DNA of 64,000 nt from Argopecten irradians (taxonomy: Eukaryota > Mollusca > Bivalvia > Pectinida > Pectinidae): NCBI RefSeq assembly GCF_041381155.1, contig NC_091135.1:72444888-72508887 (forward strand). Direction: 5' to 3'. A model generated the notes under the pieces. That model was not told the DNA's origin and ran no database searches. It saw nothing but the letters and a program-made list of their open reading frames with translations. The translations under genes were made by a program, and so were the position numbers. Positions within the stretch are counted from its first letter, which is position 1. Each line of letters begins with the position of its first letter. Shown piece by piece: positions 1-64,000 of this stretch.

Positions 1-585
1 GAAATTTATAACTGCCCATACAAAACTAAATTAGTCAAAATGACTGATTGTCCACAGGGGTTACTATCACTGACCATGACTTTATATCCACCCAGGTATT
101 ATCTAATGGTAAAACTGGAGGCAGTTCAGGAGAAAAAAGTAATCTGACTATAAGTGACCAATCACTGGCTTGTAGAGACTTCCTAATTGAAGATTACAGA
201 GAGAGTAACACCCAACTTCAAAGCAACGGTCAATCACAGTGTACACTGTACAGTATAGCATTGTACATCAAAGGATCATATTACACCTGTGTCTTCTGTT
301 GCTTCCAGTTTTACTATGAGATAGTTCAGGGGTGGATATTATCAGCGTTCGAAATTAATGCCTGTTCTTCTGCCTGTGACCGGCAACTTTATTGTTGGGC
401 AGACAATTTTTACCATGTAGCTGGTCCTTCGACCGGGAACTTTTAGTATTCTGGTTTTAGGTCAACTTTGTTGAGAGCCTATGATACTAATCCGGATATG
501 CAGATATATTTTGTTAGAAAAACTATCACTTTACTAGTAATTATATAAACTACAAGAATGAATTGTAACTTCGTAAGGACCAGTA
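1..585. other. No supported gene; one unassigned open frame
   Basis: An open frame runs from 48 to 446 on the + strand, and a possible splice acceptor (tgtccacag) ends just before 58. The translation is rich in Ser, Thr, Gln and Asn in its first half and Cys and Tyr in its second. I recognise no domain. It could hold a linker exon of the VPS4-like gene upstream of its MIT-AAA junction, but no donor, phase match or homology decides this. Confidence 0.25.
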
Positions 586-619
586 ACTTTCAGTCAGGAC
601 TGGTAACTTTTAGGGTCAG

Positions 620-2930
620 CCGGTCCTTAGGACCAGGATTTGTGCAGCCAAAATTTTTTTTTGATAATACGTCAGGATATTGCTTTGGATGAATGAAAAA
701 TTAAGTCCCACCCAAATAATCGCCTTGCTTTAAGCGCTATCGGTTGGTTTATGGTCGTGATTTACGGGTAGTGTCGACTACGGTTCAGAGATAATGAGCT
801 TGGCGGTCACGTGGTCTTGTGATGTCACAGTAGTCCGCGGCTACACAAGGTAAGCCTAGCATACTACTATACATCTATATAGCACATATACGTATACGTT
901 TGATCTACAATTTGAGTTTTTCGAGTAAATGGTTATTCTAGCTTTATGATGTAGATATTTTCATTTTCAAAACATTCCATTTACACCATTTCAACATTCA
1001 AACATCTAGAATCCATGTTTTTATTTCAAACTTCTGCTATAACCATGCAAACACGGCACAGTTTTTGAGTAAAAATAAAATGTGGACGGTTATCAGTTAT
1101 GTGATATTGGAGTAACAGTACCGAACTTATACCGAAAATAATATGTATATCTATATTGTTGCCTTTGAAAATGTATCCATAACGTTTACTAAAAAGCAGA
1201 AATACATCAATGATATTTTTCTGATATATGTTTCTATATTACAGTATAAATGTAGATTTAAATTCATTATTTCAAAATTATACTAAATCTTTAAAATAGA
1301 ATTTTTCATTGTCGATCCTTTTGTAGATCATACCGAAATTTAATTTATGATATTTGAACATTTATTGTATAATTCAAAAAGGAACCACATATAGTGTTCA
1401 AATTAAAAATGAAATTACTTATATAGAAGCATTATAAATAGATATAATATCTTGTACCTTTTTAAAAATATACTTAGTGATATTTAAATAAGTATATTTA
1501 GTGTGGTAATGGTGTAACCCTTCTTGTATGACTATACATGTACATGTAGATTCGAAACGGTGAAAATACATGCTTGGAATTTTTACTAATACCATAGAAA
1601 TTACGGAAGATTGCTCTATGCCATGATTCCATAATTACAGTACTAGACTGGATTAATTTTTAAGGTTAAACCTTTACTTGAAATAGTTCTTAGAACCAAT
1701 TTTGTTTCTGAATAAGTCATCTTCCATTATTGTTTTACCTGTGTACGACATATATATATATATGTAATATATATTCCTAGGTATGATCAGGTATATTTTA
1801 TTTCCATTTGCTTTTACATCTTCATTTTAAAAATGGATGTGACAATAAAAAACCTTGAGCATAGATGTAAGGGGTTTCCATAATTCAAGTCACAATCCAG
1901 TTAACGGATGTCCTAACCTGATTGGCAGTAAAGACAATAGCAAATACCCGATATAGCCCATCAAATAGCAAATTGCCTGCGGCCAGGTAATTTCAGGTGA
2001 GTTCGATGAATGGCGTTGTGTACAGGTAAACAACATCCTGGTCAAGGTATTACATAACCATCAAACCAAAGGCATGGCTAATTATAAATCTATTTCGGCG
2101 TATCTACTCGTTTATCGATTAAAAATTGAAAGCGACCGCACGGTCTAAAAAATAGTTTGTTTTGCTTAATAATTCATTATTTTGATCTTTTATAATATCA
2201 ACAATAAATTCTTTCTATCGCATGTTGAAACGCTTTACGGTATTGTAATAAATGTATCTAAATTTATTCGGTTAGCAACGTAACACACAACACAATGTTT
2301 GTAATGATCAATCATAGGTATGTACGTACGTCAAGCATCATATCCTTGATGCTTTAATCAAGGATTTCTTAAATTGCTACGTAAAATTTCATTTTAAAGT
2401 CACAAACTTTGCAATTCACAATGTATCAAAGATACAGACTACAAGAAAATATTATCTAATTAAAGTTTATTCGTTGCTGAACTCCTCGACAAAAAAATTT
2501 ATTTCTGTGTCGATTTTCTTTCATAATTACACGAAGTTACCTGCTATTAGAGCATTAATTAGAGTATTTGAAACATCGAATTTCACTCTTTTAGTTATTT
2601 ACATTCGAGCCAAAGTTATTGTACGATTAACTTCACTCAAAAGTAATCATAAAAAAATCGTTGATCGGCTTTTTCTGTGACCGTCGATATAAGTGATAGC
2701 ACATCAGTTATAGTACAGCTATAAGCCACGGACTATTATGACGTCACACGGTTTAGGGCTAGAAAATATGCATAATCGGGTGGTCAGAAAATTTTGTCCC
2801 CGATATCGGCGGCTTACAGGTTATTCCGGTCGCGCGAGGCACAGAGAGGTATCTACACGTGCTAATAAAGTCATTTCCAGCATAAACTGAAATTATCATT
2901 TTTGACTGCACAAATCCTTTAGGACCAGTA
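620..2930. mobile_element. Long inverted-repeat element, non-autonomous
   Basis: The left segment near 620-850 and the right segment near 2715-2930 are imperfect reverse complements. The left arm contains caggatttgtgcagcc and the right gactgcacaaatcct. Further in, the left arm contains ctgtgatgtcacagtagtccgcgg-like sequence read in reverse against agccacggactattatgacg on the right. The arms are about 210-230 bases and the interior about 1.9 kb. The interior is AT-rich with no long open frame; a 68-codon frame at 2474-2680 has no recognisable domain. It is best read as a non-autonomous DNA transposon with long terminal inverted repeats. I could not define a target-site duplication. Confidence 0.45.
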
Positions 2931-2935
2931 GGAAA

Positions 2936-3284
2936 AAATCCTTAAGGAAGGGAGAACACTGGATATTACGTGAGTGATATTAACCCCATTGAGTATCAAG
3001 GATGACTTTAGAAGTGTGTGAACCCAGTTCAGGGATTTGAGATTCACTATGTGAGCTTGTGATTGCTTTTTGGATATTGGCAGTGCTGTTCCAACAGAGG
3101 AAATGGTTGAGGCTCTGGAGGTACTTAGTTGCCTCTGATACGGAGGATCTGGTGAGGATCTGCCAAGACAAATTCAGACCATTCGAGGAGTTTTCATAAA
3201 GGAGGGTAAGATGTGCCATAACCATTCACTGTACCCAGAGGAGATTTACCAAAAAGGAAAAGTAAAGCCAAAAAGGACAGCCAA
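2936..3284. other. Unique sequence left of the first array; no supported gene
   Basis: Both strands have short open frames here: 81 codons on the - strand at 2980-3225 and about 55 codons on the + strand ending near 3200. Neither shows a domain or a convincing splice context that I recognise. The first diverged units of the 37-bp array begin at the right end. Confidence 0.3.
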
Positions 3285-3388
3285 GAGAGACAATCACCAT
3301 GTTACACAAGGGAGAAATAATATATTGTATGTTATACAGGTAGATAATCATCATACACAAGTATCTGTTGTACAGGGGAGGTAATTAT

Positions 3389-3928
3389 ATAGTGCTGGAA
3401 TGGTTAGTAAAAATGCTAACCGGTTAACCGTATCGGATAATTTTGTCATACTTCATCTGGATTCCATAACAATCACTCACATCTTTCTGGAAACAATCAT
3501 TTGACACAAAGAATTGTTTGTTTATAACCATCACAGTAAATGGAAATCAGTGTAAACACTTACAATGTCAAAGTAGGCTTATTTCCTTCACATGGTTTTT
3601 TTGCATACGGCACTTGCACACATCACACTCATGATCACTGGAATGTTTGCATAGAAGCCAAGTGAAACCCAAGTGTTTTAGTCACGACCCAGTTTCCGAT
3701 AACAACACTGTTGTTGTAAAACTTTTAATTTCATTACAAAATTGCGGTTCTGAAAGCATGTATTTCTACTTTAGGTGAAGACAGTCGTAAGTACAGAAAT
3801 TTCTTTACCTTGAGGAATATTTTTGCCGTATGAAATGTATTTGGTGGTTATCGTATTGCCAAAATACTATCCAGATACAAGCTCAAACCGAATTGTGAAC
3901 AGGTTATCCGGTTACCTGTCTAGGACTA
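3389..3928. mobile_element. hAT-like MITE inserted in the 37-bp array
   Basis: A block of about 540 bases interrupts the array. It starts tagtgctgga and ends tctaggacta, which are imperfect terminal inverted repeats. It is bracketed by gtaattat (3381-3388) and gtaattac (3929-3936), an 8-base duplication with one difference. The right copy runs straight back into array sequence. Eight-base target duplications and TAGTGCTGG-type ends are typical of hAT elements. There is no transposase open frame, so it is non-autonomous. Confidence 0.65.
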
Positions 3929-6204
3929 GTAATTACCATATACACTAGTATCTGTTATACAGGGGAGATTATTACCACAAACATGTACCTGTAACTGTTA
4001 TACAAAGGAGACAATCACCATAACAAGTATCTGTTATACAGGGGAGATAATCACCACAAACATGTACCTATGGTAATGGGAGATAATCACCATACACAAG
4101 TATATGTTATACTGGGGAGGTAATCACCATATACAAGTATATGTTATACAGGGGAGATAATCACCATACACAAGTATATGTTATACAGGGGAGATTATCA
4201 CCATAAACATGTCCTTGTTATACATGGGAGATAATCACCATAAACATGTCCTTGTTATACAGGGGAGATAATCACCATAAACATGTCCTTGTTATACAGG
4301 GGAGATAATCACCATACCATATCTCTTATACAGGGGAGATTATCACCATAAACATGTCCTTGTTATACAGGGGAGATAATCACCATAAACATGTCCTTGT
4401 TATACAGGGGAGATAATCACCATACACAAGTATCTGTTATACAGGGGAGATAATCACCATACACAAGTATCTGTTATACAGGGGAGATTATCACCATAAA
4501 CATGTCCTTGTTATACATGGGAGATAATCACCATAAACATGTCCTTGTTATACAGGGGAGATAATCACCATAAACATGTCCTTGTTATACAGGGGAGATA
4601 ATCACCATAAACATGTCCTTCTTATACAGGGGAGATTATCACCATAAACATGTCCTTGTTATACAGGGGAGATAATCACCATAAACATGTCCTTGTTATA
4701 CAGGGGAGATAATCACAATACACAAGTATCTGTTATACAGGGGGAGATATCACCATTAAACATGTCTTTGTTATACAAAGGAGACATGTCACCATAAACA
4801 TGTCCTTGTTATACATGGGAGATAATCACCATAAACATGTCCTTGTTATACAGGGGAGATAATCACCATAAACATGTCCTTGTTATACTTGGGAGATAAT
4901 CACCATACACAAGTATCTGTTATACAGGGGAGATAATCACCATACACAAGTATCTGTTATACAGGGGAGATTATCACCATAAACATGTCCTTGTTATACA
5001 TGGGAGATAATCACCATAAACATGTCCTTGTTATATATGGGAGATAATCACCATACTCAAGTATCTGTTATACAGGGGAGATAATCACCATACACAAGTA
5101 TCTGTTATACAGGGGAGATTATCACCATAAACATGTCCTACATTGTTATACATGGGGAGATAATCACCATAAACATGTCCTTGTTATACATGGGAGATTA
5201 TCACCACCATAAACATGTCCTTGTTATACAGGGGAGATTATCACCATAAACCATGTCCTTGTTATACAGGGAGATAATCACCATAAACATGTCCTTGTTA
5301 TACAAAGGAGACATGTCACCATAAACATGTCCTTGTTATACATGGGAGATAATCACCGTAAAACATGTCCTTGTTATACACAGGGGAGATTATCACCATA
5401 AACATGTCCTTGTTATACAGGGGAGATAATCACCATAAACATGTCCTTGTTATACAGGGGAGATTAATCACCATAAACATGTCCTTGTTATACAGGGAGA
5501 TAATCACCATAAACATGTCCCCTTACATAATAGGGGAGATAATCACCATAAACATGTCCTTGTTATACAGGGGAGATAATCACAATACACAAGTATCATG
5601 TTATACAGGGGAGATTATCACCATAAACATGTCCTTGTTATATACATGGGAGATAATCACCATAAACATGTCCTTGTCATATACATGGGAGATAATCACC
5701 GATGTAAACATGTCCTTGTTATACAAAGGAGATAATCACAATACACAAGTATCTGTTATACAGGGGAGATAATCACCGTAAATACACATGTCCTTGTTAT
5801 ACAGGGGAGATTATCACCATAAATAATGTCCTTGTTATACAGGGGAGATAATCACAATACACAAGTATCTGTTATACAGGGGAGATTATCACCATAAACA
5901 TGTCCTTGTTATATAGGGGAGATAATCACCATAAAAGTCCTTGTCATACAGGGGAGATTATCACCTATGTCCTTGTTATACAGGGGAGATAATCACAATA
6001 CACAAGTATCTGTTATACAGGGGATTATCACCATAAACATGTCCTTGTTATAATGGGGAAGATATTCACCAATAAAAATTGTCCTTGTTAGTACAGGGGA
6101 GATAATCACAATACACAAGTATTCTGTTATACAGGGAGATTATCACCATAGAAAATGTCCTTTGTTATACAGGGGAGATAATACAACAATACACCATGTA
6201 TCTT

Positions 6205-6615
6205 GGTTTATAATATGTTTTTTTCAGGAACACAGTGTTTTACTAACCACAGCATCACTGCCGTGATACAGCGGAACTGAGCACTTTTTCGACATAGTAA
6301 TATCATTAAACTTTTGAAGCAATCTTACCTCGTACCCCAGCATCAATTTTCTGCTGCTACAAGTAATCTGAGTTTTTTTCCATCTTAAGACTTCACATTC
6401 GGATTACCCCTCTAATCCATTACATCTTGAACCATTTTGGGTGAGCGTCTTTACTGCAGCCTGTGAAGCCTGCAATATAGGTATCTCGTAGATTGAATTC
6501 ACCAATTTTAGGAAGCATATACATTTTTTAATTTTTTATGCATAAAATAAAACAGGGGCTTTCTGCTTATTGAAAATCTCACCATGGGAGTTCGGATCGC
6601 CATAACGGTAACCTT
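6205..6615. other. Non-array block inside the 37-bp array
   Basis: About 400 bases without the array unit, flanked by badly diverged units on both sides. It contains a pyrimidine tract ending in AG near 6230, but all following frames close quickly. I see no terminal inverted repeats or target duplication. It may be an insertion that has lost its ends, or surviving pre-array intron sequence. Confidence 0.5.
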
Positions 6616-8637
6616 GTTACTGTTACACTATGGGAGGCATAATTCACCATACTACACAAGTATCTTGTTATACAGGGGAGATAATCACCATAAACATGTC
6701 CCTTGTTATACATGGGAGATTATCAAGATAACTGTTTGTACCACCTGTTAACACACCTAAAATGTCCTATGTTATACATGGGAGATTATCACCATAAAAC
6801 ATGTCCTTGTTATACATTTGGAGATAATCACAATACACCAGTATCTGTTATACAGGGGAGATAATCACCATACACAAGTATATCTGTTATACAGGGGAGA
6901 TAATCACCATAAACATGTCCTTGTTATACTTGGGAGATAATCACCATACACAAGTATCTGTTAAAGTATCAGGGGAGTACATTAGATAATCACAATAAAC
7001 ATGTCCTTGTTATACAGGGGGAGATAATCACCATAAACATGTCCTATGTTATACATGGGATATTATCACATTAACACAAGTATCTGTTATACAGGGGAGA
7101 TAATCACCATACACAAGTCCCATAAAGTCCTTGTTATACAGGGGAGATAATCACATACACAAGTATCTGTTATAAAGGGGAGATAATCACCATAAACATG
7201 TCCTTGTTATACAGGGGAGATAATCACCATCACAAGTTATCTTTTTTAAAGGGGAGATATCACATAAAATGTACCCTGTTTATACAGGGGAGATAATCAC
7301 CATACAAAAGTTATCTGTTATAAAGGGGAGATAATCACCATATCTGTTATATAGGGGAGATAATCACCATACACAAGTTATCTTTTATAAGGGGAGATAA
7401 TCACCATAAACATGTCCTTGTTATACATGGGAGATAATCACAATACACAAGTGTATCTGTTATACAGAGGAGATAATCACCATACACAAGTATCTGTTAT
7501 ACAGAGGAGATAATCACCATACACAGTATTGTTATATATGGGAATAATCACCATAAACATGTTATCTGTTATAAAGGGGAGATAATCACCATACACAAGT
7601 ATCTGTTATACAGGGGAGATAATCACCATACACACGTATCTGTTATACAGGGGAGATAATCACCATACACAAGTATCTGTTATACAGGGGAGATAATCAC
7701 CATACACACGTATCTGTTATACAGGGGAGATAATCACCATACACCAGTATCTGTTATACAGGGGAGATAATCACGACACAAAAGTATGTTATACAGGGGA
7801 GATAATCACCATACACAAGTATCTGTTATACAGGGGAGATAATCAACATAAACATGTCGTTGTTATTTATGGGAGATAATCACAATACACAAGTACCCGT
7901 TATACAGGGGAGATAATCACTATACACATGTTATCTGTTATAAAGGGGAGATAATCACCATACACAAGTATCTGTTATACAGGGGAGATAATCACCATAC
8001 ACACGTATCTGTTATACAGGGGAGATAATCACCATACACCAGTATCTGTTATACAGTATCTGTTATACAGGGGAGATAATCACGACACAAAAGTATGTTA
8101 TACAGGGGAGATAATCACCATACACCAGTATCTGTTATACAGGGGAGATAATCACCATACACAAGTATCTGTTATACAGGGGAGATAATCACCATACGCA
8201 AGTATCTGTTATACAGGGGAGATAATCACCATACACAAGTATCTGTTATACAGGGGAGATAATCACCATACACCAGTATCTGTTATACAGGGGAGATAAT
8301 CACCATACACAAGTATCTGTTATACAGGGGAGATAATCACCATACACAAGTATCTGTTATACAGGGGAGATAATCACCATACACAAGTATCTGTTATACA
8401 GGGGAGATAATCACCATACACATGTCCTTGTTATACTTGGGAGATAATCACCATACACCAGTATCTGTTATACAGGGGAGATAATCACCATACACAAGTA
8501 TCTGTTATACAGGGGAGATAATCACCATACACAAGTATCTGTTATACAGGGGAGATAATCACCATACACAAGTATCTGTTATACATGGGAGATAATCACC
8601 ATACTATGTCTTCATTTTGTGTTCTCAGGGGTATAAT

Positions 8638-8698
8638 GACCATTCTTATGTAATGGTCTAAAGTATTCATATACATAAGACCATTACATAGAATGGTC
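8638..8698. repeat. Perfect-type hairpin 49 bases upstream of an exon
   Basis: Arms at 8638-8659 (gaccattc...atggtct) and 8678-8698 are near-perfect reverse complements with an 18-base loop. Each arm is itself a small inverted repeat of gaccatt and aatggtc. It lies between the end of the 37-bp array and the acceptor of the first recognised VPS4-like exon at 8747. It may be a remnant of a miniature transposon or an RNA hairpin near the splice site. Confidence 0.6.
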
Positions 8699-8747
8699 CA
8701 TACCTGAGACCATGTGTGAAACTGATGAGGACTGATTACATTTGTAG

Positions 8748-8876
8748 GATCAGTAACCATTATAAGTCCTGATGACACCACAGAGGGACTCGACGATCTT
8801 TGCGGTCTAGAAAACATTAAACTTATTTTGAAAGAAAAACTTGTGATGCCATTCAAGTTCCCGCATCTATTTGAAG
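8748..8876 (+). CDS. VPS4-like exon 1 (first recognised): start of AAA domain
   Basis: 129 nt, acceptor tttgtag at 8747 and donor gaag|gtaagg. It reads SVTIISPDDTTEGLDDLCGL and on to KFPHLFE, matching the VPS4 stretch WDDVAGLEGAKEALKEAV and IKFPHLF. The first two bases complete a codon from an upstream exon, so this is not the first coding exon. It ends in the first base of a Gly codon completed in the next exon. Confidence 0.88.
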
Positions 8877-11800
8877 GTAAGGATATTTAATTTGAGGATC
8901 ACCGGTAACAGTTCTTTTTCTGTCCCTGGTTCATTATGTCAGATATTCACTCAGTTATTTTATTGGTATCCGTAATTCTGATATAAATCTGTCAAATGTG
9001 TTGACTTTACTATATAATTCTGATATAAACCTATCAAACGTGTTGGCTGTACTTTATTATTATGATATAAACCTATCAAACGTGTTGGCTGTAATATCTA
9101 ATTTAGATATAAACCTATCAAACGTGTTGGCTTTACTATATAATTTAGATATAACTCTATCAAACGTGTTGGCTGTACTTTCTAATTTAGATATAAACCT
9201 ATCAAACGTGTTGGCTGTACTATATAATTCTGATATAAATCTATCAAACGTGTTGGCTGTACTATATAATTCTGATATAAATCTATCAAACGTGTTGGCT
9301 TTACTATATAATTCTGATATAAATCTATCAAACGTGTTGGCTGTACTATATAATTTTGATATAAACCTATGAAACATGTTGGGTTTACTATATAATTCTG
9401 ATATAAATCTATCAAACGTGTTGGCTGTACTATATAATTCTGATATAAATCTATCAAACGTGTTGGCTTTACTATATAATTTAGATATAAACCTATCAAA
9501 CGTGTTGGCTGTACTATATAATTCTAATATAAATCTATCAAACGTACTGGCTGTACTATATAATTTTGATATAAATCTATGAAACATGTTGGGTTTACTA
9601 TATAATTCTGATATAAATCTATCAAACGTGTTGGCTGTACTATATAATTCTGATATAAACCTATCAAACGTGTTGGCGGTAATATCTAATTTAGATATAA
9701 ATCTATCAAATGTGTTGGCTGTACTATATAATTTTGATATAAACCTACGAAACATATTGGGTTTACTATATAATTCTGATATAAACCTATGTATTGTGTT
9801 GGCTGTACTTTCTAATTTAGATATAAATCTATCAAATGTGTTGGCACTACTTTCTAATTTAGATATAAATCTATCAAACGAGTTGGCTGTAATATATAAT
9901 TTAGATAAAATAAATCTATCAAACGTGTTGGCTGTAATATATTATTCTGATATAAATCTATCAAACGTGTTGGCTGTACTTTCTAATTTAGATATAAATC
10001 TGTCAAATGTGTTGACTTTACTATATAATTCTGATATAAACCTATCAAACGTGTTGGCTGTACTTTCTAATTTAGATATAAACCTATCAAACGTGTTGGC
10101 TGTACTTTCTAATTTAGATATAAATCTATCAAACGAGTTGGCTGTAATATATAATTTAGATATAATAAATCTATCAAACGTGTTGGCTGTACTATATAAT
10201 TCTGATATAAATGTATCAAACGTGTTGACTGTACTTTCTAATTTAGATATAAATCTATCAAACGTGTTGGTTGTACTATATAATTCTGATATAAATCTAT
10301 CAAACGTGTTGGCTGTACTTTCTAATTCTGATATAAACCTATCAAACATGTTGGCTTTACTATATAATTTTGATGTAAATCTATCAAACGTGTTGGCTGT
10401 ACTATATAATTTTGATATAAACCTATCAAAGGTGTTGGCTTTACTATCTAATTCTGATATAAACCTATCAAACATGTTGGCTGTACTATATAATTCTGAT
10501 ATAAATCTATCAAACGTGTTGGCTGTACTATATAATTTTGATATAAACCTATGAAACATGTTGGGTTTACTATATAATTCTGATATAAATCTATCGAACA
10601 TGTTGGCTTTACTATATTATTCTGATATAAATCTATCAAACGTGTTGGCTGTACTATATAATTCTGATATAAATCTATCAAACGTGTTGGCTGTACTTTC
10701 TAATTTAGATATAAACCTATCTAACGAGTTGGCTGTAATATCTAATTTAGATATAATAAATCTATCAAACGTGTTGGCTGTACTATATAATTCTGATATA
10801 AATGTATCGAACGTGTTGGCTGTACTTTCTAATTTAAATATAAACCTATCAAACGTGTTGGCTTTACTATATTATTCTGATATAAATCTATCAAAGGTGT
10901 TGGCTGTACTATATAATTCTGATATAAACCTATCAAACGTGTTGGCTGTACTATATAATTCTGATATAAACCTATCAAACGTGTTGGCGGTAATATCTAA
11001 TTTAGATATAAATCTATCAAACATGTTGGCTGTACTATATAATTTTGATATAAACCTACGAAACATGTTGGGTTTACTATATAATTCTGATATAAATCTA
11101 TCGAACGTGTTGCCTGTACTATATAATTCTGATATAAACCTATCAAACGTGTTGGCTGTACTTTCTAATTTAGATATAAATCTATCGAGCGTGTTGGCTG
11201 TACTTTCTAATTCTGATATAAATGTATCGAACCTGTTGGCTGTACTTTCTAATTTAAATATAAACCTATCAAACATGTTGGCTTTACTATATAATTCTGA
11301 TGTAAATCTATCAAACGTGTTGGCTTTACTATATAATTCTGATATAAATCTATCAAACGTGTTGGCTGTACTTTCTAATTTAAATATAAACCTATCAAAC
11401 ATGTTGGCTTTACTATATAATTCTGATATAAATCTATCAAACGTGTTGGCTTTACTATATAATTCTGATATAAACCTATCAAAGGTGTTGGCTTTACTAT
11501 CTAATTCTGATATAAACCTATCAAACATGTTGGCTGTACTATATAATTCTGATATAAATCTATCAAACGTGTTGGCTGTACTATATAATTTTGATATAAA
11601 CCTATGAAACATGTTGGGTTTACTATATAATTCTGATATAAATCTATCGAACGTGTTGGCTTTACTATATTATTCTGATATAAATCTATCAAACGTGTTG
11701 GCTGTACTTTCTAATTTAGATATAAACCTATCTAACGAGTTGGCTGTAATATCTAATTTAGATATAATAAATCTATCAAACGTGTTGGCTTTACTATATA

Positions 11801-14800
11801 ATTCTGATATAAATGTATCGAACGTGTTGGCTGTACTTTCTAATTTAAATATAAACCTATCAAACGTGTTGGCTTTACTATATTATTCTGATATAAATCT
11901 ATCAAAGGTGTTGGCTTTACTATATAATTCTAATATAAACCTATCAAACGTGTTGACTGTACTATATAATTCTGATATAAATCTATCAAACTTGTTGGCT
12001 TTACTATATAATTCTGATATAAATCTATCAAACGTGTTGGCTGTACTTTCTAATTCTGATATAAATCTATCAAACGTGTTGGCTGTAATATATAATTCTG
12101 ATATAAATCTATCAAACGTGTTGACTGTACTATATAATTCTGATATAAATCTATCAAACTTGTTGGCTTTACTATATAATTCTGATATAAATCTATCAAA
12201 CGTGTTGGCTGTACTTTCTAATTTAGATATAAATCTATCAAACGTGTTGGCTTTACTATATAATTCTGATATAAATCTATCAAACGTGTTGGCTTTACTT
12301 TCTAATTCTGATATAAATCTATCAAAGATGTTGGCTGTAATATATAATTCTGATATAAATCTATCAAACATGTTGGGTGTACTATATAATTCTGATATAA
12401 ATCTATCAAACGTGTTGGCTTTACTATATAATTCTGATATAAATCTATCAAACGTGTTGGCTTTACTTTCTAATTTAGATATATAAACCTATCAAGCGTG
12501 TTGGCTGTACTATATAATTCTGATATAAATCTATCAAACGTGTTGGCTGTACTTTCTAATTCTGATATAAATCTATCAAACGTGTTGGCTGTACTTTCTA
12601 ATTCTGATATAAACCTATCAAACGTGTTGGCTGTACTATATAATTCTAATATAAATCTATCAAACGTATTGGCTGTACTTTCTAATTCTGATATAAATGT
12701 ATCGAACCTGTTGGCTGTACTATATAATTTAGATATAAATCTATCAAACGAGTTGGCTTTACTATATAATTCTGATATAAATCTATCAAACATGTTGGCT
12801 GTACTTTCTAATTTAGATATAAATCTATCAAACGTGTTGGCTGTACTTTCTAATTTAGATATAAATCTATCAAACATGTTGGCTGTACTTTCTAATTTAG
12901 ATATAAATCTATCAAACGTGTTGGCTGTACTATATAATTTTGATATAAACCTATGAAACATGTTGGGTTTACTATATAATTCTGATATAAACCTATCAAA
13001 CGTGTTGGCTTTACTATATAATTCTGATATAAATCTATCAAACGTGTTGGCTGTACTTTCTAATTTAGATATAAATCTATCAAACGAGTTGGCTTTACTA
13101 TATAATTCTGATATAAATCTATCAAACGTGTTGGCTGTACTTTCTAATTTAGATATAAATCTATCAAACGTGTTGGCTGTACTTTCTAATTTAGATATAA
13201 ATCTATCAAACGTGTTGGCTTTACTATATAATTCTGATATAAATCTATCAAATATGTTGGCTTTACTTTCTAATTTAGATATAAATCTATCAAACGTGTT
13301 GGCTGTACTATATAATTGTAATATAAATCTATCAAACATGTGTTGGCTGTACTTTCTAATTTAGATATAAACCTATCAAACATGTTTGCTTTACTATATA
13401 ATTCTAATATAAATCTATCAAACATGTGTTGGCTTTACTATAGTAATTCTGATATCAAAGTAGTTTTACTTTATAATTAGAGATATTTTTTCACCTTTTC
13501 AGGTAGAGTTGGTACCAGCAAAAATGTGTTACTGTATGGGGTGAGTGTTTAAACACTAAAATGTGTTACTGTATGGGGTGAGTGTTTAAACACTAAAATG
13601 TGTTACTGTATGGGGTGAGTGTTTAAACACTAAAATGTGTTACTGCATGGGTTGAGTGTTTAATCACCAAAATGTGTTACTGTATGGGGTGAGTGTTTAA
13701 ACACTAAAATGTGTTACTGCATGGGATGAATGTTTAAACACCAAAATGTGTTACTGCATGGGTTGAGTGTTTAAACACCAAAATGTGTTACTGCATGGGT
13801 TGAGTGTTTAAACACCAAAATGTGTTACTGCATGGGTTGAGTGTTTAAACACCAAAATGTGTTACTGCATGGGTTGAGTGTTTAATCACCAAAATGTGTT
13901 ACTGCATGGGTTGAGTGTTTTAAACACCAAAATGTGTTACTGCATGGGTTGAGTGTTTAATCACCAAAATGTGTTACTGCATGGGTTGAGTGTTTAATCA
14001 CCAAAATGTGTTACTGCATGGGTTGAGTGTTTAAACACCAAAATGTGTTACTGCATGGGTTGAGTGTGTTTAATCACAAAATGTGTTACTGCATGGGGTG
14101 AGTGTTTAAACACCAAAATGTGTTACTGCATGGGTTGAGTGTTTAATCACCAAAATGTGTTACTGCATGGGTTGAGTGTTTAAACACCAAAATGTGTTAC
14201 TGCATGGGGTGAGTGTTTAAACACCAAAATGTGTTACTGCATGGGTTGAGTGTTTAAACACCAAAATGTGTTACTGCATGGGTTGAGTGTTTAAACACCA
14301 AAATGTGTTACTGCATGGGTTGAGTGTTTAAACACCAAAATGTGTTACTGCATGGGGTGAGTGTTTAAACACCAAAATGTGTTACTGCATGGGTTGAGTG
14401 TTTAATCACCAAAATGTGTTACTGCATGGGGTGAGTGTTTAAACACCAAAATGTGTTACTACTGCATGGGGTGAGTGTTTAAACACCAAAATGTGTTACT
14501 GCATGGGTTGAGTGTTTAAACACCAAAATGTGTTACTGCATGGGGTAAGTGTTTAAACACCAAAATGTGTTACTGCATGGGGTGAGTGTTTAAACACCAA
14601 AATGTGTTACTGCATGGGTTGAGTGTTTAATCACCAAAATGTGTTACTGCATGGGATGAGTATTTAAACACTGAAATGTGTTACTGTATGGGGTGAGTGT
14701 TCTAGTTAAACACCAAATTACCTTCATTCAAGGTAACCAAATCAAATTAAGTTTTATACAGTGTTTCACTACTGAATAGTTGTCTCTCTGTAATATGTTG

Positions 14801-17800
14801 CCCTTACACTCTGTACATAGCCCCCGGGCTGTGGGAAGTCCATCTTGATGAAGGCACTAGCTAAGGAGTCAAGGGCCTGTCTAATGATTGTCAACTCCTA
14901 CTCCATGCTGTCAAGGATGGTGGTTACAGATCAAGCTCAGTAAGTTACAGATATCTTTTACTCTCTGATGTCGAGGGTTTTCAGTTTCCTTAGAGCAGTG
15001 TCTGCCTTAAGTCAGTATAGATTTAGTATACATGGTGACTGTTTTGTTTTCAGATTCCTTAGAGCAGTGTCTGCCTTAAGTCAGTACAGATTTAGTATAC
15101 ATGGTGACTGTTTTGTTTTCAGTTTCCTTAGAGCAGTGTCTGCCTTAAGTCAGTACAGATTTAGTATACATGGTGACTGTTTTGTTTTCAGATTCCTTAG
15201 AGCAGTGTCTGCCTTAAGTCAGTACAGATTTAGTATACATGGTGACTGTTTTGTTTTCAGTTTCCTTAGAGCAGTGTCTGCGTTAAGTCAGTACAGATTT
15301 AGTATACATGGTGACTGTTTTGTTTTCAGTTTCCTTAGAGCAGTGTCTGCCTTAAGTCAGTACAGATTTAGTATACATGGTGACTGTTTTGTTTTCAGTT
15401 TCCTTAGAGCAGTGTCTGCCTTAAGTCAGTACAGATTTAGTATACATGGTGACTGTTTTGTTTTCAGTTTCCTTAGAGCAGTGTCTGCCTTAAGTCAGTA
15501 CAGATTTAGTATAAATGGTGACTGTTTTGTTTTCAGTTTCCTTAGAGCAGTGTCTGCCTTAAGTCAGTACAGATTTAGTATACATGGTGACTGTTTTGTT
15601 TTCAGTTTCCTTAGAGCAGTGTCTGCCTTAAGTCAGTACAGATTTAGTATAAATGGTGACTGTTTTGTTTTCAGTTTCCTTAGAGCAGTGTCTGCCTTAA
15701 GTCAGTACAGATTTAGTATACATGGTGACTGTTTTGTTTTCAGATTCCTTAGAGCAGTGTCTGCCTTAAGTCAGTACAGATTTAGTATACATGGTGACTG
15801 TTTTGTTTTCAGTTTCCTTAGAGCAGTGTCTGCCTTAAGTCAGTACAGATTTAGTATACATGGTGACTGTTTTGTTTTCAGTTTCCTTAGAGCAGTGTCT
15901 GCCTTAAGTCAGTACAGATTTAGTATACATGGTGACTGTTTTGTTTTCAGTTTCCTTAGAGCAGTGTCTGCCTTAAGTCAGTACAGATTTAGTATACATG
16001 GTGACTGTTTTGTTTTCAGTTTCCTTAGAGCAGTGTCTGCCTTAAGTCAGTACAGATTTAGTATACATGGTGACTGTTTTGTTTTCAGTTTCCTTAGAGC
16101 AGTGTCTGCCTTAAGTCAGTACAGATTTAGTATAAATGGTGACTGTTTTGTTTTCAGTTTCCTTAGAGCAGTGTCTGCCTTAAGTCAGTACAGATTTAGT
16201 ATACATGGTGACTGTTTTGTTTTCAGTTTCCTTAGAGCAGTGTCTGCCTTAAGTCAGTACAGATTTAGTATACATGGTGACTGTTTTGTTTTCAGATTCC
16301 TTAGAGCAGTGTCTGCCTTAAGTCAGTACAGATTTAGTATACATGGTGACTGTTTTGTTTTCAGTTTCCTTAGAGCAGTGTCTGCCTTAAGTCAGTACAG
16401 ATTTAGTATACATGGTGACTGTTTTGTTTTCAGTTTCCTTAGAGCAGTGTCTGCCTTAAGTCAGTACAGATTTAGTATACATGGTGACTGTTTTGTTTTC
16501 AGTTTCCTTAGAGCAGTGTCTGCCTTAAGTCAGTACAGATTTAGTATACATGGTGACTGTTTTGTTTTCAGTTTCCTTAGAGCAGTGTCTGCCTTAAGTC
16601 AGTACAGATTTAGTATACATGGTGACTGTTTTGTTTTCAGATTCCTTAGAGCAGTGTCTGCCTTAAGTCAGTACAGATTTAGTATACATGGTGACTGTTT
16701 TGTTTTCAGATTCCTTAAGTCAGTACAGATTTAGTATACATGGTGACTTTTTTTTCAGATTCCTTAGGCATGTCTGCCTTTTACAGATTAGTATACATGG
16801 TGACTGTTTTGTTTTCAGTTTCCTTAGAGCAGTGTCTGCCTTAAGTCAGTACAGATTTAGTATACATGGTGACTGTTTAGTTTTCAGATTCCTTAGAGCA
16901 GTGTCTGCGTTAAGTCAGTACAGATTTAGTATACATGGTGACTGTTTTGTTTTCAGATTCCTTAGAGCAGTGTCTGCCTTAAGTCAGTACAGATTTAGTA
17001 TACATGGTGACTGTTTTGTTTTCAGATTCCTTAGAGCAGTGTCTGCCTTAAGTCAGTACAGATTTAGTATACATGGTGACTGTTTTGTTTTCAGATTCCT
17101 TAGAGCAGTGTCTGCCTTAAGTCAGTACAGATTTAGTATACATGGTGACTGTTTTGTTTTCAGATTCCTTAGAGCAGTGTCTGCCTTAAGTCAGTACAGA
17201 TTTAGTATACATGGTGACTGTTTTGTTTTCAGATTCCTTAGAGCAGTGTCTGCCTTAAGTCAGTACAGATTTAGTATACATGGTGACTGTTTTGTTTTCA
17301 GTTTCCTTAGAGCAGTGTCTGCCTTAAGTCAGTACAGATTTAGTATACATGGTGACTGTTTTGTTTTCAGTTTCCTTAGAGCAGTGTCTGCCTTAAGTCA
17401 GTACAGATTTAGTATACATGGTGACTGTTTTGTTTTCAGTTTCCTTAGAGCAGTGTCTGCCTTAAGTCAGTACAGATTTAGTATACATGGTGACTGTTTT
17501 GTTTTCAGTTTCCTTAGAGCAGTGTCTGCCTTAAGTCAGTACAGATTTAGTATACATGGTGACTGTTTTGTTTTCAGTTTCCTTAGAGCAGTGTCTGCCT
17601 TAAGTCAGTACAGATTTAGTATACATGGTGACTGTTTTGTTTTCAGTTTCCTTAGAGCAGTGTCTGCCTTAAGTCAGTACAGATTTAGTATACATGGTGA
17701 CTGTTTTGTTTTCAGTTTCCTTAGAGCAGTGTTTGCCTTAAGTCAGTACAGATTTAGTATACATGGTGACTGTTTTGTTTTCAGTTTCCTTAGAGCAGTG

Positions 17801-20800
17801 TTTGCCTTAAGTCAGTACAGATTTAGTATACATGGTGACTGTTTTGTTTTCAGATTCCTTAGAGCAGTGTTCTGCCTTAAGTCAGTACAGATTTAGTATA
17901 CATGGTGACTGTTTTGTTTTCAGATTCCTTAGAGCAGTGTCTGCCTTAAGTCAGTACAGATTTAGTATACATGGTGACTGTTTTGTTTTCAGTTTCCTTA
18001 GAGCAGTGTTTGCCTTAAGTCAGTACAGATTTAGTATACATGGTGACTGTTTTGTTTTCAGATTCCTTAGAGCAGTGTCTGCCTTAAGTCAGTACAGATT
18101 TAGTATACATGGTGACTGTTTTGTTTTCAGTTTCCTTAGAGCAGTGTCTGCCTTAAGTCAGTACAGATTTAGTATACATGGTGACTGTTTTGTTTTCAGT
18201 TTCCTTAGAGCAGTGTCTGCCTTAAGTCAGTACAGATTTAGTATACATGGTGACTGTTTTGTTTTCAGTTTCCTTAGAGCAGTGTCTGCCTTAAGTCAGT
18301 ACAGATTTAGTATACATGGTGACTGTTTTGTTTTCAGTTTCCTTAGAGCAGTGTCTGCCTTAAGTCAGTACAGATTTAGTATACATGGTGACTGTTTTGT
18401 TTTCAGTTTCCTTAGAGCAGTGTCTGCCTTAAGTCAGTACAGATTTAGTATAAATGGTGACTGTTTTGTTTTCAGTTTCCTTAGAGCAGTGTCTGCCTTA
18501 AGTCAGTACAGATTTAGTATACATGGTGACTGTTTTGTTTTCAGTTTCCTTAGAGCAGTGTCTGCCTTAAGTCAGTACAGATTTAGTATAAATGGTGACT
18601 GTTTTGTTTTCAGTTTCCTTAGAGCAGTGTCTGCCTTAAGTCAGTACAGATTTAGTATACATGGTGACTGTTTTGTTTTCAGTTTCCTTAGAGCAGTGTC
18701 TGCCTTAAGTCAGTACAGATTTAGTATACATGGTGACTGTTTTGTTTTTTCTTAGAGCATTCCTTAGAGCAGTGTTTGCCTTAAGTCAGTACAGATTTAG
18801 TATACATGGTGACTGTTTAGTTTTCAGATTCCTTAGAGCAGTGTCTGCCTTAAGTCAGTACAGATTTAGTATACATGGTGACTGTTTAGTTTTCAGATTC
18901 CTTAGAGCAGTGTCTGCCTTAAGTCAGTACAGATTTAGTATACATGGTGACTGTTTTGTTTTCAGATTCCTTAGAGCAGTCTCTGCCTTAAGTCAGTACA
19001 GATTTAGTATACATGGTGACTGTTTTGTTTTCAGTTTCCTTAGAGCAGTGTTTGCCTTAAGTCAGTACAGATTTAGTATACATGGTGACTGTTTAGTTTT
19101 CAGATTCCTTAGAGCAGTGTCTGCCTTAAGTCAGTACAGATTTAGTATACATGGTGACTGTTTAGTTTTCAGATTCCTTAGAGCAGTGTCTGCCTTAAGT
19201 CAGTACAGATTTAGTATACATGGTGACTGTTTTGTTTTCAGATTCCTTAGAGCAGTGTCTGCCTTAAGTCAGTACAGATTTAGTATAAATGGTGACTGTT
19301 TAGTTTTCAGATTCCTTAGAGCAGTGTCTGCCTTAAGTCAGTACAGATTTAGTATACATGGTGACTGTTTTGTTTTCAGTTTCCTTAGAGCAGTGTCTGC
19401 CTTAAGTCAGTACAGATTTAGTATACATGGTGACTGTTTAGTTTTCAGATTCCTTAGAGCAGTGTCTGCCTTAAGTCAGTACAGATTTAGTATACATGGT
19501 GACTGTTTTGTTTTCAGTTTCCTTAGAGCAGTGTTTGCCTTAAGTCAGTACAGATTTAGTATACATGGTGACTGTTTTGTTTTCAGTTTCCTTAGAGCAG
19601 TGTCTGCCTTAAGTCAGTACAGATTTAGTATACATGGTGACTGTTTTGTTTTCAGTTTCCTTAGAGCAGTGTCTGCCTTAAGTCAGTACAGATTTAGTAT
19701 ACATGGTGACTGTTTTGTTTTCAGATTCCTTAGAGCAGTGTCTGCCTTAAGTCAGTACAGATTTAGTATACATGGTGACTGTTTTGTTTTCAGTTTCCTT
19801 AGAGCAGTGTCTGCCTTAAGTCAGTACAGATTTAGTATACATGGTGACTGTTTTGTTTTCAGTTTCCTTAGAGCAGTGTCTGCCTTAAGTCAGTACAGAT
19901 TTAGTATACATGGTGACTGTTTTGTTTTCAGATTCCTTAGAGCAGTGTTTGCCTTAAGTCAGTACAGATTTAGTATACATGGTGACTGTTTTGTTTTCAG
20001 ATTCCTTAGAGCAGTGTCTGCCTTAAGTCAGTACAGATTTAGTATACATGGTGACTGTTTTGTTTTCAGATTCCTTAGAGCAGTGTCTGCCTTAAGTCAG
20101 TACAGATTTAGTATACATGGTGACTGTTTTGTTTTCAGATTCCTTAGAGCAGTGTCTGCCTTAAGTCAGTACAGATTTAGTATACATGGTGACTGTTTAG
20201 TTTTCAGATTCCTTAGAGCAGTGTTTGCCTTAAGTCAGTACAGATTTAGTATACATGGTGACTGTTTAGTTTTCAGATTCCTTAGAGCAGTGTCTGCCTT
20301 AAGTCAGTACAGATTTAGTATACATGGTGACTGTTTTGTTTTCAGTTTCCTTAGAGCAGTGTCTGCCTTAAGTCAGTACAGATTTAGTATACATGGTGAC
20401 TGTTTTGTTTTCAGTTTCCTTAGAGCAGTGTTTGCCTTAAGTCAGTACAGATTTAGTATAAATGGTGACTGTTTTGTTTTCAGTTTCCTTAGAGCAGTGT
20501 CTGCCTTAAGTCAGTACAGATTTAGTATACATGGTGACTGTTTTGTTTTCAGTTTCCTTAGAGCAGTGTCTGCCTTAAGTCAGTACAGATTTAGTATACA
20601 TGGTGACTGTTTTGTTTTCAGATTCCTTAGAGCAGTGTTTCTGCCTTAAGTCAGTACAGATTTAGTATACATGGTGACTGTTTTGTTTTCAGTTTCCTTA
20701 GAGCAGTGTCTGCCTTAAGTCAGTACAGATTTAGTATACATGGTGACTGTTTTGTTTTCAGATTCCTTAGAGCAGTGTCTGCCTTAAGTCAGTACAGATT

Positions 20801-23800
20801 TAGTATACATGGTGACTGTTTTGTTTTCAGTTTCCTTAGAGCAGTGTTTGCCTTAAGTCAGTACAGATTTAGTATACATGGTGACTGTTTTGTTTTCAGA
20901 TTCCTTAGAGCAGTGTCTGCCTTAAGTCAGTACAGATTTAGTATACATGGTGACTGTTTTGTTTTCAGTTCCTTAGAGCAGTGTCTGCCTTAAGTCAGTA
21001 CAGATTTAGTATACATGGTGACTGTTTTGTTTTCAGTTTCCTTAGAGCAGTGTCTGCCTTAAGTCAGTACAGATTTAGTATACATGGTGACTGTTTTGTT
21101 TTCAGTTCCTTAGAGCAGTGTCTGCCTTAAGTCAGTACAGATTTAGTATACATGGTGACTGTTTTGTTTTCAGATTCCTTAGAGCAGTGTTTGCCTTAAG
21201 TCAGTACAGATTTAGTATACATGGTGACTGTTTTGTTTTCAGTTTCCTTAGAGCAGTGTCTGCCTTAAGTCAGTACAGATTTAGTATACATGGTGACTGT
21301 TTTGTTTTCAGTTTCCTTAGAGCAGTGTCTGCCTTAAGTCAGTACAGATTTAGTATACATGGTGACTGTTTTGTTTTCAGTTTCCTTAGAGCAGTGTCTG
21401 CCTTAAGTCAGTACAGATTTAGTATACATGGTGACTGTTTTGTTTTCAGTTTCCTTAGAGCAGTGTTTGCCTTAAGTCAGTACAGATTTAGTATACATGG
21501 TGACTGTTTTGTTTTCAGATTCCTTAGAGCAGTGTCTGCCTTAAGTCAGTACAGATTTAGTATACATGGTGACTGTTTTGTTTTCAGATTCCTTAGAGCA
21601 GTGTCTGCCTTAAGTCAGTACAGATTTAGTATACATGGTGACTGTTTAGTTTTCAGATTCGTTAGAGCAGTGTCTGCCTTAAGTCAGTACAGATTTAGTA
21701 TACATGGTGACTGTTTTGTTTTCAGATTCGTTAGAGCAGTGTTTGCCTTAAGTCAGTACAGATTTAGTATACATGGTGACTGTTTTGTTTTCAGATTCCT
21801 TGCCTTAAGTCAGTAAGATTAGTATACATGGTGACGTTTTGTTTTCAGTTCCTTGAGCTCTTTAAGTCAGTACAGATTTAGTATACATGGTGACTGTTTT
21901 GTTTTCAGTTTCCTTAGAGCAGTGTCTGCCTTAAGTCAGTACAGATTTAGTATACATGGTGACTGTTTTGTTCTTTCAGCAGTGTTTGCCTTAAGTCAGT
22001 ACAGATTTAGTATACATGGTGACGTTTTGTTTTCAGTTCCTTAGAGCAGTTTGCCTTAAGTCAGTACAGATTTAGTATACATGGTGACTGTTTTGTTTTC
22101 AGTTTCCTTAGAGCAGTGTCTGCCTTAAGTCAGTACAGATTTAGTATACATGGTGACTGTTTTGTTTTCAGTTTCCTTAGAGCAGTGTCTGCCTTAAGTC
22201 AGTACAGATTTAGTATACATGGTGACAGTTTTGTTTTCAGATTCCTTAGAGCAGTGTTTGCCTTAAGTCAGTACAGATTTAGTATACATGGTGACAGTTT
22301 TGTTTTCAGTTTCCTTAGAGCAGTGTTTGCCTTAAGTCAGTACAGATTTAGTATACATGGTGACTGTTTTGTTTTCAGTTTCCTTAGAGCAGTGTCTGCC
22401 TTAAGTCAGTACAGATTTAGTATACATGGTGACTGTTTTGTTTTCAGATTCCTTAGAGCAGTGTTTGCCTTAAGTCAGTACAGATTTAGTATACATGGTG
22501 ACAGTTTTGTTTTCAGATTCCTTAGAGCAGATGTTGCCTTAAGTCAGTACAGATTTAGTATACATGGTGACAGTTTTGTTTTCAGATTCCTTAGAGCAGT
22601 GTCTGCCTTAAGTCAGTACAGATTTAGTATACATGGTGACTGTTTTGTTTTCAGATTCCTTAGAGCAGTGTCTGCCTTAAGTCAGTACAGATTTAGTATA
22701 CATGGTGACAGTTTTGTTTTCAGATTCCTTAGAGCAGTGTTTGCCTTAAGTCAGTACAGATTTAGTATACATGGTGACTGTTTTGTTTTCAGTTTCCTTA
22801 GAGCAGTGTCTGCCTTAAGTCAGTACAGATTTAGTATACATGGTGACTGTTTTGTTTTCAGATTCCTTAGAGCAGTGTCTGCCTTAAGTCAGTACAGATT
22901 TAGTATACATGGTGACTGTTTTGTTTTCAGATTCCTTAGAGCAGTGTTTGCCTTAAGTCAGTACAGATTTAGTATACATGGTGACAGTTTTGTTTTCAGT
23001 TTCCTTAGAGCAGTGTCTGCCTTAAGTCAGTACAGATTTAGTATACATGGTGACTGTTTTGTTTTCAGTTTCCTTAGAGCAGTGTCTGCCTTAAGTCAGT
23101 ACAGATTTAGTATACATGGTGACTGTTTTGTTTTCAGATTCCTTAGAGCAGTGTCTGCCTTAAGTCAGTACAGATTTAGTATACATGGTGACTGTTTAGT
23201 TTTCAGATTCCTTAGAGCAGTGTCTGCGTTAAGTCAGTACAGATTTAGTATACATGGTGACTGTTTTGTTTTCAGTTTCCTTAGAGCAGTGTCTGCCTTA
23301 AGTCAGTACAGATTTAGTATACATGGTGACTGTTTTGTTTTCAGTTTCCTTAGAGCAGTGTCTGCCTTAAGTCAGTACAGATTTAGTATACATGGTGACT
23401 GTTTTGTTTTCAGTTTCCTTAGAGCAGTGTCTGCCTTAAGTCAGTACAGATTTAGTATACATGGTGACTGTTTTGTTTTCAGTTTTCCTTAGAGCAGTGT
23501 CTGCCTTAAGTCAGTACAGATTTAGTATACATGGTGACTGTTTTGTTTTCAGTTTCCTTAGAGCAGTGTCTGCCTTAAGTCAGTACAGATTTAGTATACA
23601 TGGTGACTGTTTTGTTTTCAGATTCCTTAGAGCAGTGTCTGCCTTAAGTCAGTACAGATTTAGTATACATGGTGACTGTTTTGTTTTCAGATTCCTTAGA
23701 GCAGTGTCTGCCTTAAGTCAGTACAGATTTGTATACATGGTGACTGTTTTGTTTTCAGATTCCTTAGAGCAGTGTCTGCCTTAAGTCAGTACAGATTTAG

Positions 23801-26800
23801 TATACATGGTGACTGTTTTGTTTTCAGTTCCTTAGAGCAGTGTCTGCCTTAAGTCAGTACAGATTTAGTATACATGGTGACTGTTTTGTTTTCAGTTTCC
23901 TTAGAGCAGTGTCTGCCTTAAGTCAGTACAGATTTAGTATACATGGTGACTGTTTTGTTTTCAGATTCCTTAGAGCAGTGTCTGCCTTAAGTCAGTACAG
24001 ATTTAGTATACATGGTGACTGTTTTGTTTTCAGATTCCTTAGAGCAGTGTCTGCCTTAAGTCAGTACAGATTTAGTATACATGGTGACTGTTTTGTTTTC
24101 AGATTCCTTAGAGCAGTGTCTGCCTTAAGTCAGTACAGATTTAGTATACATGGTGACTGTTTTGTTTTCAGATTCCTTAGAGCAGTGTCTGCCCTTAAGT
24201 TTTCAGATTCCTTAGCAGTGTCTTTAAGTAGATTAGTATACATGGTGACTGTTTGTTTTCAGATTCCTTAGAGCAGTGTCTGCCTTAAGTCAGTACAGAT
24301 TTAGTATACATGGTGACTGTTTTGTTTTCAGATTCGTTAGAGCAGTGTTTGCCTTAAGTCAGTACAGATTTAGTATAAATGGTGACTGTTTTGTTTTCAG
24401 ATTCGTTAGAGCAGTGTTTGCCTGTGCCATAGCCAACCTGCCCTGTATTGTCCTTATGGAGGATATTGAGGTGTTCGTAGATGACAGTACAAATGCTGAG
24501 GCTAGAGAGGTCTTATTTCAGCACATGCAATCAAAACTCACTGCTTCTATACCTGTGGTTGCTATGACAAGGTTTCCATGGTTACTCAACAAACAAATGA
24601 CACTTAAAAGAAGGTAAATGTGTTTGTGTAAATAAGTTCGGTTTAAGTGTTAAATATCAATAAAATAAACTTCAATAGTCATAATTTATGAGGGTTATAA
24701 TTGTACTGCTTCGAAGTTAATCTTGGCTACTAGCCATATACTATTATACTGACATTATAATGATATTATACTGACATTATACTGACATCATACTGCCATT
24801 ATAATGATATCATACTGATATTATACTGACATTATAATGATGTTATATTGATAATAAAATGATTTTGTAGTGATATTGTACTGCCATTATAGTTATAGTG
24901 ATATTATACTGACATTATAATGATATTATACTGACGTTACAGTGATATGCTGACATTATAATGATATTGTGCTGCCATTAGTGATGTTATACTGACATTA
25001 TAATGATATTATACTGACATTATACTGATATAATACTGAACTTTTAATGATATCATGCTGACATTAAAATGATATTATAGTGATATTATACTGACATTAT
25101 AGTGATATCAAACTGATTTTATGCTGACATTATAATGACATTATAAAGGTATTATACTGACATTAAAATGATATTATAGTGATATTGTACTGCCATTATA
25201 GTGATATCATACTGACTTTATAATGATATTATACTGACGTTGTAGTGATATACTGACATTATAATGATATTGTGCTGCCTTTAGTGATGTTATACTGATA
25301 TTATACTGACGTTATAATGATACTGATATTATAATGATATTTTACTGACATTATAATGATGAGATCTTACTTACATTATACTGATATTATGTTGACGTTA
25401 TAGTGATATCATACTGACATTATACTTATATAATAGTGTTATTATACTGATATTATAATGATATTATATGGACGTTATAGTGACATTATACTGATATTAT
25501 GCTGACATAATACTGATATTATACTGATATCATAGTGACATTATACTGACATTATACAATATAATACTGACATTATACTGACATTATAGTGATATTATAC
25601 TGACATCATACTGCCATTACACTTATGTTATACTGATATTATACTGACATTATAGTGATATCATACTGACATTATACTGACGTTATAGTGATATACTGAC
25701 ATTATACTGATATAATGCTGACATTAAAGTGATATCATACTGACATTATAATGATATTATACTAACATTATACTGATATTATGCTGACATTATACTGAAG
25801 TTATAGTGATATACTGATATTATAATGATATTATACTGACGTTATAGTGATATTATACTGACATTATACTGATATTAAACTGACATTATACTGATATTAT
25901 GCTGACATTATACTGATAATATACTGACATTATAATGGTATTATACTGATGTTATAGTGATATACTGACATTATACTGATTATGCTGACATTATACTGAT
26001 ATTATACTGACATTATACTAATATTATACTGACATGCCGATATTTTACTGATATTATACTGACATTATAGTGCTGTCTTGCTGAAGCATACTATTGAAGA
26101 CATCAAACAGTCACCCAGCCATGTTATGTTAAGTAAAGCTTGTTATCTGTTCCAGCTTCCCAACCCTGGCTTATGTTCCAATTCCAGATTTTCCAAGTCG
26201 TTATTTACTGTTTAAAACACAAATGAATGCTAAGCCTGCTGCCAGTGAGGAGGAAGTAGAAGAGTTAGCAAACCACACTGAAGGGTAATCAATAACAACT
26301 AACTTTTGATTATATTAAGTTTTTGTATATCTTTGATCATGACATCAACTTATCACAGTGCCAATTTGTTTGAAAAATTATTTTAAATCTAAGAATGTGT
26401 TTTTAGCTCACCTGGCCCGAAGGGCCGGTGAGCTTATGTCATGGCGCGGCGTCCGGCGTCCGTCGTCCGTCATCCATCTGTCCGTCAACATTTCCTTTAA
26501 ATCACTACTAGTCATAGAGTTCTGCATGGATTTTAACCAAATTTGGCCAGAAACATCCTTGGGGGAAGGGGAATAGAACTTGTATAAATTTTGGCTCTGA
26601 CCCCCGAGGACAGGAGGGGCGGGGCCCAATAAGGGAAATTTAGGTAAATCCTATAAATCGCTACTTGTCCTAGAGTTCTGCATGGATTGTAACCAAATTT
26701 GGCCAGAAACATCCTTGGGGGAAGGGGATCAGAACTTGTATAAATTTTTGCTCTGACCCCCGAGGACAGGAGGGGCGGGGCCCAATAGGGGAAATTAAGG

Positions 26801-29800
26801 TAAATCCTATAAATCGCTACTTGTCCTAGAGTTCTGCATGGATTGTAACCAAATTTGGCCAGAAACATCCTTGGGGGAAGGGGAACAGAACTTGTATAAA
26901 TTTTGGCTCTGACCCCCCCGGGGACAGGAGGGGCGGGGCCCAATAGGGGAAATAGAGGTAAATCCTATAAATCGCTACTTGTCCTAGAGTTCTGCATAGA
27001 TTGTAACCAAATTTGGCCAGAAACTTCCTTGGGGGAAAGGCCAACATCCTTGGGGGAAGGGGAATAGAACTTGTATAAATTTTGGCTCTGACCTCCTGGG
27101 GGCAGGAGGGCGGGGCCCAATAGGGGAAATTTAGGTAATCCTATAAATCGCTACTTGTTTTAGAGTTCTGCATGGATTGTAACCAAATTTGGCCAGAAAC
27201 ATCCTAGGGGGAAGGGGAACAGAACTTGTATAAATTTTGGCTCTGACCCCCTGGGGACAGGAGGGGCGGGGCCCAATAGGGGAAATAGAGGTAAATCCTA
27301 TAAATCGCTACTTGTCCTAGAGTTCTGCATGGATTGAAACCAAATTTGGCCAGAAACATCCTTGGGGGAAGGGGAATAGAACTTGTATAAATTTTGGCTC
27401 TGACCTCCTGGGGGCAGGAGGGGCGGGGCCCAATAGGGAAATTTAGGTAAATCCTATAAATCGCTACTAGTCTTAGAGTTCTGCTTGGATTTTAACCAAA
27501 TTTGGCCCAGAAACATCCTTGGGGTTAAGAGAATTCCTATAATGTTTGGCTCTGACCCCCTTGAGCAGAAAGAGTGGGGCCCAATAGGGGAATTAGAGGT
27601 AAATATTCAAATTCCTTCAGAAAAGAAACAATGAACCTTACTAGGCATTACAAACCAGGTGAGCGATACAGGCCCTCTGGGCCTCTTGTTATTAATTGAG
27701 CCCGAGACCTGATACAACAGCTATTGAGCATGTAACAAGGTAGTATGAAAGCTAAAGCTTGTGTCTACCATCGTTAATATGCAGAACTTAAGCTAATGTG
27801 AAAAGGAGAAGGTACGTTAAGACTCGAATATGGCCTCAAAATTAATTCTCCAGTAAAGAACAACATATTTTGCCATATAACAGCTGAATACATTTGCTAA
27901 CACATTACATCTCGAAAATATCCCACATGTGCCAATTATGTTCACTATGACGTCATCAACATGCAGTTTCCCGCCATTTTTCACAAAAATCCTTGAAAAA
28001 TCATACTTTTTGAGTGGTTTTCTTTAAAAATGAATGTGGCCGCCTTCGTGGAGCAGAAAGAGATTTTCACACTTTGTGTATCGTGTATTTACGCATATCC
28101 ATGCAAAATGTAAAGTTGCTCCAAGGTGGCGGCCAAATCCATTTCAAGCCTTTTCTAACCTAAAGATGATGAATTTCTAGCAAAATTTGGCGAGAAGAGG
28201 AAAATCATCAATTTGATGACGTAATAGGTGGGACACATCGTGTACATGGTTATAAAATATTATGTTTTGATGAATGGCAAGTATGAGAGTATTTATTGAT
28301 ATGAAATTGATGGGGATCAGAGTTAATTTTTTTCGGCCTGAAAAATTAAGGCCAAATACTGGTCCTATCATATCTACTCCTTTCGTTATTTTTCGCCTGT
28401 TAATAATTAAAAAATATATCATCTTATTTAAATGAGAGATGTACTAAATATTTGGTAATTTCGTAACACTAGGTAGAAAATTTTATGACTTTTGGGGCCA
28501 CTAAAGCCCCAAACCATACATAGTCCTTTGGAAATGAACTATCTCGAGTTGGAGAAACATGATAAAAAACAGTCACTTGTTGTGTACCCTCTATTTTTCT
28601 GTTGTTTAGGTACACAGTATCAGATATTCTTGTCGTTCTGAGAGATGCGGCTATGGAACCTGTTAGAGAAATACAACGTGCGACCCATTTTCGACTGGTG
28701 AGTTTAGTGGCTCTGTATAAAACAATTGTTTTATTTTATTGTTTGGCACTTTCAAATTAATTCTTTGGTTGAGGTCTTTGTATGGATAGAATTGTTTAGG
28801 GCTATCAAATTAATTCTGTGGTTGAGGTTTTTGTATGGATAGAATTGTTTAGGGCTATCAAATTAATTCTGTGGTTGAGGTTTTTGTATAGATAGAATTG
28901 TTTAGGGCTATCAAATTAATTCTGTGGTTGAGGTCTTTGTATGGATAGAATTGTTTAGGGCTATCAAATTAATTCTGTGGTTGAGGTTTTTGTATGGATA
29001 TAATTGTTTGGGGCTATCAAATTAATTCTGTGGTTGAGGTTTTTGTATGGGTAGAATTGTTTGGGGCTATCAAATTAATTCTGTGGTTGAGGTCTTTGTA
29101 TGGATATAATTGTTTAGGGCTATCAAATTAATTCTGTGGTTGAGGTTTTTGTATGGATATAATTGTTTGGGGCTATCAAATTAATTCTGTGGTTGAGGTC
29201 TTTGTATGGATATAATTGTTTAGGGCTATCAAATTAATTCTGTGGTTGAGGTTTTTGTATGGATATAATTGTTTGGGGCTATCAAATTAATTCTTTGGTT
29301 GAGGTCTTTGTATGGATATAATTGTTTAGGGCTATCAAATTAATTCTGTGGTTGAGGTTTTTGTATAGATAGAATTGTTTAGGGCTATCAAATTAATTCT
29401 GTGGTTGAGGTTTTTGTATGGGTAGAATTGTTTAGGGCTATCAAATTAATTCTGTGGTTGACTATAGTTTACTATAGTTTATATTGGCAAGGATTTATAA
29501 GTGAGAAGGATTCGTGTCTGTCTCTTTACATTACTAAACACCACGCGAGACGCCTATGAACCGGGAATAAAAACCGTTTTTCTCAACAAATACTTGTCTT
29601 ATCGAGTCAAACGAAACACCATTGTAAAGTTTATTAAATTTCACGACGTTTATAACTTGCTTTAAAGACGGAATGTTTAGGGGATATGTCTTAAATTTTC
29701 GTTAAAAAAATCGACAGCTCATGAAATGACAGCACCGCTTCAGAAAGTAAGACGGTAACCCTCGCACCCGCAAGCTACATCAAAGGCTGCGCCGGCGGAT

Positions 29801-32800
29801 ATCAAAGGAAAATCAGTCGTCGCCCAACGTCTCGGTCAGTGCACAAACACAAAAGCGCCTGCCTTGGACTTCCCCAAAACCCAGTGTGACTTATCCTTCT
29901 CATATACGTCCTTGATATTGGGAAAACACATTTTTGCGCATTATTTGGTCATTTGTAATAGGGAATGAGTCAAATGTTGTCAGAATTATCAGTATGAGAT
30001 GGCCATTTAATCCTATTAACAAATTTTTTATGACTGACCCCCAGGGGCCTTAGGGGCGGGGTCAAAAGGGGTCAAATAGGCTAAAACTTCAAAAATCTTC
30101 TTCTGAAGTTCTGGAAATGGTAGAATCAAATACTTTTCATAAATAGAAAGGCCTTAAGGTCCTTAACAAAAATTGTGAATTATATGACCCTGAGGTCTCA
30201 CGTTTTCCCCTGGGGAGGGGGTCAAGTTTACTATAGTTTATATAGGGAAAACACATTTATGAGCATGTTTTGCTCAATTTTCATTGGAAACGAGTCAAAC
30301 TTGGTTAGAATTATTAGCCTGAGATAGCATTTTAATATCATATCCATATTGGTCCAGGCCGACCCCCTGGGGATAGTGAGGCGGGGCCAAAAAAGGTCAA
30401 ATAGGCTAAAACTTCAAAAATATTCTTTTAAAATTCTGGAAATGGTATAAACAAATACACTTTATAGATGAAAAGGTCTTAAAGTTTGTTTATAAAAATT
30501 GTAAATTATATGACCCTGGGGTCTCCTATTTCCCCTTGGGGAGGGGGTCAAGTTTACTATAGTTTATATAGGAATTGTATAAATGCGCACACATTGTTTA
30601 CGCATCACTTGAATAAAGTCAGCCATGTTGTAAAGTTTAAACACTGTTGTCTACCGATGATTTCTACTTGTAAGAAGAATAACAAGTTAATTTCATGCGT
30701 GAACTAAAGCATGAACCATGGTGTCAGTAAGTCTGAAACGAACGCGAACGTTTTGTAAGGAAAAAAAATCATCGTAAATAGACAATTTTTACTACAAGCT
30801 GTTGCAGTTGTTCGACAAAGTGGTCAGGTAAAATAACAGTTTTGGCCAGAGAATAGCCAAACTGAAGCACAGATAGTCACAACGACATTAAAACAACATA
30901 AGAATGGCTCTTGAAAGGATTCCCCCACCAAATAAAATAAACTTTTCGTCCAAAACAATTGCAGATGATTGGACAAAGTGGAAAGAAAAGTTTGAATTGT
31001 TTTCTGACCTTGCCCTAAAAGAAACGGAAGAGACTGAAAAACTCAAAATGTTCAAATACCTCATTGGTTCCGATGGGAGGGAGATCTATAACAACATGAA
31101 ATGGGATAAAGAGGAAAAGGATAGAACTATGAATGATGCCCTAACAAAGTTTGAAAGTTTCTGTAAACCAAAGAAAAACGAGACCATAGAATGATTCAAG
31201 TTTATTATGCGGATTCAGCAGGGTGATGAAACGATGGACAAATTCATAACAGACATAAAGACTCTGTCTAAATCATGTAATTTTGGGGAGTTAACAGATT
31301 CGCTCATCCGAGACAAAATTGCCTGTGGTATAAATGATCCACAATTACGCGAACGACTTCTTCGAATAAGCCATTTGACACTAGACAAAGCCGAAGAGTT
31401 GTGTAGGACAAGTGAACTGACAAAGCGAAGTGTAAATACCCTAGATGATGCCGGCGCAGCTGCGACCGTACACAAAATTAAAGTGAAACCAAAGCCAAAG
31501 TTCACCGGTACTAGTAATACTAGTCAGGGAAAACTTCCATGTAAATTTTGTAGATATGAACATGAACATAAGAGAGAGAAATGTCCAGCATTTGGAGAAA
31601 CATGCAGAAAGTGTAACGAAGAAAATCACTTTGAATCAAAATGTGATGAACTCCGAAAACAAAAGTCCAAAAAGAAAAAGTACCCGCACGGAACGGGTTT
31701 TGGCACCTGGAACTCGATGAAGAGAGCTCTATGCTGACAACGTTTAATTCCCCTTTTGGCCGTTATCGCTGGCTCCGCTTACCATTTGGAATCTCCGTGG
31801 CCCCAGAGGAATTCCAGCGCCAACAGAATCAAGCCGTCGAAGGCTTACCCGGCGTCCGTAGTATCGTCGACGACATATTGATCTACGGAGAAGGAGAAAC
31901 TGAGGCGGAGGCCATTATCGACCATGACAAAAAGCTGTGTGCTTTACTAGAACGGTGCCGTGAAAAAGGCATAAAGTTAAACAAAGACAAGCTCAAGCTT
32001 TGCAAGCGAGAAGTGAAATTCATAGGTCACTTAATCAACGCGGATGGCCTGAAGCCAGACCCTGAAAAAGTGAAGGCTGTGTCCGAGATGCCTAATCCGA
32101 CAGATGTTGCCGGAGTCCGTCGCTTTATCGGATTTGTGTACTACCTAAGTAAGTTTGTGCCCGGCCTAAGTGACAAATGTGAACCATTGCGAAAATTGAC
32201 TCTTCAGGACGCTGAATGGTGTTGGATGGACGTTCATGAGAAAGCAATGAAAGAAATCAAAGATCTTGTGAAATCCGAACCTGTCCTAAGGTACTATGAC
32301 CCGAAGGAAGAGCTAACTAGACAGTGTGATGCATCTGAGAAAGGTCTAGGTGCAGCACTCATGCAAAAAGGTCAACCTATTGCCTACGTGAGCTGCGCGC
32401 TTACCGACGTAGAAATGAGATATGCTCAAATCGAGAAAGAGCTGCTAGCAGTCGTGTTTGGGTTAGAAAAGTTTCACCAGTATGTGTACGGACGATTCGT
32501 GACAGTACAAAGTGATCACAAGCCACTGGAAATGATCATCAAGAAATCCATCTTGTGTGCTCCGAAGCGACTACAACGCATGCTTCTACGATTACAGACG
32601 TACGATTTCGACATCGTGTATCACCCGGGAAAGGAAATGTACCTTGCAGACACACTCAGCCGAGCCTACCTGCCACAAACAGGTGAGGAAAACGCGTCTA
32701 CATTTATAAAGGACGTTGAATCTATAAACATGACCCAGTTTTTACCATTAGGTGAGGAGAAACTCCGTGAAATACAACGGAAGACGGGAAACGACGAAAA

Positions 32801-35800
32801 CCTACAAATCCTCCGTAACGTAATATTACAGGGATGGCCCGAAAAGGTCACACTCGTACCTGAACAAGCGAAACCTTATTTCAACATACGGGATGAACTA
32901 TTTGTGCAAAATGGTATCATCTTCCGAGGCGAGCATGCAGTTATCCTGATTTCACTACGATCCGACGTGCAAGCGAAAATACACTCGTCACATATCGGCA
33001 TCGAGGGCTGCCTACGCAGAGCGCGGGAAATAGTGTACTGGCCAGGTATGAACGTAGAGATACGGGACTACATCGAAAGGTGTGACATGTGTCGGTCATT
33101 TGACGATAAACAGTCTAAAGAAACGCTTGTGTCACACGAAATACCCGACAGACCATGGGCTAAACTAGGATCTGACTTATTCACGTTCAATAACAAAGAG
33201 TATCTCGTCACAGTGGACTACTACTCCAACTACTGGGAAGTCGACTATCTCGAGGATACACGAACGCCGACAGTGGTACACGTGCTACGAGGACAGTTTG
33301 CGAGATACAGAATTCCGGACACTCTCGTCACGGACAACGGTCCACAATTCAGCTCCGACGCATTCAGACAGTTTGCAAAGGATTGGTGTTTCGAACATGT
33401 AACTTCGTCGCCTACATATCCTCAGAGCAATGGAAAATCGGGAACAAGCCGTGAAAACAGCGAAACGTCTTATGCAATGTGCGATATCGTCGAAATCTGA
33501 TTTGTATCTAGCACTGCTAGATTTCCGCAATACTCCATCTCAACAGATGGGGACTAGTCCTGTCCAACGACTAATGAACAGGAGAACAAAGACACTTCTC
33601 CCGACGAAAGGTAGTTTGCTGAGACCTCAAGTCCCTGAAACTACCACTGTATCAAAACAGTTAAAGTGAGTGAGGGAACGCCAGGCAAAATACTATAATC
33701 AAGGTGCTCAAGACTTGAAACCGCTAGAAAATGGACAAATTGTTAGGATTGCACCTAATGACAGAAACGGACAATGGAAAAAGGGTGTCGTCCAGGAAAA
33801 AGTCAACATCAGGTCATATGATGTCGCTACAAACGATGGGAGAAAATACCGCCGCAACCGTCGTCATATACGGTTGTCTATGGAGACCAACGTTAACCCT
33901 CGCGACCAGGAGAGAGACTTTGTTGAGCCCGAAATAATTCCAGCACAGGACACTCCGGTGATACCATCAAACCCGCCTGTGGTACAGTTAAATGTGCCTG
34001 TGGTCCCATCCGAGAAACCACAGCAGGACAAACCAACAATCAGCTCACCAAAACGAAGTGTGACAAGCAAAGGAAGGCAAATCAATCTGCCATCTAGGTT
34101 TCGAGACTTTGAGTGTGGTACATAAACAGACAGTGTGACTCGAGTCAAAACATGTATTAGTATTTGAGAAAAGCTCCTAACAATACCAGTACATGAAGTT
34201 AAAGTGTTAATTGAGTTATAATGTTTCAAGAGTTAACATTGACATGTATTGTGTTCATATAATATCAATTCAATGACTGTGAAATATTGAATACGAAAGG
34301 AAAAAGTCAAGACATTGATTTTGAAAAAAAAAATGTGTTTTAATAATGTTTAAGAGACTCAGAATGAAAAGACATCATTATTAGCTTTCAAACATAATAA
34401 TGAAGTTAAATATATATAAAGGTAGTTATAGACTATTACTAAAAGTAATGGATAATAACTTCTTTCCTCAAAGGAGAAAGGATGTAACATGTCCAATAGT
34501 GTGTTATCGGATAATATCCGGTATTAGTTTCTACTTTGTAAACCGGAAATTGTATAAATGCGCACACGTTGTTTACGCATCACTTGAATAAAGTCAGCCA
34601 TGTTGTAAAGTTTAAACACTGTTGTCTACCGATGATTTCTACTTGTAAGAAGAATAAAAGTTAATTTCATGCGTGAACTAAAGCATGAAACAAGTACTAT
34701 CAGTACTTTGATTTTATTGATTCTGTAAGCATTGGCAAAACAGATTTCCTACATGATCAACATTTAAAACATTCATTGTTTTTATATTCCTGATTCTGTA
34801 AGCATTGGCAAAACAGATTTCCTACATGATCAACATTTAAAACAATCATTGTTTTTATATTCCTGATTCTGTAAGCATTGGCAAAACAGATTTCCTACAT
34901 TATCAACATTTAAAACAATCATTGTTTTTATAATCCTGAATCTGTAAACATTGTGAAAACAGATTTCCTACATTATCAACATTTAAAACATTCATTCTTT
35001 TTATATTCCTATATTATAATATTATATTTTAAAGTATTATGATGTCTTAAGTATTTTGACTGTTTGAAGTTTTATGATGTCTTAAGTATTTTGACTATTT
35101 GAAGTATTATGATGTCTGAAGTATTTTGACTATTTGAAGTATTATGATGTCTGAAGTATTTTGACTGTTTGAAGTTTTATGATGTCGGAAGTATTTTGAC
35201 TATTTGAAGTATTATGATGTCTAAAGTATTTTGACTATTTGAAGTATTATGATGTCTAAAGTATTTTGACTATTTGAAGTATTATGATGTCTGAAGTATT
35301 TTGACTGTTTGAAGTTTTATGATGTCTAAAGTATTTTGACTGTTTGAAGTATTATGATGTCTAAAGTATTTTGACTATTTGAAGTATTATGATGTCGGAA
35401 GTATTTTGACTATTTGAAGTATTATGATGTCTAAAGTATTTTGACTATTTGAAGTATTATGATGTCGGAAGTATTTTGACTATTTGAAGTATTATGATGT
35501 CTGAAGTATTTTCACTGTTTGAAGTATTATGATGTCTGAAGTAATTGAGTGTTTGAAGTATTATGTGTTCTGAAGTATTTGACTGTTTGAATTATTAAGA
35601 TGTTTGAAGTATTTGGACTGTTTGAAGTATTATGATGTCTGAAGTATTTGGACTGTTTGAAGTATTATGATGTCTGAAGTATTTTCACTGTTTGAAGTAT
35701 TATGATGTCTGAAGTATTTTGACTGTTTGAAGTATTATGATGTCTGAAATATTTTGACTATTATTATGATGTCTGAAGTAATTGACTGTTTGAAGTATTA

Positions 35801-38527
35801 TGTTGACTGAAGTATTTTGACTGTTTGAAGTTTTATGATGTCTTAAGTATTTTGACTATTTGAAGTATTATGATGTCTAAAGTATTTTGACTATTTGAAG
35901 TATTATGATGTCTGAAGTATTTTGACTATTTGAAGTATTATGATGTCTGAAGTATTTGGACTGTTTGAAGTATTATGATGTCTGAAGTAATTGACTGTTT
36001 GAAGTATTATGTGTTCTGAAGTATTTGACTGTTTGAATTATTAAGATGTTTGAAGTATTTGGACTGTTTGAAGTATTATGATGTCTAAAGTATTTTGACT
36101 ATTTGAAGTATTATGATGTCTAAAGTATTTTGACTGTTTGAAGTATTATGATGTCGGAAGTATTTTGACTGTTTGAAGTATTATGATGTCTAAAGTATTT
36201 TGACTATTTGAAGTATTATGATGTCTGAAGTAATTGACTGTTTGAAGTATTATGATGTCTGAAGTATTTTGACTGTTTGAAGTATTATGATGTCTAAAGT
36301 ATTTTGACTATTTGAAGTATTATGATGTCTGAAGTAATTGACTGTTTGAAGTATTATGATGTCTGAAGTATTTTGACTGTTTGAAGTATTATGATGTCTG
36401 AAGTATTTGGACTGTTTGAAGTTTTATGATGTCTTAAGTATTTTGACTGTTTGAAGTATTATGATGTCTAAAGTATTTTGACTATTTGAAGTATTATGAT
36501 GTCTAAAGTATTTTGACTGTTTGAAGTATTATGATGTCTTAAGTATTTTGACTGTTTGAAGTATTATGATGTCTAAAGTATTTTGACTATTTGAAGTATT
36601 ATGATGTCTAAAGTATTTTGACTGTTTGAAGTATTATGATGTCGGAAGTATTTTGACTATTTGAAGTATTATGATGTCTTAAGTATTTTGACTGTTTGAA
36701 GTATTATGATGTCTAAAGTATTTTGACTATTTGAAGTATTATGATGTCTAAAGTATTTTGACTGTTTGAAGTATTATGATGTCGGAAGTATTTTGACTAT
36801 TTGAAGTATTATGATGTCTGAAGTATTTGGACTGTTTGAAGTATTATGATGTCTGAAGTAATTGACTGTTTGAAGTATTATGTGTTCTGAAGTATTTGAC
36901 TGTTTGAATTATTAAGATGTTTGAAGTATTTGGACTGTTTGAAGTATTAAGATGTCTGAAGTATTTTGACTGTTTGAAGTATTATGATGTCTGAAGTAAT
37001 TGACTGTTTGAAGTATTATGTTGACTGAAGTATTTTGACTGAAGTTTTATGATGTCTAAAGTATTTTGACTATTTGAAGTATTATGATGTCTGAAGTAAT
37101 TGACTGTTTGAAGTATTATGATGTCTGAAGTATTTGGACTGTTTGAAGTATTATGTTGACTGAAGTATTTTGACTGTTTGAAGTATTATGATGTCTGAAG
37201 TATTTTGACTGTTTGAAGTATTATGATGTCTGAAGTATTTTGACTGTTTGAAGTATTATGATGTCTTAAGTATTTGGACTGTTTGAAGTATTGTGATGTC
37301 GGAAGTATTTTGACTATTTGAAGTATTATGATGTCTGAAGTATTTGGACTGTTTGAAGTATTATGATGTCTGAAGTAATTGACTGTTTGAAGTATTATGT
37401 GTTCTGAAGTATTTGACTGTTTGAATTATTAAGATGTTTGAAGTATTTGGACTGTTTGAAGTATTAAGATGTCTGAAGTAATTGACTGTTTGAAGTATTA
37501 TGATGTCTGAAGTAATTGACTGTTTGAAGTATTATGATGTCTGAAGTATTTGGACTGTTTGAAGTATTATGTTGACTGAAGTATTTTGACTGTTTGAAGT
37601 TTTATGATGTCTAAAGTATTTTGACTATTTGAAGTATTATGATGTCTGAAGTATTTGGACTGTTTGAAGTATTAAGATGTCTGAAGTAATTGACTGTTTG
37701 AAGTATTATGATGTCTGAAGTATTTTGACTGTTTGAAGTATTATGATGTCTAAAGTATTTTGACTGTTTGAAGTTTTATGATGTCTAAAGTATTTTGACT
37801 ATTTGAAGTATTATGATGTCTGAAGTAATTGACTGTTTGAAGTATTATGATGTCTGAAGTATTTTGACTGTTTGAAGTATTATGATGTCTAAAGTATTTT
37901 GACTATTTGAAGTATTATGATGTCTGAAGTATTTTGACTGTTTGAAGTATTATGATGTCTAAGGTATTTTGACTGTTTGAAGTATTATGATGTCTAAAGT
38001 ATTTTGACTGTTTGAAGTATTATGATGTCTAAAGTATTTTGACTGTTTGAAGTATTATGATGTCTGAAGTATTTTGACTATTTGAAGTATTATGATGTCT
38101 AAAGTATTTTGACTGTTTGAAGTATTATGATGTCTAAAGTATTTTGACTATTTGAAGGAAAAGCACCAGTCGGTAGATAAACCAGACGAGATGATGGACA
38201 TGGAGACTCTGTGTTCCCCGTCAGATCCAGGGGCCAAGGCAAAAAAATGGATGGATATAGAACCTAATCAGATTTATGTCAAGCCATTTACAGTGGTGTG
38301 TATATACTGTATAATGATAAATAGAATGATGATGCTGTATGAGTTGTTTCCAAACAAGTCCTATTATATGTTTCAAGTTGCCTGTGTAGTCTTCAGTATC
38401 AATCTATAATGTTCTTCTCTTCTCATTTCAGAACCATGTAAAAAAGTGTTTATCAAAGTCAAAGCCCTGCTTGAGAGCAGACGAAATAGAACAATATAAA
38501 AAGTTTACTGAAGAAAACAGATCATAG
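8748..38527 (+). CDS. VPS4-like AAA ATPase, divergent paralogue (8 exons, N-terminus not seen)
   Basis: The exons join as 8748-8876, 13503-13540, 14821-14939, 24401-24613, 26156-26284, 28610-28697, 38158-38295 and 38432-38527, giving 315 residues with every junction GT/AG and phase-matched. VPS4 is the ATPase that pulls ESCRT-III subunits off membranes. Recognised parts: the LDDLCGLENIK entry to the AAA domain (canonical WDDVAGLEGAK), Walker A GPPGCGKS (residues 55-62), the VPS4 signature RDAAMEPVREIQRATHF, the beta domain with CSPSDPGA and WMD, and the C-terminal helix ending YKKFTEENRS. Departures from the family: Walker B ends ED instead of DE (115-116), sensor-1 Asn is Arg (152), the pore-loop SKWLGESE reads SRMVVTDQA, and the RRRF arginine motif reads KRSF. 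VPS4 is about 440 residues, so some 120 N-terminal residues (MIT domain and linker) are not found. Intact frame argues against a pseudogene. Altered catalysis is inference. Confidence 0.88.
8960..13470 (+). repeat. 42-bp tandem array filling VPS4-like intron 1 (about 105 copies)
   Basis: The unit holds tctatcaaacgtgttggct followed by gtactatataattctgatat-type sequence. Because 42 is a multiple of three and the unit has no stop in several frames, long open frames arise on both strands (for example the LYNSDINLSNVLAV repeat on + and TFDRFISELYS on -). Sub-types include a 45-base variant (gatataataaatc), a tttgatataaacctatgaaac variant that closes the + frame, and yyt/ttagat alternation. Blocks around 10558-11610 and 11611 onward look like a duplication of about 1.05 kb. 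It begins about 80 bases after the exon 1 donor and ends about 30 bases before the exon 2 acceptor. I do not regard the frames as genes. Confidence 0.95.
13503..13540 (+). CDS. VPS4-like exon 2: 38-nt micro-exon ending in the Walker A glycine
   Basis: Acceptor caccttttcag at 13502; donor tatggg|gtgagtg after 13540. With the base left by exon 1 it encodes G-RVGTSKNVLLYG, matching VPS4 TGKRTPWRGILLFG. The last Gly is the first residue of the P-loop. Its last 17-20 bases are the exon part of the following 37-bp repeat. Confidence 0.85.
13520..14715 (+). repeat. 37-bp array made of exon 2 end plus its splice donor (about 32 copies)
   Basis: The first unit is the real junction: aaaatgtgttactgtatggg, then gtgagtgtttaaacac. 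Every later unit repeats that exon end and intron start. By my reading about 12 of 32 units keep GT at the donor position (including one gtaag), about 18 have TT (gggttgag) and two AT. The last unit at about 14690 again resembles the first. It fills nearly all of the 1,280-base intron 2. Confidence 0.93.
14821..14939 (+). CDS. VPS4-like exon 3: P-loop and pore-loop segment
   Basis: 119 nt, acceptor ctgtacatag at 14820 and donor gctca|gtaagt. It starts PPGCGKSILMKALAKES, completing Walker A with the Gly of exon 2; the catalytic Lys and following Ser are present. It continues NSYSMLSRMVVTDQA, where canonical VPS4 has SSDLVSKWLGESE; the pore Trp and the GES motif are missing. It ends with two bases (ca) of a Gln codon finished in exon 4. 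Confidence 0.88.
14968..24400 (+). repeat. 69-bp array made of the exon 4 acceptor and exon start (about 135 copies)
   Basis: The unit is the pyrimidine tract and acceptor gactgttttgttttcag, then wttccttagagcagtgtctg and cc, then ttaagtcagtacagattt and agtatacatg. The true exon 4 starts attcgttagagcagtgtttg and cc before it turns unique, so each unit carries a 3' splice site plus a copy of the exon's first 22 bases. The unit is 23 codons and has no stop in the exon's frame, giving open frames of up to 639 codons that read FLRAVSALSQYRFSIHGDCF. Around fifteen indels break the frame between blocks (for example near 16720-16790, 17870, 18750, 20640, 21800-22050 and 24190-24260). It begins 28 bases after the exon 3 donor and fills the whole 9.46-kb intron 3. 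Confidence 0.95.
24401..24613 (+). CDS. VPS4-like exon 4: Walker B and sensor-1 segment
   Basis: 213 nt, acceptor ttgttttcag at 24400, donor aagaag|gtaaat. It reads FVRAVFACAIANLPCIVLMED, aligning with VPS4 [21 protein letters not shown]. The two Walker B acidic residues are exchanged (ED for DE). Further on, VVAMTRFPWLL aligns with LGATNIPWVLD, placing Arg where sensor-1 Asn is expected. Two more in-frame acceptors lie 69 and 138 bases upstream (exon starts 24332 and 24263), and both would give open, in-phase longer forms. Confidence 0.88.
24735..26070 (+). repeat. 11-bp array in VPS4-like intron 4 (about 120 units)
   Basis: Alternating 11-base words attatactgac, attataatgat and attatagtgat with frequent one-base changes. 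It is low-complexity, AT-rich and non-coding, and fills most of the 1.54-kb intron 4. Confidence 0.92.
26156..26284 (+). CDS. VPS4-like exon 5: second half of AAA core
   Basis: 129 nt, acceptor ctgttccag, donor gaagg|gtaatc. With the base pair left by exon 4 it reads S-FPTLAYVPIPDFPSRYLLF, then KTQMNAKPAASEEEVEELAN and HTEG. This aligns with VPS4 [20 protein letters not shown]. The first codon (agc, Ser) falls on one of the conserved arginines before the Phe, so the arginine motif reads KRSF. Confidence 0.87.
26403..27692 (+). mobile_element. Pearl-like non-autonomous element with about seven ~157-bp core repeats
   Basis: The left end is ttttagctcacctggcccga followed by agggccgg, a G+C hairpin. 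The right end is ccaggtgagcgatacaggcc, then ctctgggcctcttgtt, with a second hairpin. The subterminal ctcacctgg and ccaggtgag form an inverted pair. Between them are about seven tandem core units, each with cgctactngtcctagagttc, aaatttggccagaaacatcc and gaggggcggggcccaatagg. This architecture (subterminal inverted repeats, hairpins, tandem core) is that of the Pearl/Helentron-like non-autonomous elements described from bivalves. It sits in intron 5 of the VPS4-like gene. Confidence 0.75.
27693..28609 (+). other. Intron 5 remainder, no gene seen
   Basis: AT-rich intronic sequence between the Pearl-like element and the exon 6 acceptor. A stretch accatcgttaatatgcagaa (27769 on) has a near-copy at about 53150, and accatacatag (28514 on) is the reverse complement of ctatgtatggt near 53034. 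An old dispersed element may therefore be shared with the rhophilin 3' region. No coding signal. Confidence 0.4.
28610..28697 (+). CDS. VPS4-like exon 6: VPS4 signature helix
   Basis: 88 nt, acceptor tctgttgtttag, donor cgactg|gtgagt. It reads G-YTVSDILVVLRDAAMEPVR, then EIQRATHFRL. The match to VPS4 [20 protein letters not shown] and KVQSATHFK is what separates this gene from katanin, spastin and fidgetin. It ends in phase 0. Confidence 0.9.
28730..29462 (+). repeat. 53-bp array at the start of intron 6 (about 13 copies)
   Basis: The unit contains gggctatcaaattaattctg then tggttgaggtttttgtatgg. Copies differ by a few bases (g/t in the first ggttg, tag/taa in the tail). It starts about 35 bases after the exon 6 donor. 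Non-coding. Confidence 0.93.
29463..29879 (+). other. Unique intron 6 sequence, no gene seen
   Basis: About 400 bases with higher G+C in its second half (near 29740-29860). Frames close quickly. It starts with two copies of actatagttta, a word that recurs at 30228 and 30554, so it may be the outer part of the repeat element to its right. Confidence 0.35.
29880..30565 (+). mobile_element. Non-autonomous repeat element, family B, + orientation
   Basis: It has two internal tandem copies of about 330 bases. Each holds gggaaaacacatttwtg, a gacccccnggggnnttaggg-like G+C stretch, caaataggctaaaacttcaa and a terminal gtcaagtttactatagttta. A reverse-oriented copy of the same family lies at 59683-60235. 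Families like this, with tandem cores rich in gaccccc and ggggcggggt, are common in molluscs. The left limit is uncertain. Confidence 0.6.
30571..30715 (+). repeat. Upstream terminal direct repeat of the LTR element
   Basis: It begins ggaattgtataaatgcgcac, contains an AATAAA (gaataaagtc) and ends aaagcatgaa. It is nearly identical to 34545-34689. Confidence 0.8.
30904..31720 (+). pseudogene. gag fossil of the Ty3/Gypsy element
   Basis: Capsid-like sequence (DDWTKWKEKFELFSDLALK, QGDETMDKFITDIKTLSK) is followed by a CX2C zinc-knuckle region (CKFC, CRKCNEENHFESKC). This is typical of invertebrate Ty3/Gypsy gag of the K02A2.6-like type. Treated as a broken fossil. Confidence 0.75.
31720..34125 (+). 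pseudogene. pol fossil: RT, RNase H, integrase
   Basis: Reverse transcriptase motifs include LPFGISVAPEEFQR and IVDDILIYG. RNase H follows with CDASEKGLGAAL and QSDHKPLEMI, and the connection HPGKEMYLADTLSRA is present. Integrase shows the HHCC region (HIGIEGCLRRAREIVYWPGM, CDMC) and the core VTDNGPQFSSD, then a basic C-terminal tail. The clade is Ty3/Gypsy. Treated as a broken fossil. Confidence 0.82.
34545..34689 (+). repeat. Downstream terminal direct repeat of the LTR element
   Basis: A near-identical partner of 30571-30715. A 73-bp tandem array begins about 30 bases to its right. Confidence 0.8.
34718..35012 (+). repeat. 73-bp tandem repeat, four copies
   Basis: The unit contains ttctgtaagcattggcaaaa, cagatttcctac and a tail ttttatattcctga. 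Starts at 34721, 34794, 34867 and about 34939 are 73 bases apart. It sits between the LTR element and the 35-bp array. Confidence 0.92.
35025..38157 (+). repeat. 35-bp array that ends as the exon 7 splice acceptor (about 90 copies)
   Basis: The unit contains gtattttgactgtttgaag, then tattatgatgtctaaa or tctgaa. Variants of 33-34 bases are mixed in (gaagtaattgactg; gtgttctgaag). The last unit ends ttttgactatttgaag at 38157, and this AG is the phase-correct acceptor of exon 7. Every unit therefore carries a copy of the acceptor, although the exon itself is not copied. Confidence 0.93.
38158..38295 (+). CDS. VPS4-like exon 7: beta domain
   Basis: 138 nt, phase 0 on both sides, donor acagtg|gtgtgt. 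It reads EKHQSVDKPDEMMDMETLCS, then PSDPGAKAKKWMDIEPNQIY and VKPFTV. VPS4 has [20 protein letters not shown] at this place; this is the beta domain that binds Vta1/LIP5. Another in-phase acceptor six bases downstream (aaag|cac) would drop two residues. Confidence 0.88.
38432..38527 (+). CDS. VPS4-like exon 8: C-terminal helix and stop
   Basis: Acceptor ctcatttcag, then NHVKKCLSKSKPCLRADEIE and QYKKFTEENRS, stop TAG at 38525-38527. VPS4 ends [20 protein letters not shown] and TEDFG, so the Vps4_C helix is complete. The intron before it is only 136 bases and is the only repeat-free intron of the gene. Confidence 0.9.
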   Translation, partial: NHVKKCLSKSKPCLRADEIEQYKKFTEENRS

Positions 38528-38547
38528 TGATACGTACCTGAGAGACA

Positions 38548-39070
38548 AAAACAATCAATAAGCGACTCCTTATTAGAGTTATGTGAGATTGACTCATTAT
38601 AGAGATTGAGGCGGGAGAGTGACTCCTTGTTAGAGTTATGTGAGGGTGACTCATTATAGAGATTGAGGTGAGTGAAAGTGACTCCTTGTTAGGGTTATGT
38701 GAGATTGACTCATTATAGAGATTGAGGTGAGAGAGTGACTCCTTGTTAGATTAATGTAAGGGTGACTCATTATAGAGATTGAGGTGAGTGAAAGTGACTC
38801 CTTGTTAGGGGTATGTGAGGGTGACTCATTACAGAGATTGAGGTGAGAGAGTGACTTCTTATTACAGTTATGTGAGGGTGACTCATTATAGAGATTGAGG
38901 TGAGAGAGTGACTCCTTATTAGAGTTATGTGAGGGTGACTCATGATAGAGATTGATGTGTGAGAGTGACTCCTTGTTAGAGTTATGTGAGGGTGACTCAT
39001 TACAGAGATTGAGGTGGGAGAGTGACTCCTTGTTAGGGTTATGTGAGGGCGACTCATTATAGAGATTGTT
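38548..39070 (+). repeat. 57-bp array in the 3' UTR of the VPS4-like gene (about 9 copies)
   Basis: The unit contains gtgactccttgttagagtta, gtgagggtgactcattatag and agattgaggtgagag. It starts about 20 bases after the stop codon, upstream of any AATAAA, so it should be in the mature mRNA. Each unit carries GAG|GTGAGA, a donor-like word on the sense strand. Confidence 0.9.
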
Positions 39071-39729
39071 TCGGTGAGTTCAGTTGATGTGACCCATTAT
39101 TTTCATTTTAAATTCAGTAAAATTACTTATGATTTGATGTGAAAGAGTGGTCTTATTAGTAAATACAAGTAACTCCTGACTGTTCTGTTTCTAATGCATC
39201 ACTAATATATACCTATAATATAAAGGGATGTTAAGCTTGGTTGACTATGGCATTATGAATGAATACTATATTGATCTGTTAGAGCCTTGTTGAACCTCAC
39301 TGGTTAGTGTTTACTTCTGTTACTTTTGCACTTGGTACCTGTTATTTTGAAATTTTCAGAGTTTAGATGACCTTTAGATGACCTTTCATTTAAAAGCAGA
39401 ACATGAAAACATGCCCTGTTCCAATTTAACACAGTGAGCTTCATATATATATGAAAACAGCCATTGTTAATAATATTTGTTACAAGATTTTGATCTGTTA
39501 TTGAATTTGGATAATAAAGTGTCAAAGGTGAGGGTCAGAAACTCCGGACAGCAGCTGGTGAAGGTACTTATGGTAACAATAACCAGTAACAATGATTTTG
39601 ATGGTCAGCTTCATGGAATTATATGTATACAATGAACTGCCAAAATGTCAGAGAGGGGATGCATTACCCACTTTTCTAAGGATTACAAATTAAAACCATC
39701 AACTATTTTGCTGTTGTATAAGTATACTT
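39071..39729 (+). other. 3' UTR or flank, no further gene seen
   Basis: AT-rich unique sequence after the 57-bp array. It holds the AATAAA at 39513 and no coding frame that I can support. Confidence 0.4.
39513..39518 (+). promoter_or_regulatory. Candidate polyadenylation signal of the VPS4-like gene
   Basis: AATAAA in ggataataaagtg, the first canonical signal after the stop at 38527. A second AATAAA lies at 40616-40621. The choice between them is inference. Confidence 0.4.
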
Positions 39730-40558
39730 GAACTTATGTCTGGCCAGAAACATCCTTTGGGGAAGGGGAACAGAGTTAGTTTAAATTTTGGCTCTGACCC
39801 CTAAGGACAGGAGGGGCGGGGCCCAATAGGGAAAATAGAGGTAAATCTTGTAACTGCTACTAGTCATAGAGTTCTACACGGATTGTTACCAAATTTGGCC
39901 ACAAATATCCTTGGGGGAAGAGGAGCAGAGTTTGTATAAAGTTTGGCTCTGACTCCCCGGGGACAGGAGGGGCGGGGCCAAATAGGGAAAATAGAGGTAA
40001 ATCCTTTAAATCGCTACTTGTCATAGAGTTCTACATGGATTATAATCAGAATTTGCCAGAAGTATCCTCTTGGGAAGGAGAACAGAACTTGTATCAATTT
40101 TGGCTCTGACCCCCTTGGGGGAGGAGGGGCGGGGCAGAATGGGTGGAATAGAGGTAAAGTTTTTAAATCGCTACTAGTCATAGAGTTATACATGTATGTA
40201 TCCAAATTTGGCCAGAAACATCCTCTGGGAAAAGGGAACAGACTTTTGTGTGGGCCTGAACCCCTGGGGGCAGGAAGGCCGGGGCCAAATAAGGGAATGA
40301 AAGGTAAATTCTTTAATTCGCTACTATGTAGTCATAAAGTTCTGCATAGATTGTAATCAAATTTGGCCAGAAACATCCTCTGAGGAAGGGGAACAGAATT
40401 AATATAAATTTTGGCTCTTACCCCCATGAGCAGAATGAGTGGGGCCCAATAGGGAAATAAGAGGTAAATATTTAAATTCCTTCAGAAAAAAAACCCCACT
40501 GAACTTGACATAGCATTTCCAACAAGGTGAGTGATACAGACTCGATAGGCCTTTTGTT
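39730..40558 (+). mobile_element. Second Pearl-like element, + orientation, with about four core repeats
   Basis: The core units match 26403-27692 (ggccagaaacatcctntggg, tttggctctgacccc, gaggggcggggc, tcgctactngtcatagagtt), and so does the right end (ggtgagtgatacag ... ggccttttgttatt). The left terminus with the ctcacctgg hairpin is absent, so it is 5' truncated, and the cores are more diverged than in the intron 5 copy. Confidence 0.7.
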
Positions 40559-40774
40559 ATTTGACTTATAATCATAGTTATAGTTTTATTATTTCTGTAT
40601 TTATTGTAAATTTTTAATAAATGTTGATATACCTCTTGTCTTGTTCATTCTCATTGCCCTTCACCAAGTGGTCACTTATATAACGAAGAATTTTTTTTCT
40701 TTTTGTGACAACTATTTGTCAATATCTGTTCAAAGAGCATACATTAGTACCAAACAATAAGGTTGACAGTGGTT

Positions 40775-43700
40775 AGAGCTATAACAGTATTAAAGTGACT
40801 TTACTGTGGTCTTCACAGTCCTTAGCTCTGTTACTGACCAACAGTATTAAAGTGACTTTACTGTGGTCTTCACAGTCCTTAGCTCTGTTACTGACCAACA
40901 GAAAAGTCTTACTGTGGTCTTCACAGTCCTTAGCTCTGTTACTGACCAACAGAAAAGTCTTACTGTGGTCTTCACAGTCCTTAGCTCTGTTACTGACCAA
41001 CAGAAAAGTCTTACTGTGGCTGACACGGTCCTTAGCTCTGTTACTGACCAACAGAAAAGTCTTACTGTGGCCGACACGGTCCTTAGCTCTTTCACTGACC
41101 AACAGAAAAGTCTTCCTGTGGTCCTCACGGTCCTTAGCTCTGTTACTGACCAACAGAAAAGTCTTCCTGTGGTCCACTTGGTCCTTAGCTCTGTTACTGA
41201 CCAACAGAAAAGTCTTCCTGTGGTCCTCACGGTCCTTAGCTCTGCTACTGACAAACAGAAAATTCTTCCTATAGTCCACACGGTCGTTTGCTCTGTTACT
41301 GACCAACAGAAAAGTCTTCCTGTGGTCCAATTGGTCCTTAATTCTGTTACTGACCAACAGAAAAGTCTTCCTGTGGTCCACTTGGTCATTAGCTCTGTTA
41401 CTGACCAACAGAAAAGTCTTCCTGTGGTCCACTTGGTCCTTAGCTCTGTTACTGACCAACAGAAAAGTCTTCCTGTGGTCCACTTGGTCCTTAGCTCTGT
41501 TACTGACCATCTGAAAAGTCTTCCTGTGGTCCACTTGGTCCTTAGCTCTGTCACTGACCAACAGAAAAGTCTTCATGTGGTCCACACGGTCCTTAGCTCT
41601 GTCACTGACCAACAGAAAAGTCTTATTGTGGCCGACACGGTCCTTAGCTCTGTTACTGACCAACAGAAAAGTCTTACTGTGGCCGACACGGTCCTTAGCT
41701 CTTTCACTGACCAACAGAAAAGTCTTCCTGTGGTCCTCACGGTCCTTAGCTCTGTTACTGACCAACAGAAAAGTCTTCCTGTGGTCCACTTGGTCCTTAG
41801 CTCTGTTACTGACCAACAGAAAAGTCTTCCTGTGGTCCTCACGGTCCTTAGCTCTGTCACTGACCAACAGAAAAGTCTTCCTCTGGTCAACGCGGTCTTA
41901 GCTCTGTCACTGACCAACAGAAAAGTCTTCCTGTGGTCCACACGGTCCTTAGCTCTGTTACTGACCAACAGAAAAGTCTTCCTGTGGTCCACTTGTTCCT
42001 TAGCTCTGTTACTGACAAACAGAAAAGTCTTCCTGTGGTCCACTTGGTCATTAGCTCTGTTACTGACCAACAGAAAAGTCTTCCTGTGGTCCACTTGGTC
42101 CTTAGCTCTGTTACTGACCAACAGAAAAGTCTTCATATGGTCCCTGTGGTCCACACGGTCCTTAGCTCTGTTACTGACCAATAGAAAAGTCTTCCTGTGG
42201 TCCACTTGGTCCTTAGCTCTGTTACTGACCAACAGAAAAGTCTTCCTGTGGTCCACACGGCCCTAATTCTGTTATTGACCAACAGAAAAGTCTTCCTGTG
42301 GTCCACACGGTCCTTAGCTCTGTTACTGACCAACAGAAAAGTCTTCCTGTGATCCACTCGGTCCTTAGCTCTGTTACTGACCAACAGAAAAGTCTTCCTG
42401 TGGTCCACACTGTCCTTAGCTCTGTTACTGACCAACAGACAAGTCTTCCTGTCGTCCACTTGGTCCTTAGCTCTGTTACTGACCAACAGAAAAGTCTTCA
42501 TGTGGTCCACTTGGTCCTTAGCTCTGTTACTGACCAACAGAAAAGTCTTCTTGTGGTCCACCCAGTCCTTAGTTATGTTACTGACCAACAGAAAAATCTT
42601 CCTGTCGTCCACTTTGTCCTTAGCTCTGCTACTGACCAATAGAAAAGTCTTCCTATGGTCCACACGGTCCTTAGCTCTATTACTGACCAACAGAAAAGTC
42701 TTCCTGTGGTCCACACTGTCCTTAGCTCTGTTACTGACCAACAGAAAAGTCTTCTTGTGGTCCACTCGGTCCTTAGCTCTGTTAGTGACAAACAGAAAAG
42801 TCTTCCTGTGATCAACTCGGTCCTTAGCTCTGTTACTGACCAACAAAACAGTCTTCCTGTAGTCCACACAATCCTTAGCTCTGTTACTGACCAACAGAAA
42901 AGTCTTCCTGTGGTCCTCACGTTCCTTAGCTCTGTTACTGACCAACAGAAAAGTCTTCCTCTGGTCAACGCGGTCTTAGCTCTATCACTGACCAACAGAA
43001 AAGTCTTCCTGTGGTCCACACGGTCCTTAGCTCTGTTACTGACCAATAGAAAAGTCTTCCTGTGGTCCACTTGTTCCTTAGCTCTGTTACTGACAAACAG
43101 AAAAGTCTTCCTGTGATCAACTCGGTCATTAGCTCTGTTACTGACCAACAGAAAAGTGTTCATGTGGTCCACTTGGTCCTTAGCTCTGTTACTGACCAAC
43201 AGAAAAGTCTTCCTGTGGTCCACTTGGTCCTTAGCTCTGTTACTGACCAACAGAAAAGTCTTCCTGTGGTCCACTTGGTCCTTAGCTCTGTTACTGACCA
43301 ACAGAAAAGTCTTCCTGTGGTCCACTTGGTCCTTAGCTCTGTTACTGACCAACAGAAAAGTCTTCCTGTGGTCCACTTGGTCCTTAGCTCTGTTACTGAC
43401 CAACAGAAAAGTCTTCCTGTGGTCCTCACGGTCCTTAGCTCTTTCACTGACCAACAGAAAAGTCTTCCTGTGGTCCACACGGTCCTTAGCTCTGTTACTG
43501 ACCAACAGAAAAGTCTTCCTGTGGTCCACACGGTCCTTAGCTCTGTTACTGACCAACAGAAAAGTCTTCCTGTGGTCCACACGGTCCTTAGCTCTGTTAC
43601 TGACCAACAGAAAAGTCTTCCTGTGGTCCACTTGGTCCTTAGCTCTGTTACTGACCAACAGAAAAGTCTTCCTGTGGTCCACAGGTCCTTAGCTCTGTTA

Positions 43701-46700
43701 CTGACCAACAGAAAAGTCTTCCTGTGGTCCACACGGTCCTTAGCTCTGTTACTGACCAACAGAAAAGTCTTCCTGTGGTCCACTTGGTCCTTAGCTCTGT
43801 TACTGACCAACAGAAAAGTCTTCCTGTGGTCCACTTGGTCCTTAGCTCTGTTACTGACCAACAGAAAAGTCTTCCTGTGGTCCACTTGGTCCTTAGCTCT
43901 GTTACTGACCAACAGAAAAGTCTTCTCCTGTGGTCCACTGGTCCTTAGCTCTGTTACTGACCAACAGAAAAGTCTTCCTTGGTCCACAGTCCTTAGCTCT
44001 GTTACTGACCAACAGAAAAGTCTTCCTGTGTCCACTTGGTCCTTAGCTCTGTTACTGACCAACAGAAAAGTCTTCCTGTGGTCCACGCCTAGCTCTGTTA
44101 CTGACCAACAGAAAAGTCTTCTGTGGTCCACTTGGTCCTTAGCTCTGTTACTGACCAACAGAAAAGTCTTCCTGTGGTCCCACTTGGTCCTTAGCTCTGT
44201 TACTGACCAACAGAAAAGTCTTCCTGTGGTCACACTGGTCCTTAGCTCTGTTACTGACCAACAGAAAAGTCTTCCTGTGGTCCACACGGTCCTTAGCTCT
44301 GTTACTGACCAACAGAAAAGTCTTCCTGTGGTCCACTTGGTCCTTAGCTCTGTTACTGACCAACAGAAAAGTCTTCCTGTGGTCCACACGGTCCTTAGCT
44401 CTGTTTACTGACCAACAGAAAAGTCTTCCTGTGGTCCACTTGGTCCTTAGCTCTGTTACTGACCAACAGAAAAGTCTTCCTGTGGTCCACACGGTCCTTA
44501 GCTCTGTTACTGACCAACAGAAAAGTCTTCCTGTGGTCCACTCGGTCCTTAGCTCTGTTACTGACCAACAGAAAAAGTCTTCCTGTAGTCCACACGGTCC
44601 TTAGCTCTGTTACTGACCAACAGAAAAGTCTTCCTGTGGTCAACGCGGTCCTTAGCTCTGTCACTGACCAACAGAAAAGTCTTCCTGTGGTCCACACGGT
44701 CCTTAGCTCTGTTACTGACCAACAGAAAAGTCTTCCTGTGGTCCACGGTTCCTTAGCTCTGTTACTGACAAACAGAAAAGTCTTCCTGTGTCAACTCGGT
44801 CCTTAGCTCTGTTACTGACCAACAGAAAAGTCTTCCTGTGGTCCACTCGGTCCTTAGCTCTGTTACTGACCAACAGAAAAGTCTTCCTGTGGTCCACACG
44901 GTCCTTAGCTCTGTTACTGACCAACAGAAAAGTCTTCCTGTGGTCCACTCGGTCCTTAGCTCTGTTACTGACCAACAGAAAAGTCTTCCTGTGGTCCACT
45001 TGGTCCTTAGCTCTGTTACTGACCAACAGAAAAGTCTTCCTGTGGTCCACTTGGTCCTTAGCTCTGTTACTGACCAACAGAAAAGTCTTCCTGTGGTCCA
45101 CACGGTCCTTAGCTCTGTTACTGACCAACAGAAAAGTCTTCCTGTGGTCCACTTGGTCCTTAGCTCTGTTACTGACCAACAGAAAAGTCTTCCTGTGGTC
45201 CTCACGGTCCTTAGCTCTGTTACTGACCAACAGAAAAGTCTTCCTGTGGTCCACTTGGTCCTTAGCTCTGTTACTGACCAACAGAAAAGTCTTCATGTGG
45301 TCCACTTGGTCCTTAGCTCTGTTACTGACCAACAGAAAAGTCTTCCTGTGGTCCACTTGGTCCTTAGCTCTGTTACTGACCAACAGAAAAGTCTTCCTGT
45401 GGTCCACTTGGTCCTTAGCTCTGTTACTGACCAACAGAAAAGTCTTCCTGTGGTCCACTTGGTCCTTAGCTCTGTTACTGACCAACAGAAAAGTCTTCAT
45501 GTGGTCCACTTGGTCCTTAGCTCTGTTACTGACCAACAGAAAAGTCTTCCTGTGGTCCACTTGGTCCTTAGCTCTGTTACTGACCAACAGAAAAGTCTTC
45601 CTGTGGTCCACTTGGTCCTTAGCTCTGTTACTGACCAACAGAAAAGTCTTCCTGTGGTCCACAGGTCCTTAGCTCTGTTACTGACCAACAGAAAAGTCTT
45701 CCTGTGGTCCCTGTTGGCCTTAGTCCTTAGCTCTGTTACTGACCAACAGAAAAGTCTTCCTGTGGTCCACTTGGTCCTTAGCTCTGTTACTGACCAACAG
45801 AAAAGTCTTCCTGTGGTCCACTTGGTCCTTAGCTCTGTTACTGACCAACAGAAAAGTCTTCCTGTGGTCCTCACGGTCCTTAGCTCTGTTACTGACCAAC
45901 AGAAAAGTCTTCCTGTGGTCCACACGTCCTTAGCTCTGTTACTGACCAACAGAAAAAGTCTTCCTGTGGTCCACTTGGTCCTTAGCTCTGTTACTGACCA
46001 ACAGAAAAGTCTTCTGTGGTCCACTTGGTCCTTAGCTCTGTTACTGACCAACAGAAAAGTCTTCTGTGGTCCACTGGTCCTTAGCTCTGTTACTGACCAA
46101 CAGAAAAGTCTTCTGTGTCCACAGTCCTTAGCTCTGTTACTGACCAACAGAAAAGTCTTCCTGTGGTCCACACGGTCCTTAGCTCTGTTACTGACCAACA
46201 GAAAAGTCTTCCTGTGGTCCACACGGTCCTTAGCTCTGTTACTGACCAACAGAAAAGTCTTCCTGTGGTCCACCGGTCCTTAGCTCTGTTACTGACCAAC
46301 AGAAAAGTCTTCCTGTGGTCCACACGGTCCTTAGCTCTGTTACTGACCAACAGAAAAGTCTTCCTGTGATCCACTCGGTCCTTAGCTCTGTTACTGACCA
46401 ACAGAAAAGTCTTCCTGTGGTCCACACTGTCCTTAGCTCTGTTACTGACCAACAGAAAAGTCTTCCTGTGGTCCACACGGTCCTTAGCTCTGTTACTGAC
46501 CAACAGAAAAGTCTTCCTGTGGTCCACTTGGTCCTTAGCTCTGTTACTGACCAACAGAAAAGTCTTCCTGTGGTCCACTTGGTCCTTAGCTCTGTTACTG
46601 ACCAACAGAAAAGTCTTCCTGTGGTCCACTTGGTCCTTAGCTCTGTTACTGACCAACAGAAAAGTCTTCCTGTGGTCCACTTGGTCCTTAGCTCTGTTAC

Positions 46701-49700
46701 TGACCAACAGAAAAGTCTTCCTGTGGTCCACACGGTCCTTAGCTCTGTTACTGACCAATAGAAAAGTCTTCCTGTGGTCCACTTGGTCCTTAGCTCTGTT
46801 ACTGACCAACAGAAAAGTGGTCCACACGGTCCTTAGCTCTGTACTGACCAAAGAAAAGTCTTCCTGTGGTCACTTGGTCCTTAGCTCTGTTACTGACCAA
46901 CAGAAAAGTCTTCCTGTGGTCCACACGGCCCTAATCTGTTATTGACCAACAGAAAAGTCTTCCTGTGGTCCACACGGTCCTTAGCTCTGTTACTGACCAA
47001 CAGAAAAGCCTTCCTGTGATCCACTCGGTCCTTAGCTCTGTTACTGACCAACAGAAAAGTCTTCCTGTGGTCCACACTGTCCTTAGCTCTGTTACTGACC
47101 AACAGACAAGTCTTCCTGTGGTCCACTTGGTCCTTAGCTCTGTTACTGACCAACAGAAAAGTCTTCATGTGGTCCACTTGGCCCTTAGCTCTGTTACTGA
47201 CCAACAGAAAAGTCTTCTTGTGGTCCACCCAGTCCTTAGTTATGTTACTGACCAACAGAAAAGTCTTCCTGTGGTCCACTTGGTCCTTAATTCTGTTACT
47301 AACCAACAGAAAAGTCTACCTGTCGTCCACTTGGTCCTTAGCTCTGTTACTGACCAACAGAAAAGTCTTCATGTGGTCCACTTGGCCCTTAGCTCTGTTA
47401 CTGACCAACAGAAAAATCTTCCTGTCGTCCACTTGGTCCTTAGCTCTGCTACTGACCAATAGAAAAGTCTTCCTATGGTCCACACGGTCCTTAGCTCTAT
47501 TACTGACCAACAGAAAAGTCTTCCTATGGTCCTATTGGTCCTTAGCTCTGTTACTGACCAACAGAAAAGTCTTCATGTGGTCCACTTTGTCCTTAGCTCT
47601 GTTACTGACCAATAGAAAAGTCTTCCTGTGGTCCACTTGGTCCTTAGCTCTGTTACTGACCAACAGAAAAGTCTTCCTGTGGTCCACACGGCCCTAATTC
47701 TGTTATTGACCAACAGAAAAGTCTTCCTGTGGTCCACACGGTCCTTAGCTCTGTTACTGACCAACAGAAAAGTCTTCTTGTGGTCCACACGGTCCTTAGC
47801 TCTGTTACTGACAAACAGAAAAGTCTTCCTGTGATAAACTCGGTCCTTAGCTCTGTTACTGACCAACAAAACAGTCTTCCTGTAGTCCACACGGTCCTTA
47901 GCTCTGTTACTGACCAACAGAAAAGTGTTCCTGTGGTCAACGCGGTCTTAGCTCTATCACTGACCAACAGAAAAGTCTTCCTCTGGTCCACACAGTCCTT
48001 AGCTCTGTTACTGACCAACAGAAATGTCTTCCTGTGGTCCACTTGTTCCTTAGCTCTGTTACTGACAAACAGAAAAGTCTTCCTGTGATCAACTCGGTCC
48101 TTAGCTCTGTTACTGACCAACAGAAAAGTCTTCATGTGGTCCACTTGGTCCTTAGCTCTGTTACTGACCAACAGAAAATTCTTCCTATAGTCCACTTGGT
48201 CCTTAGCTCTGTTACTGACCAACAGAAAAGTCTTCATGTGGTCCACTTGGTCCTTAGCTCTGTTACTGACCAACAGAAAAGTCTTCCTGTGGTCCACACG
48301 GCCCTAATTCTGTTATTGACCAACAGAAAAGTCTTCCTGTGGTCCACACGGTCCTTAGCTCTGTTACTGACCAACAGAAAAGTCTTCCTGTGATCCACTC
48401 GGTCCTTAGCTCTGTTACTGACCAACAGAAAAGTCTTCCTGTGGTCCACACTGTCCTTAGCTCTGTTACTGACCAACAGACAAGTCTTCCTGTCGTCCAC
48501 TTGGTCCTTAGCTCTGTTACTGACCAACAGAAAAGTCTTCATGTGGTCCACTTGGCCCTTAGCTCTGTTACTGACCAACAGAAAAGTCTTCTTGTGGTCC
48601 ACCCAGTCCTTAGTTATGTTACTGACCAACAGAAAAGTCTTCCTGTGGTCCACTTGGTCCTTAATTCTGTTACTAACCAACAGAAAAGTCTTCCTGTCGT
48701 CCACTTGGTCCTTAGCTCTGTTACTGACCAACAGAAAAGTCTTCATGTGGTCCACTTGGCCCTTAGCTCTGTTACTGACCAACAGAAAAGTCTTCTTGTG
48801 GTCCACCCAGTCCTTAGTTATGTTACTGACCAACAGAAAAATCTTCCTGTCGTCCACTTGGTCCTTAGCTCTGCTACTGACCAAAAGAAAAGTCTTCCTA
48901 TGGTCCACACGGTCCTTAGCTCTATTACTGACCAACAGAAAAGTCTTCCTGTGGTCCTATTGGTCCTTAGCTCTGTTACTGACCAACAGAAAAGTCTTCA
49001 TGTGGTCCACTTTGTCCTTAGCTCTGTTACTGACCAATAGAAAAGTCTTCCTGTGGTCCACTTGGTCCTTAGCTCTGTTACTGACCAACAGAAAAGTCTT
49101 CCTGTGGTCCACACGGCCCTAATTCTGTTATTGACCAACAGAAAAGTCTTCCTGTGGTCCACACGGTCCTTAGCTCTGTTACTGACCAACAGAAAAGTCT
49201 TCTTGTGGTCCACACGGTCCTTAGCTCTGTTACTGACAAACAGAAAAGTCTTCCTGTGATAAACTCGGTCCTTAGCTCTGTTACTGACCAACAAAACAGT
49301 CTTCCTGTAGTCCACACGGTCCTTAGCTCTGTTACTGACCAACAGAAAAGTGTTCCTGTGGTCAACGCGGTCTTAGCTCTATCACTGACCAACAGAAAAG
49401 TCTTCCTGTGGTCCACACAGTCCTTAGCTCTGTTACTGACCAACAGAAAAGTCTTCCTGTGGTCCACTTGTTCCTTAGCTCTGTTACTGACAAACAGAAA
49501 AGTCTTCCTGTGATCAACTCGGTCCTTAGCTCTGTTACTGACCAACAGAAAAGTCTTCATGTGGTCCACTTGGTCCTTAGCTCTGTTACTGACCAACAGA
49601 AAATTCTTCCTATAGTCCACTTGGTCCTTAGCTCTGTTACTGACCAACAGAAAAGTCTTCATGTGGTCCACTTGGTCCTTAGCTCTGTTACTGACCAACA

Positions 49701-51670
49701 GAAAAGTCTTCATATGGTCCCTGTGGTCCACACGGTCCTTAGCTCTGTTACTGACCAATAGAAAAGTCTTCCTGTGGTCCACTTGGTCCTTAGCTCTGTT
49801 ACTGACCAACAGAAAAGTCTTCCTGTGGTCCACACGGCCCTAATTCTGTTATTGACCAACAGAAAAGTCTTCCTGTGGTCCACACGGTCCTTAGCTCTGT
49901 TACTGACCAACAGAAAAGTCTTCCTGTGATCCACTCGGTCCTTAGCTCTGTTACTGACCAACAGAAAAGTCTTCCTGTGGTCCACACTGTCCTTAGCTCT
50001 GTTACTGACCAACAGACAAGTCTTCCTGTCGTCCACTTGGTCCTTAGCTCTGTTACTGACCAACAGAAAAGTCTTCATGTGGTCCACTTGGCCCTTAGCT
50101 CTGTTACTGACCAACAGAAAAGTCTTCTTGTGGTCCACCCAGTCCTTAGTTATGTTACTGACCAACAGAAAAATCTTCCTGTCGTCCACTTGGTCCTTAG
50201 CTCTGCTACTGACCAATAGAAAAGTCTTCCTATGGTCCACACGGTCCTTAGCTCTATTACTGACCAACAGAAAAGTCTTCCTGTGGTCCTATTGGTCCTT
50301 AGCTCTGTTACTGACCAACAGAAAAGTCTTCATGTGGTCCACTTTGTCCTTAGCTCTGTTACTGACCAATAGAAAAGTCTTCCTGTGGTCCACTTGGTCC
50401 TTAGCTCTGTTACTGACCAACAGAAAAGTCTTCCTGTGGTCCACACGGCCCTAATTCTGTTATTGACCAACAGAAAAGTCTTCCTGTGGTCCACACGGTC
50501 CTTAGCTCTGTTACTGACCAACAGAAAAGTCTTCTTGTGGTCCACACGGTCCTTAGCTCTGTTACTGACAAACAGAAAAGTCTTCCTGTGATAAACTCGG
50601 TCCTTAGCTCTGTTACTGACCAACAAAACAGTCTTCCTGTAGTCCACACGGTCCTTAGCTCTGTTACTGACCAACAGAAAAGTGTTCCTGTGGTCAACGC
50701 GGTCTTAGCTCTATCACTGACCAACAGAAAAGTCTTCCTGTGGTCCACACAGTCCTTAGCTCTGTTACTGACCAACAGAAAAGTCTTCCTGTGGTCCACT
50801 TGTTCCTTAGCTCTGTTACTGACAAACAGAAAAGTCTTCCTGTGATCAACTCGGTCCTTAGCTCTGTTACTGACCAACAGAAAAGTCTTCCTGTGGTCCA
50901 CACGGTCCTTAGCTCTGTTACTGACCAACAGAAAAGTCTTCCTGTGGTCCACTTGTTCCTTAGCTCTGTTACTGACAAACAGAAAAGTCTTCCTGTGATC
51001 AACTCGGTCCTTAGCTCTGTTACTGATCAACTCGGTCCTTAGCTCTGTTACTGACCAACAGAAAAGTCTTCCTGTGGTCCACTTGGTCCTTAGCTCTGTT
51101 ACTGACCAACAGAAAAGTCTTCATGTGGTCCACTTGGTCCTTAGCTCTGTTACTGACCAACAGAAAATTCTTCCTATAGTCCACTTGGTCCTTAGCTCTG
51201 TTACTGACCAACAGAAAAGTCTTCCTGTGGTCCACTTGGTCCTTAGCTCTGTTACTGACCAACAGAAAAGTCTTCATGTGGTCCACTTGGTCCTTAGCTC
51301 TGTTACTGACCAACAGAAAAGTCTTCCTGTGGTCCACTTGGTCCTTAGCTCTGTTACTGACCAACAGAAAAGTCTTCCTGTGGTCCACTTGGTCCTTAGC
51401 TCTGTTACTGACCAACAGAAAAGTCTTCATATGGTCCCTGTGGTCCACACGGTCCTTAGCTCTGCTACTGACAAACAGAAAATTCTTCCTATAGTCCACA
51501 CGGTCGTTTGCTCTGTTACTGACCAACAGAAAAGTCTTCCTGTGGTCCACTTGGTCCTTAATTCTGTTACTGACCAACAGAAAAGTCTTCCTGTGGTCCA
51601 CTTGGTCCTTAGCTCTGTTACTGACCAACAGAAAAGTCTTCCTGTGGTCCACTCGGTCCTCAGCTCTATT
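40775..51670 (+). repeat. 51-bp array, 10.9 kb (about 210 copies), between the two genes
   Basis: The unit contains ccttagctctgttactgacc, aacagaaaagtcttcctgtg and gtccacacg or gtccacttg. A unit of 17 codons with few stops gives overlapping open frames on both strands (SVTDQQKSLPVVHTVLS on +, HRKTFLLVSNRAKDQVD on -), which I do not take as genes. The middle (about 43150-46800) is nearly homogeneous, while the flanks hold diverged types such as cttattgtggccgacacgg or ctatagtccac. In the right part, long blocks recur about 1.33 to 1.54 kb apart (47628, 49053, 50385). It lies between the convergent 3' ends of the two genes. Confidence 0.95.
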
Positions 51671-52495
51671 ATCTAATCCAGGTAAGATAAGAGTGGATTA
51701 TCTTGTCCAGGTAAGATAAGAGAAGATAATCTAATCCAGGTAGGTAAGAGTAGATTATCTAATCCAGGTAAGTAAGAGTAGATTATCTATTCCAGGTAAG
51801 ATAAGAGAAGATTATCTAGTCCAGTAGATTATCTAATCTAGGTAAAATAAGAGTAGATTATTTAATCCAGGTAAGATCTAATCCAGGTAAGGTAAGAGTA
51901 GATTATTTAATACAGGTAAGATAAGAGAAGATTATCTAATCCAGTAGATTATCTAATCCAGGTAAGATAGGAGTAGATTATCTATTCCAGTAGATTATTT
52001 AATCCAGGTAAGATAAGAGTAGATTATCTATTCCAGTAGATTATTTAATCCAGGTAAGATAAGAGTAGATTAACTAATACAGGTAAGATAAGAGTATATT
52101 ATCTAATCCTGGTAAGGTAAGAGTAGATTATCTAATCCAGGTAAGATAAGGGAGGATTATTTTATCCTGGTAAATTGAGAGTAGATTATCTAATCCAGTA
52201 GATTATCTAATCCAGGTAAGGTTTCAGTAGATTAACTAATCCAGGTAAGATAATAGTAGATTATCTAATCCAGGTAAGATAAGAGTAGATTATCTAATCC
52301 AGGTAAGATAAGAGTAGATTATCTAATCCAGGTAAGGTTTCAGTAGATTAACTAATCCAGGTAAGATAATAGTAGATTATCTAATCCAGGTAAGATAAGA
52401 GTAGATTATCTAATCCAGGTAAGATACGAGTAGATTATCTTAACCAAGTAAGATAAGAGTAGATTATCTAATCCACGTAAGGTAAGAGTAAATTA
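51671..52495 (+). repeat. 29-bp array with an embedded donor consensus (about 28 copies)
   Basis: The unit contains atctaatccaggtaagataa, then gagtagatt. Partial units (ccagtagattatctaatcc) are interspersed. On the + strand each full unit carries CAG|GTAAGAT, an almost perfect splice donor, although no exon is recognised here. It directly abuts the 51-bp array. Confidence 0.92.
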
Positions 52496-53663
52496 TCCAT
52501 TCATAACAAATGAAACAAAGTGTGAATAATAAAGAGAAAATCTTTAATATCATCAATGTAAATGACCTTATCTTGAATGTAGCGAAGTAACACACAACAT
52601 AATCAAATCTCTGTTTTATAGTTTTAATCTCATTCTTCCTTTCTAGATTGTAGATATTGCTTTTATTATGAACAATGAATATCAAAATATATATATAATA
52701 AAATATAATACATGATTATATATAAAAGTTAGTCTTAATAATACTGTGATTAAAAGTGTTTTTTATAATGTGCAATTTCAACAATACAAATATAGTTGTA
52801 TAAGTCACTCAGTTCTGATGTAATTCAGACGATGTAAGCAACTCATCCTTTCACATCTTTCAACAGTTTTGTGTCATTAGTTAACAAGTTACCATGAATC
52901 AGTCTCTGTTTGACATATAGCTACAAAGTTTAAGAATTCATCCTTGTGTTTACAATGTCAAAGAGTCATCCAATCACAATAGGAGATAACTCTGTCAATA
53001 CTCCTTGACAGACACCAATATAGACTTAAAGGTCTATGTATGGTTTGTACCAATTCAATTTCAAACCTGTTATTTAAATTTAAAATTTAATTGTTGAATT
53101 TCAAGTATCGAGTACACCCCTGATCATTACCTCTGTAGTTGTTATAGTAACCATCGTTAACATGCAGAAATTATACAAATGTGAAAATTTTGTCAAAACA
53201 TATTGTTTTATCTAGAACTCGTAGACTTTGAACAAACTTATGTGCCTACATATTCCCAGTAAATATCAATTTTTTGTTAGATTGCACTCTATCGCTTCTT
53301 ATAAAACTATAAAAAAAAAATTGGCCAGAACTGACCCAGTTTTTAAACTTGCTTAATTGCATGCATATTTCATCAGCACAAGAGATGTAAAATTAGAAAA
53401 CTACCATTATGATGAATCAGGGAAATACTAAATATTTCAAATACAACTTAATTTCCTTACACTTAATATTTTTTTTAAAATAATGAATTTGTAGGCCAAA
53501 AAATACAGTCCTTCTGATAGCTTTTCTCTATAAAGCAGCCAACTGAATTTCATATAACTAAGTAATTTTGTTCACAAGGAAAACTTAACGGACGGCACAA
53601 GACGATGGACAAAAGGGGCTGGTTATAGGTTCACACAAGCCTTTGACATCAGCAACATTTATA
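52496..53663 (-). other. Probable 3' UTR and flank of the rhophilin gene
   Basis: AT-rich unique sequence downstream of the rhophilin stop on its strand. A - strand AATAAA lies at 52662-52667 (ttttatt on +). accatcgttaacatgcagaa near 53150 resembles sequence at 27769, suggesting an old shared repeat. No other gene seen. Confidence 0.45.
52662..52667 (-). promoter_or_regulatory. Candidate polyadenylation signal of the rhophilin gene
   Basis: AATAAA on the - strand in cataataaaagc, about 1 kb past the stop codon. It is a weak call based on the motif alone. Confidence 0.3.
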
Positions 53664-54023
53664 CTATCGCAGAAATAAATCTCCATCCTCGAATTCTTTG
53701 CTTTTTTCTGGTTTTTCCTGTTTTTCCTTTGATCCTTTCCGAATGAAAATCCATGGAGCACTAAGTCTACTTCTGTTACTTTTAACACTGTGACTAGACA
53801 CACTCTCTCCAGGACTCTGCATCCTCATCGGAGTTTCGGGAGAACTAGGCGTAGACGATGGACGTGGTGTTTCTAGCATGCTAGTGTTTATAGGGGTAAC
53901 TAAAGTCAGTTCAAGATGACTGCCTGATTGTCTGACCAAGTTGACAACCTCCTCGTGTCTTAACCATTTCGCGTCTTTGCTTCCCACAGCCACAACAAAG
54001 TCACCAACCCTTAGCTTGCTAGC
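53664..54023 (-). CDS. Rhophilin last exon: second half of PDZ and C-terminal tail
   Basis: 360 nt including stop TAG at 53666-53664; acceptor aaatattatag, first codons GCT AGC AAG. It encodes ASKLRVGDFVVAVGSKDAKW, LRHEEVVNLVRQSGSHLELT and LVTP, finishing the PDZ fold. Then follow a Ser/Pro/Thr-rich stretch (ETPRPSSTPSSPETP) and a basic Lys/Glu segment (KGSKEKQEKPEKSKEF). The tail is likely disordered and has several SP/TP sites. Confidence 0.88.
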   Translation of the reverse strand, partial: ASKLRVGDFVVAVGSKDAKWLRHEEVVNLVRQSGSHLELTLVTPINTSMLETPRPSSTPSSPETPMRMQSPGESVSSHSVKSNRSRLSAPWIFIRKGSKEKQEKPEKSKEFEDGDLFLR

Positions 54024-57000
54024 CTATAATATTTTGAAGAAATATTTTAAAATAGAATCATCAATACTTGCAGCAACATAATTCATATATCAAACAAGAG
54101 ATCCAAGGGGGATCTTAGCGCCCACCAAAGAATGATCTATGTCTGACAATGGAAAAAGAGGAATCTTTTCTCTGCTTTTCAAACTTCAACTATCTAAATC
54201 TAACATGGCTGCATGTCTGCCAACTCATCCGTATAGTACTTTCTGAGAAATTGCCATAACAAGAATTGTTTACGGGTGGATGGATAGACAACTGACAAAA
54301 GGTGATTTGAATAGCTCATCATCATCAGATGGATCATAAATTATATTCAAAACTCTTACTCATTAAATATAAGACACCTAAGAAATTCTTGAACTTTCAG
54401 GAATCCACATTTCATTGTATTCAAAACATGAGTTATAGTTGGCTTTTTTAGTATGACTTCTCCATGTCCTCTGGACAGGTGAGACCTTCCCTAACACACT
54501 TGTCCATGTCCTCTGGACAGGTGAAACCTTCCCTAACTCACTTGTCCATGTCCTCTGGACAGGTGAAACCTTCCCTAACTCACTTGTCCATGTCCTCTGG
54601 ACAGGTGAAACCTTCCCTAACTCACTTGTCCATGTCCTCTGGACAGGTGAAACCTTCCCTAACTCACTTGTCCATGTCCTCTGGACAAAGCTAACAAACT
54701 CACTTTCTCCGTGTCTCTGGACAGGTGGACAGACCTTCCCTAACACACTTGTCCATGTCCTCTGGACAGGTGAAACCTTCCCTAACTCACTTGACCATGT
54801 CCTCTGGACAGGTGACCTTACTAAAACTTGTCCTTCCCTTACTCACTTCGCCATGTCCTCTGGACAGGTGAACCTTCCCTACTCCTTGCCTTCCCCTAAA
54901 CTAACTCACTTGTCCATGTCCTCTGGACAGGTGAAACCTTCCCTAACTCACTTGTCCATGTCCTCTGGACAGGTGAAACCTTCCCTTACTCACTTCGCCA
55001 TGTTCTCTGGACAGGTGAAACCTTCCCTAACTCACTTGTCCATGTCCTCTGGACAGGTGAAACCTTCCCTATTTCACTTGTCCATGTCCTCTGGACAGGT
55101 GAAACCTTCCCTAACTCACTTGTCCATGTCCTCTGGGACAGGTGAAACCTTCCCTAACTCATTTGTCCATGTCCTCTGGACAGGTGAAACCTTCCCTAAC
55201 TCACTTCTCCGTGTCTCTGGACAGGTGAAACCTTCCCTTACTCACTTCTCCATGTCCTCTGGACAGGTGAAACCTTCCCTAACTCACTTCTCCACGTCCT
55301 CTGGACAGTGTGTGAAAACCTTCCCATAACTCACTTGTCCCATGTCCTCTGGACAGGTGAAACCTTCCCTAACTCACTTGTCCATGTCCTCTGGACAGGT
55401 GAAACCTTCCCTAACTCACTTCTCCATGTCCTCAGGACAGGTGACAAAGCTAACAAACTCATACAATGTGTAGCATAATGCCTTAATACTTAGGTGGCTC
55501 ACCTCGGCAACACTGCCCATCTCAATTTCAGCGACCTTGACTGGACAGTCACCACGGACACTAAATCCAAATCCCTGAACAGCACTACGGTCAAGCACCA
55601 CGGTCCGTGGCGCTGACCACTCATTTTTGGCATTGAAGATCAAGACTGGACCCTGCATCAAAAAATAAGGAATATCACACATACACAACATTACACATAC
55701 ACAACATTAACACAAAATTACACATACACAAAATTACACATACACAATATTACATATACACAACATTAACACAACATTACACATACACAACATTACATTT
55801 ATAAACAACATTATACATACACAACATTAACACAACATTACACATAATTACACATACACAACATTACACATACACAACATTAACACAACATTACACATAC
55901 ACAACATTAACACAACATTACACATACACAACATTAACACAACATTAACACAACATTACACATACACAACATTAACACAACATGACACATACACAACATT
56001 ATAAATACACAACATTACACATACACAACATTACATATACACAACATTATACATACACAACATTAACACAACATTACACATAATTACACATACACAACAT
56101 TACACATACACAACATTAACACAACATTACACATACACAACATTAACACAACATTACACATACACAACATTAACACAACATTACACATACACAACATTAA
56201 CACAACATTAACACAACATGACACATACACAACATTATAAATACAAAACATTACACATACACAACATTAACACAACATTACACATACACAACATTATAAA
56301 TACACAACATTACACATACACAACATTAACACAACATTACACATAATTACACATACACAACATTACACATACACAACATTAACACAATATTACACATACA
56401 CAACATTAACACAACATTACACATACACAACATTATACATACACAATATTACACAAACACAACATTATACATACACAGCATTACACATACACAACATTAA
56501 CACAACATTACACATACACAACATTAACACAACATTACACATAATTACACATACACAACATTACACATAATTACACATACACAACATTAACACAATATTA
56601 CACATACACAACATTATACATACACAATATTACACATACACAACATTATACATACACACCATTAACACAACATTACACATACACAACATTACATATACAC
56701 AACATTAACACAACATTACACATACACAACATTACACATACACAGCATTAACACAATATTACACATACACAACATTACACATACACAACATTACACATAC
56801 ACAACATTATATATACACAACATTAACACAATATTACACATACACAACATTACACATACACAACATTAACACAACATTACACATACACAACATTATACAT
56901 ACACAACATTAACACAACATTACACATAATTACACATACACAACATTACACATACACAACATTACACATACACAACATATTATACATACACAACATTATA

Positions 57001-59540
57001 CATACACAACATTAACACAACATTACACATACACAACATTACACATACACAACATTACACATACACAACATTACATATACACAAGAGGCCCTGTATCACT
57101 CACCAGTCGTTTTTTTCTTGGAGTAATTTGTGATTCAAAAATCACAAAGAAAAATTGACCCCAGGATTTGTTTAATTTTGAATCCCAACCATATAATGAT
57201 GCTATAGATACCATACGAATATGCTATCAAATACTTGGTTTACATTACACAGACAAAATATTACACATATACAATATTACACGTACACAACATTACACAT
57301 ACACAATATCACTTACACATACACAACATTACACATATACAATATTACACATACACAACATTACACATCATGACACAAACACAATAATTACACATTAACA
57401 CCATTACACATACACAACATTACACATACACAACATTACACATACACAGCATTACACATAAACAACATTACAAATATACAATATAACACATACACAACAT
57501 TACAAATACACAATATTACATATACACAACAATTTAACATACACAACATTACAAATATACAACATTACACATAAACAACATTACACATACACAACATTAC
57601 ACATACACAACATTTCACATATACAATATTACATATACACAACAATTACACATACACAGCATTATAAATATACAACATTACACATAAACAACATTACACA
57701 TACACAACATTACACACAACATTACACATATACAACATTACACATACATATCATTACTCATATATAATGTTACACATACAGAACATTACACATTACACAA
57801 TATTACTTACACATACACAGCATTACACATACACAACATTACACATACACAATAATTACACATTAACACCATTATACATACACAATATTACACATACACA
57901 ACATTACACATATACAATATTACATATACACAACAATTACACATACACAACATTACAAATATACAACATTACACATAAACAACATTACACATACACAAAA
58001 TTACACACAACATTACACATACACAACATTACACATATACAACATTACACATACACAACATAAAAATGCTACCATTGCATTATGAGTGCTCTCCCATGCT
58101 TAGTTGCAGAGAAGAAGTCGTTTAAATGGAAATAGCCAAATTAATCCCTTTTGACCCCGGGGGCGGGGGGGGGGGGTGTGGGGGGGGTGTAAGTCCTATC
58201 ATTTGTACAATTTTGAATCCTCACCCTATAAGGATGCATTATCAGCATAATCCCATCCTCAGTTACAGAGATGAAGTGGTTTATATGGAAATAGCCAAAT
58301 TGACCCCTTTTGACCCCACCCCTCAGGCCCCTGTAGGATCAGCCCCATCATTTGCACAATTTTGTATCCCCACCTTATAAGGATGCTACCATTGCATTAT
58401 CAGCGTAATCCCATGCTTAGTTACAGAGATGAAGTGGTTTATACGTAAATAGTCATATTGACCACTTTTGACCCCAAACCTCAGACCCCCGGGGAGTCAG
58501 CCCTATCATTTGCACAATTTTGAATCATCACCCTATAAGGATGCTACCATAGCATTATGGGTGCTATTTATATATATATCCCATGCTTAGTTGCAGAGAA
58601 GAAGTCATTTATATGGAAATAGCCAAATAGACCCCTTTTTACCCCGCCCCTCAGGCCCCTGGGGAGTCAGCCACATCATTTGTACAATTTTGAATCCCAC
58701 CCTATAACGATGCTACCATTGCATTATGAGTGCTATCCCATGCTTAGTTTCAGAGAAGAAGTCGTTTATATGGAAAAGCCAAATTGACCCCTTTTGACCC
58801 TGCCCCTCAGGCCCCTGGGGGGTCAGCCACATCATTTGTACAATTTTGAATCCCCACCCTATAAAGATGCTACAATTGCATTTTGGGTGCTATCCAATGC
58901 TTAGTTTCAGAGAAGAAGTTGTTTATATTGAAATAGCCAAATTGACTACTTTTGACCCCGCCCCTCAGGCCCCCAGGGGTCAGCCCCATCATTTGTACAA
59001 TTTTGAATCCCCACCCTATAAGGATGCTACCATTGCATTTTGGGTTTTCTCCCATGCTTAGTTTCAGAGAAGAAGTCGTTTAAATGGAAATAGCCAAATT
59101 GACCCCTTTTGGCCCCGCCCCTCAGGCCCCTGAGGGGTCAGCCCCATCATTTGTACAATTTTCAGTTAGTAGCCCATAAGGATGCTACCAGTCAAATTTT
59201 GTTGAAATCCGACAAGCGGTTATGGAGAAGAAGTCGATTGTTGACGGACGGATGACGGACGAGGGATGCCACGGTATGGCATAAGCTCACCTTGGTCCTT
59301 TGGACCAGGTGAGCTAAAAATCATTTCCCAAAATATGTATGTAATATTATACTTCTCATCATGTAATCTATGTTTTATATAATACACACCAATTTTTGAA
59401 AGATGTCGGTCACTTTGACCTTTGTGAACTCCGGTGCAGTGGGAGATACTGGACGTTCAGATTTTGGCTGGATTTTCGGAGACATGAAAATTTCTGTAAA
59501 ATCGTCTTCCTCTTCTAGTGAAGAGAAAGTGGCTAAGCAC
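53664..59540 (-). CDS. Rhophilin (RHPN2-like), C-terminal part with PDZ domain; 5' exons beyond the window
   Basis: Exons on the - strand join as 59540-59390, 55652-55503 and 54023-53664, with GT/AG junctions and matched phases. Rhophilins are GTP-Rho-binding scaffolds with an HR1 region, a BRO1 domain and a C-terminal PDZ. Here only the post-BRO1 linker, the PDZ domain and the tail are visible. The stretch VTDIFQKL-GPVLIFNAKNEW then SAPR matches human RHPN2 LFHTLGPLSVFSAKNRWRAP. The PDZ follows: GFGFSVRGD carboxylate-binding loop, VAEIEMGSVAE, ASKLRVGDFVVAVGSKDAKW, then LRHEEVVNLVRQSG and LELTLVTP. The tail is Ser/Pro-rich, then Lys/Glu-rich, ending FEDGDLFLR. BRO1 is also found in ALIX, which binds ESCRT-III, but a functional link to the convergent VPS4-like gene is speculation. 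Confidence 0.88.
54090..54350 (-). mobile_element. Fragment of a third dispersed repeat family
   Basis: It starts aacaagagatccaaggggga then tcttagcgcccacc, with a terminal palindrome agatcc/ggatct, the same layout (ACAAGAG plus palindrome) as the ends of the other two families here. It extends to about atttgaatagctca near 54320. It lies in the rhophilin intron that splits the PDZ domain. Probably a short non-autonomous element. Confidence 0.45.
54455..55445 (-). repeat. 42-bp array in the rhophilin PDZ intron (about 23 copies)
   Basis: On + the unit contains tccatgtcctctggacaggt, then gaaaccttccctaactcact. On the gene's strand each unit carries CAA|GTGAGTTAG, a good splice-donor match, and the array ends about 57 bases from the true donor (gccgag|gtgagc) at 55502. 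Open frames such as MSSGQVKPSLTHLS arise from the 14-codon unit and are not genes. Confidence 0.93.
55503..55652 (-). CDS. Rhophilin exon: start of PDZ domain
   Basis: 150 nt, exactly 50 codons, phase 0 on both sides. Acceptor tttgatgcag, donor gccgag|gtgagc. It encodes GPVLIFNAKNEWSAPRTVVL, DRSAVQGFGFSVRGDCPVKV and AEIEMGSVAE. The GFGF loop and RGD-PV strand are PDZ class features, and the lead-in GPVLIFNAKNEW is specific to rhophilins. Confidence 0.9.
55672..57070 (-). repeat. ACAC-rich array, left block
   Basis: Mixed 16-base (attacacatacacaac) and 11-base (attaacacaac) words form a loose 27-base period. It starts right beside the acceptor side of the rhophilin exon at 55652 and continues after an element end at 57240-58060. 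Confidence 0.93.
57073..59319 (-). mobile_element. Pearl-like element in reverse orientation, with a nested ACAC block
   Basis: On + the left end is caagaggccctgtatcactc then acc, and the right end is ggaccaggtgagctaaaaat. These are the reverse complements of the termini of the 26403 element. About eight core units of ~140-150 bases fill 58062-59210 (gcttagttncagagaagaag, atagccaaattgacccc, catcatttgtacaattttga). An ACAC block (57240-58060) splits the first core unit from the rest. It lies in the rhophilin intron between 55652 and 59390. Confidence 0.72.
57240..58060 (-). repeat. ACAC-rich array, right block, inside the reverse Pearl-like element
   Basis: The same attacacatacacaac words as 55672-57070, with more atacaatatt and ataaacaac variants. 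Both blocks flank the 165-base end segment of the Pearl-like element. Confidence 0.9.
59390..59540 (-). CDS. Rhophilin exon: linker between BRO1 and PDZ
   Basis: 151 nt, acceptor gtgttttcag, donor aaattg|gtgtgt. It encodes CLATFSSLEEEDDFTEIFMS, then PKIQPKSERPVSPTAPEFTK and VKVTDIFQKL. It is acidic, then Pro/Ser-rich, ending in the DIFQKL that joins directly to GPVLIF in the next exon, as in RHPN2 (DLFHTLGPLSVF). The first base completes a codon from an exon beyond the window. Confidence 0.8.
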
Positions 59541-59552
59541 CTGAAAACACCA

Positions 59553-59678
59553 GAACATTGGAATTTAAAACATTATACTACAAAGAACATTAGAATATAA
59601 AACATTATTCTTCAAAGAACATTAGAATATAAAACATTATACAACAAAGAACATTAGAATATAAAATTATTCTACAAT
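59553..59678. repeat. Short ~36-bp tandem repeat, about 3.5 copies
   Basis: Repeated gaacattagaatataaaaca followed by ttatnctacaaa. Intronic, 13 bases from the rhophilin exon acceptor at 59540. Confidence 0.85.
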
Positions 59679-59682
59679 TTAA

Positions 59683-60235
59683 CAAGAGGCCCATGGGCCT
59701 TAGCGGTCACCTGAATTCAGACACAGAATGAAACAAAGACATGCATATAAACACTATAAATATATATTGGCCCATCAGGCCCTTGAAGTCAGTCAGTGAT
59801 TTTATAAATTTTTAATCTATGAAGATTATTTGGTTCCATCAAATCAGTGAATTCAGGAGAAAGATTTTTGAAATGTTATCCATTTTGACCCCTTTTGGCC
59901 CCACCCCTCTCGCCCCTGGGGGTCGGCCAGGACCAATATGGATATGATGTTAAATGCTATCTCAGGTTCTACCAGTTCCAGAATTTCAGAGGAAGAATTT
60001 TTGAAGTTTTAGCCTATTTGACCGGTTTTGGGACCGCCCCTAAGGCCCCTGGGGATCAGTCATGGAAAATTTGGTAATAAGATTCAATGGCCATCACATA
60101 GAGATAATTCTGACTACAATTGACGAATTTCCTATTATAATGACTAAATAATGCTCAAAAATGTGTTTTTCCATATAAAAACTTATATGTAGTAAACTTA
60201 ACCTTAACCATGGGGTCATAGGCTTGATGGGTATC
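59683..60235 (-). mobile_element. Family B repeat element, - orientation
   Basis: It starts acaagaggcccatgggcctt then agcggtcacctga, a palindromic terminus. Read on the - strand its cores match 29880-30565 (aacacatttttg, tcagaattatc, gactgatccccaggggcctt, caaataggctaaaacttcaa, and taagtttactac at the end). It abuts the 21-bp array. Confidence 0.65.
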
Positions 60236-62960
60236 ACACCTTGATGGGGATCACAGGTACCTTGATGGGGATCATAGGAACCTTGATGGGGATCAAGGAA
60301 CCTTGATTGGGATCATAGGATACCTTGATGGGGATCATAGGAACCTTGATGGGGATCACAGAACCTTGATGGGGATCACGAGGAACCTTGATGGGGGATC
60401 ATAGGAACCATGACGGGAATCACAGGAACCTTGATGGGGGATCATATGAACCTTGATGGGGATCATTGAACCTTGATGGGGATCATTAGGAACCTTGATG
60501 GGGATCATATGGACCTTGATGGGGATCATTAGGAACCTTGATGGGGATCATAGGAACCTTGATGGGAATCACAGGAACCTTGATGGGGATCATAGGAACC
60601 TTGATGGGGATCACAGGAACCTTGATGGGGATCATAGGAACCTTGATGGGGGATCATAGGAACCTTGATGGGGATCACAGGAACCTTGATGGGGATCACA
60701 GGAACCTTGATGGGGATCATAGGAACCTTGATGGGGATCACAGAACCTTGATGGGGATCACAGGAACCTTGATGGGGATCATAGGAACCTTGATGGGGAT
60801 CATAGGAACCTTGATGGGGATCATAGGAACCTTGATGGGGATCATAGGAACCTTGATGGGGATCATTAGGAACCTTGATGGGGATCATAGGAACCTTGAT
60901 GGGGATCATAGGAACCTTGATGGGGGGATCATAGGAACCTTGATGGGGATCACAGGAACCTTGATGGGGATCACAGGAAACCATAGGAACCTTGATGGGG
61001 GATCATAGGAACCTTGATGGGGTCTATCATAGGAACCTTGATGGGGATCATAGGAACCTTGATGGGGATCATCAACAGGAACCTTGATGGGGGGATCATA
61101 GGAACCTTGATGGGGATCACAGGAACCTTGATGGGGATCACAGGAACCTTGATGGGGATCATAGGAACCTTGATGGGGATCACAGGAACCTTGATGGGGA
61201 TCACAGGAACCTTGATGGGGATCATAGGAACCTTGATGGGGATCATAGGAACCTTGATGGGGATCACAAGGAACCTTGATGGGGATCACAGGAACCTTGA
61301 TGGGGATCATAGGAACCTTGATGGGGATCACAGGAACCTTGATGGGGATCACAGGAACCTTGATGGGGATCATAGGAACAGGAACCTTGATGGGGATCAC
61401 AGGAACCTTGATGGGGATCATAGGAACCTTGATGGGGATCATAGGAACCTTGATGGGGATCACAGGAACCTTGATGGGGATCATAGGAACCTTGATGGGG
61501 ATCATAGGAACCTTGATGGGGATCATAGGAACCTTGATGGGGATCATAGGAACCTTGATGGGGATCATAGGAACCTTGATGGGGATCACAGGAACCTTGA
61601 TGGGGATCACAGGAACCTTGATGGGGATCACAGGAACCTTGATGATCAGGGGATGGGGGGGTCACAGGAAACCTTGATGGGGGATCACAGGAACCTTGAT
61701 GGGGATCATAGGAACCTTGATGGGGGTCATAGGAACCTTGATGGGGATCACAGGAACCTTGATGGGGATCACAGGAACCTTGATGGGGATCATAGGAACC
61801 TTGATGGGGATCATAGGAACCTTGATGGGGATCACAGGAACCTTGATGGGGATCACAGGAACCTTGATGGGGATCATAGGAACCTTGATGGGGGGATCAC
61901 AGGAACCTTGATGGGGATCACAGGAACCTTGATGGGGATCACAGGAACCTTGATGGGGATCATAGGAACCTTGATGGGGATCACAGGAACCTTGATGGGG
62001 ATCATAGGAACCTTGATGGGGATCACAGGAACCTTGATGGGGATCACAGGAACCTTGATGGGGATCATAGGAACCTTGAGGGGATCAGAAACCTTGGGGA
62101 TCATAGGAACCTTGATGGGGATCACAGGAACCTTGATGGGGATCATAGGAACCTTGATGGGGATCATAGGAACCTTGATGGGGGATCACAGGAACCTTGA
62201 TGGGGGATCATAGGAACCTTGATGGGGATCACAGGAACCTTGATGGGGATCACAGGAACCTTGATGGGGATCACAGGAACCTTGATGGGGATCATAGGAA
62301 CCTTGATGGGGATCATAGGAACCTTGATGGGGATCATAGGAACCTTGATGGGGATCATAGGAACCTTGATGGGGATCATAGGAACCTTGATGGGGATCAC
62401 AGGAACCTTGATGGGGATCATAGGAACCTTGATGGGGTCATAGGAACCTTGATGGGGGTCATTGGAACCTTGATGGGGATCACAGGAACCTTGATGGGGA
62501 TCATAGGAACCTTGATGGGGATCACAGGAACCTTGATGGGGATCATAGGAACCTTGATGGGGATCATAGGAACCTTGATGGGGATCATAGGAACCTTGAT
62601 GGGGATCACAGGAACCTTGATGGGGATCACAGGAACCTTGATGGGGATCACAGGAACCTTGATGGGGATCATAGGAACCTTGATGGGGATCATAGGAACC
62701 TTGATGGGGATCACAGGAACCTTGATGGGGATCATAGGAACCTTGATGGGGATCATAGGAACCTTGATGGGGATCACAGGAACCTTGATGGGGATCATAG
62801 GAACCTTGATGGGGATCATAGGAACCTTGATGGGGATCATAGGAACCTTGATGGGGATCATAGGAACCTTGATGGGGATCATCAGGACCTTGATGGGGAT
62901 CAGGAACAGGAACCATTGATGGGCAGAGGGATGATGGGGATCAAAGGAACCTCAATGATA
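60236..62960 (-). repeat. 21-bp array in a rhophilin intron (about 128 copies)
   Basis: The unit is aaccttgatggggatcacag plus g, with atcatagg as the main variant. The edges near 60240-60520 and 62880-62960 are degenerate. The 7-codon unit yields long frames on both strands (GIIGTLM, DHRNLDG, DPHQGSY, IPIKVPM), which I treat as by-products. Confidence 0.95.
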
Positions 62961-63019
62961 AAAAGACAACATAAAGGATCTATTCCTGTTAATGGCATAA
63001 AATGGGGTTTAACCATCTT

Positions 63020-64000
63020 TGTCTGTTACTTACTGTGATGTAAGCCTTTCTTTGTCTGTACTTACTGTGAGTAAGTCTGTCTTTGTCTGTACTTACTGTG
63101 AGAAAGCCTTTCTTTGTCTGTACTTACTGTGTGTAAGCCTTTCTTTGTCTGTACTTACTGTGAGTAAGCCTTTCTTTGTCTGTACTTACTGTGAGTAAAA
63201 GTATTTGTGTAAGTCTGTCTTTGTCTGTACTTACTGTGAGTAAGTCTGTCTTGTAAGTCTGTCTTTGTCTGTACTTACTGTGAGTAAGTCTTTCTTTGTC
63301 TGTATTTACTGTGTGTAAGCCTTTCTTTGTCTGTACTTACTGTGTGTAAGCCTTTCTTTGTCTGTACTTACTGTGAGTAAGTCTGTCTTTGTCTGTACTT
63401 ACTGTGAGTAAGCCTTTCTTTGTCTGTACTTACTGTGAGTAAGCCTTTCTTTGTCTGTACTTACTGTGAGTAAGCCTTTCTTTGTCTGTACTTACTGTGT
63501 GTAAGCCTTTCTTTGTCTGTACTTACTGTGAGTAATCTGTCTTTGTCTGTACTTACTGTGAGTAAGCCTTTCTTTGTCTGTACTTACTGTGAGTAAGCCT
63601 TTCTTTGTCTGTACTTACTGTGAGTAAGTCTGTCTTTGTCTGTACTTACTGTGAGTAAGCCTTTCTTTGTCTGTACTTACTGTGAGTAAGCCTTTCTTTG
63701 TCTGTACTTACTGTGAGTAAGCCTTTCTTTGTCTGTACTTACTGTGAGTAAGTCTTTCTTTGTCTGTACTTACTGTGAGTAAGTCTGTCTTTGTCTGTAC
63801 TTACTGTGAGTAAGTCTGTCTTTGTCTGTACTTACTGTGAGTAAGCCTTTCTTTGTCTGTACTTACTGTGAGTAAGCCTTTCTTTGTCTGTACTTACTGT
63901 GAGTAAGCCTTTCTTTGTCTGTACTTACTGTGAGTAAGCCTTTCTTTGTCTGTACTTACTGTGTAAGCCTTTCTTTGTCTGTACTTACTGTGTGTAAGTC
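63020..64000 (-). repeat. 31-bp array with embedded donor consensus, cut by the window edge (about 31 copies seen)
   Basis: On + the unit contains aagcctttctttgtctgtac then ttactgtgagt. On the rhophilin strand every unit reads cttactcaca|gtaagtacag, a near-perfect donor. The array reaches position 64000 with no sign of ending. Confidence 0.93.

Follow-up and report, generated by a model that had tools for sequence, protein, structure and literature searches.

The original paper on the Adh3 mirage is reportedly that of Canestro (2002, NAR 30:2871), and Turri, Cuin and Porter (1995) are said to have described a minisatellite that gives rise to multiple splice donor sites in the interferon-induced 6-16/IFI6 transcript. 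The choice among splice sites of equal local strength has usually been studied with a few engineered copies. The amphioxus "mirages" are minisatellite-like tandem duplications of exon-intron boundaries, which have been reported in Adh3, the globin genes BflGb6 and BflGb9, and TnC, with an imperfect example in PGBD5, and are described as not disturbing splicing in the lancelet (PMC3087553, PMC3902484). Intron gain via tandem genomic duplication of AGGT-containing exon segments has also been reported (PMC3443670; PMC4974935), and abalone TSSK1-like carries a polymorphic intronic minisatellite with a 27-bp unit, shown with up to 62 repeats (PMC6905558).

Here, a 64,000-nucleotide stretch of Argopecten irradians DNA (the window) was analyzed. 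In a divergent AAA gene of VPS4-like type, a 9.4-kb intron is a tandem array of a 69-bp unit, composed of 47 nt of intron end and 22 nt of exon start, and the preceding intron holds its mirror image, a donor array with a 37-bp unit. Both units join exon-edge sequence (22 exon bases in the 69-bp unit) to adjacent intron sequence, which is what defines a mirage; the class is already known from amphioxus, and the acceptor array is a molluscan example of great length. In the amphioxus reports, the units likewise cross the boundary on its 5' or 3' side, AG or GT survives in many copies, and the interior is homogenized with divergent edge copies; unlike here, the host is a cephalochordate, and BflGb6 is reported with 3 and 6 units versus 136 copies. 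The IFI6 units likewise reportedly place splice donors at the end of an exon, although they are said to be fewer and shorter, several sites are used according to the title of that paper, and the main scallop array carries acceptors. AGGT duplication similarly makes extra splice sites in a gene by tandem duplication, whereas in the scallop the intron lengthens through repeated copying of a boundary that was already there. The abalone array is also long, length-variable, and in a mollusc intron, but the consulted part of that report does not describe its unit as spanning an exon boundary (PMC6905558). The scallop arrays carry the known range of boundary minisatellites beyond cephalochordates, into a mollusc, and suggest that they are frequent there.

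The host gene is, judged by its sequence, a divergent VPS4-like/classical AAA ATPase nearest the CDC48/VPS4 group. Its AAA domain matched PF00004 with 66.1 bits (cut-off, 21.2), bearing out an earlier placement of the duplication inside an AAA domain; its solved relatives are CDC48 and VPS4, and scallop relatives are named VPS4B-like. The Walker B acidic pair is ED (DE in CDC48). The N-terminal exon is broken up, with fragments at 3094-3206 lying in three frames, so that constraint on the gene may be less than full. Exons were located with P0001, a predicted public A. irradians protein, and P0002, another scallop protein. The features are as follows.

8748..8876, + strand: VPS4-like AAA exon (SVTIISPDDTTEGLDDLCGLENIKLILKEKLVMPFKFPHLFE); tblastn with P0001/P0002, frame, splice sites
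13503..13540, + strand: 38-nt exon (RVGTSKNVLLYG) with authentic donor 13541; tblastn with P0001/P0002
13521..14701, + strand: donor array; 37-bp unit of the last ~20 nt of exon 13503-13540 plus GTGAGTG...
14821..14939, + strand: Walker-A exon (PPGCGKS...TDQAQ) with authentic donor 14940; tblastn with P0001/P0002
14977..24400, + strand: acceptor array, 69-bp unit; Tandem Repeats Finder, word positions, frames
24172..24262, + strand: irregular, frame-shifting units (35 and 56 nt), with no acceptor upstream of 24263 open; spacings and frames
24263..24400, + strand: two possible in-frame extensions, of 46 (from 24263) and 23 (from 24332) residues
24401..24613, + strand: AAA exon whose authentic acceptor is the array's last unit; P0001 join, tblastn
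26156..26284, + strand: AAA exon; tblastn with P0001/P0002
28610..28697, + strand: AAA lid exon; tblastn with P0001/P0002
35028..38157, + strand: 35-bp array up to the acceptor of exon 38158, with TTTGAAG 88 times
38158..38295, + strand: penultimate coding exon; tblastn with P0001/P0002
38432..38527, + strand: last coding exon, with stop; tblastn with P0001/P0002

The first-pass annotation had described about 135 tandem copies of a splice acceptor plus exon start. In this one assembly, TTTTCAG plus the exon-start word was counted at 136 places, from 14985 to 24401, the last being the AAA exon's own acceptor, and the spacing between copies was exactly 69 in 119 of 135 intervals. Tandem Repeats Finder gave 14977-24200, with further rows to 24423 (periods 69, 138, and 207). 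The 47-nt intron part contains a branch-point-like word (GGTGAC), a T tract, and CAG; a single form of it is common to 103 of the 136 copies, and the true site's own variant is present in 7. The near identity claimed earlier for the 22 exon bases was confirmed, with a mean ungapped identity to the exon start of 18.7/22, two or three mismatches in the commonest units, and a full match in 2 of 135. The 136 TTTTCAG acceptors compare with 139 unit cores, so AG is kept in many copies, not all. The attcgtt spelling of the exon, attributed previously to the last units, was found in the last unit (24332) and in only two others (3/119 regular units). A 34-base word of the unit had 32 exact matches in the 845.8-Mb assembly, and because all fall inside the acceptor array, the array was born at its locus and is not a chance pattern; with this one exact word, in a search that passes over very common words, no further copy of the array was found elsewhere in the assembly. 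Structured RNA searches gave no Rfam match at gathering scores and no tRNA. Duplication of a whole tiny intron, in which the first 45 nt of the intron (14940-14984) would be homologous to the unit's 47-nt part, was suggestive only: global comparison gave a p value of 0.0003 over all positions and 0.01 without the T tract and AG, and local comparison gave 0.02 and 0.04, and 0.13 once GTAAGT was removed.

The donor array comprises 32 copies, with GT in 12 (the authentic donor included) and the +1 G lost in 20. Its exon-like spelling is found in the first three copies, the last copy, and one interior copy, and that of the acceptor array in the last copy and two interior ones, with derived spellings elsewhere. 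Interior copies thus share common derived spellings and exon-like ones lie mostly at the edges, as in homogenized tandem arrays. Junction-spanning 24-mers recurred 78 and 30 times within 6 kb, and exon-middle 24-mers recurred 0 times in each of 8 exons. The 35-bp array supplies the acceptor of exon 38158, but was not counted as a mirage because its unit contains no exon bases. The minus-strand neighbor gene had no junction copies at the five edges checked.

Elsewhere in the genome, tandem exon-edge copies were present at 6 of 51 AAA and kinase exon matches. These include a donor array in PSMC2 (13 anchors, 25 bp), an acceptor array in an NLK-like kinase gene (19 anchors, 46 bp), a donor array with a regular 39-bp stretch in an STK32-like gene, and donor copies at the exon edge of an STK3/4-like gene; this presence in PSMC2 and other conserved genes is a further difference from the amphioxus mirages. 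One match (L049) was left out of the count since its pair of copies consists of two AAA exons 306 bp apart, and the arrays at L061 and L084 were rejected as lying near an exon, not across its edge. Boundary minisatellites therefore look frequent in this mollusc, which would matter for gene annotation, for the evolution of intron size, and for splicing noise between individuals. Decoys often lack the splice G in three donor arrays and in the NLK-like acceptor array, whereas the decoys of the VPS4-like acceptor array retain AG nearly everywhere. Across the four arrays, loss of the splice G ranked 2 of 35, 3 of 25, 4 of 39, and 5 of 44 (Fisher p, 0.016). For this test, 3 of 14 donor-like places in PSMC2 were dropped as irregular (GTATGT and GCAAGT, which keep the +1 G, and a third that is displaced), as were 13 of 28 STK32-like anchors beyond the regular 39-bp stretch and 1 of 19 NLK-like anchors; all 32 copies of the VPS4-like donor array entered the test. 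Preferential loss was not retained as a result, with a Fisher p of 0.04 once the VPS4-like acceptor array was added at p = 1 and with copies within an array being nonindependent. We offer it tentatively, at somewhat less than even confidence, that about 1 exon in 10 carries tandem copies of its own junction, conserved genes included, with decoys silenced mainly at the invariant G of GT/AG and the exon-proximal copy kept. If so, the genome would offer a natural experiment on a large scale: exon definition by itself would single out the true site from as many as 136 near-identical candidates, and array length would vary between individuals. The first-pass annotation mentioned neither the donor array nor the array that carries the acceptor of exon 38158, nor the similar arrays of other genes, nor the name "mirages."

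The consensus 69-bp unit is open in the exon's frame, as had been stated; both of the other forward frames are closed. Acceptors 24263, 24332, and 24401 were correctly proposed to be open and in phase, reading through to 24613; they are the only ones, owing to the irregular units at 24172-24262. Reading from the 136 acceptors runs into a stop in 133 cases, and phase with the exon is lost in 93. P0001 joins 14939 to 24401 without an insert, with the boundary at 24401 intact, and the insert is absent at the join in scallop proteins P0002 and P0003, the first part of P0005, and a relative, P0004. A search scored on the array peptide returned 21 candidates, 0 at E ≤ 1, and thus no protein carrying that peptide.

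We consider it likely that the acceptor array is a boundary minisatellite with 24401 spliced from among decoys, use of 24401 being predicted from P0001. A stretch reaching from the 3' end of the intron through the first 22 bases of the exon was, as the structure indicates, tandemly duplicated; its later expansion, in a genome rich in minisatellites, would have come about through unequal exchange or slippage. Growth into the intron would be tolerated because each duplication would leave the exon intact and still immediately preceded by an acceptor. By exon definition, the spliceosome would take the exon-proximal copy because it pairs with donor 24614 across the 213-nt exon. Acceptors farther upstream would produce ever longer exons, mostly ended by stops, leading to nonsense-mediated decay. 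Low-level leakage to 24332 and 24263 may occur, adding 23 or 46 residues beside pore loop 1, and the donor array reflects the same process at a 5' splice site. The 23-mer from -20 to +3 is identical in 43 of the 136 acceptor sites, that is, in the true site and 42 decoys, and discrimination must therefore come from context. For splicing to be 90% correct, the average use of each of the 135 decoys could not exceed about 0.08% of that of the true site. With these acceptor copies, and with donor arrays in PSMC2 and other genes, one farmed animal offers a natural test of how the right splice site is found among many near-identical copies, and scallop RNA could directly measure the weight of exon context and transcription order in splice choice.

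Two readings had been put forward earlier, a repeat-number-dependent ladder of isoforms and a field of decoys. A full ladder, with up to about 135 steps, would draw on the open consensus unit, but the stops and phase shifts make it extremely improbable, and the reading frames reject it for this assembly; rungs beyond two would be reopened only if 24172-24262 were misassembled. Since, in addition, P0001 makes the join to 24401 and the array-peptide search was empty, a decoy field, with two additional in-frame rungs at most, fits better. Useful splicing of just those two rungs, yielding AAA proteins with 23 or 46 more residues after pore loop 1, is improbable to a lesser degree: both joins are in phase and open, and exons of 282 nt (24332) and 351 nt (24263) would still be of ordinary size. 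That search and the insert-free proteins argue against it, however, and by alignment the insert would disrupt the beginning of the helix that follows pore loop 1.

Selection of the array as a brake, with decoy acceptors or their RNA slowing or lowering correct splicing or sequestering splicing factors, is very unlikely in our estimation. In its favor is the near-complete retention of AG here, in contrast to the NLK-like acceptor array and the three arrays of donors, but high copy identity alone explains intact AGs, and the broken N-terminal exon points to weak constraint as a simpler reason. The boundary minisatellite with its decoys remains our preferred reading.

The tandem-repeat share of 14 short stretches near the ends of contig C2 of the window's assembly ranged from 0 to 100%, too noisy for enrichment near a contig end to be retained. 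In 20 random 10-kb stretches of C2 the share averaged 25%; that of the window, 74%, is at the high end of this sample.

The host gene encodes a divergent VPS4-like AAA protein. Its joined AAA exons matched the public A. irradians protein P0001 (100% match, 87% of the query covered) and contained PF00004 at 66.1 bits; relatives in other scallops bear the name VPS4B-like. P0001 is a predicted protein that represents two member sequences. The coding exons and the three tandem arrays of the gene are as follows.

Coding exons and tandem arrays of the VPS4-like gene
8748-8876, forward strand, coding exon
13503-13540, forward strand, coding exon
13521-14701, forward strand, donor array with a 37-bp unit, which begins intron 13541-14820
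14821-14939, forward strand, coding exon (Walker-A exon)
14977-24400, forward strand, acceptor array with a 69-bp unit
24401-24613, forward strand, coding exon
26156-26284, forward strand, coding exon
28610-28697, forward strand, coding exon
35028-38157, forward strand, 35-bp array reaching the acceptor of exon 38158
38158-38295, forward strand, coding exon
38432-38527, forward strand, coding exon

Of the N-terminal exon, only pieces lying in three different frames were seen (3094-3206), and P0001 starts inside the AAA domain, after this broken exon; the gene may therefore be weakly constrained. As judged from its sequence, the protein may also be an inactive ATPase. The Pecten maximus models P0005 and P0006 appear to be split by a frameshift. 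Within 14821-28697, this protein shares with its relatives in other scallops a Walker B pair of ED (DE in CDC48) and a sensor 1 of TR, not TN.

Each 69-bp unit of the acceptor array consists of 47 nt of intron end and 22 nt of exon start. TTTTCAG precedes the exon-start word in 136 copies, in agreement with the approximately 135 tandem copies reported in the first-pass annotation; 139 unit cores were found with three or fewer edits, and the spacing was exactly 69 bp in 119 of 135 intervals. The last copy is the authentic acceptor at 24401. A single 47-nt intron part was common to 103 of the 136 copies, and the variant at the true site, which differs from it by one base, was present in 7. The 23-mer from -20 to +3, the stretch scored by common acceptor models, was identical in 43 of 136 copies (including the true site); thus, this stretch cannot separate the true site from 42 decoys.

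The first-pass annotation had proposed either a field of decoys or a repeat-number-dependent ladder of isoforms, with 23 residues added per upstream acceptor. The consensus unit is open in the exon's frame, as such a ladder would need, and in neither of the other two forward frames, but a stop is met from 133 of the 136 acceptors. Ninety-three acceptors do not share the exon's phase, and the register is broken by irregular units at 24172-24262. Frames read through to the exon end at 24613 were open, and in phase as claimed, from the acceptors at 24263, 24332, and 24401. With only these three open, possible products differ by 0, 23, or 46 residues, and the ladder is not sustained. By alignment, an insertion would come after TDQAQ, where the helix following pore loop 1 begins. 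The insert is absent from P0001 and from the related proteins P0002 (Ylistrum), P0003 (Mizuhopecten), P0005 (Pecten), and P0004. A protein search scored over the array peptide gave 21 candidates, none at an E value of ≤1.

The donor array is the mirror image of the acceptor array, one intron earlier, its 37-bp unit comprising the final part of exon 13503-13540 and its donor. With a donor array 5' and an acceptor array 3', the Walker-A exon is flanked by both, in the preceding and following introns. GT was found in 12 of the 32 donor copies, the authentic one included, with TT in 18 and AT in 2, such that the +1 G was lost in 20. All 11 live donor decoys run into one common stop, at the fourth codon beyond the exon end. 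In the 35-bp array, TTTGAAG occurs 88 times and the last copy provides the acceptor of exon 38158; the unit contains no bases of that exon.

Junction copies were sought elsewhere in the genome with exons picked without regard to repeats. The AAA set comprised all 21 matches listed, in 16 stretches apart from the window's gene, and the kinase set comprised 30 of 42 eligible matches out of 142 listed (eligibility, by reading: ≤330 bp, no stop, open frame of ≤134 residues). The criterion was a 24-mer sharing at least 8 nt with the match and recurring within 220 bp of it with four or fewer mismatches. At least one extra copy was found for 7 of 51 matches and at least two for 4 of 51. One of the seven, L049, was set aside as a duplicated exon, leaving 6 of 51 (12%; Wilson interval, 6 to 23%), a share per exon that is rough and probably low because some matches lie within long open frames and stop short of their edges. 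Recurring 24-mers were confined to one edge of the match in all six cases. Mid-match 24-mers recurred in none of the surveyed matches except L049, as expected if selection purges such copies yet tolerates boundary copies.

Surveyed genes with junction copies (L numbers, survey stretches or matches; G000, the window's assembly)
PSMC2, L053 694-1032 (G000:C1), donor unit of 25 bp, 13 anchors
STK32-like kinase, L064 with L089, donor unit of 39 bp, found at 28 anchors when ≤5 substitutions are allowed
NLK-like kinase (name presumed), L067 with L090, acceptor unit of 46 bp, 19 anchors, AG in 14
STK3/4-like kinase, donor unit of 96 bp, in two copies that include the donor and one more limited to the exon part
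Phosphorylase-kinase-gamma-like exon, acceptor, two copies
L074, which we take to be an STK36-like kinase, acceptor, two diverged copies

In PSMC2, a highly conserved proteasome gene (70 of 72 residues the same as in solved 26S proteasome subunit 7), the exon end and its donor are present in 13 copies. Its unit is 19 exon bases plus GTAAGT; both copies closest to the true donor read TTAAGT, and all six decoys bearing the true 9-mer would end in a stop. The NLK-like and STK32-like loci lie on G000 contigs C9 and C11. For the NLK-like kinase, no solved chain matched at 1e-20; the farthest copy of its array contains more exon sequence, and the five nearest acceptor copies would end in a stop.

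A duplication spanning an exon boundary would leave a complete exon adjoining a working splice site, and the extra copies would thus land in the intron. Repeated unequal exchange could then homogenize the interior while older spellings persist at the array edges. We infer that exon definition underlies correct splicing at 24401. The exon is 213 nt from 24401 and would be 282, 351, 407, and 442 nt from the next copies; the first transcribed acceptor, if used instead, would give a multi-kilobase exon with stops. By arithmetic, 90% correct splicing predicts that each of the 135 decoys averages no more than ∼0.08% of true-site use, or 2.8% if only four are near enough to compete. Silencing of decoys by loss of the splice-site G is a lead only, because the copies lack independence and the ranking omitted irregular ones (three in PSMC2, of which two keep the G). 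The +1 G ranked near the top for variability (2 of 35, 3 of 25, and 4 of 39) in three many-copy donor arrays, and the G of AG ranked 5 of 44 in the NLK-like acceptor array. Fisher's method gave 0.016 over these four arrays, with copies not independent, and 0.04 once the VPS4-like acceptor array, which keeps its AG, was added at p = 1.

The scallop array belongs with the amphioxus mirages, a published kind of tandem repeat across an exon-intron boundary (PMC3087553). In the accessible text of that report, mirages have units of 10 to 160 bp, are spliced regularly by RT-PCR, vary in length, even somatically, and are proposed to be connected to intron gain (PMC3087553). One globin gene has mirages of 3 and 6 units (PMC3087553), whereas the scallop array has 136 copies. 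A second report, as far as its accessible text goes, added TnC and PGBD5 mirages and stated that no aberrant mRNAs arise from mirages (PMC3902484). Notable here are the length of the array, the flanking of one exon by both a donor and an acceptor array, and the signs that boundary arrays are frequent in the A. irradians genome. By title or abstract, the literature searched, mostly without subscription papers, contained no boundary arrays in scallops or other molluscs. The human 6-16/IFI6 gene reportedly has a minisatellite bearing donor sites. Intronic repeats have been described in Conus, with no exon-boundary span stated in the portion available. A polymorphic 27-bp minisatellite of abalone is, like the scallop array, intronic and molluscan, but the available text does not state that it spans an exon boundary (PMC6905558). 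In at least one scallop genome, that of A. pleuronectes, no repeat class is larger than tandem repeats (21.7%), according to the part of that report available (PMC10225492).

The window (C2:72,444,888-72,508,887) lies 0.63 Mb short of the contig end, and its tandem repeat share was 74%, compared to a C2 mean of 25% (range, 0.4 to 74%; 20 random 10-kb stretches). By sequence reading, a Gypsy-type retroelement (30900-34150) lies inside intron 28698-38157, and a neighbor gene with a PDZ-like region occupies 53664-55651 on the minus strand; none of five edges tested in this neighbor had junction copies. A 29-bp array at 51668-52497 has CAG/GTAAGA (slash, would-be junction) in many units, with no known exon adjoining. 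A 31-bp array with GTAAGT on the minus strand (63016-63998) extends to the window end and could be a donor array of this minus-strand neighbor.
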